This document shows, in pieces, positions 1-64,000 of a stretch of 64,000 nt of DNA. The stretch lies in contig NZ_CP114786.1 of NCBI RefSeq assembly GCF_027359675.1, positions 1,240,001 to 1,304,000 of the forward strand, given 5' to 3'. Each line of letters opens with the position of its first letter. Position 1 is the first letter of the stretch. The DNA is from Roseibium sp. Sym1. Its GTDB lineage: Bacteria > Pseudomonadota > Alphaproteobacteria > Rhizobiales > Stappiaceae. Both the position numbers and the translations under genes were made by a program. The notes under the pieces were generated by a model. The model ran no database searches and was not told the origin of the DNA. It saw only the letters and a list, made by a program, of their open reading frames with translations.

Positions 1-1040
1 GCTTCCAGGGCACACGTGTCCTGGAAAATCTGGACCTGACGATCGGCAGAGGCGAGTTCGTTTCCCTGCTGGGGCCATCGGGTTGCGGCAAGACAACGCT
101 TTTGCGCATGATCGCCGGGCTGCTGCCCGTCGACGGCGGTACGATCACTCTGGACGGCAAGGTCATTTCCGGCCTGCCGCCGCACAGGCGCAACGTGGGC
201 GTGGTCTTCCAGAACTATGCGCTGTTCCCGCACCTGACCGTGGCGGAGAACATTGCCTTTGGCCTGAGGGCCAGAGGTGTTTCCAAACCGGAGGCCGATA
301 CCACGGTTGCGCGCTTCCTGGACCTGATCAAGCTGCCGGATATCGCCGGGCGTTATCCGTCCGCCCTTTCCGGCGGCCAGCAGCAGCGTGTCGCGGTCGC
401 CCGCGCCCTTGCGCCGCATCCGGACATCCTGCTTCTTGACGAGCCCTTCAGCGCGCTGGACCGCAAGCTGCGCGAAGGCATGCAAATCGAGCTGAAGTCC
501 CTTTTGAGGGACCTCGGCATCACCTCCGTTTTCGTCACTCATGACCAGGACGAGGCGCTGGTCATGTCCGACCGGATCGCGGTCATGAATGCGGGCGTCA
601 TCGAACAGTTCGGTGCCCCCAAGGAGATCTACAAGAACCCGAAATCGCGGTTTGTGCTCGATTTCATAGGCGCGTCTTCCCAGCTTTCCGGCGTGGTCGC
701 GGCACAGGAAGAAGGCACGCTGTCGGTTCGCGTGGGCGAGACGCGGGTCAGGGTTGCCGGTCACTTCCGCAAGGGGGCGGATGTTGTCGTCGCCATGAGG
801 CCGGAGGACCTGTCCATCACGGAACACGGAACCACGCCGGACGGGATGAACGTTTTTCCGGTCACGTTGAAGGACCGGATCTATGTCGGTGCCCGGTCGC
901 ACGCCCTGTTTTCAGGCGCGGGCGGAGAAAAACTCGCAATCGAGCTTTCTCCGGACCTGGCCGATAACCTGAATGTCGGGCAGACCTATTCCGCCGTCTG
1001 GGCGACGGACAAGACGCTCGTTTTTCCGGGGGCGGCATGA
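1..1040 (+). CDS. ABC importer ATP-binding protein (5' end outside window)
   Basis: ATPase of a Pot/Fbp-type ABC importer, hydrolysing ATP on the cytoplasmic face. The reading frame is open from base 3, so the true start lies upstream. Walker A (GPSGCGKTT, about nt 75-101), the signature LSGGQQQR (about nt 367-390) and Walker B with D-loop (LLLDEPFSALD) are all present, followed by a C-terminal TOBE-like regulatory domain. The stop overlaps the next gene's ATG by 4 bp, and two cognate permeases follow. The binding protein is not in the window and presumably lies upstream. The substrate is inferred, from the downstream hydantoinase genes, to be a cyclic ureide or related nitrogen compound. Confidence 0.93.
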   Translation, partial: FQGTRVLENLDLTIGRGEFVSLLGPSGCGKTTLLRMIAGLLPVDGGTITLDGKVISGLPPHRRNVGVVFQNYALFPHLTVAENIAFGLRARGVSKPEADTTVARFLDLIKLPDIAGRYPSALSGGQQQRVAVARALAPHPDILLLDEPFSALDRKLREGMQIELKSLLRDLGITSVFVTHDQDEALVMSDRIAVMNAGVIEQFGAPKEIYKNPKSRFVLDFIGASSQLSGVVAAQEEGTLSVRVGETRVRVAGHFRKGADVVVAMRPEDLSITEHGTTPDGMNVFPVTLKDRIYVGARSHALFSGAGGEKLAIELSPDLADNLNVGQTYSAVWATDKTLVFPGAA

Positions 1041-1882
1041 TGGGCACCGGGGCAAAAGGCAAAGCCGACCGCACCTGGCTCCTGGCCGTTCCCGGTGTCG
1101 GCTATCTCGTGGTGCTCTATGCGCTCCCGCTGGGACTGCTGCTCCTTGCCAGTTTCCGGATCCCGGACGCCTTTACGGTATCCGCCTATGTCGATTTTTT
1201 CGGCGACCCGTTCAACTGGTACATCATCTGGAACACGCTCCGCACCGCTTTGCTCACCTCCGGCATCTGCCTGCTGATCGGCTATCCGGCGGCCTTCGCC
1301 CTGGCCTGGTCGAAAGGGTGGGTTCAGGTCGTGTTCCTGATCTCGCTGATCCTGCCATTGTCCGTCGGCATCGTGGTCAAGGCCTTCGCGTGGACGATCG
1401 TGTTGCGCAGCGACGGTGTCCTGAACCAGACACTGATGATGCTGGGCCTGACGGACGAGCCCGTGCGGCTCATCTTCACCGAGACCGGACTCGTCTTCGG
1501 TGCCGTCAACGTGTTCGTCCCCTTCATGATCATGCCGATCTACTCGGTCATCCGGCTGATGGACCCCAGGCTCCCTGAAGCGGCCAGGACGCTCGGCGGT
1601 TCCCCGCTCTACGTATTCTGGAAGGTCATCGTGCCTCTCACGATTCCTGGCGTCATAGCCGGCATTGCGTTTGTCTTTTCTCTCGCGCTGGCGATGTATG
1701 TGATCCCGACGCTGCTGGTCGGCGAGCGGTTCATGACCCTGTCCCAGCAAATCGCCCGGTCTTATCTGTATCTGCGCAATGAAACCCTGGGCTCGACCGT
1801 CGCGGTCGTCCTGCTGGTGTTCTCGCTGATCGTGATCGTCGCCAGCCAGTGGGTGGCCGGCAAGGTGAGGGCAAACGCATGA
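1037..1882 (+). CDS. ABC transporter permease, PotB/FbpB type
   Basis: Inner-membrane permease of 281 aa with about six hydrophobic segments. The EAA loop that docks the ATPase is visible as EAARTLGG near residue 180. It starts at an ATG overlapping the stop of the ATPase gene and itself ends overlapping the next permease, so the three are translationally coupled. Family membership follows from the BPD_transp_1 layout. The substrate cannot be read from the sequence; gene context suggests a ureide or hydantoin-like compound. Confidence 0.92.
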   Translation: MMGTGAKGKADRTWLLAVPGVGYLVVLYALPLGLLLLASFRIPDAFTVSAYVDFFGDPFNWYIIWNTLRTALLTSGICLLIGYPAAFALAWSKGWVQVVFLISLILPLSVGIVVKAFAWTIVLRSDGVLNQTLMMLGLTDEPVRLIFTETGLVFGAVNVFVPFMIMPIYSVIRLMDPRLPEAARTLGGSPLYVFWKVIVPLTIPGVIAGIAFVFSLALAMYVIPTLLVGERFMTLSQQIARSYLYLRNETLGSTVAVVLLVFSLIVIVASQWVAGKVRANA

Positions 1883-2679
1883 CCTGGACTGAACGCATCG
1901 CAAGGGTCCTCGTCTGGGTGATCGGCTGTGCCGTGTGCATCTACCTCATGGCCCCCCTGTTCGTGACCATCGCGGTTTCCTTCTCCTCTTCGCCCGTGTT
2001 CGACCTGCCGCCTCCGAGCTGGTCATTGCGCTGGTACGAGAGCCTTGCGGACAAGCGCGGGTTCCTGCCCTCGCTCAGCCTGTCCGTCCAGATCGCCCTG
2101 TTTTCCACGGGCATTTCGCTGGTGCTGGGCACCCTGGCCGCCATCGCGGTCGTCCGCGGCCGGTTTCCCGGCAGGGAGACGATCTCCACGTTTGTCGTGT
2201 CTCCGCTGATGATGCCCGGTCTTGTGATCGGCATCGCGCTGCTGCAGTTCCTGCGCGAGATCGGCTATCGCGACGCCTATACGGGCCTCATTCTCGGCCA
2301 TGTCATCGTGACCCTGCCGTTTGTGATGCGCACGGTGCAGGCGAGTCTCAGCCTGTTCGATTTTTCCCTGATCGACGCGGCCAGGACCCTGGGCCTGAGT
2401 TATCCGAAGGCGTTGCTCAAGGTGCTCGTGCCGGTCTTGAGCCCGGCCTATCTGAGCTCCGGCCTGTTTGCCTTTCTTGCCTCGATGGACAACTACCCGA
2501 TCTCGATCTTCCTGACGGATGCGCGCAACAAGACCCTGCCGATCCAGATCCTGGAATATCTGGAGGTTCGGCCGGATCCGACAATCGCGGCGATCTCCTC
2601 GCTGCTCATACTGTTCACCATCATTGTTCTCGTCATCGCAGACCGCTTGGTCGGCCTACGCCGCATGGCCGACTTCTGA
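1879..2679 (+). CDS. ABC transporter permease, PotC type
   Basis: Second permease of the importer, 266 aa, with about six transmembrane helices and an EAA-like loop (DAARTLGLS). I chose the ATG at 1879, which overlaps the preceding stop as ATGA; the in-frame ATG at 1849 lies inside the upstream gene and would add ten non-hydrophobic residues. The 15-bp gap to the next gene indicates one operon with the catabolic enzymes downstream. Confidence 0.92.
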   Translation: MTWTERIARVLVWVIGCAVCIYLMAPLFVTIAVSFSSSPVFDLPPPSWSLRWYESLADKRGFLPSLSLSVQIALFSTGISLVLGTLAAIAVVRGRFPGRETISTFVVSPLMMPGLVIGIALLQFLREIGYRDAYTGLILGHVIVTLPFVMRTVQASLSLFDFSLIDAARTLGLSYPKALLKVLVPVLSPAYLSSGLFAFLASMDNYPISIFLTDARNKTLPIQILEYLEVRPDPTIAAISSLLILFTIIVLVIADRLVGLRRMADF

Positions 2680-2693
2680 TCAGGAAACCCCAA

Positions 2694-3431
2694 ATGACAA
2701 AAGCAAAACGTCACCTCCTCGGAATGCTTACCCCGTCCTCGAACACCGTCCTGGAGCCGCTGACCACCGCCATGGTTGACGGCATCGATGACACCACAGC
2801 CCATTTCGGACGGTTTCGCGTGACGGAAATCTCCCTTGGCGACAATGCCCTCGGCCAGTTCGAGAACGAGCCGATGCTCGCGGCCTCGGATCTTCTGGCG
2901 GACGCGCTGGTCGGGTGCATCTGCTGGAACGGCACGTCCGCCGGCTGGCTGGGATTCGACCGGGACGAAGCCCTGTGTGCCGCGATTACCGAGCGTACGG
3001 GCGTGCCGGCGTGTTCCTCGGTTCTCGCCATCAACGAGATCTTCGAGCGCACAGGCGTCAAGACCTTCGGTCTTGTGACACCCTATCTGGACGATGTTCA
3101 GGAGAAGATCATCGAGAACTATGCACGCTCCGGCTTCACCTGCACGGCCGAGCGTCACCTGAACCTCAAGGTCAACTTCTCCTTTTCCGATGTGTCCGAG
3201 GAAGACATCGAGACCATGACGCGAGAGGTCGCGGCCGAGGGAAAGCCGGACGCGATCATCATCTTCTGCACCAACCTGCGCGGGGCGGGCGTTGTCGAGA
3301 AACTCGAGAAGGACCTCGGTCTCCCGATCTACGACACCGTCCAGACGGCGGTCTGGAAATCCATGAAGGTCTGCGGCGCCGACCCGGCGCGTGTCGAAGG
3401 CTGGGGCAGTCTCTTCCAGGACCTGAACTGA
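2694..3431 (+). CDS. Asp/Glu racemase superfamily, maleate isomerase-like
   Basis: 245-aa cytoplasmic enzyme of the two-cysteine Asp/Glu racemase, maleate cis-trans isomerase and arylmalonate decarboxylase group. The N-terminal PSSNTVLEP motif is typical of maleate isomerase relatives. Two cysteines sit where the family's catalytic pair is expected: C77 in ICWNGTSAG and C192 in FCTNLRG. The start is the ATG at 2694; a longer upstream open frame runs over the permease gene and is a shadow. It lies in an operon with hydantoinase and deacetylase genes, so isomerisation or racemisation of a ring-opened intermediate is the likely role. The exact substrate is unknown. Confidence 0.82.
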   Translation: MTKAKRHLLGMLTPSSNTVLEPLTTAMVDGIDDTTAHFGRFRVTEISLGDNALGQFENEPMLAASDLLADALVGCICWNGTSAGWLGFDRDEALCAAITERTGVPACSSVLAINEIFERTGVKTFGLVTPYLDDVQEKIIENYARSGFTCTAERHLNLKVNFSFSDVSEEDIETMTREVAAEGKPDAIIIFCTNLRGAGVVEKLEKDLGLPIYDTVQTAVWKSMKVCGADPARVEGWGSLFQDLN

Positions 3432-3443
3432 GCCGGATGCAGC

Positions 3444-4355
3444 ATGACAAGCTATCACAGGGACTATCTTGGCTACGGGGCCAATCCGCCGGTCGTCGAA
3501 TGGCCGAACGGTGCCAGGGTCGCCGTCTCCATCGTGATCAATGTGGAGGAAGGCTCGGAATTTTCGGTCCGGCGCGGCGATGCCGTCAACGACCGCATCT
3601 TCGACATGACGGCGGAACCGTTCCCCTATCCGGACATCGCCATGGAAAGTCACTTCGATTTCGGTCCCCGGGTCGGCTATTGGCGCATCGCGAAACTCCT
3701 CGAGGCGCACGGTGTCGCCGCGACCCTGAGCGCAACCGGTGAGACCGCGCAGCTCTATCCCTGGCTGTTCCGGGACGCTGTCGCCCGGGGCCACGAAGTC
3801 GCGGCCCACGGATGGCGGTGGGAAGGCCACCAGGGCCTTTCCCCGGAAGAGGAGCGCGACCGAATAGCCCGTACGGTCGCGGCTCTCGCAGAAGCCGCCG
3901 GCACGCGCCCTGTCGGCTGGCACACGCGAACCGCGGCGAGCCCGCGAACACGCGAGCTTCTCGTGGAACATGGCGGCTTCCTGTACGACAGCGACGCCTA
4001 TGACGACGAGTTGCCGCGCGTCATCGAGGGCACCAGCCGGCCTCACGTGATCATGCCCTACGCGCTGGACACGAATGACATGCGGTTCCAGCTGCCCAAC
4101 GGTTTCAGGGACGGAAGCGAGTTCGCGCGTTATCTTTGCGCGGCCTATGACTGGCTGTGGCAGGAGGGCGCGCAGACGCCCCGGATGATGAGCATCGGTC
4201 TTCACCTGCGGATCATCGGCAGACCCGCCCGCATCGGGGGACTGTCGGACTTTCTCGACCATGCCGCCCGGAAGGGAGGCGCCTGGTTTGCCACGCGGCG
4301 CGCGATCGCGCAGCACTGGCTTGAACACATGCACCCGCAGGAGACAGCCTCGTGA
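3444..4355 (+). CDS. PuuE-like polysaccharide deacetylase / allantoinase family protein
   Basis: 303 aa, NodB-fold family related to PuuE, the metal-independent allantoinase of ureide catabolism. Characteristic blocks are FDFGPRVGYWR (about residues 70-80), GHEVAAHGWRW (about 117-127), RPVGWHTRT and YDSDAYDDELP. These match the allantoinase/'urate catabolism' branch better than chitin deacetylases, and there is no signal peptide. It overlaps the hydantoinase gene by 4 bp (GTGA). Hydrolysis of a cyclic amide is the likely chemistry; whether allantoin or another ureide is used cannot be told. Confidence 0.85.
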   Translation: MTSYHRDYLGYGANPPVVEWPNGARVAVSIVINVEEGSEFSVRRGDAVNDRIFDMTAEPFPYPDIAMESHFDFGPRVGYWRIAKLLEAHGVAATLSATGETAQLYPWLFRDAVARGHEVAAHGWRWEGHQGLSPEEERDRIARTVAALAEAAGTRPVGWHTRTAASPRTRELLVEHGGFLYDSDAYDDELPRVIEGTSRPHVIMPYALDTNDMRFQLPNGFRDGSEFARYLCAAYDWLWQEGAQTPRMMSIGLHLRIIGRPARIGGLSDFLDHAARKGGAWFATRRAIAQHWLEHMHPQETAS

Positions 4356-5743
4356 GCCCTTATGATACCGTCATCCGCGCAGGAACGATCGTCACCGCCT
4401 CGGACACGTTCGACGCCGACATCGGCATCCGGGCGGGCCGGATCGTTGCCATCGCCGAGGACCTCGGCGACTGTCCGGACACGATCGACGCGGCCGGCCT
4501 GCTGGTGATGCCCGGCGGCATCGACAGTCATGTCCACATCTCCCAGCCCTCGGGCGAAGGCGTCGTCATGGCCGACGACTTCGACAGCGCGACCCGCTCG
4601 GCAGCTTTCGGCGGCAACACGACCGTCATGCCGTTCTGTTTTCAGGACAAGGGCCAGAGCCTGCGGGACGCGCTGGCCTGGTATCATGGCCTGGCGGACG
4701 GCAACTGCCACGTCGATGTCAGCTTTCACCTGATCGTCTCCGATCCGACACCGCATGTGCTGGGTCAGGAACTGCCGGCGCTTGCCGAAGAAGGCTACAC
4801 CTCGTTCAAGATGTTCATGACCTACGAAGGCCTGAAGCTGACGGACCGGGAAATTCTGGAAACGATGACCGCCGCCAAGCGCTCCGGGGCGCGCGCGATG
4901 ATCCACGCGGAAAATGACGACGCGATCGGTTTCCTGCGCGACCAAGCGGAAATGGCCGGAAACACGGCTCCCCGGTTCCATGCCACCACCCGCCCGATCC
5001 CGGTTGAGCGGGAAGCCACCCACCGCGCCATCAGCCTGGCGGAAATCGCCGGGGTTCCGCTGGTGATCGTTCATGTGTCGAACCGCGAGGCCATGGAGGA
5101 AATTTCAAGGGCACGCGCACGTGGGCTGAAGGTCTACGGCGAGACCTGCCCCCAGTATCTCGTGCTGACCGCGGAAGATCTCGACATTCCGGAAGGTGCG
5201 AAGAATGTCTGTTCTCCGCCGCCACGGGACAAGGCCAGCCAGGTTGCCTGCTGGGAGGGCATCGAACAGGGTATCTTCGACCTGTTCTCCTCGGACCATT
5301 GCCCGTTCCGCTATGAAGACACGTCCGGCAAGAAGCACCCCAAGGGCCGCCAGAGCTTCCGCTGGATCCCGAACGGAATTCCGGGGGTCGAGACACGGCT
5401 TCCGATCCTGTTTTCCGAAGGCGTCGGAAAGGGCCGGATCAGCCTGCAGCGCTTCGTCTCGCTGACATCCACCAACCATGCCAGGCAATACGGCCTTTAT
5501 CCGCGCAAGGGCACCATCGCAATCGGCGCGGATGCCGATATCGTCTTGTGGGATCCCGAACAGGAAAGGACGATTTCCCAGGACATCCTGCATCACGGTG
5601 CGGACTACACACCCTACGAGGGTTTCAAGGTGACGGGCTGGCCGGTGCTGACGATGGTGAGGGGGCAAACCGTCGTGAAGGACGGCACGCTGGCAGCTTC
5701 CGCCACCGGGCTTCATGTGGCGCGCGAGAAACCGGGTGACTGA
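4352..5743 (+). CDS. Dihydropyrimidinase / D-hydantoinase family amidohydrolase
   Basis: 463-aa cyclic-amide hydrolase with a binuclear metal centre. All expected ligands are visible: H60 and H62 in GIDSHVH, the carboxylated lysine K153 in SFKMFMTY, H185 in MIHAEND, H241 in VIVHVSN and the catalytic D315 in SSDHCPF. The length is normal for the family. The start is GTG overlapping the previous stop. It would open a dihydropyrimidine, hydantoin or allantoin-like ring to an N-carbamoyl amino acid. No carbamoylase is seen in the window, so the next step may be encoded elsewhere. Confidence 0.92.
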   Translation: MSPYDTVIRAGTIVTASDTFDADIGIRAGRIVAIAEDLGDCPDTIDAAGLLVMPGGIDSHVHISQPSGEGVVMADDFDSATRSAAFGGNTTVMPFCFQDKGQSLRDALAWYHGLADGNCHVDVSFHLIVSDPTPHVLGQELPALAEEGYTSFKMFMTYEGLKLTDREILETMTAAKRSGARAMIHAENDDAIGFLRDQAEMAGNTAPRFHATTRPIPVEREATHRAISLAEIAGVPLVIVHVSNREAMEEISRARARGLKVYGETCPQYLVLTAEDLDIPEGAKNVCSPPPRDKASQVACWEGIEQGIFDLFSSDHCPFRYEDTSGKKHPKGRQSFRWIPNGIPGVETRLPILFSEGVGKGRISLQRFVSLTSTNHARQYGLYPRKGTIAIGADADIVLWDPEQERTISQDILHHGADYTPYEGFKVTGWPVLTMVRGQTVVKDGTLAASATGLHVAREKPGD

Positions 5744-6416
5744 GCCCGCCCCAGGCAGCGGGTCCTGGACTGCGGCCACGCGCGTCGCCCTGATCAACCC
5801 GAACACCTCGACGGACACGACCGAGGCCATGCGGGTGATCGCGCAGGACAGCACCCGGAATTTCCGGATAGAAGCGCATACGGCGCCGTTCGGCGCGGCG
5901 CTGATCCAGGACGAGGAAAAGCTGATCACGGCAGGGCATGCGGTCGAAGAGATTGCCACCCGCCTTGACCCGCTTGTTGCCGGTGTCGTGGTGGCGGCTT
6001 TCGGCGATCCCGGACTTGAACGGATCCGCCGGCTGCTGCCCGTGCCGGTGGTCGGGATTGCCGAAGCAAGCATGTGTGCAGCGATGGTGGAAGGGTGGCG
6101 GTATTCCGTCGTCACCACGACGCCCCGCCTCGCCGGTGCCATTCGGCGTCGGGCCCGCATCTATGGAGCAGCCGACCAACTTGTTTCCGTCCGGCTGACC
6201 AGCGGCGACCCGGTTCGCCTGATGTCGCGACCCGACGATCTGCTGGCAGAGCTGGCAAAGGCAATCGATCTTGCGATCGGGCAGGACGGCGCCGAGGCGA
6301 TTGTCGTGGGAGGCGGCCCGCTGGCCACCGCCGCGAGGGTCCTGGCAACCGGGTTGCCCGTTCCCATGATCGAACCCATACCGGCGGCGATCGCGCGGCT
6401 CGAGGAATTGCTGTGA
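5736..6416 (+). CDS. Hydantoin racemase-like Asp/Glu racemase family protein
   Basis: 226 aa, with the start taken as the GTG at 5736 overlapping the hydantoinase stop; an ATG at 5715 would add seven residues. The N-terminus (INPNTS) and the block FGDPGL followed by PVVGIAEASM are hallmarks of hydantoin/allantoin racemases. Both usual catalytic cysteines appear replaced: the first site reads VAAFGDPGL (A88) and the second reads GGGPLA (192-197) instead of a GC-containing loop. It may therefore be a non-racemase member with altered chemistry. It is the last gene of the operon; the following gene is convergent. Confidence 0.82.
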   Translation: MTEPAPGSGSWTAATRVALINPNTSTDTTEAMRVIAQDSTRNFRIEAHTAPFGAALIQDEEKLITAGHAVEEIATRLDPLVAGVVVAAFGDPGLERIRRLLPVPVVGIAEASMCAAMVEGWRYSVVTTTPRLAGAIRRRARIYGAADQLVSVRLTSGDPVRLMSRPDDLLAELAKAIDLAIGQDGAEAIVVGGGPLATAARVLATGLPVPMIEPIPAAIARLEELL

Positions 6417-6499
6417 CCGCCTGCCGCGTTGGCCGAAGCAGTCACGGGCATCGGGACAGGCCTGTCAGCAACCTTGCAGATCCGCTTTCGGTCGTGACG

Positions 6500-6952
6500 T
6501 CACAGATGGCGGGCAATCCACCAGTCCTCGGCAAAATAGGCTTCCGGCAACCGGGACCTGGCTTCCTCCGTCCTCCAGTCATCGGTGCCCAGTTCCGCCG
6601 TGAGAAGATCGAACCAGTCATCCGAGACGGAGGCAGGAAGCAATTTACCGGACCAGGGACAGTGACGGATCACCAGGGCAGTCCCTCCAGAGAGTTCCGC
6701 CAGGGCGAATTCCCTGAGCGCCGGGCGGTAGATGACCGGACTTTGCGGGTCGCAGGCCCTCGCCAGAAGCTCCGGAAGGTCATCAAAGAGAACGGACCGG
6801 CGAGGGTCCAGGCCGAGCGCCTGCAGCACGCCCCGGTTATGCGTCCAGAGGTTTGCGAGCAGACGGTCCTCGAATTCCTCCAAAGCGCCTTCTTCGTTCC
6901 CTGCGAACGATGACGATGTCGCTTCAGACAGCGAGGTCCAGAATGGCATCAT
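6500..6952 (-). CDS. Hypothetical protein, coupled to the gene upstream
   Basis: 150-aa acidic, presumably cytosolic protein with no signal peptide or membrane segment. I do not recognise the family. It is rich in Trp and acidic residues and ends EDWWIARHL. Its start (ATGATG at 6952/6949) lies inside the 3' end of the gene upstream, a 29-bp overlap that implies translational coupling and joint function. It converges on the ureide operon. Confidence 0.7.
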   Translation of the reverse strand: MMPFWTSLSEATSSSFAGNEEGALEEFEDRLLANLWTHNRGVLQALGLDPRRSVLFDDLPELLARACDPQSPVIYRPALREFALAELSGGTALVIRHCPWSGKLLPASVSDDWFDLLTAELGTDDWRTEEARSRLPEAYFAEDWWIARHL

Positions 6953-7688
6953 AGGCCTGGTCCCCCGTCTGTCCCGCCGCGTTCAAGATACGCGCCGTGA
7001 CACTCTCCCGCCGCAGCCAGGCACCGATTTTCGCGGCAACTTTCGGATGGTCCTCCAGATAGGCGTTCTTGTAGACCGGACCACGTGCTCTTTCGCGAAT
7101 CTCCAGGCGCAGGCTTGCCAGATGAACGGCCGTCAGGGGCGACTCCGCCGCGTCGATGGTCGCAAGCACGCGGTCCAGATCACCGCCGGCCTCGACAACC
7201 ATCACAAGAACGGCGCCGAGATCGAACGCGAGCCGATAGCCGACCGGCCATTCCAGCAACTCGGACTGCTGAACACTCGCCTCCGCGAAGGCATCGAAGA
7301 ATTCGTCAAGCACATGACATTCAGCTTCCGGCCAGGCCTTCCGATAGCCGCGAAGCCTTGTCAGACAGGTTTCCAACCCGAGGGGTGAGGGCGGTTCGCA
7401 TTGGGCAATGAGATCGAGATACCTGGGCAGGAAGTGCTTGAACTCTGGTTCGGCCCGGCCCCCGTTATTGCCATGGGCGGAGTTCGTGTATTCGGCCAGC
7501 AGCTCTGAACTGATTTCCCTGAGGGGGAGCGTCGACAGTTCTTCCGCGACTTCCGACGTCATGCAGACGGGACAGCTGCAATGTATGATCGTGCCGGTCA
7601 GCCGGTAGGGTTCAAACAGGCTGTAGCCCGCGTCGACCGCCCTCTGAAGGCGTGTCGTGATCACTGGTGTCATGCAATCCCAGAACAT
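6924..7688 (-). CDS. Hypothetical protein with N-terminal CxC motif
   Basis: 254 aa, mostly helical, no signal peptide. Near the N-terminus a cysteine cluster (HCSCPVC, about residues 37-43) could bind a metal; the rest shows no motif I recognise. The ATG at 7688 has a good Shine-Dalgarno (AAAGGGGG). It overlaps the following small gene by 29 bp, so the two probably act together. It sits downstream of, and on the same strand as, the partner-switching genes, after an 89-bp gap, so co-transcription is possible but not shown. Confidence 0.7.
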   Translation of the reverse strand: MFWDCMTPVITTRLQRAVDAGYSLFEPYRLTGTIIHCSCPVCMTSEVAEELSTLPLREISSELLAEYTNSAHGNNGGRAEPEFKHFLPRYLDLIAQCEPPSPLGLETCLTRLRGYRKAWPEAECHVLDEFFDAFAEASVQQSELLEWPVGYRLAFDLGAVLVMVVEAGGDLDRVLATIDAAESPLTAVHLASLRLEIRERARGPVYKNAYLEDHPKVAAKIGAWLRRESVTARILNAAGQTGDQAYDAILDLAV

Positions 7689-7777
7689 GGCCGCCCCCTT
7701 TGCTCAGTCGCGGACCGAACCTTGTTGCGGACTGTAACCCGGAGCCGGGACCCGGGCCATAATAACCTTCTCGGACC

Positions 7778-8206
7778 CTACTTGATCAGGGCTTCGCAGT
7801 TGGTCTTGACGGCTTCGATGTTTCCGCTTTCGTCCTGTACCTCGATCCGCAGGATCTTGCCGTCCGCGCTGGTGAGGATGGCCAGGTTGCAGATGCCGCT
7901 GGTGGGCTTGGGGACCTTGGAAGGTGTCGTGCGGGCGGACGACCAGTAGTAGACGAGTTCCTTCGGATCCGTCTGCTTGACGATCCGGCCCGTTGAATCG
8001 GTCTTCATCTTCTGCTTGAGGCCGATCACCTGGTCGGGCGGTCCGTAGGCCTCAAAAAACGCCGCGGAACTCTGGCCGACATACTGGCTTTCAAGCTTGG
8101 GATTCTTGCTGGACGACTGGCAGGCGGAAAGGATCACGGCGAGAACAAGCGCGCCCGAAACCTGACTGGCCACGGTGCTCGGTCTGGACGTCCGTTGCAT
8201 GTGCAT
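7778..8206 (-). CDS. Putative outer-membrane or periplasmic lipoprotein
   Basis: 142 aa with a type II signal peptide: a hydrophobic stretch ending in the lipobox LSAC, with C29 as the lipidated residue, followed by SSSKNPK. The mature domain contains FFEAYGPPD and YYWSS segments, reminiscent of small SmpA/OmlA-like lipoproteins that monitor the envelope; this resemblance is weak. It is 29 bp after the STAS gene in the same orientation and is likely the last gene of that operon. Confidence 0.78.
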   Translation of the reverse strand: MHMQRTSRPSTVASQVSGALVLAVILSACQSSSKNPKLESQYVGQSSAAFFEAYGPPDQVIGLKQKMKTDSTGRIVKQTDPKELVYYWSSARTTPSKVPKPTSGICNLAILTSADGKILRIEVQDESGNIEAVKTNCEALIK

Positions 8207-8235
8207 GGCGGCAGCCTTGCCATTCCTCCTGGAGA

Positions 8236-8574
8236 TCAGGAAATCGTCAATTCCAGCGCCGGGTGCAGACGCTGCAGGTTGCGGAGCGACTTGGACTGCC
8301 AGGGGATCGACTTGGAGCCCAGAACCCTGACACCGACATCCGGCTGTTTCCTGATTTCGATCGTGAACTTCGCGAGCAGGTTGATACCGGAACTGTTCAG
8401 GAATTCCAGCCCGGTCAGGTCCAGCGTGATGACTTCCGGCTTCGCTTCGAGAACGGCGTGCATGATTTCCAGGATAGGAGCATAGGCGTCCGTGCCGGAA
8501 AGCCGCATCGTACCCTCGTAGTGGATGGCGGATCCTTCAGTCCAAACGCGGTAATCGTTCGTGCTGATTTCCAT
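8236..8574 (-). CDS. STAS-like regulator (slr1659-type), anti-sigma antagonist-like
   Basis: 112 aa from the ATG at 8574, which has a purine-rich site (AGGAAGAG) upstream; an open frame extends further upstream but overlaps the preceding gene. The core VITLDLTGLEFLNSSGIN has the STAS pattern, with the SS pair where partner-switching antagonists are phosphorylated. The overall layout resembles the small cyanobacterial slr1659-type regulators. It follows an ATP-binding switch-kinase-like gene and a SpoIIE phosphatase, the classical trio in which phosphatase, kinase and STAS protein form a switch. Confidence 0.8.
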   Translation of the reverse strand: MEISTNDYRVWTEGSAIHYEGTMRLSGTDAYAPILEIMHAVLEAKPEVITLDLTGLEFLNSSGINLLAKFTIEIRKQPDVGVRVLGSKSIPWQSKSLRNLQRLHPALELTIS

Positions 8575-8605
8575 TTTGGTCTCTTCCTTCGGAATATTTC
8601 GGCGA

Positions 8606-9151
8606 TCAGGCAAGTCGCAAAGAAGCATAGGTTGTGAGCTCAACGCCTTCACTTACACGCTCAGACGCGAAAGACCAGCCCATTTTGGCTCCGTAATCAC
8701 TCATCAGTGTAAGCAGACCCAGCCCCGACCCGGAGGATTCCGGGTTAAGTGCATTTTCTTCAATGCGTTCCAACAACAGCTCCCCCGGCTCGCGTTCGAG
8801 CAAACCTGCAAGATGAGTCTGAAATTTTGTTGCGGTCTCCGGATCAACGCAATTGACGATCTGGATTTCGAACAGGTCCTCTTCAAGACTGCTGCGGATC
8901 TCTATGTCGCCGCCATGGCGGAACTTGACGGCATTTTCCAGGATCTCGTTGATCATGTAGCTGATGCTGTGGCGTGCATCGACAGCATCTATGCCTCGGC
9001 CACACGAACGGCTGAAATATTCGCCCAAAAAATCTGATGTGACACCGCAATGGTGCCAGCTCAATTCAAGGGGCTCGGCCCTCAAAGTGAGACAAAACCG
9101 CGTTGCATTGCCACCGTTCGATACGACGGCCTGTCCAAAATCCTCGACCAT
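8606..9151 (-). CDS. GHKL-type ATP-binding regulator (slr1658-type)
   Basis: 181 aa, resembling histidine-kinase-like ATPase domains of the partner-switching type without a phospho-acceptor domain. The N-box-like helix is MINEILENAVKF (about residues 66-77) and a late glycine-rich stretch SGSGLGLLTL corresponds to the G2 box. It starts 3 bp after the end of the SpoIIE phosphatase gene. It probably phosphorylates or sequesters the STAS protein encoded just downstream. It has a diverged paralogue at 12735-13256 in the same operon. Confidence 0.8.
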   Translation of the reverse strand: MVEDFGQAVVSNGGNATRFCLTLRAEPLELSWHHCGVTSDFLGEYFSRSCGRGIDAVDARHSISYMINEILENAVKFRHGGDIEIRSSLEEDLFEIQIVNCVDPETATKFQTHLAGLLEREPGELLLERIEENALNPESSGSGLGLLTLMSDYGAKMGWSFASERVSEGVELTTYASLRLA

Positions 9152-9154
9152 GCC

Positions 9155-11563
9155 TTACCTATGCTTCAGGACAACGAGCGTGATGTCATCAAATACCTTG
9201 TAGTTGCCAATATGCGACTTGACATCAGTTATGACCGCTTCGGCAATACCCTTTGCCGATTTTTCGCGGTTGTCATGTGCGCTTTGGCTGAGCCGGTCGA
9301 GGCCGAACATTTCGCCCTTCTCGTTCTCCGCCTCGGTGATGCCGTCGGTATGCAGGATCAGGACATCCTCCGGCCCGAAGGCCAGATCGAGGGTCGCCAC
9401 AAAGGGCAGGATATCCGCTTCGAGGCCGACCGGGAAACCGAGATCGATCGTGTCGATCCGCTCGGTGTCGCCATTGGCGCGGATGATCAGCACCTCCTCG
9501 TGCTGGCCGGACAGGGTCACCTTGCCGTTCTCGTAATCGACAAAGGCAAGGGTCAGATGCTTGTCCGAATTCGTCCGCGTGATGTTCTTGTAGACGGCCC
9601 GGTTGAGCACGTCGAGGAAGGCGACGGGGTCCCTGTCGCCCTGTTCCTGGAGGGCACGGGCGACCGACTGCACCATCAGCATCAAGACGCCGCTTTCCAG
9701 CCCGTGACCGGTGACGTCGCCGATGCCGACCTTGATGTGGTCGCCGTCGAACAGGACGTCATAGTAGTCGCCGCCAACCTCGTCGGCCGGCTCCATGAAG
9801 GCGGCGATTTCGATCTGCGGGATGACTTCCAGTTCGCTGCGCCGCGGCAGGACCATCTCCTGGATCCGCTTGGCAACGTCCAGCTCCGCACCGAGCCGGA
9901 GGTTTTCCGATTTCAGGCGCTCGTTGAGCGCGACGATCTCGCTGTTGGCAGTCTCCAGCTTCCGGGTACGCTCCTCGACGAGATTTTCGAGATTTTCCGT
10001 GTGGTAGCTGATTTCCTCGGCCATGTTGTTGAAGGCAAGGCCCACCGCCGCCACCTCGTCCCGGGTCGGGATGGCAACGCGCACGGAGTAGTCCTTGTTC
10101 TGCAGCGCCCTGGCCGCACCGGCCAGTTCGGACAGGCCCTTCGTGATGCGACCGGAAATGGCGTAGACAGCCAGCGTCACCACCAGCAGGCTGAACAGCA
10201 ACGCGGTGATCTGCCAGGACACGATCCGCTGCGTCGCGTCGGAGAGCTCCTGGCGCACTTCGTCAAGCGGCGCGTAGATCTCGTCGGTGGCGACCATGAA
10301 CCCGAGGGTGAGGTTTTCCGCGACGATCTTCTCGCCGTCCCACAGGTTGATCGGAGCCAGTTCCTTCAGGACGACCAGATAGCCTTCGCGGGCCTCGGCC
10401 CCGCCATGCTGTTCCACGCCGAGATGGATGGTTTCGAGCACCGTGCCGGTGTCATGCGGCAGCGCCATGTTGGCGACTTCCGGATATTCACTCTGGGACA
10501 GGTAACGGTTGATGCCGGTCACGCCCTGGCCTTCACCGCCGACGGACACCAGTCCAAGGGTCTTGGCGCCGGCCTCGCTGACGGCAAGGATGTTGCCGGA
10601 TGAGGAACTCAGGAATCCGAAGCCGGTCTCGGCGATCTTCACGTTCTCGACCAGGCTGGACAACTGGTCGAGCGTGATGTCGACCGCGGTCATGCCGGCG
10701 ACGTCCGTGCGCTCCGCGTTCCAGAGCGGGAAGAAAAAACTGACGATCTTGGCACCGGTGATGGCGTCGATATAGGGAGCCGTGCCGACTATGTCGCGGG
10801 GTACCGGCCGGTTGGCCGGGTCGGCAAGCCAGTCCTGCCAGCCTTCATAGACGCCGGGAAAGAAGAAATCCCAGAAATTGGCTTCGTTGTGTCCCGGGTA
10901 GAGCTTGTCGAAGGTCTGCGCCTGCTCCGTATAGGGCGTGGTGCGCATGATCGGCTTGTCCTTGGGGCCGACATAATAGAGTTGCAGCTTCGGCGACCCC
11001 GTCTTCATCATGCCCGGCGCGATCAGGTTGAAGGCGGAGCTGTCGGCGATCTCCTCGGCGACTTCGGGAAGTGGATTGCCTTCGTCGTCAAGCAGATAAC
11101 CCCAGACGCTGACAACCGACTCTCCGGGAGAATTCTGCGCCCAGCCGGCCTCCTTGTTGTAGACCAGCTTGTCGCCAAGCACCGGATCGCCTTCCACGGC
11201 AAGGCCGATCTCGGCTCCGGTGTCGTGATTGTCGATCAGGGTCTGCATCGAGGCGCCCAGCGCTTCGACTTCGGAAAACACCTGGTCAAGCAGCAGTTCG
11301 GTGCGCAGGCCCGTGGTGTCGATATATGTCCGCAGGTATTCCTCGGTGGCGTCGGTCAGACCCGTTTCCACCTTTTCCGTGGCATCCTTCGACAGGCGCT
11401 GCACGTTCCAGATGGCGACCCCGCCGGCCAGCATCAGATCGAACAGGACCGCGGCGCTCACCACCGCGATGAATTTCGCCCGGAAGCTGTGCCGGGAAAA
11501 CCGGCCAATCGCTTCCGGCTCCTGATTTTCCGGGGTCTCCTGGGTCACGTGTGTCACACTCAT
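9155..11563 (-). CDS. Membrane SpoIIE-type PP2C phosphatase with extracytoplasmic sensor and HAMP
   Basis: 802 aa from the ATG at 11563, which overlaps the upstream stop as ATGA. The order is: transmembrane helix about 31-52; a large periplasmic sensor (about 55-430, Cache-like); a second helix about 435-458; HAMP; a coiled coil to about 570 (RKLETANSEIVALNERL); and a C-terminal PP2C/SpoIIE domain. Metal-binding motifs are GGDYYD, GDVTGHG and LHTDG. The protein would dephosphorylate a STAS antagonist in response to an external signal. It is flanked on both sides by switch-kinase/STAS-type genes in one operon upstream of the T6SS. Confidence 0.9.
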   Translation of the reverse strand: MSVTHVTQETPENQEPEAIGRFSRHSFRAKFIAVVSAAVLFDLMLAGGVAIWNVQRLSKDATEKVETGLTDATEEYLRTYIDTTGLRTELLLDQVFSEVEALGASMQTLIDNHDTGAEIGLAVEGDPVLGDKLVYNKEAGWAQNSPGESVVSVWGYLLDDEGNPLPEVAEEIADSSAFNLIAPGMMKTGSPKLQLYYVGPKDKPIMRTTPYTEQAQTFDKLYPGHNEANFWDFFFPGVYEGWQDWLADPANRPVPRDIVGTAPYIDAITGAKIVSFFFPLWNAERTDVAGMTAVDITLDQLSSLVENVKIAETGFGFLSSSSGNILAVSEAGAKTLGLVSVGGEGQGVTGINRYLSQSEYPEVANMALPHDTGTVLETIHLGVEQHGGAEAREGYLVVLKELAPINLWDGEKIVAENLTLGFMVATDEIYAPLDEVRQELSDATQRIVSWQITALLFSLLVVTLAVYAISGRITKGLSELAGAARALQNKDYSVRVAIPTRDEVAAVGLAFNNMAEEISYHTENLENLVEERTRKLETANSEIVALNERLKSENLRLGAELDVAKRIQEMVLPRRSELEVIPQIEIAAFMEPADEVGGDYYDVLFDGDHIKVGIGDVTGHGLESGVLMLMVQSVARALQEQGDRDPVAFLDVLNRAVYKNITRTNSDKHLTLAFVDYENGKVTLSGQHEEVLIIRANGDTERIDTIDLGFPVGLEADILPFVATLDLAFGPEDVLILHTDGITEAENEKGEMFGLDRLSQSAHDNREKSAKGIAEAVITDVKSHIGNYKVFDDITLVVLKHR

Positions 11564-12738
11564 TTCGGTTTCCGTCCAGAGGCCACCCAAATCGGCCAGC
11601 CCGCATAGCCCTTGGGATGCAGCGCGGCAAAAATGTGATCCTGGAAGCCCTGCCGGAACTCGCGGATCTGCTCCTCGCTGTCGCCACGGTCCACGGCCAT
11701 CTGTCCCGCATAGACATCTTCCCAGGACTGGATGATGTCGGCAAAGTCCTGCGGATTGCCGTCAAGATTGGTCACCATGAAGGATTCCATCCTGATGTCC
11801 TCGAAGCCCGCATCCATCAGGTAGCGCCGGCTCTTGGGACCCAGCTCGATATCCATGTTGAAATGCGCCCACAGGCGCGCCAGTTCCGAATAGGTGCGCT
11901 GGATCGATTCGGACCGCGGTTCACCCAGGCAATGGGAATTCTTCTCATTGGTGATGTAGACCCGGCCGCCCGGCTTGCAGATCCGCAGCAGTTCCTTGAG
12001 GATCAGTTCGGGCCGGTCGAACACCTGCAGGGAATGGCGGCAGGTGACAAAATCGAACTGGTTGCTTTCAAGCAGCATGTCCGAGGCGTCGCCGAAGACG
12101 TAGTCGATGCCGCGTACGCCAAAATCGCCGGCCACCTTGCGCGCGTAGTCCAGGCTGGACCGGCTGTGATCGAGCGCAACGATCCGGTCAGGCTTGTATT
12201 CCTTCTGCATGAGAACGGCGAAATCGCCGATCCCGCAGCAGATGTCGGCAACCTGCATGCCGGGTTCCAGACCATGCCGTCCCAGCAGGTCACGCTCATG
12301 GTGCCAGGTCAGCTTGGTCTGCGTGCGCAGGATCGGAATGAAACCGCCCTCTTCCAGGAATGTCTGGCCCGGATAGAATTCATTGTCGTATTCACTGACC
12401 GTGATCTTGTCCGACATGGTCTCCAGGACCGCGAATTTCCGGGTCGCCCAACCGACCACGCTGGACGTCGTGACATGCACCTTCAGGTCGCTGCGCTTTC
12501 GCACCATGTCCAGGATCTTGCAGCCGAGCGCATGGAACGCGACGTTGTTCATGCGTACCAGCCGCCGGACATTCACATAGAACAGCCCGTTCACGCCCGA
12601 GACGGATTGTTCAAGCGCCGCGATGCAGTGGTTCAGTTCGTCCGCACGTTGCGGACGCAGGCTGCCGTGCAGGGAGAACTCCTGATCATTCTCGTTGTAG
12701 GTCCACTGGAACGCCTGCGTCATATTCTCTGCGATCAT
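11560..12738 (-). CDS. STAS-like (slr1659-type) domain fused to SAM-dependent methyltransferase
   Basis: 392 aa in two parts. Residues 1-120 align by eye with the small STAS-like protein at 8236-8574 (EFSLHGSLRP against AIHYEGTMRL; DLKVHV against DVGVRV), but the phospho-acceptor SS is replaced by NN in RMNNVAFHALG. Residues about 150-390 are a class I methyltransferase: VADICCGIGDFAV is the SAM-binding glycine motif, followed by VALDHS and FDFVTCRHSL. It overlaps both neighbours by 4 bp. A methyltransferase directly tied to a partner-switching domain is unusual; the target is unknown. Confidence 0.85.
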   Translation of the reverse strand: MIAENMTQAFQWTYNENDQEFSLHGSLRPQRADELNHCIAALEQSVSGVNGLFYVNVRRLVRMNNVAFHALGCKILDMVRKRSDLKVHVTTSSVVGWATRKFAVLETMSDKITVSEYDNEFYPGQTFLEEGGFIPILRTQTKLTWHHERDLLGRHGLEPGMQVADICCGIGDFAVLMQKEYKPDRIVALDHSRSSLDYARKVAGDFGVRGIDYVFGDASDMLLESNQFDFVTCRHSLQVFDRPELILKELLRICKPGGRVYITNEKNSHCLGEPRSESIQRTYSELARLWAHFNMDIELGPKSRRYLMDAGFEDIRMESFMVTNLDGNPQDFADIIQSWEDVYAGQMAVDRGDSEEQIREFRQGFQDHIFAALHPKGYAGWPIWVASGRKPK

Positions 12739-13256
12739 TCTTTTTCGTCCTCGAGCGCAAGGTCCGCAATCAGACGCATCCGTCCGTCTTCACATCTGTC
12801 AATGGCAAGCCTGGCACCGTAATCGACGCTCAACTCCAGGAGGCCGAGGCTTGCACCAGGCTCCTCGTCCGCAAACAGGGCTTCCAGGTAAAGGGCTTCG
12901 GCATCGTCGCCTCCGGCTTTCCCGATCACGTCCCTGTAGACATCATAGGTCGCCTCGTCCGCCGGGAAGGTCAGGATGACCCTGTCCAGGTTGCCCCGGC
13001 GCTGAACCGCACATTCCATCTTTCCGCTGTCACCATGCGTCCGGTAGACGGCTTCCAGCAACTCGTTGAGCGCAGAGGAATACAGGTTCGAAAAAAGCAG
13101 GGAGTCGAGCCGGTTGTGGCTCACCATGCGGGCGATATAGCCGGACATGAGATCGCAATGCGTCCAATCCGAGCAGAAATCCTTGATATCCAGGTCGAGG
13201 TGAATCATCTGCGGCAATTCGGAATTTTGTGACAAGCCTTCAGAAGGTGCCTGCAT
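12735..13256 (-). CDS. GHKL-like ATP-binding switch regulator, diverged paralogue
   Basis: 173 aa from the ATG at 13256, preceded by GGGGGA; the upstream open frame runs antisense to a real gene. It resembles the 8606-9151 product: SSALNELLEAVYRTHGDSG matches the N-box region and SLGLLELSVDYGAR matches the later GLLTLMSDYGAK block. The classical asparagine of the N-box is not obvious (NELLEAVY), so ATP binding is uncertain. It is the first gene of the operon running down to about 7778, with its promoter in the 13257-13505 divergent region. Confidence 0.75.
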   Translation of the reverse strand: MQAPSEGLSQNSELPQMIHLDLDIKDFCSDWTHCDLMSGYIARMVSHNRLDSLLFSNLYSSALNELLEAVYRTHGDSGKMECAVQRRGNLDRVILTFPADEATYDVYRDVIGKAGGDDAEALYLEALFADEEPGASLGLLELSVDYGARLAIDRCEDGRMRLIADLALEDEKE

Positions 13257-13505
13257 TGTTATTCCCCCGTTGGCGTAATCCATCGCACCTTGGTCACGGT
13301 ACGGTACAGTTATACAAAGAATACGGAAATTACGGCCGATATCACGCGTGTCATAGATAATTCGTGTATTTAACAATACGGTGTCGCTCATTAACAAGGA
13401 TATATCAACAGCGATTGCCCCATTGTTTTCTGCCTGATTAATATGGAACCAAAGTCTTGATCTAAGGTTTCCGCCCCGTCTCCCTGACGGCATCGTAGGT
13501 ATATC
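13257..13505. promoter_or_regulatory. AT-rich divergent intergenic region
   Basis: 249 bp between the two outward-facing partner-switching transcription units. It is clearly richer in A+T than the flanking genes. It must carry promoters for both directions, but I cannot pick out convincing -35/-10 or -24/-12 elements by eye. The short repeat ACGGTACGGTAC lies near 13298. Confidence 0.5.
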
Positions 13506-14432
13506 ATGACCCCTAGCAACAAATTCGGTGCCGAGGCCGCCGCTTCGAACCCCGCGGACGAGCTTGCCCTGCTGCGCAAGGAACTTGAGGAATTGCGCGC
13601 CGAACACGACGATCTCAAGCTGCTTTACGAAGCCACCATCGAGCATGGCGAAGCCGTGGAAGACCAGCTGGCCGAATACAACATCCTGCTGACCAAAACC
13701 CAGGAACGGCTCGAATCGGAACTTCGCGACGCGGGCAACTATGTCTATTCGATCCTGCCCGAAAAAAGGCCGGTGTCCCCGCATGCCGACTGGCTGCTGG
13801 TGCCGTCGACCGAACTCGGCGGTGATTCGTTCGGCTATCACGATCTGGATGACGACCATTTCGCGATCTACCTGATCGACGTGTGCGGCCACGGGGTGGG
13901 GGCCGCGCTGCTGTCGGTCGCCATCATCAACGTGCTGCGGGCCAATGCGCTGGTCGGCACGGATTTTCGCAATCCATCGGACGTCCTGGCAAAACTCAAC
14001 AACGCCTTTCCGATGGAACGGCAGAACAACATGTTCTTCACGATCTGGTACGGCGTCTACCAGCGCTCGAGCGGGCTCATGTCCTACGCCTCCGGCGGCC
14101 ATCCCGCCGCCATCCACCTGAGGCCGGCCTCCGGCACATTTGACGTGACCGGCCTGGGCACACCGGACGGCATGGTGATCGGCGCCATGCCGGACATGGC
14201 CTTCGACGGCGGCTCGTTCCGGATGCTGCCGGGGGACAAGCTGCTGGTGATCAGCGACGGCACCTACGAGATCGAGGACGAGACGGGAACGACACTGACC
14301 TGGGCTCAGCTGGCCGACAAGATCCGGACCACGGATGCCCCGGTGTCCCGGTCGATCTACGACTGGCTCGCCGAGTTCAACGACAAGGCGCCGCTTCCGG
14401 ATGATTTTTCCATGATGGAGTTTTCTTTCTAG
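13506..14432 (+). CDS. Soluble SpoIIE-type PP2C phosphatase with N-terminal coiled coil
   Basis: 308 aa, cytoplasmic. Residues about 18-75 form a heptad-rich coiled coil (ALLRKELEELRAEHDDL), followed by the PP2C/SpoIIE fold from about 95. Metal-site motifs are ELGGDSFGY, IDVCGHGVGAALLS and VISDGTYE. It is divergent from the membrane phosphatase operon and convergent with a separate anti-sigma-type kinase and STAS pair, so this region holds two phosphatases and several possible partners. Likely substrate: the phosphorylated STAS protein encoded at 15011-15376. Confidence 0.88.
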   Translation: MTPSNKFGAEAAASNPADELALLRKELEELRAEHDDLKLLYEATIEHGEAVEDQLAEYNILLTKTQERLESELRDAGNYVYSILPEKRPVSPHADWLLVPSTELGGDSFGYHDLDDDHFAIYLIDVCGHGVGAALLSVAIINVLRANALVGTDFRNPSDVLAKLNNAFPMERQNNMFFTIWYGVYQRSSGLMSYASGGHPAAIHLRPASGTFDVTGLGTPDGMVIGAMPDMAFDGGSFRMLPGDKLLVISDGTYEIEDETGTTLTWAQLADKIRTTDAPVSRSIYDWLAEFNDKAPLPDDFSMMEFSF

Positions 14433-14477
14433 GCAACCGCGGTTTCGGCGGGACCTCCGTCTCCAGTGTGCGGCCGC

Positions 14478-14537
14478 TAGGCCGTGTGACCAATTTTCGG
14501 GCGGCGCTGCCAATCGTTAATTGGTCACTACGGCCTA
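14478..14537. terminator. Bidirectional hairpin terminator between convergent genes
   Basis: An inverted repeat with arms at 14478-14495 (TAGGCCGTGTGACCAATT) and 14519-14537 (AATTGGTCACTACGGCCTA) pairs over 18 bp with a single bulge. It lies between the convergent phosphatase and switch-kinase genes, and its right arm includes the TAG stop of the latter. The arm symmetry, with AATT/TTAA next to the loop, suggests termination in both directions. Confidence 0.75.
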
Positions 14538-14996
14538 GTCCTCACCGGCGCGCGGAACGAGGACGGTCGTGCGGTTGGTGTCCCCGACCCGCTCATGGCG
14601 CACCTCGTCCGACAACTGGTGCACGAGAAACAGGCCCAGGCCCCCGATGTCCCGTTGTTCGACTGTCCCGGCGAGGTCCGGAGCAAAGGGATCCGCGCCA
14701 TTGTCATAGGGCGCCGCGCGGTCGGTCAGTGTCAGCTCGACATGATTTTTTTCCAGGGCGGCGGAAATGGCAATCTCGTCCGCGCGGCCTTCCGGATAAC
14801 CGTAGGCAACCGTGTTGCTGAACAGTTCCTCGACAATCAGCAACAGTGTCCGGCGAACGGCGTCCGGCAGGTCGGCACCCGCGGCGAGGGCCTCCACCGC
14901 GGCATAGACAGCCGGCAGGTCCGCCAGGTCGTTTCGAACTGTTACTGTTTCCACATGTGCCACTGATTGGTGCCCTGTCGGTCGACTGTCGCTCAC
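14535..14996 (-). CDS. Anti-sigma-type serine kinase, HATPase_c_2 (RsbW/SpoIIAB-like)
   Basis: 153 aa, GHKL ATPase of the RsbW class. The N-box is visible as IVEELFSNTVAYGY (about residues 53-66), the G1 aspartate in LTDRAAPYDN and the G2 box in GGLGLFLVHQL. These kinases phosphorylate the serine of a STAS antagonist and may bind a sigma factor or another target. The partner STAS gene lies immediately upstream (14 bp), on the same strand. No sigma factor gene is visible nearby, so the output may be a T6SS or other effector protein. Confidence 0.9.
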   Translation of the reverse strand: MSDSRPTGHQSVAHVETVTVRNDLADLPAVYAAVEALAAGADLPDAVRRTLLLIVEELFSNTVAYGYPEGRADEIAISAALEKNHVELTLTDRAAPYDNGADPFAPDLAGTVEQRDIGGLGLFLVHQLSDEVRHERVGDTNRTTVLVPRAGED

Positions 14997-15010
14997 GGCC
15001 AGGTCGTCCT

Positions 15011-15376
15011 TCAGCCCGGCCGTCCGGCAAGCTCCTTCGCTGCCTCCAGCGTGTCGGCGACGGCAAGAATTTTCAGAAATCCCGAAATTTTCAGGACGTC
15101 GACAACCGAAGGGTTCACCTGAAAAAGGACAAGCTTGCTTCCCGACGGCGCAAGCAGCTTGGCGATGATGAGAAGGGACCTCAGACCGAAGCTGGTGACA
15201 TAGTCGACCTTTTCCATGTCGACCAGGAGCGTTCCCGCCTTCTGGTCGACAAGGTTCTTCAGATAGGCTTCGAACGTCTTTGCACTCAATGTGTCCAGCT
15301 TGCCTGCGGGACGCACGACGGCAAATCCGCCGCCGGTTTCATGATCTATCGTGATGTCTGCGACTTCTGCGGTCAT
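15011..15376 (-). CDS. STAS domain anti-sigma factor antagonist
   Basis: 121 aa from the ATG at 15376, preceded by GGGAACTGGAA; a GTG seven codons upstream is the alternative. The STAS core has VDYVTSFGLRSLLIIAK, with the serine in the position phosphorylated in SpoIIAA/RsbV. Together with the kinase downstream and the soluble phosphatase facing it, it makes a full partner-switching module. It is divergent from tssA, sharing a 207-bp upstream region. Confidence 0.9.
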   Translation of the reverse strand: MTAEVADITIDHETGGGFAVVRPAGKLDTLSAKTFEAYLKNLVDQKAGTLLVDMEKVDYVTSFGLRSLLIIAKLLAPSGSKLVLFQVNPSVVDVLKISGFLKILAVADTLEAAKELAGRPG

Positions 15377-15583
15377 TTCCAGTTCCCGGATATGCACAGG
15401 CGCCGCTGTGGATCAAAGCGCGCCGTGCGATAAGTGTTTCACCTGTTTCGCTGCGTTCGAGCATAAATTGAGCCGCAAACCTGTACACTTTATAAAGGTG
15501 CCGCACCTGAAACGCTATGAGATTGCGAATCAGTATAGTTATCGGATGCTCTAACGTCCGTTCCCTTGATCCGGAGTGCCCCG

Positions 15584-17272
15584 ATGGCCGACGCTGACCC
15601 TTTGGCAACACTCGACGACCCCCGGGCCGGCGTGGGCCGCGCCGCGCTGGACAATCCGGACGCCCAGGAGGAGTTTCGCGACTCCCCGGAATTCGAGGAA
15701 CTGGAAACCGAATTCCGCAAGATGGAAACCGGCGGACCGAACGCCGTCAAGTGGAAGCAGCTCAACGAAGAGACCATCAAGGTGCTGCAGACGACGTCAA
15801 AGGATCTCGTCCTGGCGACCCGTCTGGCATTCGGGCTGTTCGAGGAGGAAGGCTATCCCGGGCTTGCAACGGGCCTGGTCATCCTGCGTGACATGTCCGA
15901 GGCCCATTGGGAAACCATGGTCCCGCCCGTGCGCCGCGAACGGGGCCGGGCCGGCGCCTATGACTGGCTTGCCGAAAAACTCGCCCCGATGGTCGAGGCC
16001 AGAAACCCGGACGGCCAGTTCAACCGGGAAATCTACATCGCCAACGACGCCCTGCTGGAGCTGGATACGGCGCTCGAGCAGAAGATGACCAAGTCCCAGG
16101 TTGCGCTGGGTCCGCTGGTGCGGGCCCTGCGCCCCTACGCCAAGGACGCCAGGGCCGCGCTGGAAGAGGAAAGGAAGGCGGCGGAAGCCGCCGCCGCACC
16201 GGAACGGGAACCGGAGGAAGCTCCGGCCGATGAAGCGCCCGCAGAGGCCGCGGCTCCAGCTCCGGCCCCCGCCGCCGACCAGGCCGCGCCGGCGCCTGCC
16301 CGGCCGGCGCCACAACCGGCAGCCGCCCCGGCGGCACCGGCAGCGGAAATCGCGGTGGACACGTCCAGTGCCGCCTCGGCGATGCAGGCCGTTTTCAACG
16401 CCGCCACCAAGGCGGCGACGGCGGTCAGGCACCAGGCGCCGACCGACGCGCGCGGCTATTACGCCGCCCGTTTCGCCCTGTGGGGCCGGATCGAGACACT
16501 GCCGCCGAGCACCGACGGCAAGACCGCGCTGCCGCCACCGCAGAAGACCAAGATATCCGAGCTCGCGGCCCTGAAAGGCGCCGGCAACCACGAAGGCCTG
16601 ATCGCGTCGGCCGAATCCGCGTTCATCGCCTCTCCCTTCTGGCTGGACGCCCAGTTTCATCTGGCGACGGCCATGCAGGAGGCCGGAGACGCGTACGCGG
16701 CCGCCCGCAGACTGGTGACCGGAGAACTGTCCTGCCTGCTGCAACGCTTTCCGGACCTTGTCTCCATGACCTTCAGCGACGGCACCGCCTTTGCCGGCGT
16801 GGAAACCAGGGACTGGATCGCGCAGGACGTGCAGGCCGGTAGTGAAGGCAGCGGTGGCGGCGGCAGTTCCGAGCTGGACCGCGTCTTCTCCGAGGCGTGC
16901 CAACTTGCGATTGCAGGCAAGACAACCGCCGGCCTTGCCACGCTCAAGCAACACCTGGCCACGCGCGGGGCCGGACGCGACTGGTTCCGGACACAGCTCA
17001 GGATCGGAGACTTCTGCCTTCGGTTCGAGTTGATTCAACCGCTTTTTGCCCTGCTCAGCTCCTTGCGGACTATCGCTGCGGAACGTGATCTGGCACACTG
17101 GGAACCGGATCTAGCGGTCGCTCTCGCACGGCTCTCCTGGCAGAGCCTCGGGCACAAGAATGTGAAACAGTTTCTGCCGGACGCTGAAGCTCTCCAGATT
17201 CGAACCAGCGTCATGGAAACACTCTCGCTGCTGGACGTGGGAACGGCAGCTGAATTGACGGGCCGAAAGTAA
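15584..17272 (+). CDS. tssA: Type VI secretion protein TssA
   Basis: 562 aa, the cap/organiser that recruits baseplate and sheath during T6SS assembly. The N-terminal ImpA_N domain (about 20-150) includes the conserved NWLEKLAP-like segment AYDWLAEKLAP. An Ala/Pro-rich linker covers about 185-265, and a VasJ-like C-terminal domain follows. The ATG at 15584 is chosen because GGAG lies 7 bp upstream; a TTG six codons earlier lacks this spacing. It opens the main T6SS operon, divergent from the STAS gene. Confidence 0.92.
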   Translation: MADADPLATLDDPRAGVGRAALDNPDAQEEFRDSPEFEELETEFRKMETGGPNAVKWKQLNEETIKVLQTTSKDLVLATRLAFGLFEEEGYPGLATGLVILRDMSEAHWETMVPPVRRERGRAGAYDWLAEKLAPMVEARNPDGQFNREIYIANDALLELDTALEQKMTKSQVALGPLVRALRPYAKDARAALEEERKAAEAAAAPEREPEEAPADEAPAEAAAPAPAPAADQAAPAPARPAPQPAAAPAAPAAEIAVDTSSAASAMQAVFNAATKAATAVRHQAPTDARGYYAARFALWGRIETLPPSTDGKTALPPPQKTKISELAALKGAGNHEGLIASAESAFIASPFWLDAQFHLATAMQEAGDAYAAARRLVTGELSCLLQRFPDLVSMTFSDGTAFAGVETRDWIAQDVQAGSEGSGGGGSSELDRVFSEACQLAIAGKTTAGLATLKQHLATRGAGRDWFRTQLRIGDFCLRFELIQPLFALLSSLRTIAAERDLAHWEPDLAVALARLSWQSLGHKNVKQFLPDAEALQIRTSVMETLSLLDVGTAAELTGRK

Positions 17273-17439
17273 TCTTAACGTATCCTTAAGTTGAAACGCC
17301 AAAATTCTCAGACATCTAAACAGAACTGACACATAGTCGCATTAGGAACCAAACGGGAATTATCTGATCTCGAGGCAAGAAGGCGCCGGAAGAATTGTTT
17401 GCAGCGCTCGACAGCCGGTCTGACCACGGGGGACATTAA
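17273..17439. other. Intergenic region before tssB
   Basis: 167 bp, lower in G+C than its surroundings. It probably holds an extra promoter for the abundant sheath genes, since all later junctions in the operon are tighter. I see no consensus sigma-54 element: the closest (CTGACACATAGTCGCAT, about 17326-17342) has a one-base spacing error and a GA instead of GG. Confidence 0.35.
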
Positions 17440-17961
17440 ATGTCGAAAGAAGCTTCGGTCGCACCCAAGGAACGGGTGAACATCAAATACAAGCCGGCAA
17501 CAGGTGATGCCAAAGAGGAAATCGAGCTGCCGCTGAAAATGGTCATGCTCGGCGACTACACGCAGCGCCCTGACGACACGCCAATCGAAGACCGGACGCT
17601 CATCAACATCAACAAGGACAATTTCAACGAGGTCATGAAAAGCCATGATCTCAGCCTGGATCTGGCCACGGAAAACAAGCTGGTCGACACGCCGGAAGGC
17701 GAGGAACCGGACAATCTGGCGGTGTCCCTGAAGTTTCAGAACCTGAGCGATTTCACCCCGGAATCGATCGTGCGCCAGACACCCGAGCTCAACAAGCTGC
17801 TCGAGCTGCGTGAAGCCCTGGTATCGCTCAAGGGCCCGCTTGGCAACGTCCCGGCCTTCCGCAAGGCAATCCAGGGCGTTTTGGGCGACGAAGCGGCGCG
17901 CGAGAAACTTCTGGCGGAGCTGACCAATGCGACCGGTGGTTCGGAAGACAAGTCCGAGTGA
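17440..17961 (+). CDS. tssB: T6SS sheath small subunit TssB (VipA)
   Basis: 173 aa, forms the contractile sheath with TssC. Family blocks are KERVNIKYKPATGDA near residue 10, PLKMVMLGDYTQ near 31, the LININKDNF segment and FTPESIVRQTPEL-LLELREAL near 104-125. The length is standard. GGGGAC precedes the ATG. It is followed by tssC after 53 bp. A diverged TssB-like domain is found again in the protein encoded at 34059-35804. Confidence 0.97.
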   Translation: MSKEASVAPKERVNIKYKPATGDAKEEIELPLKMVMLGDYTQRPDDTPIEDRTLININKDNFNEVMKSHDLSLDLATENKLVDTPEGEEPDNLAVSLKFQNLSDFTPESIVRQTPELNKLLELREALVSLKGPLGNVPAFRKAIQGVLGDEAAREKLLAELTNATGGSEDKSE

Positions 17962-18014
17962 CCTGCCCGGCCTCTTCGAACCCCTATCCCATTTCTAGCT
18001 GACGAGACTGAAAC

Positions 18015-19496
18015 ATGACAGACACCGACGCACAGCAAGACGCCGCGGCACAGACCGAAGAGCTCGACGCGTCTCTTCTGGACCAGATCCTTCAGGAGAC
18101 CAAGCTCACGCCCGCCGATGACGGTTACGACGTCGCCCGCAAGGGCGTGGCCGCCTTCATTTCCGAACTTCTGAAACCTTCGGCAGGCGGCCAGGTGAAT
18201 GGCGCCGCAGTCGACATGATGATCGCGGAAATCGACCAGAAACTCTCCACCCAGGTCGACCAGATCCTGCACCACGACGATTTCAAGAAAATGGAATCGG
18301 CCTGGCGCAGCCTGAAATTCGTCATCGACCGGACGGACTTCCGCCAGAACATCAAAGTCGAGATGATGAGCGTCACCAAGGACGAGCTTCTCGAAGACTT
18401 CGAGGACAGCCCGGAAGTCGTCAAGTCCGGCCTCTACAAGCATATCTACACGGCGGAATACGGTCAGTTCGGCGGCCAGCCGGTGGGCGCGATCGTTTCC
18501 AACTACGATTTCGGGCCGAATGCTCCGGACATCAAGCTGGCCCAGTATTGCGCCAGCGTCGGCTCCATGTCGCATGCGCCGTTCATCGCCGGCGCCTCGC
18601 CCGCCATGTTCGGTGTCGACAGCTTCGAGGAGATCCCGAACCTCAAGGACATGGAATCGATCTTCGAGGGCCCGAAATACGCCAAATGGAACTCCTTCCG
18701 CGAATCGGAGGATTCCCGCTATTTCGCCCTGGCCATGCCGCGCTTCATGCTGCGCACGCCCTATGGCCCGGAAACGTCCCCGGTCAAGGCCTTCAACTAC
18801 GAAGAGGAGGCCGACAGCAACAGCGACAACTACCTTTGGGGCAACGCTTCCTTCGCGCTGGCGACCAAGCTGACCGACAGCTTCGCCAAGTATCGCTGGT
18901 GCCCGAACATCATCGGACCGCAGTCCGGCGGCGCCGTCGAGGACCTGCCGGTGCACACGTTCGAGGCCATGGGTCAGCTGCAGTCCAAGATCCCGACCGA
19001 GGTTCTGGTATCGGACCGCAAGGAATACGAGCTCGCCGAGCAGGGCTTCATCTCGCTGACCATGCGCAAGGGCAGCGACAATGCCGCCTTCTTCTCCGCG
19101 AATTCCGTGCAGAAGCCGAAATTCTTCGGCAACTCCCCGGAAGGCAAGGACGCCGAACTCAACTACAAGCTCGGCACGCAGCTGCCCTACATGATGATCA
19201 TCAACCGCCTGGCGCACTACATCAAGGTGCTGCAGCGCGAGAACATCGGTAGCTGGAAGGATCGCGGCGAGCTTGAATCCGAGCTCAACAAGTGGATCCG
19301 CCAGTATGTGTCCGACCAGGACAATCCCTCCGCCGACGTCCGGTCCCGCCGGCCGTTGCGCAAGGCGGAGATCAACGTGTCGGATGTCGAGGGCGAACCG
19401 GGCTGGTACAGCGTTTCCATGGCGGTGCAGCCGCACTTCAAATACATGGGGGCGGATTTCACCCTGTCCCTGAAGGGCAAGCTGGACAAGTCCTGA
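18015..19496 (+). CDS. tssC: T6SS sheath large subunit TssC (VipB)
   Basis: 493 aa, with the normal family length. Conserved stretches include ILHHDDFKKMESAWRSLKFV (about 89-108), FGVDSFEEI, RFMLRTPYG, WGNASFALA and the C-terminal ADVRSRRPLRKA/YSVSMAVQPHFKYMGADF segments. With TssB it builds the sheath whose contraction propels the Hcp tube. A strong hairpin lies between this gene and tssE, perhaps setting the high sheath:baseplate expression ratio. Confidence 0.97.
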   Translation: MTDTDAQQDAAAQTEELDASLLDQILQETKLTPADDGYDVARKGVAAFISELLKPSAGGQVNGAAVDMMIAEIDQKLSTQVDQILHHDDFKKMESAWRSLKFVIDRTDFRQNIKVEMMSVTKDELLEDFEDSPEVVKSGLYKHIYTAEYGQFGGQPVGAIVSNYDFGPNAPDIKLAQYCASVGSMSHAPFIAGASPAMFGVDSFEEIPNLKDMESIFEGPKYAKWNSFRESEDSRYFALAMPRFMLRTPYGPETSPVKAFNYEEEADSNSDNYLWGNASFALATKLTDSFAKYRWCPNIIGPQSGGAVEDLPVHTFEAMGQLQSKIPTEVLVSDRKEYELAEQGFISLTMRKGSDNAAFFSANSVQKPKFFGNSPEGKDAELNYKLGTQLPYMMIINRLAHYIKVLQRENIGSWKDRGELESELNKWIRQYVSDQDNPSADVRSRRPLRKAEINVSDVEGEPGWYSVSMAVQPHFKYMGADFTLSLKGKLDKS

Positions 19497-19526
19497 TCCC
19501 GGCGGGATCACGGAAACGAAACTCTG

Positions 19527-19566
19527 ACAGGTGCCGCCCCGGGACACGTCCCGGGACCGGTGCCTG
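19527..19566 (+). terminator. Strong intra-operon hairpin after tssC
   Basis: Inverted repeat with perfect outer ACAGG/CCTGT and inner CCCGGGAC/GTCCCGGG pairing around a two-base loop, followed by TTTTGGGG. It sits 30 bp after the tssC stop and 45 bp before the tssE start. It could be a partial terminator or an mRNA-stabilising 3' end for the sheath transcript. Confidence 0.6.
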
Positions 19567-19611
19567 TTTTGGGGTCTGGCAGGACCCTCGTTGGATGGAG
19601 AACTCTTCCGG

Positions 19612-20025
19612 ATGGCTGTGAGCTTGTTTCAGCGGCTCGAGAACGACGTAACCGGCACCCACTACCGGAATGTGGATGAATTCGAGGCCGCGGTTCTGGA
19701 AAGCGTGCTGGAGGACCTGCGCATCCTTCTCAACAGCACGGCCGGATGCTGCGAGACCTGCCCCGATTTCGGGCTGACCGATTTCAACTCGATCTCACGG
19801 TCGCACAAGGACACGGCCACCGAAATCTGCCGGAACATCGAACGGCAGATCAGGGACTACGAGCCCCGGCTGCGCAATCCGATCGTGCGTGCCGTCGACG
19901 ACCCCGAACGGCCGCTCGATTTCATATTCAACGTGGAGGCGGAACTGGATCTGGGCGGCAGCAGGAAGCGGATCCGGTTCGATTCCATTCTCGACAACAG
20001 CGGACAGATCCGGGTCAGCGCATAA
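19612..20025 (+). CDS. tssE: T6SS baseplate protein TssE (gp25-like)
   Basis: 137 aa from the ATG at 19612; the open frame before it covers the hairpin region and is not coding. It is a gp25-family wedge protein linking baseplate and sheath. The expected motif order is seen: SLFQRLEN at the N-terminus, LRILLNSTAGC-C, DFGLTDFNSI, and the EPRLRNPIV segment before the C-terminal beta strands. TssF starts 35 bp later. Confidence 0.93.
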   Translation: MAVSLFQRLENDVTGTHYRNVDEFEAAVLESVLEDLRILLNSTAGCCETCPDFGLTDFNSISRSHKDTATEICRNIERQIRDYEPRLRNPIVRAVDDPERPLDFIFNVEAELDLGGSRKRIRFDSILDNSGQIRVSA

Positions 20026-20059
20026 GACGCTCGAGCGGAACCGGGGGCACATAGCGGGC

Positions 20060-21808
20060 ATGGCGATCAATTCCTACTATCGCGACGAACTGAACTACCT
20101 GAAGGAAATGGGCCGTGTGTTCGCCAAAGCCAACCCGCGGCTGTCGAAATTCCTGTCGGAAGACCCGATCGACCCGGATGTCGAACGGCTCATGGAAGGT
20201 TTCGCGTTTCTGGTGGGCCGGCTGCGCCAGCGCCTCGACGCGGAGATGCCGGAGGTCTCGCTCAACCTCCTGAAGCTGATATGGCCGCATTACCTGCGGC
20301 CGGTTCCGCCCATTACCCACATGGTTTTCAAGCCGGTCCCGGAATCCTCCGACCTGTCGACCAACGTGCCGCGCGGGACCTTCGTGCAAACCAGCCCGCT
20401 GGACGGAACCGCTGTCCGGTTCCAGACCCGCTGCAGCCTGAAAGTGCTGCCGATCGAATTGACGGCATCGGATCTGGAAAACCGCCGCGACAGCGCCAAG
20501 CTGACCCTTGGCTTCCGGAGAACGGCCGGCAACAATCTCCGGGCGCTCGCCGAGGGTCCGCTGCAACTGTTTCTGGGAGCCAGCAACGATGTCAGCCTGT
20601 CCCGGCAGCTCTATTTGCAGCTGTGCAACCGGCTGACCTCGGTGGACTTCGTGCCCGCCAAGGGGCAACCGGTCCGCTCGGCCATCCGCGTCGAACCGAT
20701 CGGCTTCGCGCGCGACCAGGCGACGCTGCCCTACCCCGATGGCGCCTTCGACGGTTTCCGGATCATGCAGGAATATTTCGCCTGTCCGGACAAGTTCATG
20801 TATGTCCGTCTTCACGGGCTGGAAGCCTTTGCCGACCTTCCCGTCGACGAATTCGAACTCATTTTCAATTTCCGGCAGAAATTCGCCAACCAGGACCGGA
20901 TTTCGCGGGAGGCCATTTCCCTCAACACGGTTCCGGCCATCAACCTGTTCGAAACGGAAGGCCAGGCGCTGCACGTCGCCCATGACAGGACCGAGTATCC
21001 CGTCCGCGCTTCGGGCAACCGCGCCATGTTCAGCGTGCACCATGTCTCCGACGTGACCGGCTGGGTGCAGGGCTCGAGCCGGAAGGTGAACTATCAGGCA
21101 TTCGAGTCCTTTTCCCACGACGCCGCGTCGCAGGAAGAGGACAAGCTCTATTACCGCACCGGGATCCGGCCGTCCGTGCTCGGCAATGGCGTCGATCACT
21201 ATATTTCGTTCGTTACGCGGCTGAATGAAAACGGTCTGCCGCCGACAGAAACGGTCTCCCTGCGGCTCTTGTGCTCCAATGGCGACCATGCCGCACGGTT
21301 CGGGGTCGGCACCGTCAATCAACCGACCTCGTCCACGCCGGCCAAGCTGGAATTTCGAAACATCACGCCGATACTGTCGGAAGTGCCGCCGCCGCTCGAC
21401 AACCAGGTTCTTTGGACATTGATCGCGAACCTGTCGCGCAACTATGCCTCTCTCATCGATGTGGAAGCGCTGAAAACCGTTGTCGGCGCATATGATTTCA
21501 GGGCCTATATCGACAAGCAGGCTGCCTTGCAGCGCGAGTTGCTGCTGCAGAATTTCCAGAAATTCGAGCGCAGGACCGTCGACATTTTCCGGCAGGGGCG
21601 GCCGACGCGCGCCTACGAGATCGTCCTGTCACTGGCGGAGACCGCCCTGGGCGGCGAGGCGGAACTCTACCTGTTCGGCACCGTGCTTGACCGGTTCCTG
21701 AAATCCTACGCCAGCATCAACAGCCTGCACCAGCTGACGGTGATCGGAACGGACGCCAATGTCATTCACCGCTGGAGCCCGACCTCCGGAGATGCCCACC
21801 TGGTATGA
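20060..21808 (+). CDS. tssF: T6SS baseplate protein TssF
   Basis: 582 aa. The start MAINSYYRDELNYLKEMG matches the conserved TssF N-terminus (YYxxEL-YLREmg), fixing the ATG at 20060. Further family blocks are FAKANPRLSKFLS, PDVERLMEGFAFL and LLKLIWPHYLRPVPP. TssF makes the baseplate wedge with TssG, TssE and TssK. It overlaps tssG by 4 bp. Confidence 0.95.
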   Translation: MAINSYYRDELNYLKEMGRVFAKANPRLSKFLSEDPIDPDVERLMEGFAFLVGRLRQRLDAEMPEVSLNLLKLIWPHYLRPVPPITHMVFKPVPESSDLSTNVPRGTFVQTSPLDGTAVRFQTRCSLKVLPIELTASDLENRRDSAKLTLGFRRTAGNNLRALAEGPLQLFLGASNDVSLSRQLYLQLCNRLTSVDFVPAKGQPVRSAIRVEPIGFARDQATLPYPDGAFDGFRIMQEYFACPDKFMYVRLHGLEAFADLPVDEFELIFNFRQKFANQDRISREAISLNTVPAINLFETEGQALHVAHDRTEYPVRASGNRAMFSVHHVSDVTGWVQGSSRKVNYQAFESFSHDAASQEEDKLYYRTGIRPSVLGNGVDHYISFVTRLNENGLPPTETVSLRLLCSNGDHAARFGVGTVNQPTSSTPAKLEFRNITPILSEVPPPLDNQVLWTLIANLSRNYASLIDVEALKTVVGAYDFRAYIDKQAALQRELLLQNFQKFERRTVDIFRQGRPTRAYEIVLSLAETALGGEAELYLFGTVLDRFLKSYASINSLHQLTVIGTDANVIHRWSPTSGDAHLV

Positions 21809-22932
21809 GCGAGCAAGACACCCCATCTGCTGCCCCTCCCGTGCCGGACGCGATGCTCGTCGACAAGCTGGCGCGCACCCAGTTTTTCCAGGCGCTTTAC
21901 CTGATCAGCCTGCTGCATCCCGAAATCCGACACATGGGCCCGGGCCACGATCCGGAGAACGAGGTCCTCCGGTTCCGCGCCACACGGTCGCTCAGCTTCG
22001 GTCCGAGCGACGTCTCCAGCATAGAGTTCGACGCGGAACACAATCGCTACGATGTCAGGGTAAACTTCTTCGGGCTCTACGGCCCCGCCTCGCCGCTGCC
22101 GCCCTACGTGACCGAACGGATCATCGAGCGGGACGAGACCCCGTCTTCGCTGGAAGACCTTCTGGACCTGTTCAACCATCGCTTCATTTCACTGCTCTTC
22201 GGCATGTGGCAGAAGTCGCGGCATTTCGTGCGTTTCGAGGAACACGGCCTGGATCCGACCTCGCAGTGTTTCCTGGCTCTGTGCGGTTTCCCGGTCGACG
22301 ACCGCGCCGAACTCGGCAGCGTGCCGCGCACCGCCATCCTGCCGCATGTGGGCCTCATGTCCCACTATTCGAATTCGCCCGAAGCCATCTCCTCGATGCT
22401 GTCGAGCTTTTTCAACCTGCCGTTCGAGATCATCGAGTTCGTTTCCCGGACCGTGGACATCCCGCCCGAAGCGCGCATGGAACTCGGCATTCACAACACC
22501 CTCTTGGGCGGCGACATGGTTCTGGGCGAGCAGGTGGAGGACGATCTCGGCAAGTTCCGGCTCAGGATCGGGCCTGCCTCGTATGAGGATCTGCAGCATT
22601 TCCTGCCCAATGGCGACAAGCATGCCGTTCTGGTCGATCTGCTGGCCATGATCGTCCGCGATCCGATCGACTGGGACCTTGAATTCAGCTACGAAGCGGA
22701 CACGATGCAACCGGGCCAGCTGGGGCTGGCCCGCCTGGGGAACAATCTTTGGCTTTCAGATGGTGAAAACGCCAAACTAGAAAACAATGTCCACTTGGCG
22801 CCAGCGCGGGCAAGCGGTACCGTTCCCGATGAAAATCAGGGATTCGTTGCGCCGGCTGAGATGGGCGGACCGGTTGGCGCTGCTCTCCATGAACACGCGT
22901 CGTCCTCAGACAAGACACCAGTTACGGCATGA
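21805..22932 (+). CDS. tssG: T6SS baseplate protein TssG
   Basis: 375 aa, wedge partner of TssF. Conserved regions are FFQALYLIS-L, the LRFRATRSLSFGPSD block, FFGLYGPASPLPPYV, LDLFNHRFISLLF and the late GDKHAVLVDLLAMIVRDPIDWDLE segment. The last 60 residues after RLGNNLW are polar, of low complexity and longer than in typical TssG. It overlaps both tssF and tagH by 4 bp. Confidence 0.95.
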   Translation: MSEQDTPSAAPPVPDAMLVDKLARTQFFQALYLISLLHPEIRHMGPGHDPENEVLRFRATRSLSFGPSDVSSIEFDAEHNRYDVRVNFFGLYGPASPLPPYVTERIIERDETPSSLEDLLDLFNHRFISLLFGMWQKSRHFVRFEEHGLDPTSQCFLALCGFPVDDRAELGSVPRTAILPHVGLMSHYSNSPEAISSMLSSFFNLPFEIIEFVSRTVDIPPEARMELGIHNTLLGGDMVLGEQVEDDLGKFRLRIGPASYEDLQHFLPNGDKHAVLVDLLAMIVRDPIDWDLEFSYEADTMQPGQLGLARLGNNLWLSDGENAKLENNVHLAPARASGTVPDENQGFVAPAEMGGPVGAALHEHASSSDKTPVTA

Positions 22933-25028
22933 CGGCTACGCTCATTCTCGTTTGTGATGCAATCGGATCCCGGCACCAGTTCGGGCCGAATGGCGGTGCG
23001 TTCGGCCGGTCGCGGAAATGCGACTGGGTCCTGCCGGATCCGGAGCGTCACCTGTCGTCCGTCCATGCACGTATCCTCTATCAGAACGAGACCTTCATCC
23101 TGGTCGATGAAAGCACGAACGGAACGTTTCTGGAGGGCCAGTCCGCAGCAATCGGCCGCGGCAAGGCCGTCAGCCTGTCTCCCGGCATGAAGCTGATTGC
23201 CGGTCCCTACCAGATCCGGGTCGACGCCCTTCAGGCCGGCCATGCCGCCCAGACCAATCCCTTTGCCGCCTCAGGTGCGCGTACGCCCAACCGCCCCGCG
23301 CCTGCGGCAACGCCGCTCAGGATCGATACGTCGGGGGCGAGCCTGCCCAAGAACACGTCGCTCGATCCGCTGGACCATCTCGGCGGCGGACCGGAAACCC
23401 TCACACCGGTCGCCTCGGTGCAAACCCCGCTGAACGAGATCCCCGAACCCGTGTCGTTCGCGGCTCCAAACGCGCCGCCCTCCGCGCATGAGACAACCCG
23501 GTTCCAGGGCGTTCCCGCACCGTCACCGGATCTTCAGCCCTCTCCGGCAGTCCCGGCCCCCGCCCTCACTGCGGCGCCGGGACTGCCGGGCGTGGCGCCG
23601 CAAGGCCCTGTCCCTGCGGCGGCCACGCAGATGACCGCCCCGGCAACGCCACACCCGGCGCCGCCGGCAACCACCGCCCGGCCGGCCGCAGCACCGCCGG
23701 CCCAGTCACCGCCAGCTCCGTCACCGCCAGCTCCGTCACCGGCTTCCGGCAACATCATTCCCGAAAACTTTCTCGCCGGCCTGGGCGCTCCGGCTGGCGG
23801 CGCGCCGTCCGCGCCGACGCCCCAGCCCGCGCAAAGTCTTCCCGACCTGTCCACGCTGATGCCCGCAGCCCCGGCCGCCGGTCAGGCGGATGGTCCCGGA
23901 AAGGCCGCGACCATCCCTGACAACATCGATTTCGGCATTGGCGCTCCCCCCGCTGCTCCGACTTCTTCTCCGGCCCCGACCTCGTCCCCGGCCCCTGCTC
24001 CCGCTGTTGCGCCCGATCCCGCAATGCCGCAGACGCCGGCGGCGGGGACTTCGCCGATGCAGGCATCGCCGGCACAGCCCCGGGCCCTTCCTGGCGACCC
24101 GCCGGTCGCACCTGCTCCCGCAGCCGCAGCGCCGCCATCGGAGCCGCCGCTCAATCCGCTCGACGCGCTGAAGAAACGCCGCGCTCAGCGCGAGGCAGAG
24201 CTGGCGCACAAGGCAAAATCGCGCCGAGCCCCATCTCCGTCGCCGTCCCTGTCCCCCTCTCCGGCCGCAAGGCGCCCGGACCAGGCGGAACCGCCGGCGA
24301 CGCCCGCGCTTGCGCCCATTGCCCAGCCGCCTGCGCCAGCCACCCAGCCTCCGGTGCCCGCCGCGCCGCGACCCCCGGCAACCCGCGCGCCCTCGGCACC
24401 GGCCGCGGCAGGTGAGAGCGCCGGTTCCGAGGTGTTCCAGGCGCTGATTTCCGGATTGGGATTTGCCGATGCCGAAGTGCCGGCTGAAGACCAGGCGGAA
24501 ATCGCGCGGGCGACCGGTGAAATGGTGCGTGAACTGGCCAACGGCCTGATCGCGCTGCTGAATGCCCGCAAGTCGCTCAAGACCGAATTCCGCATGTACG
24601 AGACGCGGATCCAACCGGAAGAAAACAACCCGTTCAAGCATTTCAATGTCGGTGAGCTGGCCATCGACGAAATGCTGTTCGCCCGCAAAGGCGGGTTTCT
24701 GCCGCCGCCTGAAGCCGCGAAGGAAGCCTTCAGGGACCTGCAAAGCCACACCATGCTGACCGTCGCAGCCACCCAGCGGGCGATGCGGATCATGTTCGAA
24801 AGCCTTTCGCCGGAAACTCTGGCGGGCGAAGAGGACGATGGCGGACTGCGCCTGAGGGGACTTGGCGCGAAGCGCAGCAAGTTCGAGGCTGCGAAGGAAC
24901 GCCATGACCGCTTGCGGGCTGATTTCGACGCCGTCGTGCGGCAGACCATTGCCGAGGCCTTCGTGCAGGTCGAGGAAGACCAGGCCCGCCAGCAATCGAA
25001 AACCTTCTGGGAGAACAAGAAGAGATGA
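22929..25028 (+). CDS. tagH: T6SS-associated FHA domain protein TagH (Fha)
   Basis: 699 aa. An N-terminal FHA domain (about 1-100) shows FGRSRKCDWVLPDPERHLSSVHA, reading GRS...SSVHA for phosphothreonine binding, and STNGTFLEG. A very long Pro/Ala-rich, presumably disordered linker follows (about 110-480). The C-terminal T6SS-FHA domain begins around FQALISGLGFADAEVP and includes NPFKHFNVGELAIDEML. In the threonine phosphorylation pathway, a phosphorylated Fha protein activates assembly; the cognate kinase and phosphatase are encoded at 32316-34083. Confidence 0.93.
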   Translation: MTATLILVCDAIGSRHQFGPNGGAFGRSRKCDWVLPDPERHLSSVHARILYQNETFILVDESTNGTFLEGQSAAIGRGKAVSLSPGMKLIAGPYQIRVDALQAGHAAQTNPFAASGARTPNRPAPAATPLRIDTSGASLPKNTSLDPLDHLGGGPETLTPVASVQTPLNEIPEPVSFAAPNAPPSAHETTRFQGVPAPSPDLQPSPAVPAPALTAAPGLPGVAPQGPVPAAATQMTAPATPHPAPPATTARPAAAPPAQSPPAPSPPAPSPASGNIIPENFLAGLGAPAGGAPSAPTPQPAQSLPDLSTLMPAAPAAGQADGPGKAATIPDNIDFGIGAPPAAPTSSPAPTSSPAPAPAVAPDPAMPQTPAAGTSPMQASPAQPRALPGDPPVAPAPAAAAPPSEPPLNPLDALKKRRAQREAELAHKAKSRRAPSPSPSLSPSPAARRPDQAEPPATPALAPIAQPPAPATQPPVPAAPRPPATRAPSAPAAAGESAGSEVFQALISGLGFADAEVPAEDQAEIARATGEMVRELANGLIALLNARKSLKTEFRMYETRIQPEENNPFKHFNVGELAIDEMLFARKGGFLPPPEAAKEAFRDLQSHTMLTVAATQRAMRIMFESLSPETLAGEEDDGGLRLRGLGAKRSKFEAAKERHDRLRADFDAVVRQTIAEAFVQVEEDQARQQSKTFWENKKR

Positions 25029-25516
25029 CAGTAACCCGGCGGAATTTCCTTGAGATCTCGGGCGTTGGGCTGCTTGCGGGCCTGGCTGCCTGTTCGAGGG
25101 TGCCCCCGCCGACTCCGATCAAGGTCCAGCTGCAGGCCGACGAATACACCAATCCGAACGAGAATGGTGACCCGTCGCCCGTTGTCGTGCGCGTCTATCA
25201 GCTCAAGGAAGTGACCGCCTTCCAGAACGCCGAGTATTTCGATCTGGCCGACAATGACAAGAAGGTGCTCGGCGGCGACCTGATCGGTGTCCAGGAATAC
25301 GAAATGACTCCGGGCAAGAGCCAGGACTACAATAGGGACGTGTCTTCGGAGGCGACCCATATCGGCGTCATCGCAAGTTTCAGGGACATCGAGAACGCGC
25401 AATGGCGCGACTCGATTGAACTGAAGCAGGAAAAGAAAAACGAGTTTGTCATTTACCTGACTACGCTCGCCGTCCGAATACAGAAACTGCGCAGCCGGCG
25501 GCTCGGTGTCTTCTGA
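25025..25516 (+). CDS. tssJ: T6SS outer-membrane lipoprotein TssJ
   Basis: 163 aa. The signal region reads TRRNFLEISGVGLLAGLAAC, with C23 as the lipid-modified cysteine. The RRNFL pair is a good twin-arginine match, unusual for TssJ. The mature part has the transthyretin-like TssJ pattern: a strand VVVRVYQLKEVTAFQNAEYFDL followed by DKKVLGGDL and EYEMTPG. TssJ anchors the TssLM trans-envelope complex to the outer membrane. It overlaps tagH by 4 bp. Confidence 0.93.
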   Translation: MTVTRRNFLEISGVGLLAGLAACSRVPPPTPIKVQLQADEYTNPNENGDPSPVVVRVYQLKEVTAFQNAEYFDLADNDKKVLGGDLIGVQEYEMTPGKSQDYNRDVSSEATHIGVIASFRDIENAQWRDSIELKQEKKNEFVIYLTTLAVRIQKLRSRRLGVF

Positions 25517-25634
25517 CGGAACTTAACTTCGCCATGGTCTGCATGGCTGCATTTTGTGCTACGAATTGCGAATCACTCGGTAGCTGGCTGCGGGTGCCGA
25601 ATGACGGGTTTTGCGAGATCAGCGGAGATTGGCC

Positions 25635-26972
25635 TTGAATGAGAGCCTGAAACCACTCTGGCTTGAGGGAATGTTTCTCCGGCCGCAGCATCTGCAACAG
25701 CATGATCGCTGGGTCGAGGCCACGCTCGAGCAGCGCGTCCTGGATCTGCAGCCCTATTCCTGGGGCCTGCGCAGCATCGAGATCGATACGGACTCGCTCG
25801 CCATCGGCCAGTTTCACGTGACCGCGGCCGATGCGGTCCTGCCCGACGGCACCGTGTTTTCAACCGCCAAGAACGGCACGATCGCAAGCGCGCGCCAGGT
25901 CACCGTCGACGACCAGGGCAAGAAGGTCTATCTCGCGCTGCCGCTGAAATCCGCCGGCCAGCTGGAACTCGGCGAAACCGAAAAGGAACTGCGCCGCTAT
26001 TCCAAGCGCGCCACCAATGCACGCAACACCAACGAAGGCGACAAGCCCGAAGCCAACATCGCCGTTGGCGCACTGACGGCCAGGCTCGTCCTGGAAGGCG
26101 ACAGCCTGGATGAAACCGCGCATCTGCCGATCGCGGAAATCGACACGGTCTCCACCCAGGGCGAGGTCAAGCTGTCGGAGACGTTCATCCCCCCTATCCT
26201 GACGGCCGGCGCCAACGCCCATCTGATCTCGCTGGTCGACCAGGTGCGCAGCCTCTTGCGCAAGCGTGGCGAGATGCTGGCATCCAACACGTCCGGCCAG
26301 GGCGAGACGACCCGATCCGGGATCGTCGACCTGATGGCGCTGAGCGTCACCAACCACTACGAGGTGATGTTCGGCCATATCGCGGCCTCCGGGCGCCATG
26401 CCCCGGAACAGGTTTACCGGGACTTCATCGGCCTGATCGGCGCCTTCGCGGCCTTCGGCGCGGACAACCGGCGGCCGCCGGAGCTGCCGGCCTATGACCA
26501 TCTCGACTTGCGCCTGACCTTCCAGAGGCTGGTGTCCATCCTGGAAGGCCTGCTCAGCTTCGTGGTCGAGCAGAATGCGGTCAATATTCCGCTCAGCAAG
26601 CGCGACTACGGCGTCTGGCTCGGTGAGACCAGCAACAAGATGGTCTATTCCGAAGGCCGGTCCTTCATCCTGATCGCCCATGCCAATGTCAGCCTGGAGG
26701 TTCTGCGCACCCAGATGCCGATCCAGATCAAGGTCGGCCCTGTCGAGAAAATCCGCGAGCTCGTGAACCTGCAGCTGCCCGGTGTCGCGATCACGCCCCT
26801 GTCGGTCGCGCCCCGGCAGATTCCCTACGTGCAGAATGCCGTCTATTTCGAACTGGACGTGGAAAACGAACTCTGGCCGCAAATGCAGAGCTCGGCGGCC
26901 TTCGCGCTCCACCTAAGCGGGGATTATCCGGGCCTTGGCCTTGAATTGTGGGCCGTTCACAAAGGACAATAG
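25635..26972 (+). CDS. tssK: T6SS baseplate protein TssK
   Basis: 445 aa, with TTG at 25635 as the preferred start because GGAG lies 7 bp before it and the sequence then opens with the family N-terminus KPLWLEGMFLRPQHLQQHD. A TTG at 25611 is the alternative. TssK connects the baseplate to the TssLM membrane complex. Conserved mid and C-terminal segments include LMALSVTNHYEVMFGHI and YFELD. It follows tssJ after a 118-bp gap and precedes tssL by 8 bp. Confidence 0.95.
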   Translation: MNESLKPLWLEGMFLRPQHLQQHDRWVEATLEQRVLDLQPYSWGLRSIEIDTDSLAIGQFHVTAADAVLPDGTVFSTAKNGTIASARQVTVDDQGKKVYLALPLKSAGQLELGETEKELRRYSKRATNARNTNEGDKPEANIAVGALTARLVLEGDSLDETAHLPIAEIDTVSTQGEVKLSETFIPPILTAGANAHLISLVDQVRSLLRKRGEMLASNTSGQGETTRSGIVDLMALSVTNHYEVMFGHIAASGRHAPEQVYRDFIGLIGAFAAFGADNRRPPELPAYDHLDLRLTFQRLVSILEGLLSFVVEQNAVNIPLSKRDYGVWLGETSNKMVYSEGRSFILIAHANVSLEVLRTQMPIQIKVGPVEKIRELVNLQLPGVAITPLSVAPRQIPYVQNAVYFELDVENELWPQMQSSAAFALHLSGDYPGLGLELWAVHKGQ

Positions 26973-26980
26973 TCCGAATC

Positions 26981-27892
26981 ATGACGGATGATGACCTTGA
27001 CCAGCCAACCGTAGCTCAGAGATTGAGCCCTCGAGCCCGGACTTCAATGGCCGAGGCACAGGGATCGGCTGGCCATGAGGAGGACGAACCGACCGTCGCC
27101 TTTGTCTCTCCGGCCGCAGGTCCGGCCGCTCCGCCGGCGGCGGGTCAAAGGCAGAACGGCGGGTCCGGCAACCTGCAATCCGCGTCCGGCATCGTCCGGC
27201 AACTGGAAACCGATCCGGAACGGATCATCGTCCGCGCGGCCACGCCCCTGCTGCTGATCATTTCCCAATTGCGCAATTCCATCGAGCAGGCCGACGTGCA
27301 TGCCCTTCGCCAGGAGGTCGTCGACGAGATCGACCGGTTCGAGCAGCTGGCGCAGCGCAACGGCGTTCAGGCGGGCGATATCATCGCGGCGCGCTACATC
27401 CTGTGCTCCACCATCGACGAAACCGTGCTGATGACCCCCTGGGGCAGCCGCAGCGAATGGAGTTCCAATTCGCTGCTCAACCAGTTTCACAACGAAACAT
27501 GGGGCGGCGAGAAGGTCTTCAGCATCCTCGACCGGATCCGCGGCGACGCCAGGAACAAGCTGCCGCTGCTCATTCTTGTCCATACCTGCCTGATGCTCGG
27601 CTTCGAAGGCCGTTACCGGGTGCTGGAAGGCGGCCGGAACCAGCTCGAGGATCTGCGAAACGAACTGTCGCGCCTGATCCGGCGCAACAGCAACCTTCCT
27701 TCGGACGAACCGCTGTCAAAGAACGCCAAGGGAGCGCAAAAGGGCAAGAATGTTCGGACCCTGCCGCCATTCTGGATCCTGATGGCCATCGGCCTGCTGT
27801 TTGCGCTTGTGTTTCGCCTCTATGTCGGATCCTACCTTGACGGTGAACTTGTGCCGGCACTCACTTCCATCGATTCACTGAACAGGTCCTAG
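26981..27892 (+). CDS. tssL: T6SS inner-membrane protein TssL (DotU family)
   Basis: 303 aa from the ATG at 26981. A disordered N-terminus of about 70 residues precedes the DotU domain, with conserved YILCSTIDETVLMTPWG, FHNETWGGEKVFSIL and EGRYRV. One C-terminal transmembrane helix (PFWILMAIGLLFALVFRLYV) anchors it. There is no C-terminal OmpA-type peptidoglycan-binding domain, so anchoring to the cell wall must come from another protein. Confidence 0.95.
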   Translation: MTDDDLDQPTVAQRLSPRARTSMAEAQGSAGHEEDEPTVAFVSPAAGPAAPPAAGQRQNGGSGNLQSASGIVRQLETDPERIIVRAATPLLLIISQLRNSIEQADVHALRQEVVDEIDRFEQLAQRNGVQAGDIIAARYILCSTIDETVLMTPWGSRSEWSSNSLLNQFHNETWGGEKVFSILDRIRGDARNKLPLLILVHTCLMLGFEGRYRVLEGGRNQLEDLRNELSRLIRRNSNLPSDEPLSKNAKGAQKGKNVRTLPPFWILMAIGLLFALVFRLYVGSYLDGELVPALTSIDSLNRS

Positions 27893-27901
27893 GGGAGAGC
27901 G

Positions 27902-30900
27902 ATGTTCCGCACCTATTTCGCTTCCCTGTTCCGGCTGGCTCCGCTCTTCGTCCTGCTGGTCCTGATCCTGATCTCGGTCGCCGTCCTGCTTGTGGGGGAC
28001 CTCCTCACGATCGCCGGGGTCACCCCGTTTGAAAAACTGGCGCCGCGCGTCATCGTGGCCGTCGTCCTCATCCTCGGCTTCTTTGTCATCACCTTCCTGC
28101 GTCACCTGCTGACCCGGCGGGCGAATGCCAAGCTGATCAATTCGATGCTCGCCAATGACGAACTCGTCTCCATGGGCGGCGACATGTCCGCGGACGAGGT
28201 CGAGCTGATCCGGGAACGGTTCGAAAGCGCCCTGACGACCCTGCGCGACAATCCGGTCGAGGGCGCCGGGTCGAGGAACTACCTGTTCGAGCTGCCCTGG
28301 TACATCATCATCGGCCCGCCGGGGACCGGCAAGACGACCATCCTGCGCAATTCCGGACTGGACTTCCCGCTGGCCGAAGGCGGGCACGAGGCGATCCAGG
28401 GTGTTGGCGGCACGCGCAATTGCGACTGGTGGATCTCGAACGAATCCGTCCTGATCGATACGGCCGGGCGCTACACCACCCAGGACGTCAACCAGGGCAT
28501 CGATTCGGCGGCCTGGAACGGCTTTCTCGAGCTGCTGCTGAAACACCGCCAGCGCCGCCCGATCAACGGGGTCCTGCTGGCCGTCAGCATCGAGGATGTT
28601 GCTCTGGCCAGCGAGGCGGAGCGCAAGCAGCAGTCGGAGATCCTGCGGCAGCGGCTGCGCGAGCTGCATCGGGCATTCGGCCTGCGCCTGCCGGTCTACC
28701 TGATGTTCACCAAATGCGACCTGATCGCCGGGTTCGACGAGTATTTCGACACGCTCCGGGAGGCCGACCGCCAGCAGGTCTGGGGTGTCACCTTTCCGTT
28801 TGACGAACAGCAGGTCACCGTCGGCCCCGCTTTCGAGACCGGCTTTGTCGACCTCGTGGCCCGCCTGGAACGCCATCTGCCCGAAAAGCTCTCCGAGGAA
28901 CGCAACAACGGCCGGCGCTGCCGCATCTTCGGATTTCCGCATGAGTTCGGCAGCCTCGGCAGCGTCCTCAGGGATTTCGTGACCGATGTGTTCCGGCCGA
29001 CCCGCTACGAGGCCCAGCCGCTGCTGCGCGGGGTCTACTTCACCTCCGGCACGCAGGAAGGCACGCCGTTTGACCGACTGCTGGGCGCCATGGGGCGCAG
29101 CTTCTCACTGGCCGCAAGCCAGCAGCCGCCCCTCAGCGGCCAGTCGAAGGCCTATTTCATCAAGAAGCTGCTCACGGACATCGTCTTTCCCGAGCAGAAC
29201 CTGATCGGCAAGAACCGCAAGCTGGAGCGGCGGCTGGCCGCGTTCTATGGCGGTGCGATCGTGGCGCTCGGCGCGTTTGTCGTCGGCCTGATCCTCTATT
29301 GGTCCGCCGGCCTCAGCCAGGCCATCAATGTCGCGGAAGGTGCCACGAAAAACGCCGACAAGGTGCGCATTCTCAAGGCGGAGGCAGACCAGAACAGGTC
29401 GTTGGTCAACCTGCTGCCGACGCTCGACGCCGCCAGGGAAATGCGGGACGAGATCGAACAGGACTCCGGCTGGCTGACATCGACACCGGTCAGCATCGAG
29501 GCCCAGTCCGTGCTCTATCCGGCGGCGGAACGGACCTACGACAACCTGCTCAAGGAATATCTGCTTCCGTCGATCAGCTCGCGGCTCGAAGCCCAGATCC
29601 AGCTTGTTTCAACGGCCTCCAACGGCAACAACGCCCTGCTCAGGGACCAGCTTCAAACCTACCTCATGCTGACCACCGGCGAGAACTACGATGCCAGCAA
29701 GGTCCGTGCCGCGCTGCGGGCGCAGAACGAGGCAACCTTTGTGCTCAAACCGCAGGACCGGGCGCAGATGCAGGTCCATATGGACAACCTGATGAAGCTG
29801 CTGCCGATAAAGGCCGCGCTCTCGCCCTCCGAACTGCCGATCCTGCAGCAGGCCCGCAACCGGATCCAGAAAGCGCCGCAGACCACCGACATCTACAACC
29901 GCATGGTCCAGGACGCGGCGCAGCGCTACCAGTTGCCACCGATCAACATCGTGCGCACGCTCGGCTCCACATCGCTCTACGTCGACACCGCCACGGCCGG
30001 TGGACGGTCGATCATACCGGGGCTCTACACCAAGAACGGCTTCTACAACTTCTTCCTGGCACGCCTGCCCGAATATATCCGCGATTCCATGGGCAGCGAC
30101 TGGGTGCTCGGCAATTCCGTCAACCGGACCACCTACAACCAGGTCGCCAACAAGATCGTCAAGCAATATACCGACGACTACATCAAGGCCTGGAAGGAAG
30201 GCACCGCCCATATCCAGGTGGTGGAGATCGGCTCGCTCGGCCGGGCGCAGACCGTTCTGGAGGAACTGTCCTCGCCCAGCACGCCGCTGACCAACATTCT
30301 CAACATCCTGAGCGAAAACACCCAGCTGCCGCTGCCGGGGGACCAGCCAAGCCAGGCGGGTGCCGCCGCCAATGCCGCCGCGGGCGCGGCGGGTGCCGCG
30401 GCCGGCTCGGCCGGTGCCCAGGCGGCCGGTCCGGTCAGTGGCCTGGTGGACTCCGCGAAACAGGCCTCAGCCAAGGCCGCTGTCGAAGCCGCCTTCGGCG
30501 ACAGTCCCTGGCCGGGCGTCGCCATCGGGGACGCATTCAAACCGCTGACCAACCTGGTCGACCCGAACAGCACGAATTCGCTCGACAAGGTGTTGCAGCT
30601 GTTCGGCGACCTTTACGGCAACATCGCCGGCATCAATTCGGCCCCGGACCCCAGCAAGGCCGCGTTTGATTCCGTCAAGAAGCGTATCGAGAACCCGCAG
30701 AGCGACAGCTTTTCCTCGCTGCAGGCGGAGGCGGCCACCAAGCCGGAACCTGTCCGTTCCCTGGTGCTGTCGATCGTGAACAACACGCGCGGCCTGCTCA
30801 ACAAGTCGGCCTATGTCTACATCAACCGGACCTGGCAGAACGAAGTCGTGCCCTCCTGCACAAGCATCATGGCGGGCCGCTACCCGTTCTTCCAGGACGC

Positions 30901-31516
30901 CAAGGACGACATCACCCTGCAGGACTTCACCGACCTGCTCGGCCCGGCCGGCGTTGTCGACAAGTTCTTCACCGACTACGTCTCGCCCTTCGTCAATGTG
31001 CGTGGACGCCAGCTTGTCGAGATCGACAACCAGGGTGCAAATCTCGGCCTGTCCCAGGAAGGCCTGGCGCAACTCGCGACGGCGCAGACCATCCGGGACG
31101 CGTTCTTCCCGAAAGGCGCTTCGAGCCCGGAGGCCAAGTTCACCATCCGGCCGAGCCTTTTGGATCCGGGCGCGCTCAAATCGACGCTGAAGATCGACGA
31201 CACAACCATCACCTATCGTCACGGGCCGGTCCGGGGCACCGATTTCTCCTGGCCCAGCCAGGCGGACGGCAGCAGCGCGGAGCTGTCGATCACCCTGCTG
31301 GACAATTCGAGCAACACGGAAAAGAAAAGCGGCACCTGGGCCATATTCCGGCTCCTGACCGAATCCCGATTGTCCTCCGTGCGCGGCCGTGACCAATTCG
31401 TGTTCGGCATTTCGAAGGACAAGTCCAAGGCCAATTTCGCGCTGAATGCCGGCAGTGTGACCAATCCGTTCAACCTGGGTCTCTACACGGCCTTCCGCTG
31501 CCCGCCTTCGCTTTAG
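27902..31516 (+). CDS. tssM: T6SS inner-membrane protein TssM (IcmF)
   Basis: 1204 aa, full length. Two N-terminal transmembrane helices (about 10-32 and 48-68) are followed by a cytoplasmic NTPase domain with Walker A GPPGTGKTT (138-146) and the DTAGRYTTQD block. A third helix lies around 443-465 (GGAIVALGAFVVGLILYW), then the large periplasmic region ending in the TssJ-binding beta domain. An Ala/Gly-rich stretch near 820-850 is a likely linker. It starts 9 bp after tssL. Confidence 0.96.
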   Translation: MFRTYFASLFRLAPLFVLLVLILISVAVLLVGDLLTIAGVTPFEKLAPRVIVAVVLILGFFVITFLRHLLTRRANAKLINSMLANDELVSMGGDMSADEVELIRERFESALTTLRDNPVEGAGSRNYLFELPWYIIIGPPGTGKTTILRNSGLDFPLAEGGHEAIQGVGGTRNCDWWISNESVLIDTAGRYTTQDVNQGIDSAAWNGFLELLLKHRQRRPINGVLLAVSIEDVALASEAERKQQSEILRQRLRELHRAFGLRLPVYLMFTKCDLIAGFDEYFDTLREADRQQVWGVTFPFDEQQVTVGPAFETGFVDLVARLERHLPEKLSEERNNGRRCRIFGFPHEFGSLGSVLRDFVTDVFRPTRYEAQPLLRGVYFTSGTQEGTPFDRLLGAMGRSFSLAASQQPPLSGQSKAYFIKKLLTDIVFPEQNLIGKNRKLERRLAAFYGGAIVALGAFVVGLILYWSAGLSQAINVAEGATKNADKVRILKAEADQNRSLVNLLPTLDAAREMRDEIEQDSGWLTSTPVSIEAQSVLYPAAERTYDNLLKEYLLPSISSRLEAQIQLVSTASNGNNALLRDQLQTYLMLTTGENYDASKVRAALRAQNEATFVLKPQDRAQMQVHMDNLMKLLPIKAALSPSELPILQQARNRIQKAPQTTDIYNRMVQDAAQRYQLPPINIVRTLGSTSLYVDTATAGGRSIIPGLYTKNGFYNFFLARLPEYIRDSMGSDWVLGNSVNRTTYNQVANKIVKQYTDDYIKAWKEGTAHIQVVEIGSLGRAQTVLEELSSPSTPLTNILNILSENTQLPLPGDQPSQAGAAANAAAGAAGAAAGSAGAQAAGPVSGLVDSAKQASAKAAVEAAFGDSPWPGVAIGDAFKPLTNLVDPNSTNSLDKVLQLFGDLYGNIAGINSAPDPSKAAFDSVKKRIENPQSDSFSSLQAEAATKPEPVRSLVLSIVNNTRGLLNKSAYVYINRTWQNEVVPSCTSIMAGRYPFFQDAKDDITLQDFTDLLGPAGVVDKFFTDYVSPFVNVRGRQLVEIDNQGANLGLSQEGLAQLATAQTIRDAFFPKGASSPEAKFTIRPSLLDPGALKSTLKIDDTTITYRHGPVRGTDFSWPSQADGSSAELSITLLDNSSNTEKKSGTWAIFRLLTESRLSSVRGRDQFVFGISKDKSKANFALNAGSVTNPFNLGLYTAFRCPPSL

Positions 31517-31524
31517 AACGCATC

Positions 31525-32283
31525 ATGGCCAGTCACCCCGGCGGATATTTCGGAAAGCGTCCTCATGAGCGGGACTTTGTCTTCGACGGCCTGACGGCCG
31601 GCATGACGGATGCCTGGGCCGGACTGATCTCGGATTGGGTCACAAGCATCCGCAACGACCTGCCGCAGACCTGGCAGCAGCTCTATTTCGAGGCACCCGC
31701 CTGGCGCTTCGCCATCGAGCCGGGGCTGTTTGGTCAATCAGGCTGGTGTGGCCTCCTGTCCGCCTCCGCCGACGCGCTCGGCCGGTGCTTTCCGCTGACC
31801 GTGCTCATACCCCTGGAGGAAACGGTCCATCACCTGGTGTTCCGGGCCGCGGTGGAAATCACACTCGACGCGCTGGAGATGCAGACCATGGCCTTCATCG
31901 AGGGTCACCTGTCCCGCGAGGACTTCAACGACGTCATTGCCGAACAGGCCTCCCTTCTGGCCCGTGTGCCGGAAGGCGCCGGAGCGCACAAGCCCATGCA
32001 ACTGGACCCGGACGCGATGGCGCTGAGGATCAGCTTCGCGCGTACTGACGGGGAGGCGATCATCGCGGACGACCCTCTCGTGTGTGCCGCCACTCAAGTC
32101 CCGGCACCCGAAGTGCCCCTGTCCTACTGGTGGCAGGACGGCGGTGCGACACGGCCGCCGGAGCTGTGTATCTGGAGAGGCTTGCCAAAGGGCCGCGAAA
32201 CTGGTGGATTCTTTACCGGCGAATGGGAACGCTTCGGCTGGCGGCGTGGCCGGATCGATCCGGACCTGATCCTGCGGCCCTAG
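31525..32283 (+). CDS. tagF: T6SS-associated protein TagF
   Basis: 252 aa. It opens with GYFGKRPHERDFVFDGL, the conserved TagF N-terminus, followed by WAGLISDWV and a C-terminal YWWQDG region. In Pseudomonas, TagF is a post-translational repressor of the T6SS; in Agrobacterium it is fused to PppA. Here it is separate, directly after tssM and before the phosphatase/kinase pair, consistent with a repressor role. Confidence 0.9.
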   Translation: MASHPGGYFGKRPHERDFVFDGLTAGMTDAWAGLISDWVTSIRNDLPQTWQQLYFEAPAWRFAIEPGLFGQSGWCGLLSASADALGRCFPLTVLIPLEETVHHLVFRAAVEITLDALEMQTMAFIEGHLSREDFNDVIAEQASLLARVPEGAGAHKPMQLDPDAMALRISFARTDGEAIIADDPLVCAATQVPAPEVPLSYWWQDGGATRPPELCIWRGLPKGRETGGFFTGEWERFGWRRGRIDPDLILRP

Positions 32284-32315
32284 GTGACGGACAGGACCCT
32301 CAAGGGAGACCATGC

Positions 32316-33014
32316 TTGGAGACGTTGACCACTTTACCTGCCGTTCCTCTCTTAAGGTCCGAGGCTGTCACCCGTCAGGGCCCCAACCATCCGGTCAACC
32401 AGGACAGCCATTTCGCCGATCCTGCCTGTGGCCTGTTCACCATCGCGGACGGAATGGGCGGCCACAGGGCCGGTGATGCCGCCAGCCAGGCAACTGTCGG
32501 CGCCGTCGCACAGCTGGTCAACCTGCCGGAAACGAGCCATGACAACCAGCTGGCCGCGCTGGAAGCCGCAATTACCCAGGTCAACGGCGACCTGTACGCG
32601 GCTTATCTTGCCGCCCCCGATCAGGACATCTCCGGAACCACCAGTCTCAGCCTCCTCATCAGCGGCCCCTATGCCAGCTGCCTCTGGGCAGGGGATTCCC
32701 GGCTCTACCTGCTGCGCCAGCAGCATCTGTTCCTGATTTCCGAGGATCACGCGGACGCGGCCGGCCGGTTGACGGCCGCTGTCGGCATCGGTGACGCGCT
32801 CGATTTCGGTCGCAGAACCCTGGAACCGATGGCCGGGGACATCTTCATTCTTTGCACTGACGGCCTGTTGAAAGGCATGGACGAAACCACCCTGGCCAAC
32901 ATGGCCGCCGAGGGAACCTACGGATTGGCGGACAGGCTGATTGCCCGCTCCGTCGCCGGCGGGTCCAATGACGACATCACGGTCATTACGGTCTGGGCGG
33001 AAGCGGATGAATGA
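32316..33014 (+). CDS. pppA: PP2C-family Ser/Thr phosphatase of the T6SS (PppA-like)
   Basis: 232 aa. The start is TTG at 32316, 7 bp after GGGAG; the nearby ATG at 32312 is in another frame. All PP2C motifs are present: NQDS near the N-terminus, IADGMGGHRAGD, the GDSRLYLL block, CTDGLLKG and SNDDITVI. PppA reverses the kinase-dependent phosphorylation of Fha and switches the apparatus off. It overlaps the kinase gene by 8 bp. Confidence 0.92.
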   Translation: METLTTLPAVPLLRSEAVTRQGPNHPVNQDSHFADPACGLFTIADGMGGHRAGDAASQATVGAVAQLVNLPETSHDNQLAALEAAITQVNGDLYAAYLAAPDQDISGTTSLSLLISGPYASCLWAGDSRLYLLRQQHLFLISEDHADAAGRLTAAVGIGDALDFGRRTLEPMAGDIFILCTDGLLKGMDETTLANMAAEGTYGLADRLIARSVAGGSNDDITVITVWAEADE

Positions 33015-34083
33015 CGCGGCCGAAACACGGGACGACGCCTCCCCCAAGGGGGCAACGGCAGCGGAGACCGCCGAAGTCGGCCCCGGCACCGTCCTGAAGG
33101 ACAGGTTCCTGCTGTTGAAGGAAATCGGCAAGGGGGGCCTGTCAACGGTCTACAAGGCCCGCGACCTGGTGGCCGCCAAGGCCGGTCTCGCGGACCCGAA
33201 CGTGGCCATCAAGGTCATGCGCGCGGCCCCGAATGTCGATCCGGACGTCATCGCGCTAATGCACAGGGAAGCCCGCCGCCTCAGGGATCTGGTCCATCCG
33301 AACATCGTGCGCGTCTACGACATGGACCGGCAGGACGACATTCACTTCATGGTCATGGAACTGCTGGAGGGGCAGACCTTGTCGCAGCTTCTGCGCAAGG
33401 CGCCCGGCCAGTGCCTGCCGCCCGCTCAGCTTGCCCGCCTTGTGACCGATCTGTCTGCGGCGCTGTCATGCGCCCACGCCAGCGGCATCATCCACGCGGA
33501 CCTGAAACCCGGCAACGTCTTCGTGAAAAACAACGGCGAAGCCAAACTGATCGACTTCAACATTGCCTACCCGATCGCGCGGCCGATCAAGACCCGTGAA
33601 GAGGACACGGTGGTCATTCTCGCCCGGTTCGGCGCGGTGACACCGGCCTATGCCTCGCCGCAACGCCTGAAAGGGGCCGAGCCCTGCGAGGCGGACGACG
33701 TTTATTCGCTCAGTGTGATCACCTATCTGGCCCTGTGCGGCCAGCGCCCCTATGGCAAGGCAAACGCAATCGAAGCCGAAAAGGAAGGCCTGAAGGCGGC
33801 ACGCCCCGACGGCCTGTCATGGATGCGCTGGCGGGCGCTCAGGGCCGGTCTCTCGCTTGACGACGACGGCCGGACGACGTCCGCGCGGCGCTTTGCCGAG
33901 GGGTTCTGTTCTCCCTCTCCTATGACGCTTGCCAGACACATGCTGAGCGACTTCTTCGATGCACCCGATCCTCCGCCGCGGGACGTCCCGCAGACGGACC
34001 CGGCCCAGGCAGAGACAGGGCAGACGGCAACGGGCCGGCAGCCCGCCGCCCCGGACGATCAGCCACCCGACGCGGGCAAATAG
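33007..34083 (+). CDS. ppkA: Ser/Thr protein kinase of the T6SS (PpkA-like)
   Basis: 358 aa, cytoplasmic Hanks-type kinase (about 30-290) and a Pro-rich C-terminal tail. Glycine loop IGKGGLSTVYKA, lysine in VAIKVM, catalytic loop HADLKPGN and PAYASPQRL are present. The DFG motif reads DFN (LIDFNIAYP) and HRD reads HAD. Unlike Pseudomonas PpkA, it has no transmembrane helix or periplasmic sensor. It overlaps the phosphatase gene, and its last 25 bp overlap the convergent gene. Confidence 0.88.
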   Translation: MNDAAETRDDASPKGATAAETAEVGPGTVLKDRFLLLKEIGKGGLSTVYKARDLVAAKAGLADPNVAIKVMRAAPNVDPDVIALMHREARRLRDLVHPNIVRVYDMDRQDDIHFMVMELLEGQTLSQLLRKAPGQCLPPAQLARLVTDLSAALSCAHASGIIHADLKPGNVFVKNNGEAKLIDFNIAYPIARPIKTREEDTVVILARFGAVTPAYASPQRLKGAEPCEADDVYSLSVITYLALCGQRPYGKANAIEAEKEGLKAARPDGLSWMRWRALRAGLSLDDDGRTTSARRFAEGFCSPSPMTLARHMLSDFFDAPDPPPRDVPQTDPAQAETGQTATGRQPAAPDDQPPDAGK

Positions 34084-35804
34084 AAGGCATGCTGCTGGCC
34101 CGCCGCCCAGCCGGCGCGCACGACGGCGGAGACGCCGATCAGATCCTGGTCCTCCGCATCCACACGCCTGACCTCGAAGACGACCTGACCGGACAGCGAC
34201 CTGCTCAGCTCGTCGAGATGACGGGTGACCGCGCTTTCCCGTTCCTCCGCGCTCTGGCCGGCCGTCACCGCGCCGCCCAGGGCCTCCTGGAACAGCGAAA
34301 ACAGGCGGGACACGAGAAGGGCCTGATCCAGCGATCCCCGGCCTTCCTTGCCCGGCTTGACGGTCACGCCGCGCCGGAACACGAGGTCGGTCCGGTTTGC
34401 GACGCCTTCCAGGACATTGATGCCGCACTGGGCCAGTGACGGCGCCAGTCCATGACCTGCCAGAAACCGTGTCGCCGTGGCCACGACACGTCCCATGGAG
34501 CTGGCCTCGGCCACTTCCAGCGCATCGAAATCGACGGGTGTGCCCACGGGCAGGCGCGGGAACACTTCGGAGCCGAGCTGGTGAAGGATCTGGGCGAGCG
34601 CAATCCAGGCTCCTGGCGCGAACAGGGCCGGAAAGCCCTCGCCCGCCGCGCTCAGGCGCGCCTCGTTCCAGAACAGCGCCACATGGGACGCGCGATCGCT
34701 TTCGCGCAATCCCTGAAACGTCTCGAAGCCCGGTTCGTCCAGAAGCTGGTGCGCAGCCTCCAGGCCACCGACCTTTTCACCGGGAACGCCGGCGAACTCC
34801 GCAGCAAGGTTCAGCAGGCCAACAGTGTCGCTGTCGGCACATTCGCCGGCCAGGACCTTGACCTTCTCCGCGTCCGCGCTGGCAACCCCGGTCTGGTTTG
34901 CAAACAGGACAATGTCGTAGAGCTCGGCCTGCAAGGCCCCTGACGGTCCGCCGAGCAGGTCCGACAGGCTCTCGCGGTCCAGGTCACAGTCGATTTGCAG
35001 CAGGTAGAGTTCGAGCGGCAGGCCCGTTTCAAGTTCGCTCAGCAGCAGTTTCAGGCTGTGCCAGTTCTGCAGCACCGTGTGCAGCTTGCCCTGGGAGAAG
35101 AACAAGGCTGCCTGGGCCGCCTTGAGAGCCGCGACGGGAGACGCTGCCTCCGCTGCGGCCGGCTTGGAGTAGGTCGCCTTTTCCTCGCGCAGCGTGTTCT
35201 GGATGAAGGCATCAACGGCCGCCTTCGCCTTGCTGCTGCTGCTGCTGCCGGACGGTTCGGATTTGTCCCCGGTCATGTCGATCATGGAAAACAGCGAATC
35301 CAGTCCGTCTGTCCCGCCCCCTTCCGGCTTGGGCGCGCCGCTGTCGTAGTCCGGAAGCGGTTCGGACGTTTCCGGAGCCGCCGGACGTCCGGCCGAGCGC
35401 AGCGTTTCCAGAGCCTTGTCGTAGCGCTGGCCCTGCGCGGCGAGACGGTCCGGATCCTCACCGGCCGCGTCCAGGTCCTGAACAAACCGGAACCCGCTCA
35501 GGATCCTTGCCGGGCGCAGGTCCTTCAGGCTTGAAAAGGATATGCTCTCCTCGATCGCGGAGGGATGCGAGCCGAGCAGATTTTCGGCCGTCACGCTGAA
35601 GGCCGGCTTGTTCGGCTCAAGGATCTCGGCCGTGTCCAGCCCGGTGATGTTGAGCGCGGCGCCGCGCGAGGCCAGGCCGAAATCACCCGCGATCAGCACG
35701 CGGAAGGGCGGTGCCGGCGACACGGGCGTGGACTGCGGGCCTTCCTTGCCCAAACCAATTGAGAAACTTGCGATTCCACCCTTGTTTTCGTCCTGCCCGC
35801 TCAT
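34059..35804 (-). CDS. TssB-TssC-like fusion protein (contractile sheath paralogue)
   Basis: 581 aa from the ATG at 35804, preceded by GGGGGTGA. Residues about 30-105 resemble TssB: PFRVLIAGDFG corresponds to PLKMVMLGDY, and SISFSSLKDLRPARILSGF to SLKFQNLSDFTPESIVRQ. A variable acidic linker (about 125-225) follows. From about 230 the sequence resembles TssC: LHTVLQNWHSLKLLLSEL against FKKMESAWRSLKFVID, and FQGLRESDRASHVALF against WNSFRESEDSRYFALA. True tssB and tssC are also present, so this is an extra, diverged, single-chain sheath-like protein. Function unknown; it could be a cap, seed or regulator of the sheath. Confidence 0.8.
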   Translation of the reverse strand: MSGQDENKGGIASFSIGLGKEGPQSTPVSPAPPFRVLIAGDFGLASRGAALNITGLDTAEILEPNKPAFSVTAENLLGSHPSAIEESISFSSLKDLRPARILSGFRFVQDLDAAGEDPDRLAAQGQRYDKALETLRSAGRPAAPETSEPLPDYDSGAPKPEGGGTDGLDSLFSMIDMTGDKSEPSGSSSSSKAKAAVDAFIQNTLREEKATYSKPAAAEAASPVAALKAAQAALFFSQGKLHTVLQNWHSLKLLLSELETGLPLELYLLQIDCDLDRESLSDLLGGPSGALQAELYDIVLFANQTGVASADAEKVKVLAGECADSDTVGLLNLAAEFAGVPGEKVGGLEAAHQLLDEPGFETFQGLRESDRASHVALFWNEARLSAAGEGFPALFAPGAWIALAQILHQLGSEVFPRLPVGTPVDFDALEVAEASSMGRVVATATRFLAGHGLAPSLAQCGINVLEGVANRTDLVFRRGVTVKPGKEGRGSLDQALLVSRLFSLFQEALGGAVTAGQSAEERESAVTRHLDELSRSLSGQVVFEVRRVDAEDQDLIGVSAVVRAGWAAGQQHAFYLPASGG

Positions 35805-35809
35805 GTCGG

Positions 35810-36160
35810 TCACCCCCGGTTGATTACGGTGAGGTCTGCTTCGATCGACAGGAATGCCAGGGTGGCCCTGTCGATCACGATTTTTCCGTCAACCTCGTAG
35901 CCGGTCTTCCGGTCGGCCGCGTGCCCGGAGACACTGAACACGAGGGCGCTGCGCGTATTGACGGATGCGAGCCCGACCGGTGTCACGGTCAGGTCGATGG
36001 TCAGCGGTTCGCCGGTGCACATGGTTTCCTGGGAGCGGCCCAGGCGCGTGGCGGAGCTGTTGCCTTCGGCGTAGACCTGTGGCGAGCGCGTCCTCAAATA
36101 GTCATAGACGCAACTGCGCAACGCATCGGGTTCCCGTTGGGCCGGTTTCCAGGTTGCCAT
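35810..36160 (-). CDS. Small hypothetical protein between vgrG and the sheath-like fusion
   Basis: 116 aa with no signal peptide or membrane helix. The second half is a run of predicted beta strands (PLTIDLTVTPVG, SALVFSVSG, GKIVIDRATLAFLSIEADLTV). I do not recognise the family. It ends 5 bp before the start of the TssB-TssC-like gene and follows vgrG by 99 bp on the same strand, so it is probably a T6SS-dedicated accessory: a spike completion protein, adaptor or partner of the sheath-like protein. Confidence 0.7.
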   Translation of the reverse strand: MATWKPAQREPDALRSCVYDYLRTRSPQVYAEGNSSATRLGRSQETMCTGEPLTIDLTVTPVGLASVNTRSALVFSVSGHAADRKTGYEVDGKIVIDRATLAFLSIEADLTVINRG

Positions 36161-36259
36161 TCAAATCCTCATCATTCCAAGGACCGGTCGACGAGCCGCC
36201 GGTCGTTTCCGTGACGGACAGTCAGGCCCGCCAAACCCGTTTCCCGCTCAAGGCGTCGC

Positions 36260-37789
36260 TTACGCGGACCCGTCGCTGATCTGGAACACGACCCCGGAAG
36301 CCGTTTTGGTGCGATGGGCGACATTCTGGTTGCTCGATGTCACCGGGTTCATCTGTTCTCCGTTGGACACGGCCCCCAGCACCACCGGACGATCCGGATC
36401 GCCCTGGAGGAACCCGATCAGCACTTCGGTTCCCTTGAGCAAGGTGGAATGTGACCCATAGCCGTCGCCGCCGCCATAAGGTTCCATCTTGCGCACCTCA
36501 TGGCTGGCCTTGCCGTTCAACAGACCGCTTTCCTCGTCCAGTATCCGGACCTTGTAACGTCCGTAGTCATCCAGTTCGGCACGGCTGCCGTCGGACTCGC
36601 CGTCGATAAAGGCGACCATGTAACCGGAAATGACCGGCTTCGGTGTCGCCACGGGCGGGCGGTAGCCCTTGTCGAACGGCACGCAGACGAAACGGTTGAT
36701 GTAGGGGGCCGGCTCCCTGCCGGTCGAACTGAACCCGATCGGCGTCGACACCGTGCAGGCATGTTCGGCCGAGATGACGATGTAAAGGCCGTCCAGATCC
36801 GAGATCGGATGATCCTTGAGCTGGAAGAACAGGCCGGGGCGGAGGTTGGGTATGTTGCATTCGCCGAAAAATTGCAGGCGCTCGCCCTCGACCTGGTCGA
36901 CCCGGCGCTTGGCGATGAACTGGCCGTCGGACACGGTCGGGTAGTTTTCTCCGTAGAGCGTCGTCACGCCCTGCCCGGTGAAAGACGTGTTCTCCGAGAC
37001 CGACAGGGACACCTTGGGCGTGATTTCATTGTATTCGCGCAACGCGACCGTGCCGCTCATGGTCTCGTAGTTCGCGTTGAAGGACCAGACACCGAACGTA
37101 TCGGTTCCCATGACCTGGTTCTTGCTGCGGTAGGGCAGCTCATCGGTAATCTGGTTGCCGCTCAGCTTGGTGAAATGTTCCTTGCGGTCGCCGAAGATGA
37201 CCTTCTCCCTGTCGCCGGACTGGTCGAAGGCAAAATAGATGCCGAACCGCTCGCACATGCGGCAGATGAAGTTGAGATCGCTTTCCCGGTACTGAAACAC
37301 GAAATCGAGCTTCGGGTAGTCGGAGGAGGACACCAGCAGCTCGGACTGGATCTGTCTGGCCACGCGGTCGGAGGCGGTGTTCGAATCGGACTTGTTGGCA
37401 TCCGACAGCTCCGCCTGGATGATGTCGACGACGGTGACATCCTTGTCGGTGCCATATACCTGGTTCTGCGCGCTGTGCCGCAGCATCGCCAGTTCCGGTT
37501 CTATGACCACCGAGTAGCTGAATTCCCGGTTGGGTGTCGGATCACCGGTGCGGGCACTGCCGATCACGCCTGCAACCTCCAGGTTTTCCCCGGCACGCTC
37601 CAGTTTGAGACGCGCGGTTTTTCCAAGCAGGCTCTCCAGATCGATCGGCTTCTTGGACAAGAGGGAAATGTCGAACCGATAGGTTTGTCCGAGAGCCTCC
37701 CGGCCGGTCATGCTTTCGACATAGATTTCCTCGCCGGGATCCCCCGGCAGTTCAATTGTCATGTAGCCATGCGATGTATCAGCGCTCAT
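36260..37789 (-). CDS. tssI: T6SS spike protein TssI (VgrG), short form
   Basis: 509 aa. The gp27-like base covers about 1-380 (YRFDISLLSKKPIDLESLLGK, QYRESDLNFICRMCERFGIYFAF), followed by the OB-fold region with GRYKVRILDEE and VLIGFLQGDPDRPVVLGAV. The chain stops soon after TKTASGVVFQ, where most VgrGs continue into a long beta-prism spike, and there is no effector extension. The other frames just downstream do not continue the protein. It is divergent from hcp. Confidence 0.93.
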   Translation of the reverse strand: MSADTSHGYMTIELPGDPGEEIYVESMTGREALGQTYRFDISLLSKKPIDLESLLGKTARLKLERAGENLEVAGVIGSARTGDPTPNREFSYSVVIEPELAMLRHSAQNQVYGTDKDVTVVDIIQAELSDANKSDSNTASDRVARQIQSELLVSSSDYPKLDFVFQYRESDLNFICRMCERFGIYFAFDQSGDREKVIFGDRKEHFTKLSGNQITDELPYRSKNQVMGTDTFGVWSFNANYETMSGTVALREYNEITPKVSLSVSENTSFTGQGVTTLYGENYPTVSDGQFIAKRRVDQVEGERLQFFGECNIPNLRPGLFFQLKDHPISDLDGLYIVISAEHACTVSTPIGFSSTGREPAPYINRFVCVPFDKGYRPPVATPKPVISGYMVAFIDGESDGSRAELDDYGRYKVRILDEESGLLNGKASHEVRKMEPYGGGDGYGSHSTLLKGTEVLIGFLQGDPDRPVVLGAVSNGEQMNPVTSSNQNVAHRTKTASGVVFQISDGSA

Positions 37790-38048
37790 TGGGAATTCCT
37801 CCTGGGCAGGCCTGACCGGAATGTATCTGACGGCAGTCTAGCGATCCTTGCCAGACAAGTGTGACGCTTCGGCAATACCGGCTCCCGATCCTTCTGGTAC
37901 CCGACAATTGGGCGAGGCCGTGTGCCGGGTCAATTCTCCAGTTTCTTCACAGCAGCTCCAACGACAGCCGCATATGGGCCATCTTGCCGTTAATTTCCGG
38001 CAATTTCACCCCGCCTGGACCAGCTTTCCCTGCCCTCCTTGCGATCTT

Positions 38049-38064
38049 TGTGATGCAGATCACA
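38049..38064. promoter_or_regulatory. Perfect CRP/FNR-family palindrome
   Basis: TGTGATGCAGATCACA is a perfect match to the CRP consensus TGTGA-N6-TCACA, with the additional inner AT/AT symmetry. It lies 150 bp upstream of the sigma-54 promoter of hcp and about 260 bp upstream of the vgrG start on the other strand. Established knowledge of CRP family operators supports binding; which regulator binds here is inference. Confidence 0.75.
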
Positions 38065-38100
38065 CAAGTTGCGTAGAGTCTTTTGCGCACTCCAGGGGAA

Positions 38101-38122
38101 ACTGTGAAGTTTTCTGCACAGT
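38101..38122. promoter_or_regulatory. Candidate upstream activator site for the sigma-54 activator
   Basis: ACTGTG-N10-CACAGT, a perfect 6-bp inverted repeat about 75 bp upstream of the -24 element, a usual distance for enhancer binding. A second inverted pair, TGTCCA (38139-38144) and TGGACA (38167-38172), lies closer. Either could be the binding site of the Fis-type HTH of the activator encoded at 41787-43412. Confidence 0.45.
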
Positions 38123-38195
38123 GTCACATTTTAACGATTGTCCAGTTAACCATCCAACTTTCTGTTTGGACAGTGTTTTCCCGAAATCCGCCGAC

Positions 38196-38211
38196 TTGGC
38201 ACGGTGCTTGC
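38196..38211 (+). promoter_or_regulatory. Sigma-54 (-24/-12) promoter of hcp
   Basis: TTGGCACGGTGCTTGC matches the sigma-54 consensus at every conserved position. The -24 GG (38198-38199) and the -12 GC (38210-38211) are exactly 10 bp apart. Transcription would start near 38223, about 60 bp before the hcp ATG. A sigma-54-dependent activator is encoded in the same cluster. Confidence 0.88.
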
Positions 38212-38285
38212 CATTCAGTCGGCAGCCGGCGGCGATCTGCACCGGCGGATCGAATGTCCCGGATTTTTTTTCAAGTGAGGGTATC

Positions 38286-38798
38286 ATGTCCAACATCGCA
38301 TATATCACCGTCAAGGGCGCAACCCAGGGCGACATCACCTCTGACGCAACCACCGCCGACAGCATCGGCAACCTGTGGCAGGAAGGCCATGAGGGCCAGT
38401 CCCTGGTCTACCACTTCGAGCAGAACGCCGTCGTGCCGCGGGATCCGCAGTCCGGCTCCATCATCGCCACCCGGCGCCACATGCCGACCACCTTCATGAA
38501 GCCGGTCGACAAGGCCACCCCGCTGTTGTGGCAGGCACTGGCCACCGGCGAGGCCCTGGAAATCGAGGTGCATTTCTGGCGCACCGCCACCACGGGCGTG
38601 CAGGAGCACTACTTCACCATCAAGTTCACCGACGCGGTCCTGGTCGAAGGCAAGACGATCCTGCCGGACGTCAATGACGAAGCCAACGCGTCGCGCGGCG
38701 ACACCGACAAGTGGTCGTTCACCTACCGCAAGGTCGACTGGACCCACGAAAAGGCCGGCACCAGCGCTTCCGACGACTACCGCGCTCCGGTCACCTGA
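38286..38798 (+). CDS. tssD: T6SS tube protein TssD (Hcp)
   Basis: 170 aa. The start at 38286 gives MSNIAYITVKGATQGDI, the Hcp N-terminus; the longer open frame upstream is non-coding promoter DNA. Family blocks include VYHFEQNAVVPRD, FMKPVDKATPLLWQAL and HYFTIKFTDAVLVEG, then WSFTYRKVDWTH. Hcp hexamers form the expelled inner tube and can carry effectors. It is expressed alone, from its own sigma-54 promoter to a terminator just after the stop. Confidence 0.96.
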   Translation: MSNIAYITVKGATQGDITSDATTADSIGNLWQEGHEGQSLVYHFEQNAVVPRDPQSGSIIATRRHMPTTFMKPVDKATPLLWQALATGEALEIEVHFWRTATTGVQEHYFTIKFTDAVLVEGKTILPDVNDEANASRGDTDKWSFTYRKVDWTHEKAGTSASDDYRAPVT

Positions 38799-38820
38799 TC
38801 GCGACAAGCCGGTTGAAATG

Positions 38821-38861
38821 CGAACCGCTTCGGTATGTCCGGGGCGGTTCGTTTTTGTTTT
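38821..38861 (+). terminator. Rho-independent terminator after hcp
   Basis: CGAACCGC (38821-38828) pairs with GCGGTTCG (38844-38851), directly followed by TTTTTGTTTT. It lies 22 bp after the hcp stop, making hcp a single-gene transcript separate from tssH. Confidence 0.85.
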
Positions 38862-38932
38862 ATCAATGTTTTTCGGGCAAACGAATGTCTTGAAAACAAG
38901 AATGCCTGTCATGAATTCAGTTTAAGACCATC

Positions 38933-41701
38933 ATGGAGGGCACAAGTTTCAAGACATGGGGTGGCCTCTTGATTGACCTCGATCTCCGCCGTTTGATCGG
39001 TCGTTTGAACAACTATTCACGCCGGTCACTGGAAGGCGCCGCAGGGCTGGCGGTCACACGGGGACATTTCGAGGTCACGATCGAGCATCTTCTGCATGTC
39101 TTTGCGGAAGACAGTCAGCACGATCTGCAGAGCGCCTGCCGTCACTTCGAAATCGATCCGGCTCCCTTCAAAAAAGCACTCGATTCAACCCTGGAAGGCC
39201 TCAAACGCGGCAACCAGGGCCGGCCCGCCTTTTCACCGCTCCTGATTGAATGGATTTCGGATGCCTGGCTGGTCAGCTCCGTCGAGCTGGACCTTGACCA
39301 GGTGCGGTCCGGCAGCCTGCTGGCCACGGTCTTCGCCAAGCCCAACCGGTTCGGCGACGAGCGCTGGCTCGGCCTTCTGGACGCCATGTCCTTTGCCGAG
39401 TTGAAGAAGCACTTCAAGGACATCGTCAGCCAGTCCGAGGAAACCACCGCGGGCCATGCCGCCCGTCCGGCGGTTTCCGGCGAAACCCCGGTGGACAAGA
39501 GGTCGGTGGCTCCGGGAATGGACCCCGACAGCGCTTTGGCCAGGTTCTGTACCAACTTCACCCAGCTGGCCCGCGACGGCAAGATCGACCAGGTGTTCTG
39601 CCGGGACCGGGAGATCCAGCAGATGATCGATGTGCTCGGCCGCAGGCGCAAGAACAACCCGATCTGCGTCGGCGAGGCCGGTGTCGGCAAGACAGCGGTG
39701 GTCGAGGGGCTGGCACGCAAGATTGCCGAAAACGATGTGCCCGACCTTCTGAAGAATGTCGAGCTGATCGGGCTGGATCTCGGCATGTTGCAGGCCGGCG
39801 CCGGCGTCAAGGGCGAGTTCGAGAACCGCCTGAAAGGCATCATCGACGAGGTCAAGGGGTCCGCAAAGCCGATCATCCTGTTCATCGACGAAGCCCACAT
39901 GCTGATCGGCGCCGGCGGCTCCGCCGGCGGCGGGGATGCCGCGAACCTTCTGAAACCGGCCCTTGCCCGGGGCGAGCTGCGCACGATCGCGGCCACCACA
40001 TGGAGCGAATACAAGAAATATATCGAAAAGGACCCGGCCCTGGAGCGCCGCTTTCAACTGATCAAGCTGGACGAACCGGGTCCGGACCAGGCCATCACCA
40101 TCATGCGCGGCCTGCGCGGCGCCTACGAAAAGAACCATGGCGTCTATATCCGGGACAACGCGGTCGTCGCCGCGGCCAAGCTGTCCGCGCGCTATATTTC
40201 CGGCCGCCAGCTGCCGGACAAGGCCGTCGACGTGCTCGACACCGCCTGTGCCCGGGTCAAGTTGTCCCTGTCGTCAAAGCCCTTCGTCATCGAACTGAAG
40301 GAAAAACGCCTCGGCGAACTGCAGCGCGCCCTGGACTCCCTGCGCCGGGACCACAAGGCCGATTTTTCCGCCGACGATCTGGAAGTTTCCGAAATCGAGC
40401 AGGACGTGGCCGACGCCGAAACAGCGATTGCGGAATTGACCGAGCGCTGGTCCCGCGAGAAGAAGCTGGTCGACCGGCTCCTGAAGATCCGCCACGAGCT
40501 TGGTCTCAGCCTGGAGCACGACAAGGCCCCGGAAGACACGGATGATGCCGGGGATGCCGAGCCGGACACCGCCACGACAGACGAAGCTGCCGCGGAAACG
40601 GAAGACACCACGGCGATCACCCCGGAAGACTACGCCAGGATCGCGGCCGACCTGAAGGCGGTTCAGAACGGAGATCCCCTGATCTCCTTCGAGGTCACCG
40701 AAGAGGCCATCGGACAGGTCATCTCGGACTGGACCGGCGTGCCGCTCGGCCGGATGGTCCAGGACGACGCGGACAGCGTCCTGTCTCTCGGCAACAAGCT
40801 GAAGGGCCGGGTGATCGGACAGGATCACGCCATCGATGCGGTCGACCAGGCGCTCAGGACCGCCAAGGCGGGCGTTCAGAACCCCGACGCGCCCATGGGA
40901 GTGTTCCTGTTTGTCGGTCCCTCCGGTGTCGGCAAGACCGAACTGGCGACGGCCATAGCCGACCAGCTGTTCGGCGGCGAACGCTTCCTCATCTCGATCA
41001 ACATGTCGGAATTCCAGGAAAAGCATACCGTATCGAAGCTGGTTGGCTCGCCACCGGGCTATGTCGGTTACGGCGAAGGCGGTGCCCTGACCGAAGCCGT
41101 ACGCCAGCGTCCCTATTCTGTCGTCCTCCTGGACGAGGTCGAAAAGGCGGACCTGGAAGTCATGAACCTGTTCTACCAGGTCTTCGACAAGGGTGTCCTG
41201 TCCGATGGCGAAGGCCGGCTGATCGATTTCAAGAACACGATCGTCGTCCTGACCAGCAACCTGGCAACGGATGTCCTGACCGAAATGGGCAGCTTGCCGG
41301 AACCTCCCGGCCGGGACGAAATGGTGGCCGGCTGCCGGCCCATCCTGAGCGCGCATTTCAAGCCGGCACTGCTGGCACGCATGCAGATCGTGCCGTTCTA
41401 TCCGCTGATCGGCTCGCCGCTGGAAAAGATCGTCAGGTTGAAGCTGGACAAGATCGGCAAGCGTCTTCGGGAAAACCAGAAACTGGAGCTTGGATATTCC
41501 GACGGCGTGGTCCAGTCTATTGCGGCCCGATGCACGGAAGTGGAAACCGGTGCGCGCAACATCGATCACATTATCAACCGGACGGTATTGCCGGAACTTT
41601 CAACGGAACTCCTGACCCGGATGGGGGCGGAAGACGCCGATTTCAAGAAAATCGACATCGGCATGGGAGATGGCGGTGCATTCAGTTACGCTCTCTCCTG
41701 A
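38933..41701 (+). CDS. tssH: T6SS sheath-recycling ATPase TssH (ClpV)
   Basis: 922 aa from the ATG at 38933. A TTG at 38969, nearer the conserved LIDLDLRRLIGRLN, is a possible alternative because no clear ribosome site precedes the ATG. Two AAA+ modules are visible: Walker A GEAGVGKT near 246 with Walker B FIDEAHML, and Walker A GPSGVGKT near 662 with LLDEVEKA. An acidic insert (about 540-565) interrupts the middle region. ClpV disassembles contracted TssBC sheaths. Confidence 0.95.
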   Translation: MEGTSFKTWGGLLIDLDLRRLIGRLNNYSRRSLEGAAGLAVTRGHFEVTIEHLLHVFAEDSQHDLQSACRHFEIDPAPFKKALDSTLEGLKRGNQGRPAFSPLLIEWISDAWLVSSVELDLDQVRSGSLLATVFAKPNRFGDERWLGLLDAMSFAELKKHFKDIVSQSEETTAGHAARPAVSGETPVDKRSVAPGMDPDSALARFCTNFTQLARDGKIDQVFCRDREIQQMIDVLGRRRKNNPICVGEAGVGKTAVVEGLARKIAENDVPDLLKNVELIGLDLGMLQAGAGVKGEFENRLKGIIDEVKGSAKPIILFIDEAHMLIGAGGSAGGGDAANLLKPALARGELRTIAATTWSEYKKYIEKDPALERRFQLIKLDEPGPDQAITIMRGLRGAYEKNHGVYIRDNAVVAAAKLSARYISGRQLPDKAVDVLDTACARVKLSLSSKPFVIELKEKRLGELQRALDSLRRDHKADFSADDLEVSEIEQDVADAETAIAELTERWSREKKLVDRLLKIRHELGLSLEHDKAPEDTDDAGDAEPDTATTDEAAAETEDTTAITPEDYARIAADLKAVQNGDPLISFEVTEEAIGQVISDWTGVPLGRMVQDDADSVLSLGNKLKGRVIGQDHAIDAVDQALRTAKAGVQNPDAPMGVFLFVGPSGVGKTELATAIADQLFGGERFLISINMSEFQEKHTVSKLVGSPPGYVGYGEGGALTEAVRQRPYSVVLLDEVEKADLEVMNLFYQVFDKGVLSDGEGRLIDFKNTIVVLTSNLATDVLTEMGSLPEPPGRDEMVAGCRPILSAHFKPALLARMQIVPFYPLIGSPLEKIVRLKLDKIGKRLRENQKLELGYSDGVVQSIAARCTEVETGARNIDHIINRTVLPELSTELLTRMGAEDADFKKIDIGMGDGGAFSYALS

Positions 41702-41786
41702 TCAGCGAATGGCATGAGGGGAAGTCGGCGGGAAACGGATCCGGCCCACTTTCGGGGAACGTCCACGAAAGACGGTTGCAGACGCT

Positions 41787-43412
<1,626 letters not shown>

Positions 43413-43465
43413 GGTCATCAGGGGCTGACAAGGCCACCGGCTGAGGAATACGGGGCCCTGCAGAT

Positions 43466-45019
43466 TTGCCGACCGAGACGTCCTCCGCAGCACATGCCTT
43501 GATTGCCGACTTCGTGTCCGGACGGCTGTCCTATGACAAGTTGTCGAAGGAGTTGCGCGCGGCGGCCCGGCAGTCGGCCGCCGCGGCGAGATCGGCGCGG
43601 CAGACCATCCGGGACATCGTCATTGAAGGGCGCCTGCCCCCCGATCTGGGGCAGATCCTGCTCGGCCAGCTGCCCGCTGCCGGCGCGGACGAGGACGAGA
43701 CGGGCGCGTACGGCACGGGCGATCCCGATCCGACCGAACCGGGCAGGCTGTCCGGCGCTCTCGCGGAAGATCCGGATGAGGAGGATTTCGAGGAACCAAC
43801 GCTGCCGCACGGACTGAACCCGACCTGGTCAAGCGCTCCCTCTCCCTTCCCCGAGGGCGCTGCCGCCGGTTCCGTTGCACCGCCGCCGCCATCGCCGGAC
43901 CTGCCGCCCCTTCCCCATTTCGGCCAGCCGGCGACAGATACCGGCAACGAGACACAGGACAAGGTCGATGACGCCATCCTGTCCTCGCTGGTTTCGGGAT
44001 ACTCGGACTACCGTGACCGTCGAACCGCGGTTTCAGGTGACGTGCCGCCCCCGGGCGAGGCGGACAGCGGCAAGCTGGACAAGTTCCTGACCGATTTCAA
44101 AAGCGCCCGGTTCCGCTCCGATGCCCGCAAGGTGTCCAGCGGTGCCCAGCGGGAGGGTCTCGACCTCAACAAGCTGGCCACACCCCAGCACAAGCGCGCC
44201 GGCGTCGGCTCGATCCTGCGCGACCGGTTCATTCTGGATTCCGAGATCGGCCGCGGCGGCATGGGTTACGTCTATTCGGCCGTCGACAGGCGCCGCCTGG
44301 AAGCCGGGCACGACCAGCCCTATGTGGCGATCAAGCTGCTCAACGAGAGCTTTCAGCACGATTCCGAAGCGCTCAGGCTGCTGGAAGCCGAAGCCCGCAA
44401 GTCACAGGCCCTCGCCCATCCCAACATCACCACGGTCCACGATTTCGACCGCGACAAGGCCGATGTCTTCATCGTCATGGAGCTCCTGCGCGGTGCCGGG
44501 CTCGACCGGCGGCTGGCGCAGACCATGGGACAACCGCTCTCGCCCGGAGAATGCGCGCGCGTCCTGAAGGGCACGTGCGCGGGCCTCGCCCACGCGCACA
44601 GCCGCGGTGTGGTGCATTCGGACCTGAAGCCCGGCAACATCTTTTTATTGTCGGACGGCACCATCAAACTGCTGGATTTCGGCTTGGCCGCGGCGGCCAG
44701 CGCCAGCGCAGGCCACCCGATCCAGGACAGCCTGACCGCGGCCTATGCCAGTCCCGAGCAGTTCGTGCGGGCGGAGCGGGACCCGCGTGACGACATCTTC
44801 GCGCTCGGCTGCATTGCCTACCAGGTGCTGACCGGGCGGCATCCCTTCCAGTCACAACCGATCGACCAGGCGGCCCGGGACGGCCTCAAGCCGGAACCCA
44901 TCGAGGGTCTCGACCCGCAGGCCTGGGATACGATCAGGAAGGCGCTTGCCTTCGAACGCGATCAGCGCCTCGGCACCGTCGACGCGTTTCTGGCGGGGCT
45001 GTTCGAGGAGCAGGGTTAG
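43466..45019 (+). CDS. Second Ser/Thr protein kinase of the T6SS cluster
   Basis: 517 aa from TTG at 43466 (weak ribosome site; TTG at 43499 is also possible). The first 240 residues are polar and Pro/Glu-rich with two short helical segments, unlike known sensor domains. The Hanks-type kinase domain spans about 250-515: glycine loop IGRGGMGYVYSA, VAIKLLNE, HSDLKPGN, intact DFG (KLLDFGLA) and YASPEQF. No transmembrane helix. Its position after the activator gene suggests either phosphorylation of T6SS parts or of the activator. Confidence 0.88.
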   Translation: MPTETSSAAHALIADFVSGRLSYDKLSKELRAAARQSAAAARSARQTIRDIVIEGRLPPDLGQILLGQLPAAGADEDETGAYGTGDPDPTEPGRLSGALAEDPDEEDFEEPTLPHGLNPTWSSAPSPFPEGAAAGSVAPPPPSPDLPPLPHFGQPATDTGNETQDKVDDAILSSLVSGYSDYRDRRTAVSGDVPPPGEADSGKLDKFLTDFKSARFRSDARKVSSGAQREGLDLNKLATPQHKRAGVGSILRDRFILDSEIGRGGMGYVYSAVDRRRLEAGHDQPYVAIKLLNESFQHDSEALRLLEAEARKSQALAHPNITTVHDFDRDKADVFIVMELLRGAGLDRRLAQTMGQPLSPGECARVLKGTCAGLAHAHSRGVVHSDLKPGNIFLLSDGTIKLLDFGLAAAASASAGHPIQDSLTAAYASPEQFVRAERDPRDDIFALGCIAYQVLTGRHPFQSQPIDQAARDGLKPEPIEGLDPQAWDTIRKALAFERDQRLGTVDAFLAGLFEEQG

Positions 45020-45051
45020 GACACCTTCCGACCATTCTCACCTCACACACG

Positions 45052-45096
45052 ACGTCATCCTGAGGAGGACCGCCAGGTCCGTCTCGAAGGATCCGC
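45052..45096. repeat. REP-like unit, left copy
   Basis: ACGTCATCCTGAGGAGG then GTCTCGAAGGAT, with a small internal hairpin (GGACCGCCAGGTCC). It is an imperfect inverted copy of the unit at 45378-45424. Such units, with CGTCATCC and TCTCGAAGGA ends, are commonly dispersed between genes in alphaproteobacterial genomes. Confidence 0.65.
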
Positions 45097-45099
45097 AAC

Positions 45100-45366
45100 T
45101 AATACCAACCGCACTTAATAGGAACCCATCTGACCGCGTTTGGAGACTGTTCGGCAAGGAGCAGATTGCAGGGCGATACGGGGTATCGTCCAAAATCTGC
45201 GACGCGGCAGAACAGCCTCCAAACGCGGCCTTCGGTGGCCTGTTCCGGCCCGCCGGACGGCGTTGCGCCGCTTGAACGGCCAACCAGGCCGTCCTGCGCA
45301 ACGCGCCTTGCCGGCAAACCGGAACAACGACATCAGATCGGTTCCTATTAATTGCGGTTGGTATAA
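45100..45366. mobile_element. 267-bp MITE-like element with terminal inverted repeats and two internal hairpins
   Basis: Terminal repeats at 45100-45133 and 45334-45366 (ends TAATACCAACCGC / GCGGTTGGTATAA) match over about 33 bp with few differences. Inside are two long imperfect palindromes: one from 45135 to about 45229 (CCGCGTTTGGAG ... CTCCAAACGCGG) and one from about 45241 to 45326 (TGTTCCGG ... CCGGAACA). There is no coding capacity. It lies between the two inverted REP-like units, so it probably inserted into, or spread together with, a REP pair. Confidence 0.75.
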
Positions 45367-45377
45367 CTCGGGAACAA

Positions 45378-45424
45378 GCGGCCGCTCCTTCGAGACGCCG
45401 CTGCGCGGCTCCTCTGGATGACGC
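45378..45424. repeat. REP-like unit, right inverted copy
   Basis: Reverse complement reads GCGTCATCCAGAGGAG then GCGTCTCGAAGGAG, matching the left unit at both ends; its internal hairpin is GCCGCTGCGCGGC. The two units and the enclosed element make a nested inverted repeat of about 370 bp. Confidence 0.65.
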
Positions 45425-45482
45425 CGAATGGGTGGCACCGGTTTGAGACAAGCGCCCAAGCCGACACCCGCGCACCCTCGGT

Positions 45483-46256
45483 TCACTCGATCGAATCGAC
45501 AATCGTCTCGATCGCCCTGGTGAAGGCGTGGTCCGGCTGGAGCGTGCGGATCAGGCCGGTGCTGCCGATCTGGATGAGCTCCGTCGACAGGGGCAGGACC
45601 GCGGCGACCGGAGTGCGGTAGTTCGAGAAGATCCGCTGGGCCAGTTCAGTGAAGTCGAAGGTTTCCAGCGCCTTGTTGACCACCAGGAACAGCTGCGGCA
45701 CTTCCAGTTTGCGTGCCAGCTCCAGGGTCACCGCGGTGCCCTGGTAGTCCTGGATGTCGGGCCTGAGGATCAGCAGAAGCGTGTCCGAAATGGCGATCGA
45801 CAGAAGGGTCTCCTCGTTGACGCCCGGATGGGTGTCGATCAGGAGATAGTCCAGCTCCAGTTCCTTGCACAGGTCGACGAACCCGCGATTGAGGTCCTCG
45901 ACATCGTATTTTTCCTTCAGGATGCGGGCGATTTCGCCGGTCTTGATGGAGGACGGCACGAGAAAGACCTTGCCGCCGTCCGGGACCGTGGACTGGCCCT
46001 GGGCATCGACCACGTTTGCGGTGACGTCGAGCGCCGTGTCCGTCACCCCGCAATGGCCCCACAGGTAGTTGTTCAGCGTGTGCGTCACGCGGTTGAGGTC
46101 GACCTTGAACAGCGTGTGGATTCCGGGCGACTGGATGTCGGTGTCGACGATGCCGACCCGATGCCCGCGCAAGGCCAGCGAGGAAGCCAGGTTCGCGGTG
46201 ACGTTGGATTTGCCGGTGCCGCCCCGGTAGGAATGGGTGGAAATGATTTTGGTCAC
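45483..46256 (-). CDS. MinD/ParA-family ATPase
   Basis: 257 aa, cytoplasmic P-loop ATPase of the deviant Walker family. The P-loop is SYRGGTGKSN (9-18): the signature lysine of KGGxGK is R11 here, while the catalytic K16 is kept. The A' motif is VDTDIQSPGIHTLF and the B motif LLIDTHPG. There is no C-terminal amphipathic MinD membrane helix that I can see. It is the last of three minus-strand genes behind the T6SS cluster, 29 bp after a coiled-coil gene. A positioning role is plausible; the cargo is unknown. Confidence 0.87.
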   Translation of the reverse strand: MTKIISTHSYRGGTGKSNVTANLASSLALRGHRVGIVDTDIQSPGIHTLFKVDLNRVTHTLNNYLWGHCGVTDTALDVTANVVDAQGQSTVPDGGKVFLVPSSIKTGEIARILKEKYDVEDLNRGFVDLCKELELDYLLIDTHPGVNEETLLSIAISDTLLLILRPDIQDYQGTAVTLELARKLEVPQLFLVVNKALETFDFTELAQRIFSNYRTPVAAVLPLSTELIQIGSTGLIRTLQPDHAFTRAIETIVDSIE

Positions 46257-46285
46257 GTAACAACTCGGCTCGTCAGGTCAAAACT

Positions 46286-46705
46286 TCAGGATTTGTATCT
46301 GGATCGGAGATCCTTGGCCCGGGACTGCAGGGACCGGAAATAGTCGGTGTCGCTGACCTCTTCGATTTCCATCCTGGCCTGTTCCTCGTCATAGGTGACC
46401 TCGAACTTGTCCAGCCGGGTCTTCAGTTCCGCGTTTTCCTTGCGCAGCTTCGCCTCGGCGGCCTCGAGCTGGCGCTTGGTTTCCGTCAGTTCGGCGATCA
46501 GCTGGCTGGAATGAAACTCGCGCGCTTCCACCTGCACGACCATGCCGGAAAAGGTCTCGGCCAGCGCCCGGATGTCTTCCTCGACGGACGTGTCCGTGAT
46601 CACCTGGAAAAGATCGTCGACATCATCGAAGCGGCCGTTGGCAATGGCCTCGCAGGTCCTTGCCAGACTGGCCAACGCAGGTTTCATGGTGTCAGATGAG
46701 CTCAT
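46286..46705 (-). CDS. Coiled-coil hypothetical protein
   Basis: 139 aa from the ATG at 46705, preceded by CGGAGG. The N-terminal half is helical (SLARTCEAIANGRFDDVDDLF); residues about 75-115 form a strong coiled coil (SQLIAELTETKRQLEAAEAK). No known domain recognised. It sits directly before the ParA-like ATPase gene, the usual arrangement for a ParA partner or adaptor that links the ATPase to its cargo. Confidence 0.72.
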   Translation of the reverse strand: MSSSDTMKPALASLARTCEAIANGRFDDVDDLFQVITDTSVEEDIRALAETFSGMVVQVEAREFHSSQLIAELTETKRQLEAAEAKLRKENAELKTRLDKFEVTYDEEQARMEIEEVSDTDYFRSLQSRAKDLRSRYKS

Positions 46706-46810
46706 TTCCGGCCTCCGGCTGCTCCCAATTGGTATAAACCATGCCTGATCGGGCAACCCAAGCTGTTTGTACCGGAAGGTCCGGTTTTCCGGGTCTCCCG
46801 TGCCCGGCGG

Positions 46811-47194
46811 TCAATTCGAAGCAGTCGTCTGCAAGGGGTTGGTGGTGCTCAGGTAGTTGCGCGAGATCCAGCCGACGCGTCCCGTGTCGACATCCCTGGC
46901 ATGCACCCAGTTGCCGTTCACCTCGGTCTCCCGCACGGTCCGGCCCTTGTCGAAACGGTCGATCACGTGCTGCTGCAGGCCGGGTCCCGCCCTGAAGGCG
47001 ACACGGTTGCCGCTGACATAATAGAGTGACCCCTGCTGCTGCTGTGGAGGCGGCAGGATGACCCTGGAGGGCTGCGGCGCCGGGTATGCGGCCCGCGCGA
47101 TCTCTTCAAGATAGGACCGGTCGCGGAACTGGAGATAAACCAGCGCCAGGACAAACAGTCCGATCACAATCACATAAGGAACGAATCTCGGCAT
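46811..47194 (-). CDS. Membrane-anchored SH3 domain protein
   Basis: 127 aa from the ATG at 47194; a GTG seven codons upstream is possible. One N-terminal transmembrane helix (FVPYVIVIGLFVLALVYL) and a Pro/Gln linker lead to a bacterial SH3 domain: YYVSGNRVAFRAGPG, then VNGNWVHARDVDTGRVGWISRNYL. Bacterial SH3 domains in the periplasm often bind peptidoglycan. It lies 105 bp upstream of the coiled-coil gene on the same strand. It could supply cell-wall anchoring, which TssL here lacks; that is inference. Confidence 0.8.
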   Translation of the reverse strand: MPRFVPYVIVIGLFVLALVYLQFRDRSYLEEIARAAYPAPQPSRVILPPPQQQQGSLYYVSGNRVAFRAGPGLQQHVIDRFDKGRTVRETEVNGNWVHARDVDTGRVGWISRNYLSTTNPLQTTASN

Positions 47195-47215
47195 TATCGA
47201 CGTTCCGGTTCCCAC

Positions 47216-47631
47216 GTCCGTGTCTTGCCCCCCGCCGGGCCCCCTGCCTTGGGGCGGAGTGAACCAGTCAATCGTTCCGGGACCTCAACACCGCCCCGAC
47301 CGAACGAAATAGCTGGATGACTCCTCACGTTTGCCCCTCCCGGCTGCCGCACCCTTCCTGGTGCAATCTCCTCACGTTAACACAGGAAAGTTGATGGTCC
47401 GATAAGACACCGCCAGCCGCGACAAGGAATTTTCCCATTGGCAGGCAGCCCCGCTTGTGGCCACCTGCCGGACGGGTTGCGGCATTTGGCGGACACCGTT
47501 TCCGGCATTCAAACGCCTTGTAGCGATGCTCAATCGCAAGAACAGCTTCAACGATGCGGGAAAAACACATTGCAACACCTTGCCCGGATCCACCGGGCAA
47601 AGCTGTCGCCGAGGCGGCCGAAATACGAGTG
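47216..47631. other. Gene-free stretch with one hairpin
   Basis: About 416 bp without a supportable gene. The only structure I see is the hairpin TTGCCCGG (47580-47587) / CCGGGCAA (47593-47600), close to the end of the creatinase remnant. Short open frames here lack ribosome sites and coding character. Confidence 0.5.
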
Positions 47632-47790
47632 TCAGCGTTTCGGGATGATGTTGTGCTCCGGTCCGAACGGGAACCCGGTGATGTTGTCGGCACCGGTCTT
47701 CGTCACGATCAGGATATCGTGTTTCCGGTAGCCGCCGGGCGCCGGCAAGTCCGGTTCAGGCACCGTCTCGCAGACCCGCTCATGCGTGTC
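47632..47790 (-). pseudogene. 3' remnant of a creatinase gene
   Basis: Read on the minus strand, the last 33 codons plus stop give GYRKHDILIVTKTGADNITG and continue to NIIPKR, nearly identical to the C-terminus of the intact creatinase at 53330-54559, including the stop. Beyond about 47741 the similarity becomes gapped (GAACCGGACTT, then the reverse of CACCGTCTCG), consistent with an internal deletion. There is no 5' part. It marks a former second copy or a rearrangement end. Confidence 0.8.
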
Positions 47791-47848
47791 CGGGCCGGAG
47801 AACTTCACCCCCCGAACCGGACACGCGGTCTGCGAGACCTTTGCACGA

Positions 47849-49405
47849 TCAGGCGGACTCCGAGGGTTCCGTGGCTTCCTTGTGTCCGCCGCTGCCTGGC
47901 GGTGAGCCGGAGGGCCGGCGGATGACCATCATGTAGAAGAAGAGGGCCGCAAGCATGAGGAAGAACAGGCTGTCCGGCCGCGTGAAAAAAATCATGGGGT
48001 CGTTGTCGTTGAGCGCCAGGGATCGTCTCAGATACTGCTCGAGGCTGGGGCCGAGGATGAACCCCAGCAACATGGACACGGTCGGGTAGCCGTACCGCCG
48101 CATAAAAAACGCAAGAACGCCGAAGACAACGGACAGCAACATCTGGAACACGGAAAACGTTGCGACATAACTTCCGACCAGCGCCACCACCGCGATCGAG
48201 GCGTAGAGCAGGCCGCGCGGTATCGAGACGATCCTGATGAACCAGGGACCGAGCAGGAACAGGGTCAGGGGGATCAGGATCAGGGCGCTCACCAGAAGGG
48301 AGGCGAACATCGGCGCAATGAGGTCGGCCTGCTGCTCGAGCAGCCGTGGACCGGGTTGCAGGCCGTTGATCACCAGAACGCCGAGAACGACCGCTGTCGT
48401 CGGGTCGCCGGGTATTCCGAATGTCAACATGGGAACGAAGGCACCGCCGCACATGGCGTTGTTGGCGGATTCCGCCGCGGCTATGCCCTCACGGCTGCCG
48501 CGGCCGTATTCGTCCGACTTCCGGGAGGCGCGTTTTGCTTCCGCATAGGCGACGAATGCCGCCATGGATCCGCCCGCGCCGGGCAGTATGCCGATGCCAT
48601 AGCCGATCAGGGCACTCTTGATATAGGTGAAGAGGCCGATTTCGCGGATCTCCTGCCATGCGGGCAGGAAGTCGCGGCGCCGGATGGCCGCAGCCGCCCT
48701 GGCGGCCTGGATGTCGATGCCTGCAGCGCCCTGCCGGGCCTGGGCCAGGACTTCACAGATTGCGAAACTGCCGATGATGATGGGCATCATGTCGATCCCC
48801 TCCACCAGCAGTTCCGTGCCGAAATGCATGCGTGGTATCGGCTGCATGACGTCAATGCCGATGGTGGCGACCATGATGCCGATCATGGTCGCGACGATAC
48901 CCTTGCTGATCTCCGCACGCTCAACGATGACGATGACCAGCAAGGCGAACAGTATCATCGAGAACTTGCCCGGGGTCTGGATCAGCAGCGATGCCTTTGC
49001 AGCGAGCGGCATGAGGCCCATAAGCAACACCGTGCCGATCGTGCCGCCAATCATCGAGCCGAGAGCGGCATGACCGAGCGCATTGGCGCCGCCCCCTTTC
49101 TTCATCAGGCTGTTGCCCTCCAGCGCAGTCATCATCGAGGACGGGGCACCCGGTATGTTGATCGTCGTCGCGGTGATGCTGCCGGCATACATTCCCGACA
49201 TGAATATCGCCGCGCTCATCACGAGGGCGGGGATGACGTCGATGCTGTAGGTCAGCGGCAACAGCAGCGCCATCGCAAGTACGGACGTGAGGCCGGGCAT
49301 CGCGCCGAAGAAGGCACCGATAAGAAAGCCGAGCAGCATGAAGCCCAGGACTTCCGGTTGTGCCAGCTGACCGAAACCCTGAAGCATCTCCAAAAGGAAC
49401 GCCAT
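47849..49405 (-). CDS. tctA: Tripartite tricarboxylate transporter, large permease TctA
   Basis: 518 aa, polytopic membrane protein with about eleven hydrophobic segments. The N-terminal block LLGFLIGAFFGAMPGLTSVL and the later GILPGAGGSMAAFVAYAEAK are diagnostic of TctA. It works with the small permease TctB and a periplasmic binding protein for carboxylate uptake driven by the ion gradient. The ATG is directly adjacent to the tctB stop. The neighbouring sugar-acid dehydratase gene suggests an aldaric or keto-sugar acid as substrate. Confidence 0.93.
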   Translation of the reverse strand: MAFLLEMLQGFGQLAQPEVLGFMLLGFLIGAFFGAMPGLTSVLAMALLLPLTYSIDVIPALVMSAAIFMSGMYAGSITATTINIPGAPSSMMTALEGNSLMKKGGGANALGHAALGSMIGGTIGTVLLMGLMPLAAKASLLIQTPGKFSMILFALLVIVIVERAEISKGIVATMIGIMVATIGIDVMQPIPRMHFGTELLVEGIDMMPIIIGSFAICEVLAQARQGAAGIDIQAARAAAAIRRRDFLPAWQEIREIGLFTYIKSALIGYGIGILPGAGGSMAAFVAYAEAKRASRKSDEYGRGSREGIAAAESANNAMCGGAFVPMLTFGIPGDPTTAVVLGVLVINGLQPGPRLLEQQADLIAPMFASLLVSALILIPLTLFLLGPWFIRIVSIPRGLLYASIAVVALVGSYVATFSVFQMLLSVVFGVLAFFMRRYGYPTVSMLLGFILGPSLEQYLRRSLALNDNDPMIFFTRPDSLFFLMLAALFFYMMVIRRPSGSPPGSGGHKEATEPSESA

Positions 49406-49870
49406 TTAGAAAACCTCCGGCAAGAGAGGCAGGCGGACATGAAATGCGATGCGGAACAGCAGGTAGAAGACGAGTGTCACACCGGCCGCATAAAGTCCCG
49501 CGTGAGCTGGCCGCCTGTCGCAGAAACCGAACACACGGAAGACCCCGAGCGCGAACAGGAACGTCGATGCTACATATCCGAGGGGCTCAAAAAGCACCAC
49601 GTAAAGCGCGGTGATCAGGACAGTTGCAAAAGGCCGGCGCAGAGACGCTCCGTCGGGCACCGGGACGGTCTCGCGGCTTTCGCGCCACAAGATCACCAAG
49701 AGCGCAACATAGGTCAGGCCGGATGCCAGTACCGGCAGAAATTTCGGGCCGACCAGGCCTTCGTCGAACTGCACCCTGATCTGGAATGCCGCTGCCATGT
49801 AGATGGTGTTGAGCGCGAAGAGAAACAGGGCGAACATCTGCCCGCCTGTCGGTTTGGAAAGTCGTTGCAT
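49406..49870 (-). CDS. tctB: Tripartite tricarboxylate transporter, small permease TctB
   Basis: 154 aa with four hydrophobic segments, the TctB layout (FALFLFALNTIYMAAAF near the N-terminus, ALYVVLFEPLGYVASTFLF in the middle, LYAAGVTLVFYLLFRIAF at the end). It is directly followed by tctA and preceded by the binding-protein gene, the standard TctCBA order. Confidence 0.88.
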   Translation of the reverse strand: MQRLSKPTGGQMFALFLFALNTIYMAAAFQIRVQFDEGLVGPKFLPVLASGLTYVALLVILWRESRETVPVPDGASLRRPFATVLITALYVVLFEPLGYVASTFLFALGVFRVFGFCDRRPAHAGLYAAGVTLVFYLLFRIAFHVRLPLLPEVF

Positions 49871-49944
49871 CCGAACGGAACCTTGATCTTGAAAACAAGG
49901 TGCCGGCGAGACCCGCCGACACCTCGGTGCATTCCGGCACGCGC

Positions 49945-50922
49945 TTATCTGGAGATGATGCCCTTTTCGACCAGCTCATCCATCTGCTTGAACAGTGTCA
50001 TGGAGGTCGTGTCCGCCCATGCGGTGACGTCATCGGTTCCGATCCAGTCCGGGGTCACGCCGACATCGGCGACCCAGGTCTGGAATTCCGCGCTTTCGAG
50101 GGCCTGCCTGTAGGCGTCTTCGATCTTGGCGACAACCTCGTCCGGCGTTCCCGCAGGAGCGGCCAGGACGATGAAGCTGCCGACGCGGATTTCAAGATCC
50201 TCGTCCGCTGCCGTCGCCACGTCCGGATAGGTAGGATTGGCTGTTCCGGAAAATTCCAGCAAGCCACGGGCGTCGCCACTTTGAATGAGCGAGGCGAAGT
50301 CACCAAGGCTGGTCGCAACAACGTCCACCTCGTCGTTGAGCAGAGCTTCCTTCTGCGGGGCCGCACCGCCCGGATAGGCAATCAGGTTGAACTTGACGCC
50401 CGTTGCCGCTTCCAGCTGCAAAAGTGCCAGATGCGTGCGCGAGCCGGTATTCTGAATGCCGATCTTCACCTTGCCGGGATGCTCCCTTGCGTCGGCAATC
50501 AGGTCCGAAACGGACTTGTAAGGCGCGTTCGCGTCGACAATGATCGCATCGGGCTCGCTGGTCACGCGAGCAATCAGCTTGAGCTTGTCCATCTTGTAGC
50601 TGGGCAGAAGACCCTGCCAAGGCACGGTGACGATACTGTCATAGGTCAGTGCGGCAATCGTGTAGCCGTCAGGCCGCGATTTCATGACGTCCGACACGCC
50701 GGTGGCGCTGATGCCGCCCTCGATGTTCTCGACATACATCGAGGTTCCCAGAATACCTTCGGCGATCGAGGTCAGCTTGCGGACAATGCCGTCGGTCCCC
50801 CCTCCGGCCCCCCAGGGTACGACGACCCGGACGTCCTTTTCCGGGTAGTCGGCAAATGCCGCTATCGGTGTGGCGGCAGTCATCGCGGCCACGGCAAGTA
50901 ACACTGCCAGTTTCTTGAACAT
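49945..50922 (-). CDS. tctC: Periplasmic binding protein TctC (Bug family)
   Basis: 325 aa from the ATG at 50922, with the excellent ribosome site GGGAGGAG 5 bp upstream. Signal peptide MFKKLAVLLAVAAMTAATP..AFA is followed by the Bug-family start YPEKDVRVVVPWGAGGGTD and later the YPGGAAPQKEALL block that contacts the ligand carboxylate. Longer in-frame starts upstream lack coding character. It delivers a carboxylic acid to TctAB. Confidence 0.93.
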   Translation of the reverse strand: MFKKLAVLLAVAAMTAATPIAAFADYPEKDVRVVVPWGAGGGTDGIVRKLTSIAEGILGTSMYVENIEGGISATGVSDVMKSRPDGYTIAALTYDSIVTVPWQGLLPSYKMDKLKLIARVTSEPDAIIVDANAPYKSVSDLIADAREHPGKVKIGIQNTGSRTHLALLQLEAATGVKFNLIAYPGGAAPQKEALLNDEVDVVATSLGDFASLIQSGDARGLLEFSGTANPTYPDVATAADEDLEIRVGSFIVLAAPAGTPDEVVAKIEDAYRQALESAEFQTWVADVGVTPDWIGTDDVTAWADTTSMTLFKQMDELVEKGIISR

Positions 50923-51176
50923 TTCACTCCTCCCAAAGTTGACTTCCAGATGTGAGCCGGCCGACGCGAGCGTCCGGTTTCCCAGTGTCATTGCGTTTCC
51001 GGCTCTAGGGTGCGGTGCCATCCCTGAAGATGGCTCCACAAGGTCCGGGCGGCCCCTCCGCATGGTGGACGGGATACCTGCCCCATTTTCCTCCCGGTGC
51101 ATCGCGCAATTTCCCGACCTTTCCTGTCCATTCAGGGAGCCGCGTCAGATGCGCAATGCAGCCTTCCTCAAACGCG

Positions 51177-52151
<975 letters not shown>

Positions 52152-52170
52152 TCATACGATGTCGTAGCTA

Positions 52171-52208
52171 AATTCATATGATCTTGTCAACAACTCATCA
52201 TATGAATT
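52171..52208. promoter_or_regulatory. Palindromic operator candidates of the GntR regulator
   Basis: AATTCATATGAT (52171-52182) and ATCATATGAATT (52197-52208) form a perfect 12-bp inverted repeat, each half itself containing the near-palindrome TCATATGA. Related words are TCATACGATG (52153-52162) and ATCATATAAG (52317-52326, next to the regulator start). This fits FadR-type operators between the divergent kdgD and regulator genes. The 52131-52367 region holds no gene. Confidence 0.65.
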
Positions 52209-52367
52209 TTGAATTGCCCTGACAAAATGAGTGTTCGAGCGTGTTATTTTGGCGCGTGCTTTCCAAAACCTGCTCTTTTCGTGGAGATTTGATCGAAGTA
52301 GAAAATCTGATAGACATCATATAAGTCGCCTCCCAACCCCTCTTCCTTCCGGAAAGCAGACCGACAT

Positions 52368-53099
52368 TTGAAAGACGCAGTTCAGAAACGCAGTAAAAAA
52401 TCTCTTGTCCTCACCGTGTCCGATGCCTTGCGGCAGCAGATCGGAGAAGGTCGATATTCTCCCGGTGACCGATTGCCAAGCGAGAGCCGCCTGACCGAGG
52501 AGTTTTCTGTCAGCCGAACAGTGATCCGGGAGGCGATTGCCAATCTGCGCGCGGACAAGCTTGTCGAACCGAGACATGGCGCGGGCGTGTTCGTGCTGTC
52601 ACCTCCAAAGACTGTGGCCTTGCCGTTCCAGGAAGTCGATCCGGCACGGGTTTCGTCGATGATCGAAATGCTTGAGCTGCGTACCGCCGTCGAGGTCGAG
52701 GCCGCTTCCTTGGCAGCCTTGCGGCGGTCGCCGTCCCAGGAGGAGGCCATCGTGACCGCCTATCAGAAGGTCCGGGCCTTGTCCGAAGCGGGAGAGTCGA
52801 CGGCGGAGGCGGATTTCGAACTGCACAAGACAATTGCCGAAGCCACCAACAATCCGCGTTTCGTCGAGTTTCTCAATCTGATCGGTCCGAGCGTGATCCC
52901 GCGCAAGGCACTGCACGCGGTTGCCGAAAAGGCTGAACTTGGTGCCTATCTATCAGTGCTCAACCGCGAACATGAGGCAATCGTCAAGGCAATCATTGCC
53001 GGCGACGAGAATGGAGCGGCCGAGGCAATGCGCCTTCACCTGCGCAGCAGTCAGGCCCGATATCGCGCGTTGCTTCACCAGACCAGTGGCTCGATCTGA
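52368..53099 (+). CDS. GntR/FadR-family transcriptional regulator
   Basis: 243 aa from TTG at 52368, with GGAAAG about 12 bp upstream. The N-terminal winged helix-turn-helix covers about 12-75 (GDRLPSESRLTEEFSVSRTV, then REAIANLRADKLVEPRHGAG), and an all-helical FCD ligand-binding domain follows (about 95-230; FELHKTIAEATNNPRF). Such regulators usually repress the divergent catabolic operon until a sugar acid binds. Likely target: kdgD-tctCBA. Confidence 0.9.
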   Translation: MKDAVQKRSKKSLVLTVSDALRQQIGEGRYSPGDRLPSESRLTEEFSVSRTVIREAIANLRADKLVEPRHGAGVFVLSPPKTVALPFQEVDPARVSSMIEMLELRTAVEVEAASLAALRRSPSQEEAIVTAYQKVRALSEAGESTAEADFELHKTIAEATNNPRFVEFLNLIGPSVIPRKALHAVAEKAELGAYLSVLNREHEAIVKAIIAGDENGAAEAMRLHLRSSQARYRALLHQTSGSI

Positions 53100-53232
53100 C
53101 GGGAGTCCCGGGGGATCGCGCACCGCAAGAACCGGAAGTGCCGGAAGACCTCAAGTCCCTGGCGCAATCAGGCTTGTTGCGACTCGCCTTGAGTGCGGAT
53201 CGTATAATCGCGTGAAGAGAAACGGAGAGCGA

Positions 53233-53262
53233 CCTGCCTGCGCTCGGAGAACGGCAGGCAGG
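53233..53262. terminator. Hairpin between convergent genes
   Basis: CCTGCCTGC (53233-53241) and GCAGGCAGG (53254-53262) form a perfect 9-bp stem. It lies in the 230-bp gap between the regulator and creatinase 3' ends. No clear T-run follows on either strand, so termination strength is uncertain. Nothing else is recognised in this gap. Confidence 0.5.
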
Positions 53263-53329
53263 AGTTTCCAACACCGTGATCAAGATGGCCTTTTGGGTCT
53301 CAACCCGTTTCGCTTGAAGTTCTGTCGAT

Positions 53330-54559
53330 CTAGCGTTTCGGGATGATGTTGTGCTCGGGTCCGAACGGAAACCCGGTGATGTTGTCGGCGCCGGTCTCCG
53401 TCACGATCAGGATGTCGTGCTCGCGGTAGCCTCCGGCGCCGGCTTCGCCCTCCGGGATCATGATCATCGGTTCCATGGACACCACCATGCCCGGCTCCAG
53501 CACCGTCTCGACATCCTCACGCAGTTCGACCGAGGCTTCGCGGCCGTAATAGTGGCTGAGCACCCCGAAGGAATGGCCGTAGCCGAAGCTGCGATACTTG
53601 AGCAGGTCATGGCTGCGGTAGATGTCGTTGAGCTCGGTCGCGATGTCACAGCAGCGCGCGCCCGGCCTGATCAGCTTCAGGCCTTCCCGGTGCACATGGC
53701 AGTTGATTTCCCACAGCCTGAGGTGCGCGTCGGAGGCATGTTCGCAAAAGAGCGTACGCTCCAGCGCGGTATAGTAGCCGAAGATCATCGGGAAACAGTT
53801 GAGGCTCAGGATGTCACCGGCCTCGACCTTCTTGTTGGTGACCGGGTTATGCGCCCCGTCCGTGTTGATGCCGGACTGGAACCAGGTCCAGGTGTCCATC
53901 AGTTCCACGAAGGGGAAGGACCTGGCGATCTCGCGGATCATGGCATTGGTGGAAGCGATCGCCACTTCATGTTCCGGGACACCGGCCTGAACCGCGTCGA
54001 CGAGCGCCGCGCCGCCGACATCACAGATGCGGGCGCCTTCGCGGATCAGGACATGTTCCTCAGCGCTCTTGATCGTGCGCTGTGCCATCGCGTCGGCGGC
54101 AATGTCGACCAGCTCCACGCCCGGCAGCGCGGCCTCCAGCTGCTTTTTCAGATCGAGAGACACATGGTCAAACTCGATGCCGACGCGTTTGATGCCCGGG
54201 TTGGGCACTTCCAGCAGGGACTGGATCGCATGGAAATAGTTGTCCCGGCGCCAGTCGGTGTAGATGACCGTGTCGCCATGGGTGCGGCGCCAGGGCTGGC
54301 CGCCGTCGATGCCGGCGGCAATGGTGGTCGCCTTGTCTTCAGTGACCAGGAAGCCGTATTTTCGGCCGAAGTAGCAATAGAGGAAGCCCGAGTAGTAGCA
54401 GATGTTGTGATAGGAGGTGAACAGGGCGGCATCGATACCGCGGTCCGCCATCAGCTTGCGCAGCTTGTCCTGCCTGCTGTCCATCTCCGCCGGAGAGAAG
54501 GGCGAAAAGGCCTTTTCGCCGTTGTTCATTTCATAGATGCGGATCATGTCGTTGCTCAT
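53330..54559 (-). CDS. Creatinase (creatine amidinohydrolase)
   Basis: 409 aa. Hydrolyses creatine to sarcosine and urea. The M24 'pita-bread' fold lacks the metal ligands; the sequence closely follows the Pseudomonas enzyme: FTSYHNICYYSGFLYC, DGGQPWRRT, the MDTWTWFQSGINTDGAHNPV block with catalytic His H237, LNCFPMIFGYYTALERTL, and SFGYGHSFGVLSHYYGREAS near the C-terminus. The ATG at 54559 has GGAG upstream. It is separated from the transport operon by a terminator, so it has its own promoter in 54560-54605. Confidence 0.93.
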   Translation of the reverse strand: MSNDMIRIYEMNNGEKAFSPFSPAEMDSRQDKLRKLMADRGIDAALFTSYHNICYYSGFLYCYFGRKYGFLVTEDKATTIAAGIDGGQPWRRTHGDTVIYTDWRRDNYFHAIQSLLEVPNPGIKRVGIEFDHVSLDLKKQLEAALPGVELVDIAADAMAQRTIKSAEEHVLIREGARICDVGGAALVDAVQAGVPEHEVAIASTNAMIREIARSFPFVELMDTWTWFQSGINTDGAHNPVTNKKVEAGDILSLNCFPMIFGYYTALERTLFCEHASDAHLRLWEINCHVHREGLKLIRPGARCCDIATELNDIYRSHDLLKYRSFGYGHSFGVLSHYYGREASVELREDVETVLEPGMVVSMEPMIMIPEGEAGAGGYREHDILIVTETGADNITGFPFGPEHNIIPKR

Positions 54560-54605
54560 CGGAGGCTCCTTTCGGTTTCGATCCTCAAGTCCATTTCCGG
54601 GCCAC

Positions 54606-54644
54606 AAACAGAAAACGGGCCGGCTTCTGGAAAGAAGCCGGCCC
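54606..54644 (-). terminator. Rho-independent terminator of the importer operon
   Basis: On the minus strand, GGGCCGGCTTC (54644-54634) and GAAGCCGGCCC (54627-54617) form a perfect 11-bp stem followed by GTTTTCTGTTTG. It ends the transcript coming from the permease gene at 54770 and insulates creatinase. Confidence 0.85.
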
Positions 54645-54769
54645 GCCAGGCCCAATATCCAATTGTCTTGCTACCGGGAGATCCTTATCAGGTCTCCACC
54701 CGGTGACTGGCGTTCCGCCACCGGTTCACGATGAAAGCAGCCGTGGCCGGATGTCCAGCCCTTGCCGGA

Positions 54770-55624
54770 TCAGCCCGGCGACAAACCTCTCAGTCGTTCC
54801 GACCGCCGGCGCAGCAGCTCCAGCACCGTCAGGAGGCAGATCGAAATTGCCACCATCAGCGAAGCCACCGCCAGAATGGTCGGTGAAATCTGTTCGCGCA
54901 GGCCGGTGAACATCTGCCACGGCAGGGTCTTCTGACCTGCAGAGCCCAGGAATAGCACCACCACGACCTCGTCGAAAGATGTGATGAAGGCAAACAATGC
55001 TCCGGAAACGACGCCCGGCACGATCAGCGGCATCTGCACCTTGAAGAAGGTGGTCACCGGGTTGGCGCCCAGATTGGCCGCCGCCCGCACAAGCGAGCGG
55101 TCGAAGCCGACCAGGGTGGCCGTGACCGTGATGATCACGAAGGGCGTGCCCAGCGCGGCATGCGCCAGCACGACGCCCCAGTAGGTGCCCTGAAGACCGA
55201 TGCGGGAATAGAAGAAATACATGCCCGCTGCGGAAATGATCAGCGGCACGATCATCGGCGAGATCAGCACGGCCATGATGGCCGGTTTGTAGGGTACATG
55301 GGACTGGGACAGGCCGATGGCCGCCAGGGTGCCGAAGCTGGTCGCCAGCAATGTGGCCACCGGGGCGATCAGCACCGAGTTGGTCAGCGCCTGCTGCCAG
55401 TCCGGGTTGGTGAAGAAGTCCTGATAGTGCTTGAAGGAGTAGCCGGCCGGGTCGAACGCCAGCATTTCCTTGGTGAAGGTGAAGAAATCCTCCGCGTTGA
55501 AGCTGAGCGGAAGGATAATCAGGATCGGAAAGATCAGGAAGAAGAAGATCAGTCCGCAGATGATCCGGAAGGAATAGTACCAGGTCCGCTGCAAGGGGGA
55601 CGCGTATGGGGGAAGTGCGCTCAT
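54770..55624 (-). CDS. ABC transporter permease, PotC type
   Basis: 284 aa, about six transmembrane helices; the cytoplasmic ATPase-docking loop is RAAANLGANPVTTFFKVQMP. It is the last gene of the ATPase, binding protein, permease, permease operon, 9 bp after the other permease. Its position next to creatinase suggests a creatine or related guanidino compound as substrate (inference). Confidence 0.92.
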   Translation of the reverse strand: MSALPPYASPLQRTWYYSFRIICGLIFFFLIFPILIILPLSFNAEDFFTFTKEMLAFDPAGYSFKHYQDFFTNPDWQQALTNSVLIAPVATLLATSFGTLAAIGLSQSHVPYKPAIMAVLISPMIVPLIISAAGMYFFYSRIGLQGTYWGVVLAHAALGTPFVIITVTATLVGFDRSLVRAAANLGANPVTTFFKVQMPLIVPGVVSGALFAFITSFDEVVVVLFLGSAGQKTLPWQMFTGLREQISPTILAVASLMVAISICLLTVLELLRRRSERLRGLSPG

Positions 55625-55633
55625 ATCGTCCTC

Positions 55634-56902
55634 CTATCCGAGTTTCACGTTATCGATGCCGACGATCTTGTCGTAGACAACGAACAGGACCATCACCGCC
55701 ACCAGGAGCAATGTCCCGAGCGCGGCCGCCAGGCCCCAGTTGAGCGACGACGAGATGTGATAGGCGATCCGGTTGGAAATGAAGATGCCCGACGTGCCGC
55801 CGACCAGTTCCGGCGTGATGTAGTAGCCGATAGACAGGATGAAGACGAGCACGGCACCGGCGCCGATTCCGGGGACGGATTGAGGGAAATAGACCCGCCA
55901 GAAGGCAATCCAGTCATTGGCGCCAAGGCTCTTGGCCGCGCGCACATAGGACGGCGAGATGGTCTTCATCACCGAGTAGAGCGGCAGGATCATGAACGGC
56001 AACAGAATATGGGTCATCGCGATGATCGTACCGGTCTGGTTGTTGATCATCACCAGCCTGCCGGCTTCACTGACGAGCCCCGTCCAGACCAGGAAATCGT
56101 TGATGACCCCCTGTTGCTGCAACAACACCTTCCAGGCGGACGTTCGCACCAGCAGCGATGTCCAGAAGGGCAGCAGCACCAGGATCATCAGGAGGTTCGA
56201 CGTGCGCAGCGGCAGGGCGGCCAGCAGGAAGGCGATCGGATAGCCCAGCAGCAAGCAGGAGACCGTGATCACGATCGACAGAAACAGGGTCCGGCCGAAC
56301 AGGAACATGTAGATCCGTTCGTCTTCCGGCTTCATCTCGATGCCGTCAGCCGTCATCTGCGCATCGAAGGAATTCAGGAAATAGCCCGGGGTGATCCGGG
56401 GAGAATAGCGCTTGAGCACCTCCCAGGTTTCGACAGTGCCCCAGTCCTTGTCGGCGCCGAGGAACTGCTCCTTGAAGGGGCCGGCCTCGTCCATGCGCTT
56501 GATGCGCCGGCCGGTCTTGCGGAACAGGCTGGAAATGCCGCTCTGTTCGTAGTTGAGCCGGGATCCCAGGCGGGTATGGGTCTTATCCTCGACCGCAATG
56601 ACCATGTCGTCATAGAGCGCGGCATAGACCGCCTCGTCAGGTACGTCGCCGGACGCCGGGTCCCATTCCTGGAGTGCGACAACCGTTTTGGGAAGCGTGT
56701 CCGCGACAATGCCGTTTTCGACCGAGCGGAACAGCATGTCCGCGATCGGGGCGACGAAGGTGATCAGCACAAAAATCAGGAGAGGCGCGATCAGCATGAG
56801 GGCGCGCAGTTTTTCCCGGCGCAGCGCCTTGGCCAGGGCAGCCTTCAGCGGCTTGCCGTCGGCCGTCGTCAATAGCTGACCGTCTTGGGTGGTGTCGCTC
56901 AT
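55634..56902 (-). CDS. ABC transporter permease, PotB type, with large insertion
   Basis: 422 aa from the ATG at 56902. The core is a normal PotB-like permease with the loop RAAKSLGANDWIAFWRVYFP. Between the first helix (LMLIAPLLIFVLITFVAPI) and the second, an extracytoplasmic insert of about 140 residues makes it much longer than PotB (about 285 aa). A perfect hairpin separates it from the binding-protein gene. Confidence 0.92.
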   Translation of the reverse strand: MSDTTQDGQLLTTADGKPLKAALAKALRREKLRALMLIAPLLIFVLITFVAPIADMLFRSVENGIVADTLPKTVVALQEWDPASGDVPDEAVYAALYDDMVIAVEDKTHTRLGSRLNYEQSGISSLFRKTGRRIKRMDEAGPFKEQFLGADKDWGTVETWEVLKRYSPRITPGYFLNSFDAQMTADGIEMKPEDERIYMFLFGRTLFLSIVITVSCLLLGYPIAFLLAALPLRTSNLLMILVLLPFWTSLLVRTSAWKVLLQQQGVINDFLVWTGLVSEAGRLVMINNQTGTIIAMTHILLPFMILPLYSVMKTISPSYVRAAKSLGANDWIAFWRVYFPQSVPGIGAGAVLVFILSIGYYITPELVGGTSGIFISNRIAYHISSSLNWGLAAALGTLLLVAVMVLFVVYDKIVGIDNVKLG

Positions 56903-56932
56903 GAAGCAGTCTTCCGCAAATCTTGGAGAGGA

Positions 56933-56959
56933 ACCGGGTGGGGTCGAGCCCCACCCGGT
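56933..56959 (-). terminator. Hairpin after the binding-protein gene
   Basis: ACCGGGTGGGG and CCCCACCCGGT form a perfect 11-bp stem with a 5-base loop between the binding-protein and permease genes. No T-run follows. Such structures often stabilise the binding-protein mRNA and lower permease expression. Confidence 0.6.
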
Positions 56960-56978
56960 CCGAAGCATGCCTTACGGC

Positions 56979-58079
56979 TTACTGTGCGAGCCACGCCTGG
57001 AACTTGGCGTCGATGTCGTCACGGTAATCCGCCCACCACTCGTAGTTATAGAGGAAGGTGTTCTTGGCATTGTTCGGGTCGGTCGGCATGTGCGGAGCCA
57101 TGTCGATGCCGAGATCCGCGTGCTGACCAACCAGCGGTGCGGAAGACTTACGGGCCGGGCCGTAGGAGATGTATTTCGCCTGATCCGCCAGACGCTGGGT
57201 GTCGGTGGCGTATTTGACGAATTTCTTCACCTCGGCGAGGCGGTCTTCCGGAAGACCGGCCGGGATGATCCAGCCGTCCAGATCGAACACCTGGGCGTCC
57301 CACAGCATCTTCACCGGCTGCTTCTGCTCTTCGATGAGAGCAAACAGGCGGCCGTTGTAGGTGGAGCCGATCACGACTTCGCTGTCAGCCAGAAGCTGCG
57401 GGGTTTCCGCACCGGCCGACCACCAGACAACGTTGTCCTTGATGGTGTCGAGCTTGGCGAATGCACGGTCCTGGCCTTCTTCGGTTTCCAGAACGTCGTA
57501 GACGTCTTCTTTCGCCACGCCGTCACACAGAAGGGCCCATTCCATGTTGTTGATCGGACGCTTTTCCAGCGAGCGCTTGCCCGGGAAGGTTTCCAGATCG
57601 AACACGTCACAGATGTCGTCGGGCTCCTTGCCGCCCCAGTCGGCAACGTCGGAACGGTAGCCGAAGGTGGTGGAGTAGACGATCTGCGGGATGAAGCACT
57701 CGGAAACGAGCAGGTCACCGAAGTCTTCGGAAGCCTTGGTGCCGTCCGGCGCGTCGGCCAGGTCGGTGTCCGGGTCGATTTCCATCGCCAGGCCTTCATC
57801 GCACAGGCGGATGGCGTCGGAAGCAACCACGTCGACGAGATCCCAGGTGATGTTGCCGGCTTCGTTCATGGCGCGCAGTTTGGCCACGGCTTCAGCGGAG
57901 GACTCGTCCCAGATCACGTTGATGTCCGAATTTTCGGCCGTGTACGGGTCCGTGTAGGCAGCCTTCTGGGACGCCTGATAGGCACCGCCCCAGGAGACGA
58001 GCGTCAGATCTGTTGCAAGGGCCGAGCTGCCGGCAAATGCCAGAGCGGTGCCTGCAAGGATTACAGTCTTGAGCTTCAT
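56979..58079 (-). CDS. ABC transporter periplasmic substrate-binding protein (PotD-like)
   Basis: 366 aa with a clear signal peptide (MKLKTVILAGTALAFAGSSALA, cleaved before TDLTLVSWGG). It is a type II binding protein of the spermidine/putrescine group; TLVSWGGAYQASQKAAY is typical of its start. ITWDLVDVVASD and WWSAGAETPQLLADSEV are further family-like segments. Four or more cysteines occur in the mature protein, unusual for the group and suggestive of disulfides. Confidence 0.92.
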   Translation of the reverse strand: MKLKTVILAGTALAFAGSSALATDLTLVSWGGAYQASQKAAYTDPYTAENSDINVIWDESSAEAVAKLRAMNEAGNITWDLVDVVASDAIRLCDEGLAMEIDPDTDLADAPDGTKASEDFGDLLVSECFIPQIVYSTTFGYRSDVADWGGKEPDDICDVFDLETFPGKRSLEKRPINNMEWALLCDGVAKEDVYDVLETEEGQDRAFAKLDTIKDNVVWWSAGAETPQLLADSEVVIGSTYNGRLFALIEEQKQPVKMLWDAQVFDLDGWIIPAGLPEDRLAEVKKFVKYATDTQRLADQAKYISYGPARKSSAPLVGQHADLGIDMAPHMPTDPNNAKNTFLYNYEWWADYRDDIDAKFQAWLAQ

Positions 58080-58132
58080 TTGAGCTAGCTCCCTCTTTTA
58101 GGATTTAACGGAGTGGTTCCGTCGTTGTCGCT

Positions 58133-58155
58133 GGCGGCCGCGAACCGGCCGCCGG
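58133..58155 (-). other. GC-rich hairpin between ATPase and binding-protein genes
   Basis: CTGGCGGCCG and CGGCCGCCGG pair with one mismatch around a short loop just after the ATPase stop. No T-run. It may be a processing or stabilising element in the operon mRNA. Confidence 0.4.
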
Positions 58156-58161
58156 GCGATT

Positions 58162-59256
58162 TCAGACAACCGCGTCGAGCGCTTTGCAGTCGTTCAGCGC
58201 CCAGCCCACACGGACTGTTTCGCCGACATCGAGCTTGCGCCTCTCTCCGCGGTTGCGAACTTTGATGATGAACTCGTCATTGCCGGCGACGTTCATGCGA
58301 ACGCGGATGTGATCGCCGAGATAGATGAGTTCCTCGATCCGGCCATTGACCAGATTGTCCATGTCATCGGTTGTGTCGAACTCCACGCGCTCCGGCCTGA
58401 GCGACAGGGTTGTCCTGTCGCCGATGGCCGACACGTTGACCTTGTCCGCCTTCAGCTTGGTGCCGTCATCGAGTTCAACGAGGCATTCGTCGCCCTGGAT
58501 GTCGATCACCTTGCCGTCCAGCTTGTTGTTTTCGCCGATAAACTGCGCGACGAAGGAGTTCTGCGGATCCTCGTAGAGGTCATCCGGGGTCGACAGCTGC
58601 TGGATGACGCCGTCGTTGAACACGGCCACCCGGTCCGACATGGTCAGGGCTTCGGTCTGGTCGTGGGTCACGTAAACGACGGTCACGCCCAGGTTCTCGT
58701 GAATGTGCTTGATCTCGTACTGCATCTGCTCGCGCAGCTGCTTGTCGAGCGCACCCAGCGGCTCGTCCATCAGAACCAGCTCGGGATCGAACACCAGGGC
58801 CCGGGCGACCGCGACACGCTGCTGCTGACCGCCGGAAAGCTGTGCCGGCCGGCGATTGCCGAAACTGCCTAGCTCGACCATTTCCAGGGCCCGCTTGACC
58901 TTGGCTTCCTGGTCCGCCTTGCCGACATTGCGGACCTGCAGCGGAAACGCGAGGTTTTCTGCGACGGTCATGTGCGGGAACAGGGCATAGTTCTGGAACA
59001 CCATGCCGATGCCGCGCTTGTGCGGCGGCACGTTGTTGATCGGACGTTCGTTGAGATAGATCTCCCCGTGCGTCGCCGGTTCGAAGCCCGCCAGCATCAT
59101 CAGGCAGGTTGTCTTGCCGGATCCGGACGGTCCGAGCATGGTCAGGAATTCGCCCGGCGGGATATCGAGGTTGAGGTTCTTTACGACCAGGGTTTCCCCG
59201 TCATAGCTCTTTTGAACGCTGTCATAGTTAACAGCAGCGCCCCGTGTATTCGCCAT
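58162..59256 (-). CDS. ABC importer ATP-binding protein (PotA-like)
   Basis: 364 aa, complete. Walker A GPSGSGKTT near residue 43, Q-loop in VFQNYALFPHM, signature LSGGQQQRVAVARAL, Walker B with D-loop VLMDEPLGALD, and a C-terminal TOBE domain (LSLRPERVEF). It is the first gene of the importer operon; the promoter must lie in 59257-59750. Confidence 0.94.
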   Translation of the reverse strand: MANTRGAAVNYDSVQKSYDGETLVVKNLNLDIPPGEFLTMLGPSGSGKTTCLMMLAGFEPATHGEIYLNERPINNVPPHKRGIGMVFQNYALFPHMTVAENLAFPLQVRNVGKADQEAKVKRALEMVELGSFGNRRPAQLSGGQQQRVAVARALVFDPELVLMDEPLGALDKQLREQMQYEIKHIHENLGVTVVYVTHDQTEALTMSDRVAVFNDGVIQQLSTPDDLYEDPQNSFVAQFIGENNKLDGKVIDIQGDECLVELDDGTKLKADKVNVSAIGDRTTLSLRPERVEFDTTDDMDNLVNGRIEELIYLGDHIRVRMNVAGNDEFIIKVRNRGERRKLDVGETVRVGWALNDCKALDAVV

Positions 59257-59750
59257 ATTGTCCCCAAGTCTGGTTCATTATTATTGAGCACTCACCTGAA
59301 TACCGCTCAGCAAGCCATGGCTTGCTGGAGCACCCGGTCAGCGCAGTTGCGCATAGAAAAACAAAATTGCTTCTCCAAGAAAAGGGGGCAATGCAAAAAA
59401 ATGTATATTTTTTAGTCAGCTACCGACTTAATATTTTGCAATGCAGAAGGGCTGAGGAATTTTTACTCAACACAGACATCCCGGGGAAAAGATTATCTTC
59501 CCCGAGGTTAAGTATTCTTCGTGCACAGTTTTGTCCGCTTTTGCGTGTGTGCAATAGAGTGTCTCAGATTTTCTGCATGCTACTGCGCAAGTGCGTCACC
59601 AATTGGTGTCCTTGCGTCATGATATGTCCGGGATTGCACCCTTGAACACAACCGTGTCTCGGCAAAACGCCCACGCAGCCGGAGCAGGACCGCAATGATC
59701 TTGTACTTCACGGGGAACCTCCGCTAAGGTCCAGCCGAACGGCAGGACGA
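59257..59750. other. AT-rich divergent intergenic region
   Basis: 494 bp with markedly lower G+C than the genes around it, between the importer operon and the HTH gene. The word GCAATGCA occurs twice (about 59389 and 59438), bracketing an A/T stretch (AAAAAAATGTATATTTTTTAG). It must hold two promoters. An open frame over 59244-59645 has no coding character. Confidence 0.5.
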
Positions 59751-60632
59751 ATGTTGAAACATCCAGATTCAGGTCAGCCCCAGTTTCTGACCACCAAGGA
59801 AGTGGCCGACCTGCTCAGGGTCAAGGAACGCAAGGTCTATGACCTGGCCGCGGCCGACGAGATCCCGCACCGGCGGATAACCGGAAAGCTGCTGTTTCCG
59901 GCACGGGAACTGCGTGCCTGGATCGAGGGCCCGAATGGCGGGACCAGCCGCGACCGGCCCAATGTGCTGGCCGGTTCCCACGACCCGCTGCTGGACTGGG
60001 CGATTCACACCTCCGGCTGCGGCCTGGCCACGCTCTGCAATGGCAGCGCGGACGGACTGGGCCAATTCGAGGCCGGAACCGCGGCCCTTGCCGGACTGCA
60101 CCTGCCCGAGGACGCCGGGTGGAACATTGCCACGGTGAGCAGCCGTGGCTTGAGCAACGCCGTCCTGATTGCCTGGGCGATCCGCAAGCGCGGCCTCCTG
60201 ATTTCGGAGGATGCGGCGGGATCGATCCGCTCGGTCGCCGATCTGAAAGGCAAACGATTTGCCATGCGGCAATCCGGTGCGGGAACAGCCCTGCTGTTCG
60301 CCAAGCTGCTCTCCGAGGCCGGCCTGTCCGAATCCGATCTCGCCTGTTCCAGAACACCCGCCCATACCGAAAATGACGCGGCCGCCGCCGTTGCCGGAGG
60401 AGAGGCCGATGCCGCGCTCGGTCTTGAAACCATGGCCAGGCCGTTCCGGCTCCGGTTCCTGCCCCTGGTCGACGAAAGGTTCGACCTGCTGGTTGACCGC
60501 AAGGCCTATTTCACCGAGCCGCTGCAGCAGCTCTTTGCATTCGCCCGGGGACCGGATTTCCGCGAACGGGCGGCGGCACTCGGCGGCTACGACCTGAGCG
60601 GCCACGGCACCGTCCGCTGGCTGTCTTCCTGA
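59751..60632 (+). CDS. Excisionase-type HTH regulator with periplasmic-binding-protein-like domain
   Basis: 293 aa. The N-terminal helix-turn-helix (FLTTKEVADLLRVKERKVYD, residues 12-31) is the MerR/excisionase 'helix_turn_helix_17' type, followed by a PBP-like domain (about 75-290; SRGLSNAVLIAWAIRKRGL, KGKRFAMRQSGAGTALLF, GGEADAALGLE). No signal peptide, so the ligand is sensed in the cytoplasm. Relatives are often tied to molybdate or tungstate uptake, but no such transporter is visible here. trmO follows after 25 bp. Confidence 0.85.
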   Translation: MLKHPDSGQPQFLTTKEVADLLRVKERKVYDLAAADEIPHRRITGKLLFPARELRAWIEGPNGGTSRDRPNVLAGSHDPLLDWAIHTSGCGLATLCNGSADGLGQFEAGTAALAGLHLPEDAGWNIATVSSRGLSNAVLIAWAIRKRGLLISEDAAGSIRSVADLKGKRFAMRQSGAGTALLFAKLLSEAGLSESDLACSRTPAHTENDAAAAVAGGEADAALGLETMARPFRLRFLPLVDERFDLLVDRKAYFTEPLQQLFAFARGPDFRERAAALGGYDLSGHGTVRWLSS

Positions 60633-60657
60633 AGGCCCTCACCCTGGAAAGAACACG

Positions 60658-61122
60658 ATGAGCGATGTCCGTCCGCATGAAGTCATGATTTCCGTTCCGG
60701 AGCCCGATGATGCGAGGCTCCATTTCATTGGCCGGATCCACACGCCCTGGACAGACCGCAAGGACTGCCCGCGCCAAGGCAAGGAAGACGGCCCGGAGTG
60801 CCGCATCGAGATCTTCGAGCCCTGGGTGGCGGCCCTGAAGGGCATCGAGGATTACGGGCGGGTCGAAGTGCTCTACTGGCTGGACAGGGCGCGCAGGGAT
60901 CTTGTGATCCAGAACCCGGGGCACAGCGACAGCATCTTCGGCACCTTCGCGCTGCGCTCGCCGGTCCGGCCCAATCCGATCGGCACGTCCCTGGTGAAGC
61001 TGGTTTCCGTCGACGGCCCGAACCTGGTCGTACGCGGTCTCGACTGCCTCGACGGCACACCGCTTGTCGACCTGAAACCGGACCGCTGCACGTTCACGCC
61101 GAAAGCCCCGCCAAAGACCTGA
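60658..61122 (+). CDS. trmO: tRNA (t6A37) N6-methyltransferase TrmO (TsaA/UPF0066 family)
   Basis: 154 aa. Family blocks are FIGRIHTPWTDRKDCPRQG, RVEVLYWLDRAR, GTFALRSPVRPNPIGTSLVK and RGLDCLDGTPLVDLKP, in the usual order of the single-domain beta-barrel methyltransferase. It methylates the threonylcarbamoyl group of tRNA A37 using SAM. This short form lacks the extra C-terminal domain of E. coli TrmO. It is in a likely two-gene unit with the HTH gene. Confidence 0.87.
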   Translation: MSDVRPHEVMISVPEPDDARLHFIGRIHTPWTDRKDCPRQGKEDGPECRIEIFEPWVAALKGIEDYGRVEVLYWLDRARRDLVIQNPGHSDSIFGTFALRSPVRPNPIGTSLVKLVSVDGPNLVVRGLDCLDGTPLVDLKPDRCTFTPKAPPKT

Positions 61123-61220
61123 AGACGCCGCTGGCGTTTTCGAACAGGTTGACAAGCACTCCTCAGAATTGACAATCCGGCCACGAAACTGCTCCTCAGA
61201 AGCGGTCCCGGGAGACCTTC

Positions 61221-63335
61221 ATGACATCAGCCCCCCTTGATGGTGCCATTGCCGTCAACGACGTCGTTTCCATCGAAATTGCCGGCAAGACCGGGCTCAT
61301 CGCCCTGGACAACCCGCCGGTCAATGCCGCTTCCCACGCGCTGCGCTCCGGTCTCTGGCAGGCGATCGAGACCTTGCAACTGCGCGCGGATGTCGAGGTG
61401 ATCGCGCTCTATGGCAAGGGCCGCACCTTCATCGCGGGCGCCGACATCCGGGAGTTCGGCAAGCCGCCGCTGGATCCCTGGCTTCCGGAACTGTGCAACT
61501 TCATCGAGGTGTCCGAAAAACCGGTCGTCTGCATTCTTCACGGCACCACCTTGGGCGGGGGTCTCGAGGTCGCCATGTCCTGTCACGCAAGGGTGGCGCT
61601 CAAGGGGACGAAGGTCGGCCTTCCGGAGGTCACGCTCGGCATTCTGCCCGGTGCCGGCGGCACGCAACGCACGCCCCGGCTTGCCGGCATTGCCTTTGCC
61701 CTGGACATGATCACGTCGGGCAAGCCCGTCACGGATGAGCAGGCCCTCGAAAAAGGGCTTGTCGACCGCATCGCGGAAGGCGACCCGCGCGAGCTTGCCC
61801 TGACCGCCGCCTCGGACGTTCTGGAGGGAAATTTGCCCAGACGCAGGACCGGCGACCTCGTCGCCGAACCGGATGCCGCCGCCATCGACGCGGCCCGTGC
61901 CAGGCTCGCCCGATCCCAGCCGCAGCTGTTTTCGCCGCACAAATGCGTCGACGCGGTCGCGGCCTGCCATCTGCCGATCAAGGACGGCATGAAGGAAGAG
62001 CGCCGTCTCTACGAGGAGTGCATGGAAAGCCCCCAGCGCGCCGGCCTGATCCACGCCTTCTTTTCCGAACGGGCGGTAACCAAGATCCCCGAAGCTTCTG
62101 CGGAGCCGCGCGAAATCAGGTCTGTGGGCGTCATCGGCGGCGGCACGATGGGCTCGGGCATTGCCACGGCGGTGCTTCTCGCGGGCCTGCCGGTGACCTT
62201 GACCGAGCGCGACCAGGCGGGCCTCGACCGGGGTACCGAGACCATTGCCGGGAACCTGGACGGCGCCGTCAAGCGCGGCAAGCTCAGCGCTGAAGGGCGC
62301 GACGAGATCCTGAACGCGAAACTGGGCACGTCCACGGATCTCGCCGACCTCGCGGATGCCGATCTGGTGATCGAGGCGGTGTTCGAGGAGATGAGCGTCA
62401 AGCGCGACATCTTCGAGACCCTCGACAAGGTCTGCAAACAGGGCGCGGTCCTGGCCTCCAACACGTCCTATCTCGACATCAACGAGATCGCCGCCACGAC
62501 GGCTCGGCCCCAGGACGTCATCGGCCTGCATTTCTTCTCGCCGGCGCATGTGATGCGGCTGCTGGAGGTGGTGGTCGCGGACAGAACCGCCCCGGAAATG
62601 GTCGCCACCGGCTTCGCACTCGCCAAGCGACTGAAAAAGATCGCCGTACGTTCCGGCGTCTGTGACGGCTTCATCGGCAACCGCGTCATGACCTTCTACA
62701 AGAAGGCCGCCGACTACATGATGATGGACGGCGCCTCTCCGGAAGAGATCGACACGGCCATGCGCGGCTTCGGCTTCGCCATGGGCCCTTACCAGGTCGC
62801 CGATCTCGCCGGTCTCGACATCAGCTGGGCCGCCAACAAGCGCCGCGCGGCAACCCGCCCGGCCGAGGAACGCTACATCCCGATCGCCGACCGGCTGTGC
62901 GAAAACGGCTGGTTCGGCCGCAAGACCGGCCAGGGCTTCTATATTTATGACGATGACGGTCCCCGGCCCAATCCGGAGGCGCTCGCGGTCATCGACACGG
63001 AACGTGAACAGGCCGGCGTGAGCCCACGCAAATTCACCGCAGAGGACATCGTCAGCCGTTTCATGACGGCGATGATTGCCGAAGGCACACGGGTGCTGGA
63101 AGAAGGCATCGCCCTCCGGCCGATCGACATCGACGCGGTGTTCCTCAACGGTTACGGCTTCCCCCGCTTCCGCGGCGGCCCCATGCACACGGCTGATGAT
63201 ATCGGTGCCGCGGAACTGGTCCGGCGGATCGAGGAATACGCCAGGGAAGACGGCTATTACTGGCAGGTGCCCGAGCTCTTGCGGAAAATGGCAGCGAGCG
63301 GAGCGACGTTTGCGGAGATGAACGCACGTGGGTGA
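61221..63335 (+). CDS. fadJ: Bifunctional enoyl-CoA hydratase / 3-hydroxyacyl-CoA dehydrogenase
   Basis: 704 aa, the FadJ/FadB-type alpha subunit of fatty-acid beta-oxidation. The crotonase half (about 10-200) has AGADIREFG, GGGLEVAMSCHAR and LPEVTLGILPGAGGTQR with both catalytic glutamates. The dehydrogenase half begins near 300 with the NAD loop VIGGGTMGSGIA, then LHFFSPAHVMRLLEVV with the catalytic His and GFIGNRVMTFY, and ends in the repeated C-terminal helical domain. No thiolase gene follows; the next gene is convergent. Confidence 0.94.
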   Translation: MTSAPLDGAIAVNDVVSIEIAGKTGLIALDNPPVNAASHALRSGLWQAIETLQLRADVEVIALYGKGRTFIAGADIREFGKPPLDPWLPELCNFIEVSEKPVVCILHGTTLGGGLEVAMSCHARVALKGTKVGLPEVTLGILPGAGGTQRTPRLAGIAFALDMITSGKPVTDEQALEKGLVDRIAEGDPRELALTAASDVLEGNLPRRRTGDLVAEPDAAAIDAARARLARSQPQLFSPHKCVDAVAACHLPIKDGMKEERRLYEECMESPQRAGLIHAFFSERAVTKIPEASAEPREIRSVGVIGGGTMGSGIATAVLLAGLPVTLTERDQAGLDRGTETIAGNLDGAVKRGKLSAEGRDEILNAKLGTSTDLADLADADLVIEAVFEEMSVKRDIFETLDKVCKQGAVLASNTSYLDINEIAATTARPQDVIGLHFFSPAHVMRLLEVVVADRTAPEMVATGFALAKRLKKIAVRSGVCDGFIGNRVMTFYKKAADYMMMDGASPEEIDTAMRGFGFAMGPYQVADLAGLDISWAANKRRAATRPAEERYIPIADRLCENGWFGRKTGQGFYIYDDDGPRPNPEALAVIDTEREQAGVSPRKFTAEDIVSRFMTAMIAEGTRVLEEGIALRPIDIDAVFLNGYGFPRFRGGPMHTADDIGAAELVRRIEEYAREDGYYWQVPELLRKMAASGATFAEMNARG

Positions 63336-63361
63336 GTGAGCGCGCGATCCATCTTCCATCT

Positions 63362-63394
63362 GTCATCCCCGCGCTATGCTCCGCCCGGGGTGAC
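63362..63394. terminator. Hairpin between convergent genes
   Basis: GTCATCCCCG (63362-63371) pairs with CGGGGTGAC (63386-63394) with one bulged base, between the fadJ and phosphotransferase 3' ends. The sequence also resembles a dispersed REP-type unit. Confidence 0.55.
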
Positions 63395-63409
63395 ACCAGT
63401 GGTTCCCGG

Positions 63410-64000
63410 CTAAACCGACTGCGCCGCCTCCAATCCGCCCGCGGCATATTCCGGAACGCTTGCGCCTAGCCTCAATCCCAGTTCCGGGTTGGAGGCATTG
63501 CCGTCGAGCGCACGTTTCTTCACTCCCTGCAGGATCGCGCCCATGCGGAAGAAGGCGAAGGCCAGGTAGAAGCCGAAATCCGGAATGCCCGAGAGCCCCA
63601 TGCGCGCGCAATAGGCATCGATGAAAGCCCGGTCTTCCGGAATGCCGAGCGCCTTGCGGTCGACGCCGGCCAGACCGCGGCCTTCGGTTCCGGGCGGCCG
63701 CTGCCACTGCATGACCAGGGCCGCGAGATCGGCAAAGGGATGGCCGATGGTGGAAAGCTCCCAATCGAGCACCGCGACACAGGCGGGGCCGTTTTCGGCA
63801 AACAGCATGTTGTCGATGCGGTAGTCGCCGTGGACCAGCGTGCGCCGGCCGTCATCGTCCGGAACATTCCGGTCGAGCCAGTCGATCAGATCGTCCATCG
63901 CGGAGATTGTCCCGGTTTCGCTTGCCCGGTACTGCTTGGTCCAGCGGTCGATCTGGCGGCGGTAGTAGTTTCCGGACGGCCCGAAATCGGAAAGGCCGCG
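63410..64000 (-). CDS. Phosphotransferase (APH family), 5' end outside window
   Basis: The frame is open to the window edge (RGLSDFGPSGNYYRRQIDRW upstream of the first internal Met), so about 196 C-terminal residues are seen. The kinase-like catalytic motif HGDYRIDNML and the following DWELSTIGHPFADLA are intact. This is the group typically found beside acyl-CoA dehydrogenases ('ACAD10-like' kinases), which fits its place next to the fatty-acid oxidation gene. Confidence 0.88.
   Translation of the reverse strand, partial: RGLSDFGPSGNYYRRQIDRWTKQYRASETGTISAMDDLIDWLDRNVPDDDGRRTLVHGDYRIDNMLFAENGPACVAVLDWELSTIGHPFADLAALVMQWQRPPGTEGRGLAGVDRKALGIPEDRAFIDAYCARMGLSGIPDFGFYLAFAFFRMGAILQGVKKRALDGNASNPELGLRLGASVPEYAAGGLEAAQSV

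Follow-up and report, generated by a model that had tools for sequence, protein, structure and literature searches.

A divergent single-chain TssB-TssC paralogue encoded with VgrG in an alphaproteobacterial type VI secretion system

Introduction

The sheath of the type VI secretion system (T6SS) is usually pictured as the repetition of a single TssB/TssC pair. The stretch of 64,000 nucleotides analysed here (the window) encodes such a pair, and a sequence-only reading of it had also pointed to a single-chain protein resembling TssB and TssC joined together, encoded beside the spike gene and away from the sheath operon. This raises the question of whether that protein, which we tentatively refer to as BCX, is truly a sheath protein, and what it may do in a T6SS that has both canonical subunits. 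Which proteins make up the distal sheath end was reported as unclear (PMC5813253), and BCX hints that one part of the sheath may consist of specialised pieces.

A further sheath-like gene in a complete T6SS

The BCX frame (product P0001) runs from 34059 to 35804 on the minus strand with the ATG start common to close relatives (MSGQDE/MTGQDE...), or 34059-35813 with an alternative GTG start, and has a GC3 of 0.80 and no internal stop codons. Its ATG lies 5 bases after the stop of P116, a small gene without a known family. The T6SS in the window is complete, and VgrG-P116-BCX sits on the minus strand between its two plus-strand blocks (Table 1), with BCX convergent with PpkA. The canonical sheath genes, previously placed at 17440-19496, are indeed normal TssB and TssC by Pfam, and a search of the same genome with BCX returned a single match, BCX itself. 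The view of BCX as a specialised sheath-like protein in a VgrG gene run, within a T6SS that has TssB and TssC, thus stands. In public databases, two BCX members carry the name 'type VI secretion system contractile sheath small subunit'; others are listed as hypothetical.

Table 1. Features of BCX and of the surrounding T6SS genes, in window coordinates.
Feature	Coordinates	Strand	Basis
BCX (P0001), 581 aa	34059..35804	-	ORF, family profile vs PDB, hhalign, AlphaFold2 and fold search
BCX N-terminal arm, residues 9-20, GGIASFSIGLGK	35745..35780	-	Column identity, hhalign
BCX TssB-like domain, residues 32-138	35391..35711	-	PDB hmmsearch; PF05591 over cut-off in L098, L100
BCX ClpV-helix-like linker motif, residues 165-177, TDGLDSLFSMIDM	35274..35312	-	Conservation, hhalign, PMC5048182 peptide
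BCX TssC-like core, residues 223-484	34353..35138	-	PDB hmmsearch; Foldseek, VIA
BCX C-terminal handshake-like domain and C-terminal arm, residues 485-581	34059..34352	-	AlphaFold2, hhalign to TssC end
P116 (P0027), 116 aa, without known family	35810..36160	-	Directly ahead of BCX
VgrG, first gene in VgrG-P116-BCX run	36260..37789	-	PF05954 E=4.2e-48
Canonical TssB	17440..17961	+	PF05591 E=1.9e-52
Canonical TssC	18015..19496	+	PF05943 E=1.8e-131, PF18945 E=2.1e-45
ClpV, presumed partner of BCX linker motif	38933..41701	+	ClpB-type AAA domains; ClpV name from T6SS context
TssA, TssB, TssC, TssE, TssF, TssG, FHA, TssJ	15566-34083 (first part)	+	Pfam matches and order
TssK, TssL, TssM, TagF, PppA, PpkA	15566-34083 (second part)	+	Pfam matches and order
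Hcp, ClpV, sigma-54 activator, second kinase	37848-45019	+	Pfam matches and order

Both halves are homologous to sheath proteins

P0001 alone stays below the curated thresholds: it scored 15.7 bits against PF05591 (E=0.014; gathering cut-off 24) and reached E=0.036 for TssC and E=0.26 for TssB in NCBIfam, while PF05943 and PF18945 gave no match at E<=10, phmmer found no match in PDB, and PHROGs and PADLOC found nothing. Scores of its relatives scatter around the same thresholds. Genus members near the PF05591 cut-off lie on either side of it (24.8 and 24.3 over, 23.0 and 21.7 under). Among six more distant relatives (L096-L101), L098 (34.8) and L100 (28.1) pass, L096 (15.7) and L099 (13.6) stay under, and L097 and L101 are absent from the matches at E<=1. 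The PF05943 cut-off is passed by L096, L098, L099, L100, and L101, with L097 under, so that L098 and L100 exceed both the VipA and the VipB Pfam cut-offs; PF18945 (VipB_2) was unlisted in all six at E<=1.

The homology to both sheath proteins that a single sequence leaves sub-threshold is recovered by the family alignment. A profile of 14 BCX members, run with hmmsearch against all PDB chains, gave 19 matches at E<=1. T6SS sheath chains account for 17 of them, all with E<=1.4e-5; two further matches, at E=0.039 and 0.66, are unrelated proteins, leaving sheath chains as the only matches at E<1e-4. Eight TssC chains (E 5.2e-28 to 3.8e-13) align within profile positions 176-539 and nine TssB chains (E 2.7e-9 to 1.4e-5) within 23-119 (one chain to 168), i.e., on two separate regions of BCX. 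By hhalign, the family matched TssC at 99.8% (E 9e-28, nearly the whole TssC length) and TssB at 97.5% (E 3e-11), and still at 91.7% and 94.6%, respectively, without the six most distant members. Thirteen other T6SS families used as controls (profiles of 1-12 sequences) reached at most 0.4%, and reversed or column-shuffled TssB/TssC at most 0.3%. Whole-genome searches with the BCX profile also match ordinary TssC and TssB genes.

The AlphaFold2 model of BCX (pLDDT 67) has VipB/TssC as its top matches in Foldseek and VIA, and its predicted fold is that of a T6SS/phage sheath subunit; residues 485-581 are modelled as two helices and three strands, which amounts to a predicted domain of the PF18945 kind. 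Reading frame, PDB profile, hhalign, and fold therefore agree with the claim of a single-chain TssB-TssC-like protein beside a normal TssB and TssC, and the profile and AlphaFold checks proposed with that claim both led back to the sheath families. We regard it as nearly certain that BCX is a divergent single-chain TssB-TssC paralogue. The TssB and TssC motifs quoted in the sequence-only reading are present in P0001, and both parts hold, with revised limits: the TssB-like part spans about residues 9-138 and the TssC-like part about 165-581, rather than starting at 230. The linker described as acidic is mildly so, with 10 D/E and 3 K/R in the 52 residues from 139 to 190.

Sheath features kept and lost

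We divided BCX by hand into 13 segments and computed column identity over 14 diverse members. The N-terminal arm is predicted to be disordered yet is conserved (0.55, compared with 0.49 in the TssB-like core), and, in a weak alignment, hhalign pairs it with the N-terminal strand of TssB. Mean identity is 0.47 in the TssC-like core and 0.42 in the handshake-like domain. The best conserved of the 13 segments is a 13-residue block in the linker (0.66, with flanks of 0.32 and 0.26), where the pattern [LF]-[DE]-x-[LI]-[FL]-x-[ML]-[VIM] occurs in 14/14 members. hhalign aligns this block to the TssC N-terminal segment SLLDQIL; in enteroaggregative Escherichia coli, the TssC1 helix reported to bind the ClpV N-domain is DSVYASLFEKINL (PMC5048182), and the affinities given there for TssC peptides are 26 and 39 uM. 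Based on the pattern and this alignment, BCX appears to have kept a ClpV recognition helix, and we regard the block as a candidate for such a helix, through which ClpV may bind. The conservation of this motif is new evidence for a role of BCX in the sheath cycle.

Other hallmarks of TssC are missing. RxPY and GG are invariant in 26/26 TssCs; RxPY occurs in 0/14 BCX members, and GG has no counterpart opposite it in the BCX profile alignments (hhalign and PDB hmmsearch). At the position of VipB K223, none of the 14 BCX members has K, compared with K in 19, R in 1, and another residue in 6 of 26 canonical TssCs; the Vibrio cholerae variant VipB-K223A is reported to assemble no sheath (PMC5797969). 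The D333 position, which varies with the alignment, was kept out of the comparison. With RxPY, GG, and K223 lost, BCX by itself is unlikely to build a whole contractile sheath.

Because lengthening the VipA linker by at least 2 residues is described as abolishing contraction (PMC5797969), we examined the N-arm linker length as a sign of a non-contracting ring. In MAFFT columns, this linker measures 24-28 in BCX (mode 26), about 3 more than in TssBs (23 in 34/37, 22 in 3/37), and the hhalign register gives a difference of +1. These observations bear on one possible role, namely that BCX is a dedicated end-ring isoform which shares a gene run with the spike, initiates or caps polymers of TssB/TssC, does not itself contract, and is recycled by ClpV. 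The missing K223 equivalent and RxPY segment, together with an N-arm linker 1-3 residues longer than that of TssB depending on register, would then make the contracted lattice impossible for BCX. If true, T6SS sheaths would be heteromeric with positional identity, a reading that we hold to be unlikely.

Occurrence and gene order

BCX was found in 17/101 relatives, counting the source genome, which is of the Roseibium type (Hyphomicrobiales; named relatives are Roseibium and Labrenzia). A VipB_2 TssC occurs in 45/101, and all 17 BCX genomes are among these 45. As to the proposed genome-wide search for co-occurrence, the 30 TssC loci listed include 16 genomes of the genus whose TssC shares 86% or more identity with that of the window, and BCX is present in 16/16, with 14-15 kb separating it from the matched TssC; the BCX of G001 is split between two contigs. 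In G040, the 17th genus genome, BCX remains along with a fragment of P116 and some of the flanking sequence, but a search nearby did not find TssA to TssM, and its sole TssC is of another type. No BCX was detected by profile in G014, G049, G054, or G077, whose TssCs are 65-75% identical. BCX is thus fixed in this T6SS subtype within the genus and dispensable in close kin.

Beyond the genus, an order-level search of 249 genomes (including the source) added five members (G131, G143, G177, G236, and G239) and a class-level search of 289 genomes (including the source) added one (G336), with 4-5 candidates scored per genome; all six are alphaproteobacteria. TssC is present in 22/23 BCX genomes, the exception being G236 (86% complete), in which none was found. 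A further order-level match, in G230, was dropped as an ordinary TssB beside TssC. In a protein-database search, alignment A2 and the single query returned the same set of at least 26 proteins. A tblastn search of plasmids gave no match at E<=1e-5 with P0001 or L099 as query, and with L098 the annotated matches among the best 30 of 76 were all ordinary tssC. The phylum-level search matched 87/398 genomes and, scoring 3 candidates per genome, is no measure of BCX absence outside Alphaproteobacteria. Its 29 loci L112-L140 are ordinary TssB and TssC rather than BCX; for the other matches, frames were opened in G586, G630, G753, G250, and G271, and the rest were judged by position and frame length.

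The place of BCX beside the spike gene, away from the sheath operon, had been taken to favour a terminal or spike-side role, and gene order bears this out in part. VgrG lies upstream of P116-BCX in 13/13 genus clusters opened, at about 0.1 kb from P116 in 7 and 3.6-3.9 kb in 6, and the three genes are mutually adjacent in G131. P116 is full length and adjoins BCX in 16/17 genus genomes, and also precedes it in G239. On the other side, BCX adjoins TssA in G336, no T6SS gene was recognised within roughly 20 kb of it in G143 and G177, and a Rhizobium jaguaris plasmid cluster (TssC 81%) that contains the T6SS core genes, VgrG, and P116 has no recognisable BCX within 64 kb; P116 without BCX also occurs in G077.

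This neighbourhood could also mean that BCX is cargo, an adaptor, or a loading factor associated with VgrG and P116 that reuses a sheath-like scaffold, as the VgrG-P116-BCX order in the genus and G131 and the presence of P116 with VgrG even without BCX would allow. We consider this role improbable: BCX has a complete predicted sheath fold with a ClpV-helix-like motif, sits beside TssA in G336, and searches of P0001 with Pfam, NCBIfam, PHROGs, and PADLOC turned up no domain of a toxin, a PAAR protein, or an adaptor.

Evolutionary rate

Between the window and G034, amino-acid identity is 74-75% for BCX, compared with 96.6% for TssC and 91% for TssB. Among the other genes it is 0.75 for TagF, 0.82 for TssM and TssG, 0.90 for VgrG and TssK, and 0.91 for P116. 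For BCX, three pairs give dN/dS values of 0.147, 0.132, and 0.273 at a dS near saturation, and a fourth pair gives no defined value; the dN/dS of TagF is 0.125-0.27 (three pairs). These values indicate that BCX is under purifying selection, as loose as that on TagF.

A functionless, decaying duplicate of sheath genes, to which the lost TssC invariants and the intact BCX remaining in G040 after most of the cluster has gone might point, is therefore very improbable, as no stop codon interrupts BCX in 17 genus members (one split over two contigs) or in six members outside, dN/dS is 0.13-0.27 even with dS near saturation, and the family forms one well-supported branch across several families.

The rate similar to that of TagF fits with BCX being a soluble regulator or decoy, i.e., a sheath mimic that does not polymerise and either competes via its helix for ClpV, or caps or poisons growing sheaths and thereby limits sheath number or length. 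The loss of TssC invariants, including K at K223, the ClpV-helix-like motif as the best conserved segment, and the otherwise complete R. jaguaris cluster in which BCX was not found point the same way. However, BCX keeps an N-terminal arm and a handshake-like C-terminal domain that a pure ClpV decoy would not need, and its gene belongs to the spike run, albeit in convergent orientation to PpkA. We rank the decoy second, after a minor subunit at the sheath end, and consider it somewhat unlikely.

A minor subunit of the sheath as the preferred role

Our leading, still tentative, reading is that BCX is an accessory single-chain sheath protomer, a minor ClpV-recyclable subunit probably located at a sheath end. 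BCX would supply its TssB-like and TssC-like halves in a fixed 1:1 ratio, encoded with VgrG and P116, and would most likely be incorporated with TssB/TssC as a specialised, minor component of the sheath, probably forming a ring at one end; gene order favours the baseplate/spike end. Its N- and C-terminal strands may be donated to neighbouring sheath or baseplate subunits, as those of TssB and TssC are, and ClpV would later strip BCX off via the linker helix. The conserved N-arm, C-terminal strand, and acceptor-like domain suggest that BCX could be built into a sheath, and the fast evolution, the lost lattice residues, and the tie to VgrG and P116 suggest a minor position rather than the bulk. 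The computed support comprises the homology of both halves, the sheath fold, the conserved arm, the motif, and, for the genus, a fixed co-occurrence and gene order. What we infer for BCX is that it enters the sheath, sits at an end, and binds ClpV, as well as any effect on assembly or contraction.

Several observations were counted against this minor-subunit model. BCX evolves much faster than TssB and TssC, which is odd for a load-bearing ring. RxPY and GG are missing, as is the K223 lysine (though six canonical TssCs have neither K nor R there), and the motif that would bind ClpV is short. BCX is not recognisable in the R. jaguaris cluster, G077, G014, G049, or G054, lies away from VgrG in G143, G177, and G336, and occurs in G236 where TssC was not found. 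A conserved extra sheath protein with a ClpV-helix-like motif is a concrete, testable candidate for a position-specific or regulatory subunit.

Comparison with known sheath proteins and fusions

An extra TssB-TssC fusion beside intact TssB and TssC, named TssCL, was published in 2022 from roseobacters (PMC9515649), so BCX is not categorically new in this respect; open-licence literature yielded no further report of such a sheath fusion (subscription journals lay outside the search). TssCL is described there as a protein of 1,684 aa with a pair of VipA domains, of which one is almost identical to TssB, together with a long linker and a single VipB domain. Like BCX, it combines TssB-like and TssC-like domains in an alphaproteobacterial T6SS that retains tssB and tssC. 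Proteins of this kind were recovered by Pfam in G021/G029 (1135-1167 aa), and tblastn found one in Ruegeria conchae (58% identity, covering 56% of the G029 protein), where it adjoins VgrG. In contrast, the 581 aa of BCX comprise a single TssB-like and a single TssC-like part, both divergent; Pfam and PDB hmmsearch showed no second TssB-like region in P0001 or in the relatives scanned, and BCX goes with another TssC subtype. By sequence, BCX is a smaller, differently built variant relative to TssCL, and the two together suggest that more than one alphaproteobacterial T6SS subtype retains a part of this kind.

In a tree of the TssC part, the 14 BCX rows form one side of a branch with SH-aLRT 100, set apart from 25 TssCs and 4 TssCL-type proteins, with long branches meeting there. 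Without L101 and the G033 fusion, BCX and TssCL come together with a support of 83, which is not significant, and the AU test does not reject a tree in which BCX joins the TssC lineage of the window (p-AU 0.10).

BCX shares with TssB/VipA and TssC/VipB its homologous halves, predicted sheath fold, N-arm, ClpV-helix-like motif, and C-terminal domain; it differs in being one shortened chain without RxPY, GG, and K223. Phages, pyocins, and eCIS also have single-chain sheaths; BCX, unlike these, groups by sequence with T6SS TssB/TssC and coexists with a two-chain sheath. Several sheath proteins within one machine are described for PVC/AFP (PMC8894135). Full-length TssB-TssC fusions in G586, G630, G753, and G033 are, as BCX, single frames. 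Unlike BCX, the first three match the canonical profiles strongly (TssC E<=1.7e-176, TssB E<=4.3e-27), as does the G033 fusion to Pfam VipB (E 3.9e-58). In G630, no sheath gene other than the fusion was recognised in the 36 kb holding its T6SS.

Single-Chain and Duplicated Sheath Proteins

Full-length TssB-TssC single-chain proteins (613–781 aa), which match the TssB and TssC families strongly, occur in genome G033 and three other proteobacteria. A TssB-TssC single chain is the sole sheath gene recognized in the 36 kb examined of G630, which also encode TssK, L, A, E, F, G, and VgrG. Proteins of the type of TssCL, the published roseobacter protein (PMC9515649), consist of a TssB, then a long acidic linker, a TssB-like region, and a TssC-like region. 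They reach 1135–1167 aa in G021/G029, where L-A-A-L-L-like motifs recur along the linkers and no VipB_2 (PF18945) was detected, while a 662-aa version in G049 lacks the leading TssB. Second TssC genes adjoin the normal one in G088 and G083 (29–32% identity to the window TssC), and a tandem second TssC is likewise present in G250 and G271.

BCX, P116, and Neighboring Genes

In G040, most of the window-type T6SS is missing, yet BCX, the divergent TssB-TssC paralogue, is intact, flanked by PppA and a sigma-54 activator fragment. The EukProt entry P0011 is a BCX (71% identical) preceded, in one model, by the sequence of P116, the 116-aa protein encoded directly upstream of BCX in the window; it probably stems from contaminating bacterial DNA and a gene model that fuses the two in error. 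Rhizobium jaguaris and G077 encode P116 but no recognized BCX; there P116 is adjoined by a TPR-like gene, with VgrG adjacent or nearby, and may be a partner of VgrG. A ParA-like gene and its neighbor at the edge of the T6SS in the window also occupy that edge in R. jaguaris (80 and 61% identity).

Coordinates of the features, counted within each locus (L) or in the window
Feature	Location	Context
Full-length TssB-TssC single chain	L186:1384-3453	
Full-length TssB-TssC single chain	L187:1227-3569	
Full-length TssB-TssC single chain	L188:1287-3395	
Full-length TssB-TssC single chain	L094:9220-11058	
TssCL-type protein	L092:3007-6411	Adjoining VgrG
TssCL-type protein	L093:2505-6005	Adjoining VgrG
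TssCL-type protein	L181:11651-13636	Adjoining VgrG
TssCL-type protein	L184:15739-19149	Adjoining VgrG
Second TssC gene	L022, L023, L189, L192	In tandem with normal TssC
Intact BCX region	L095:8845-14505	G040
P116 without BCX	L183:11423-11782	Beside or near VgrG
P116 without BCX	L180:10180-11196	Beside or near VgrG
ParA-like gene and neighbor	Window 45483-46756	Edge of T6SS
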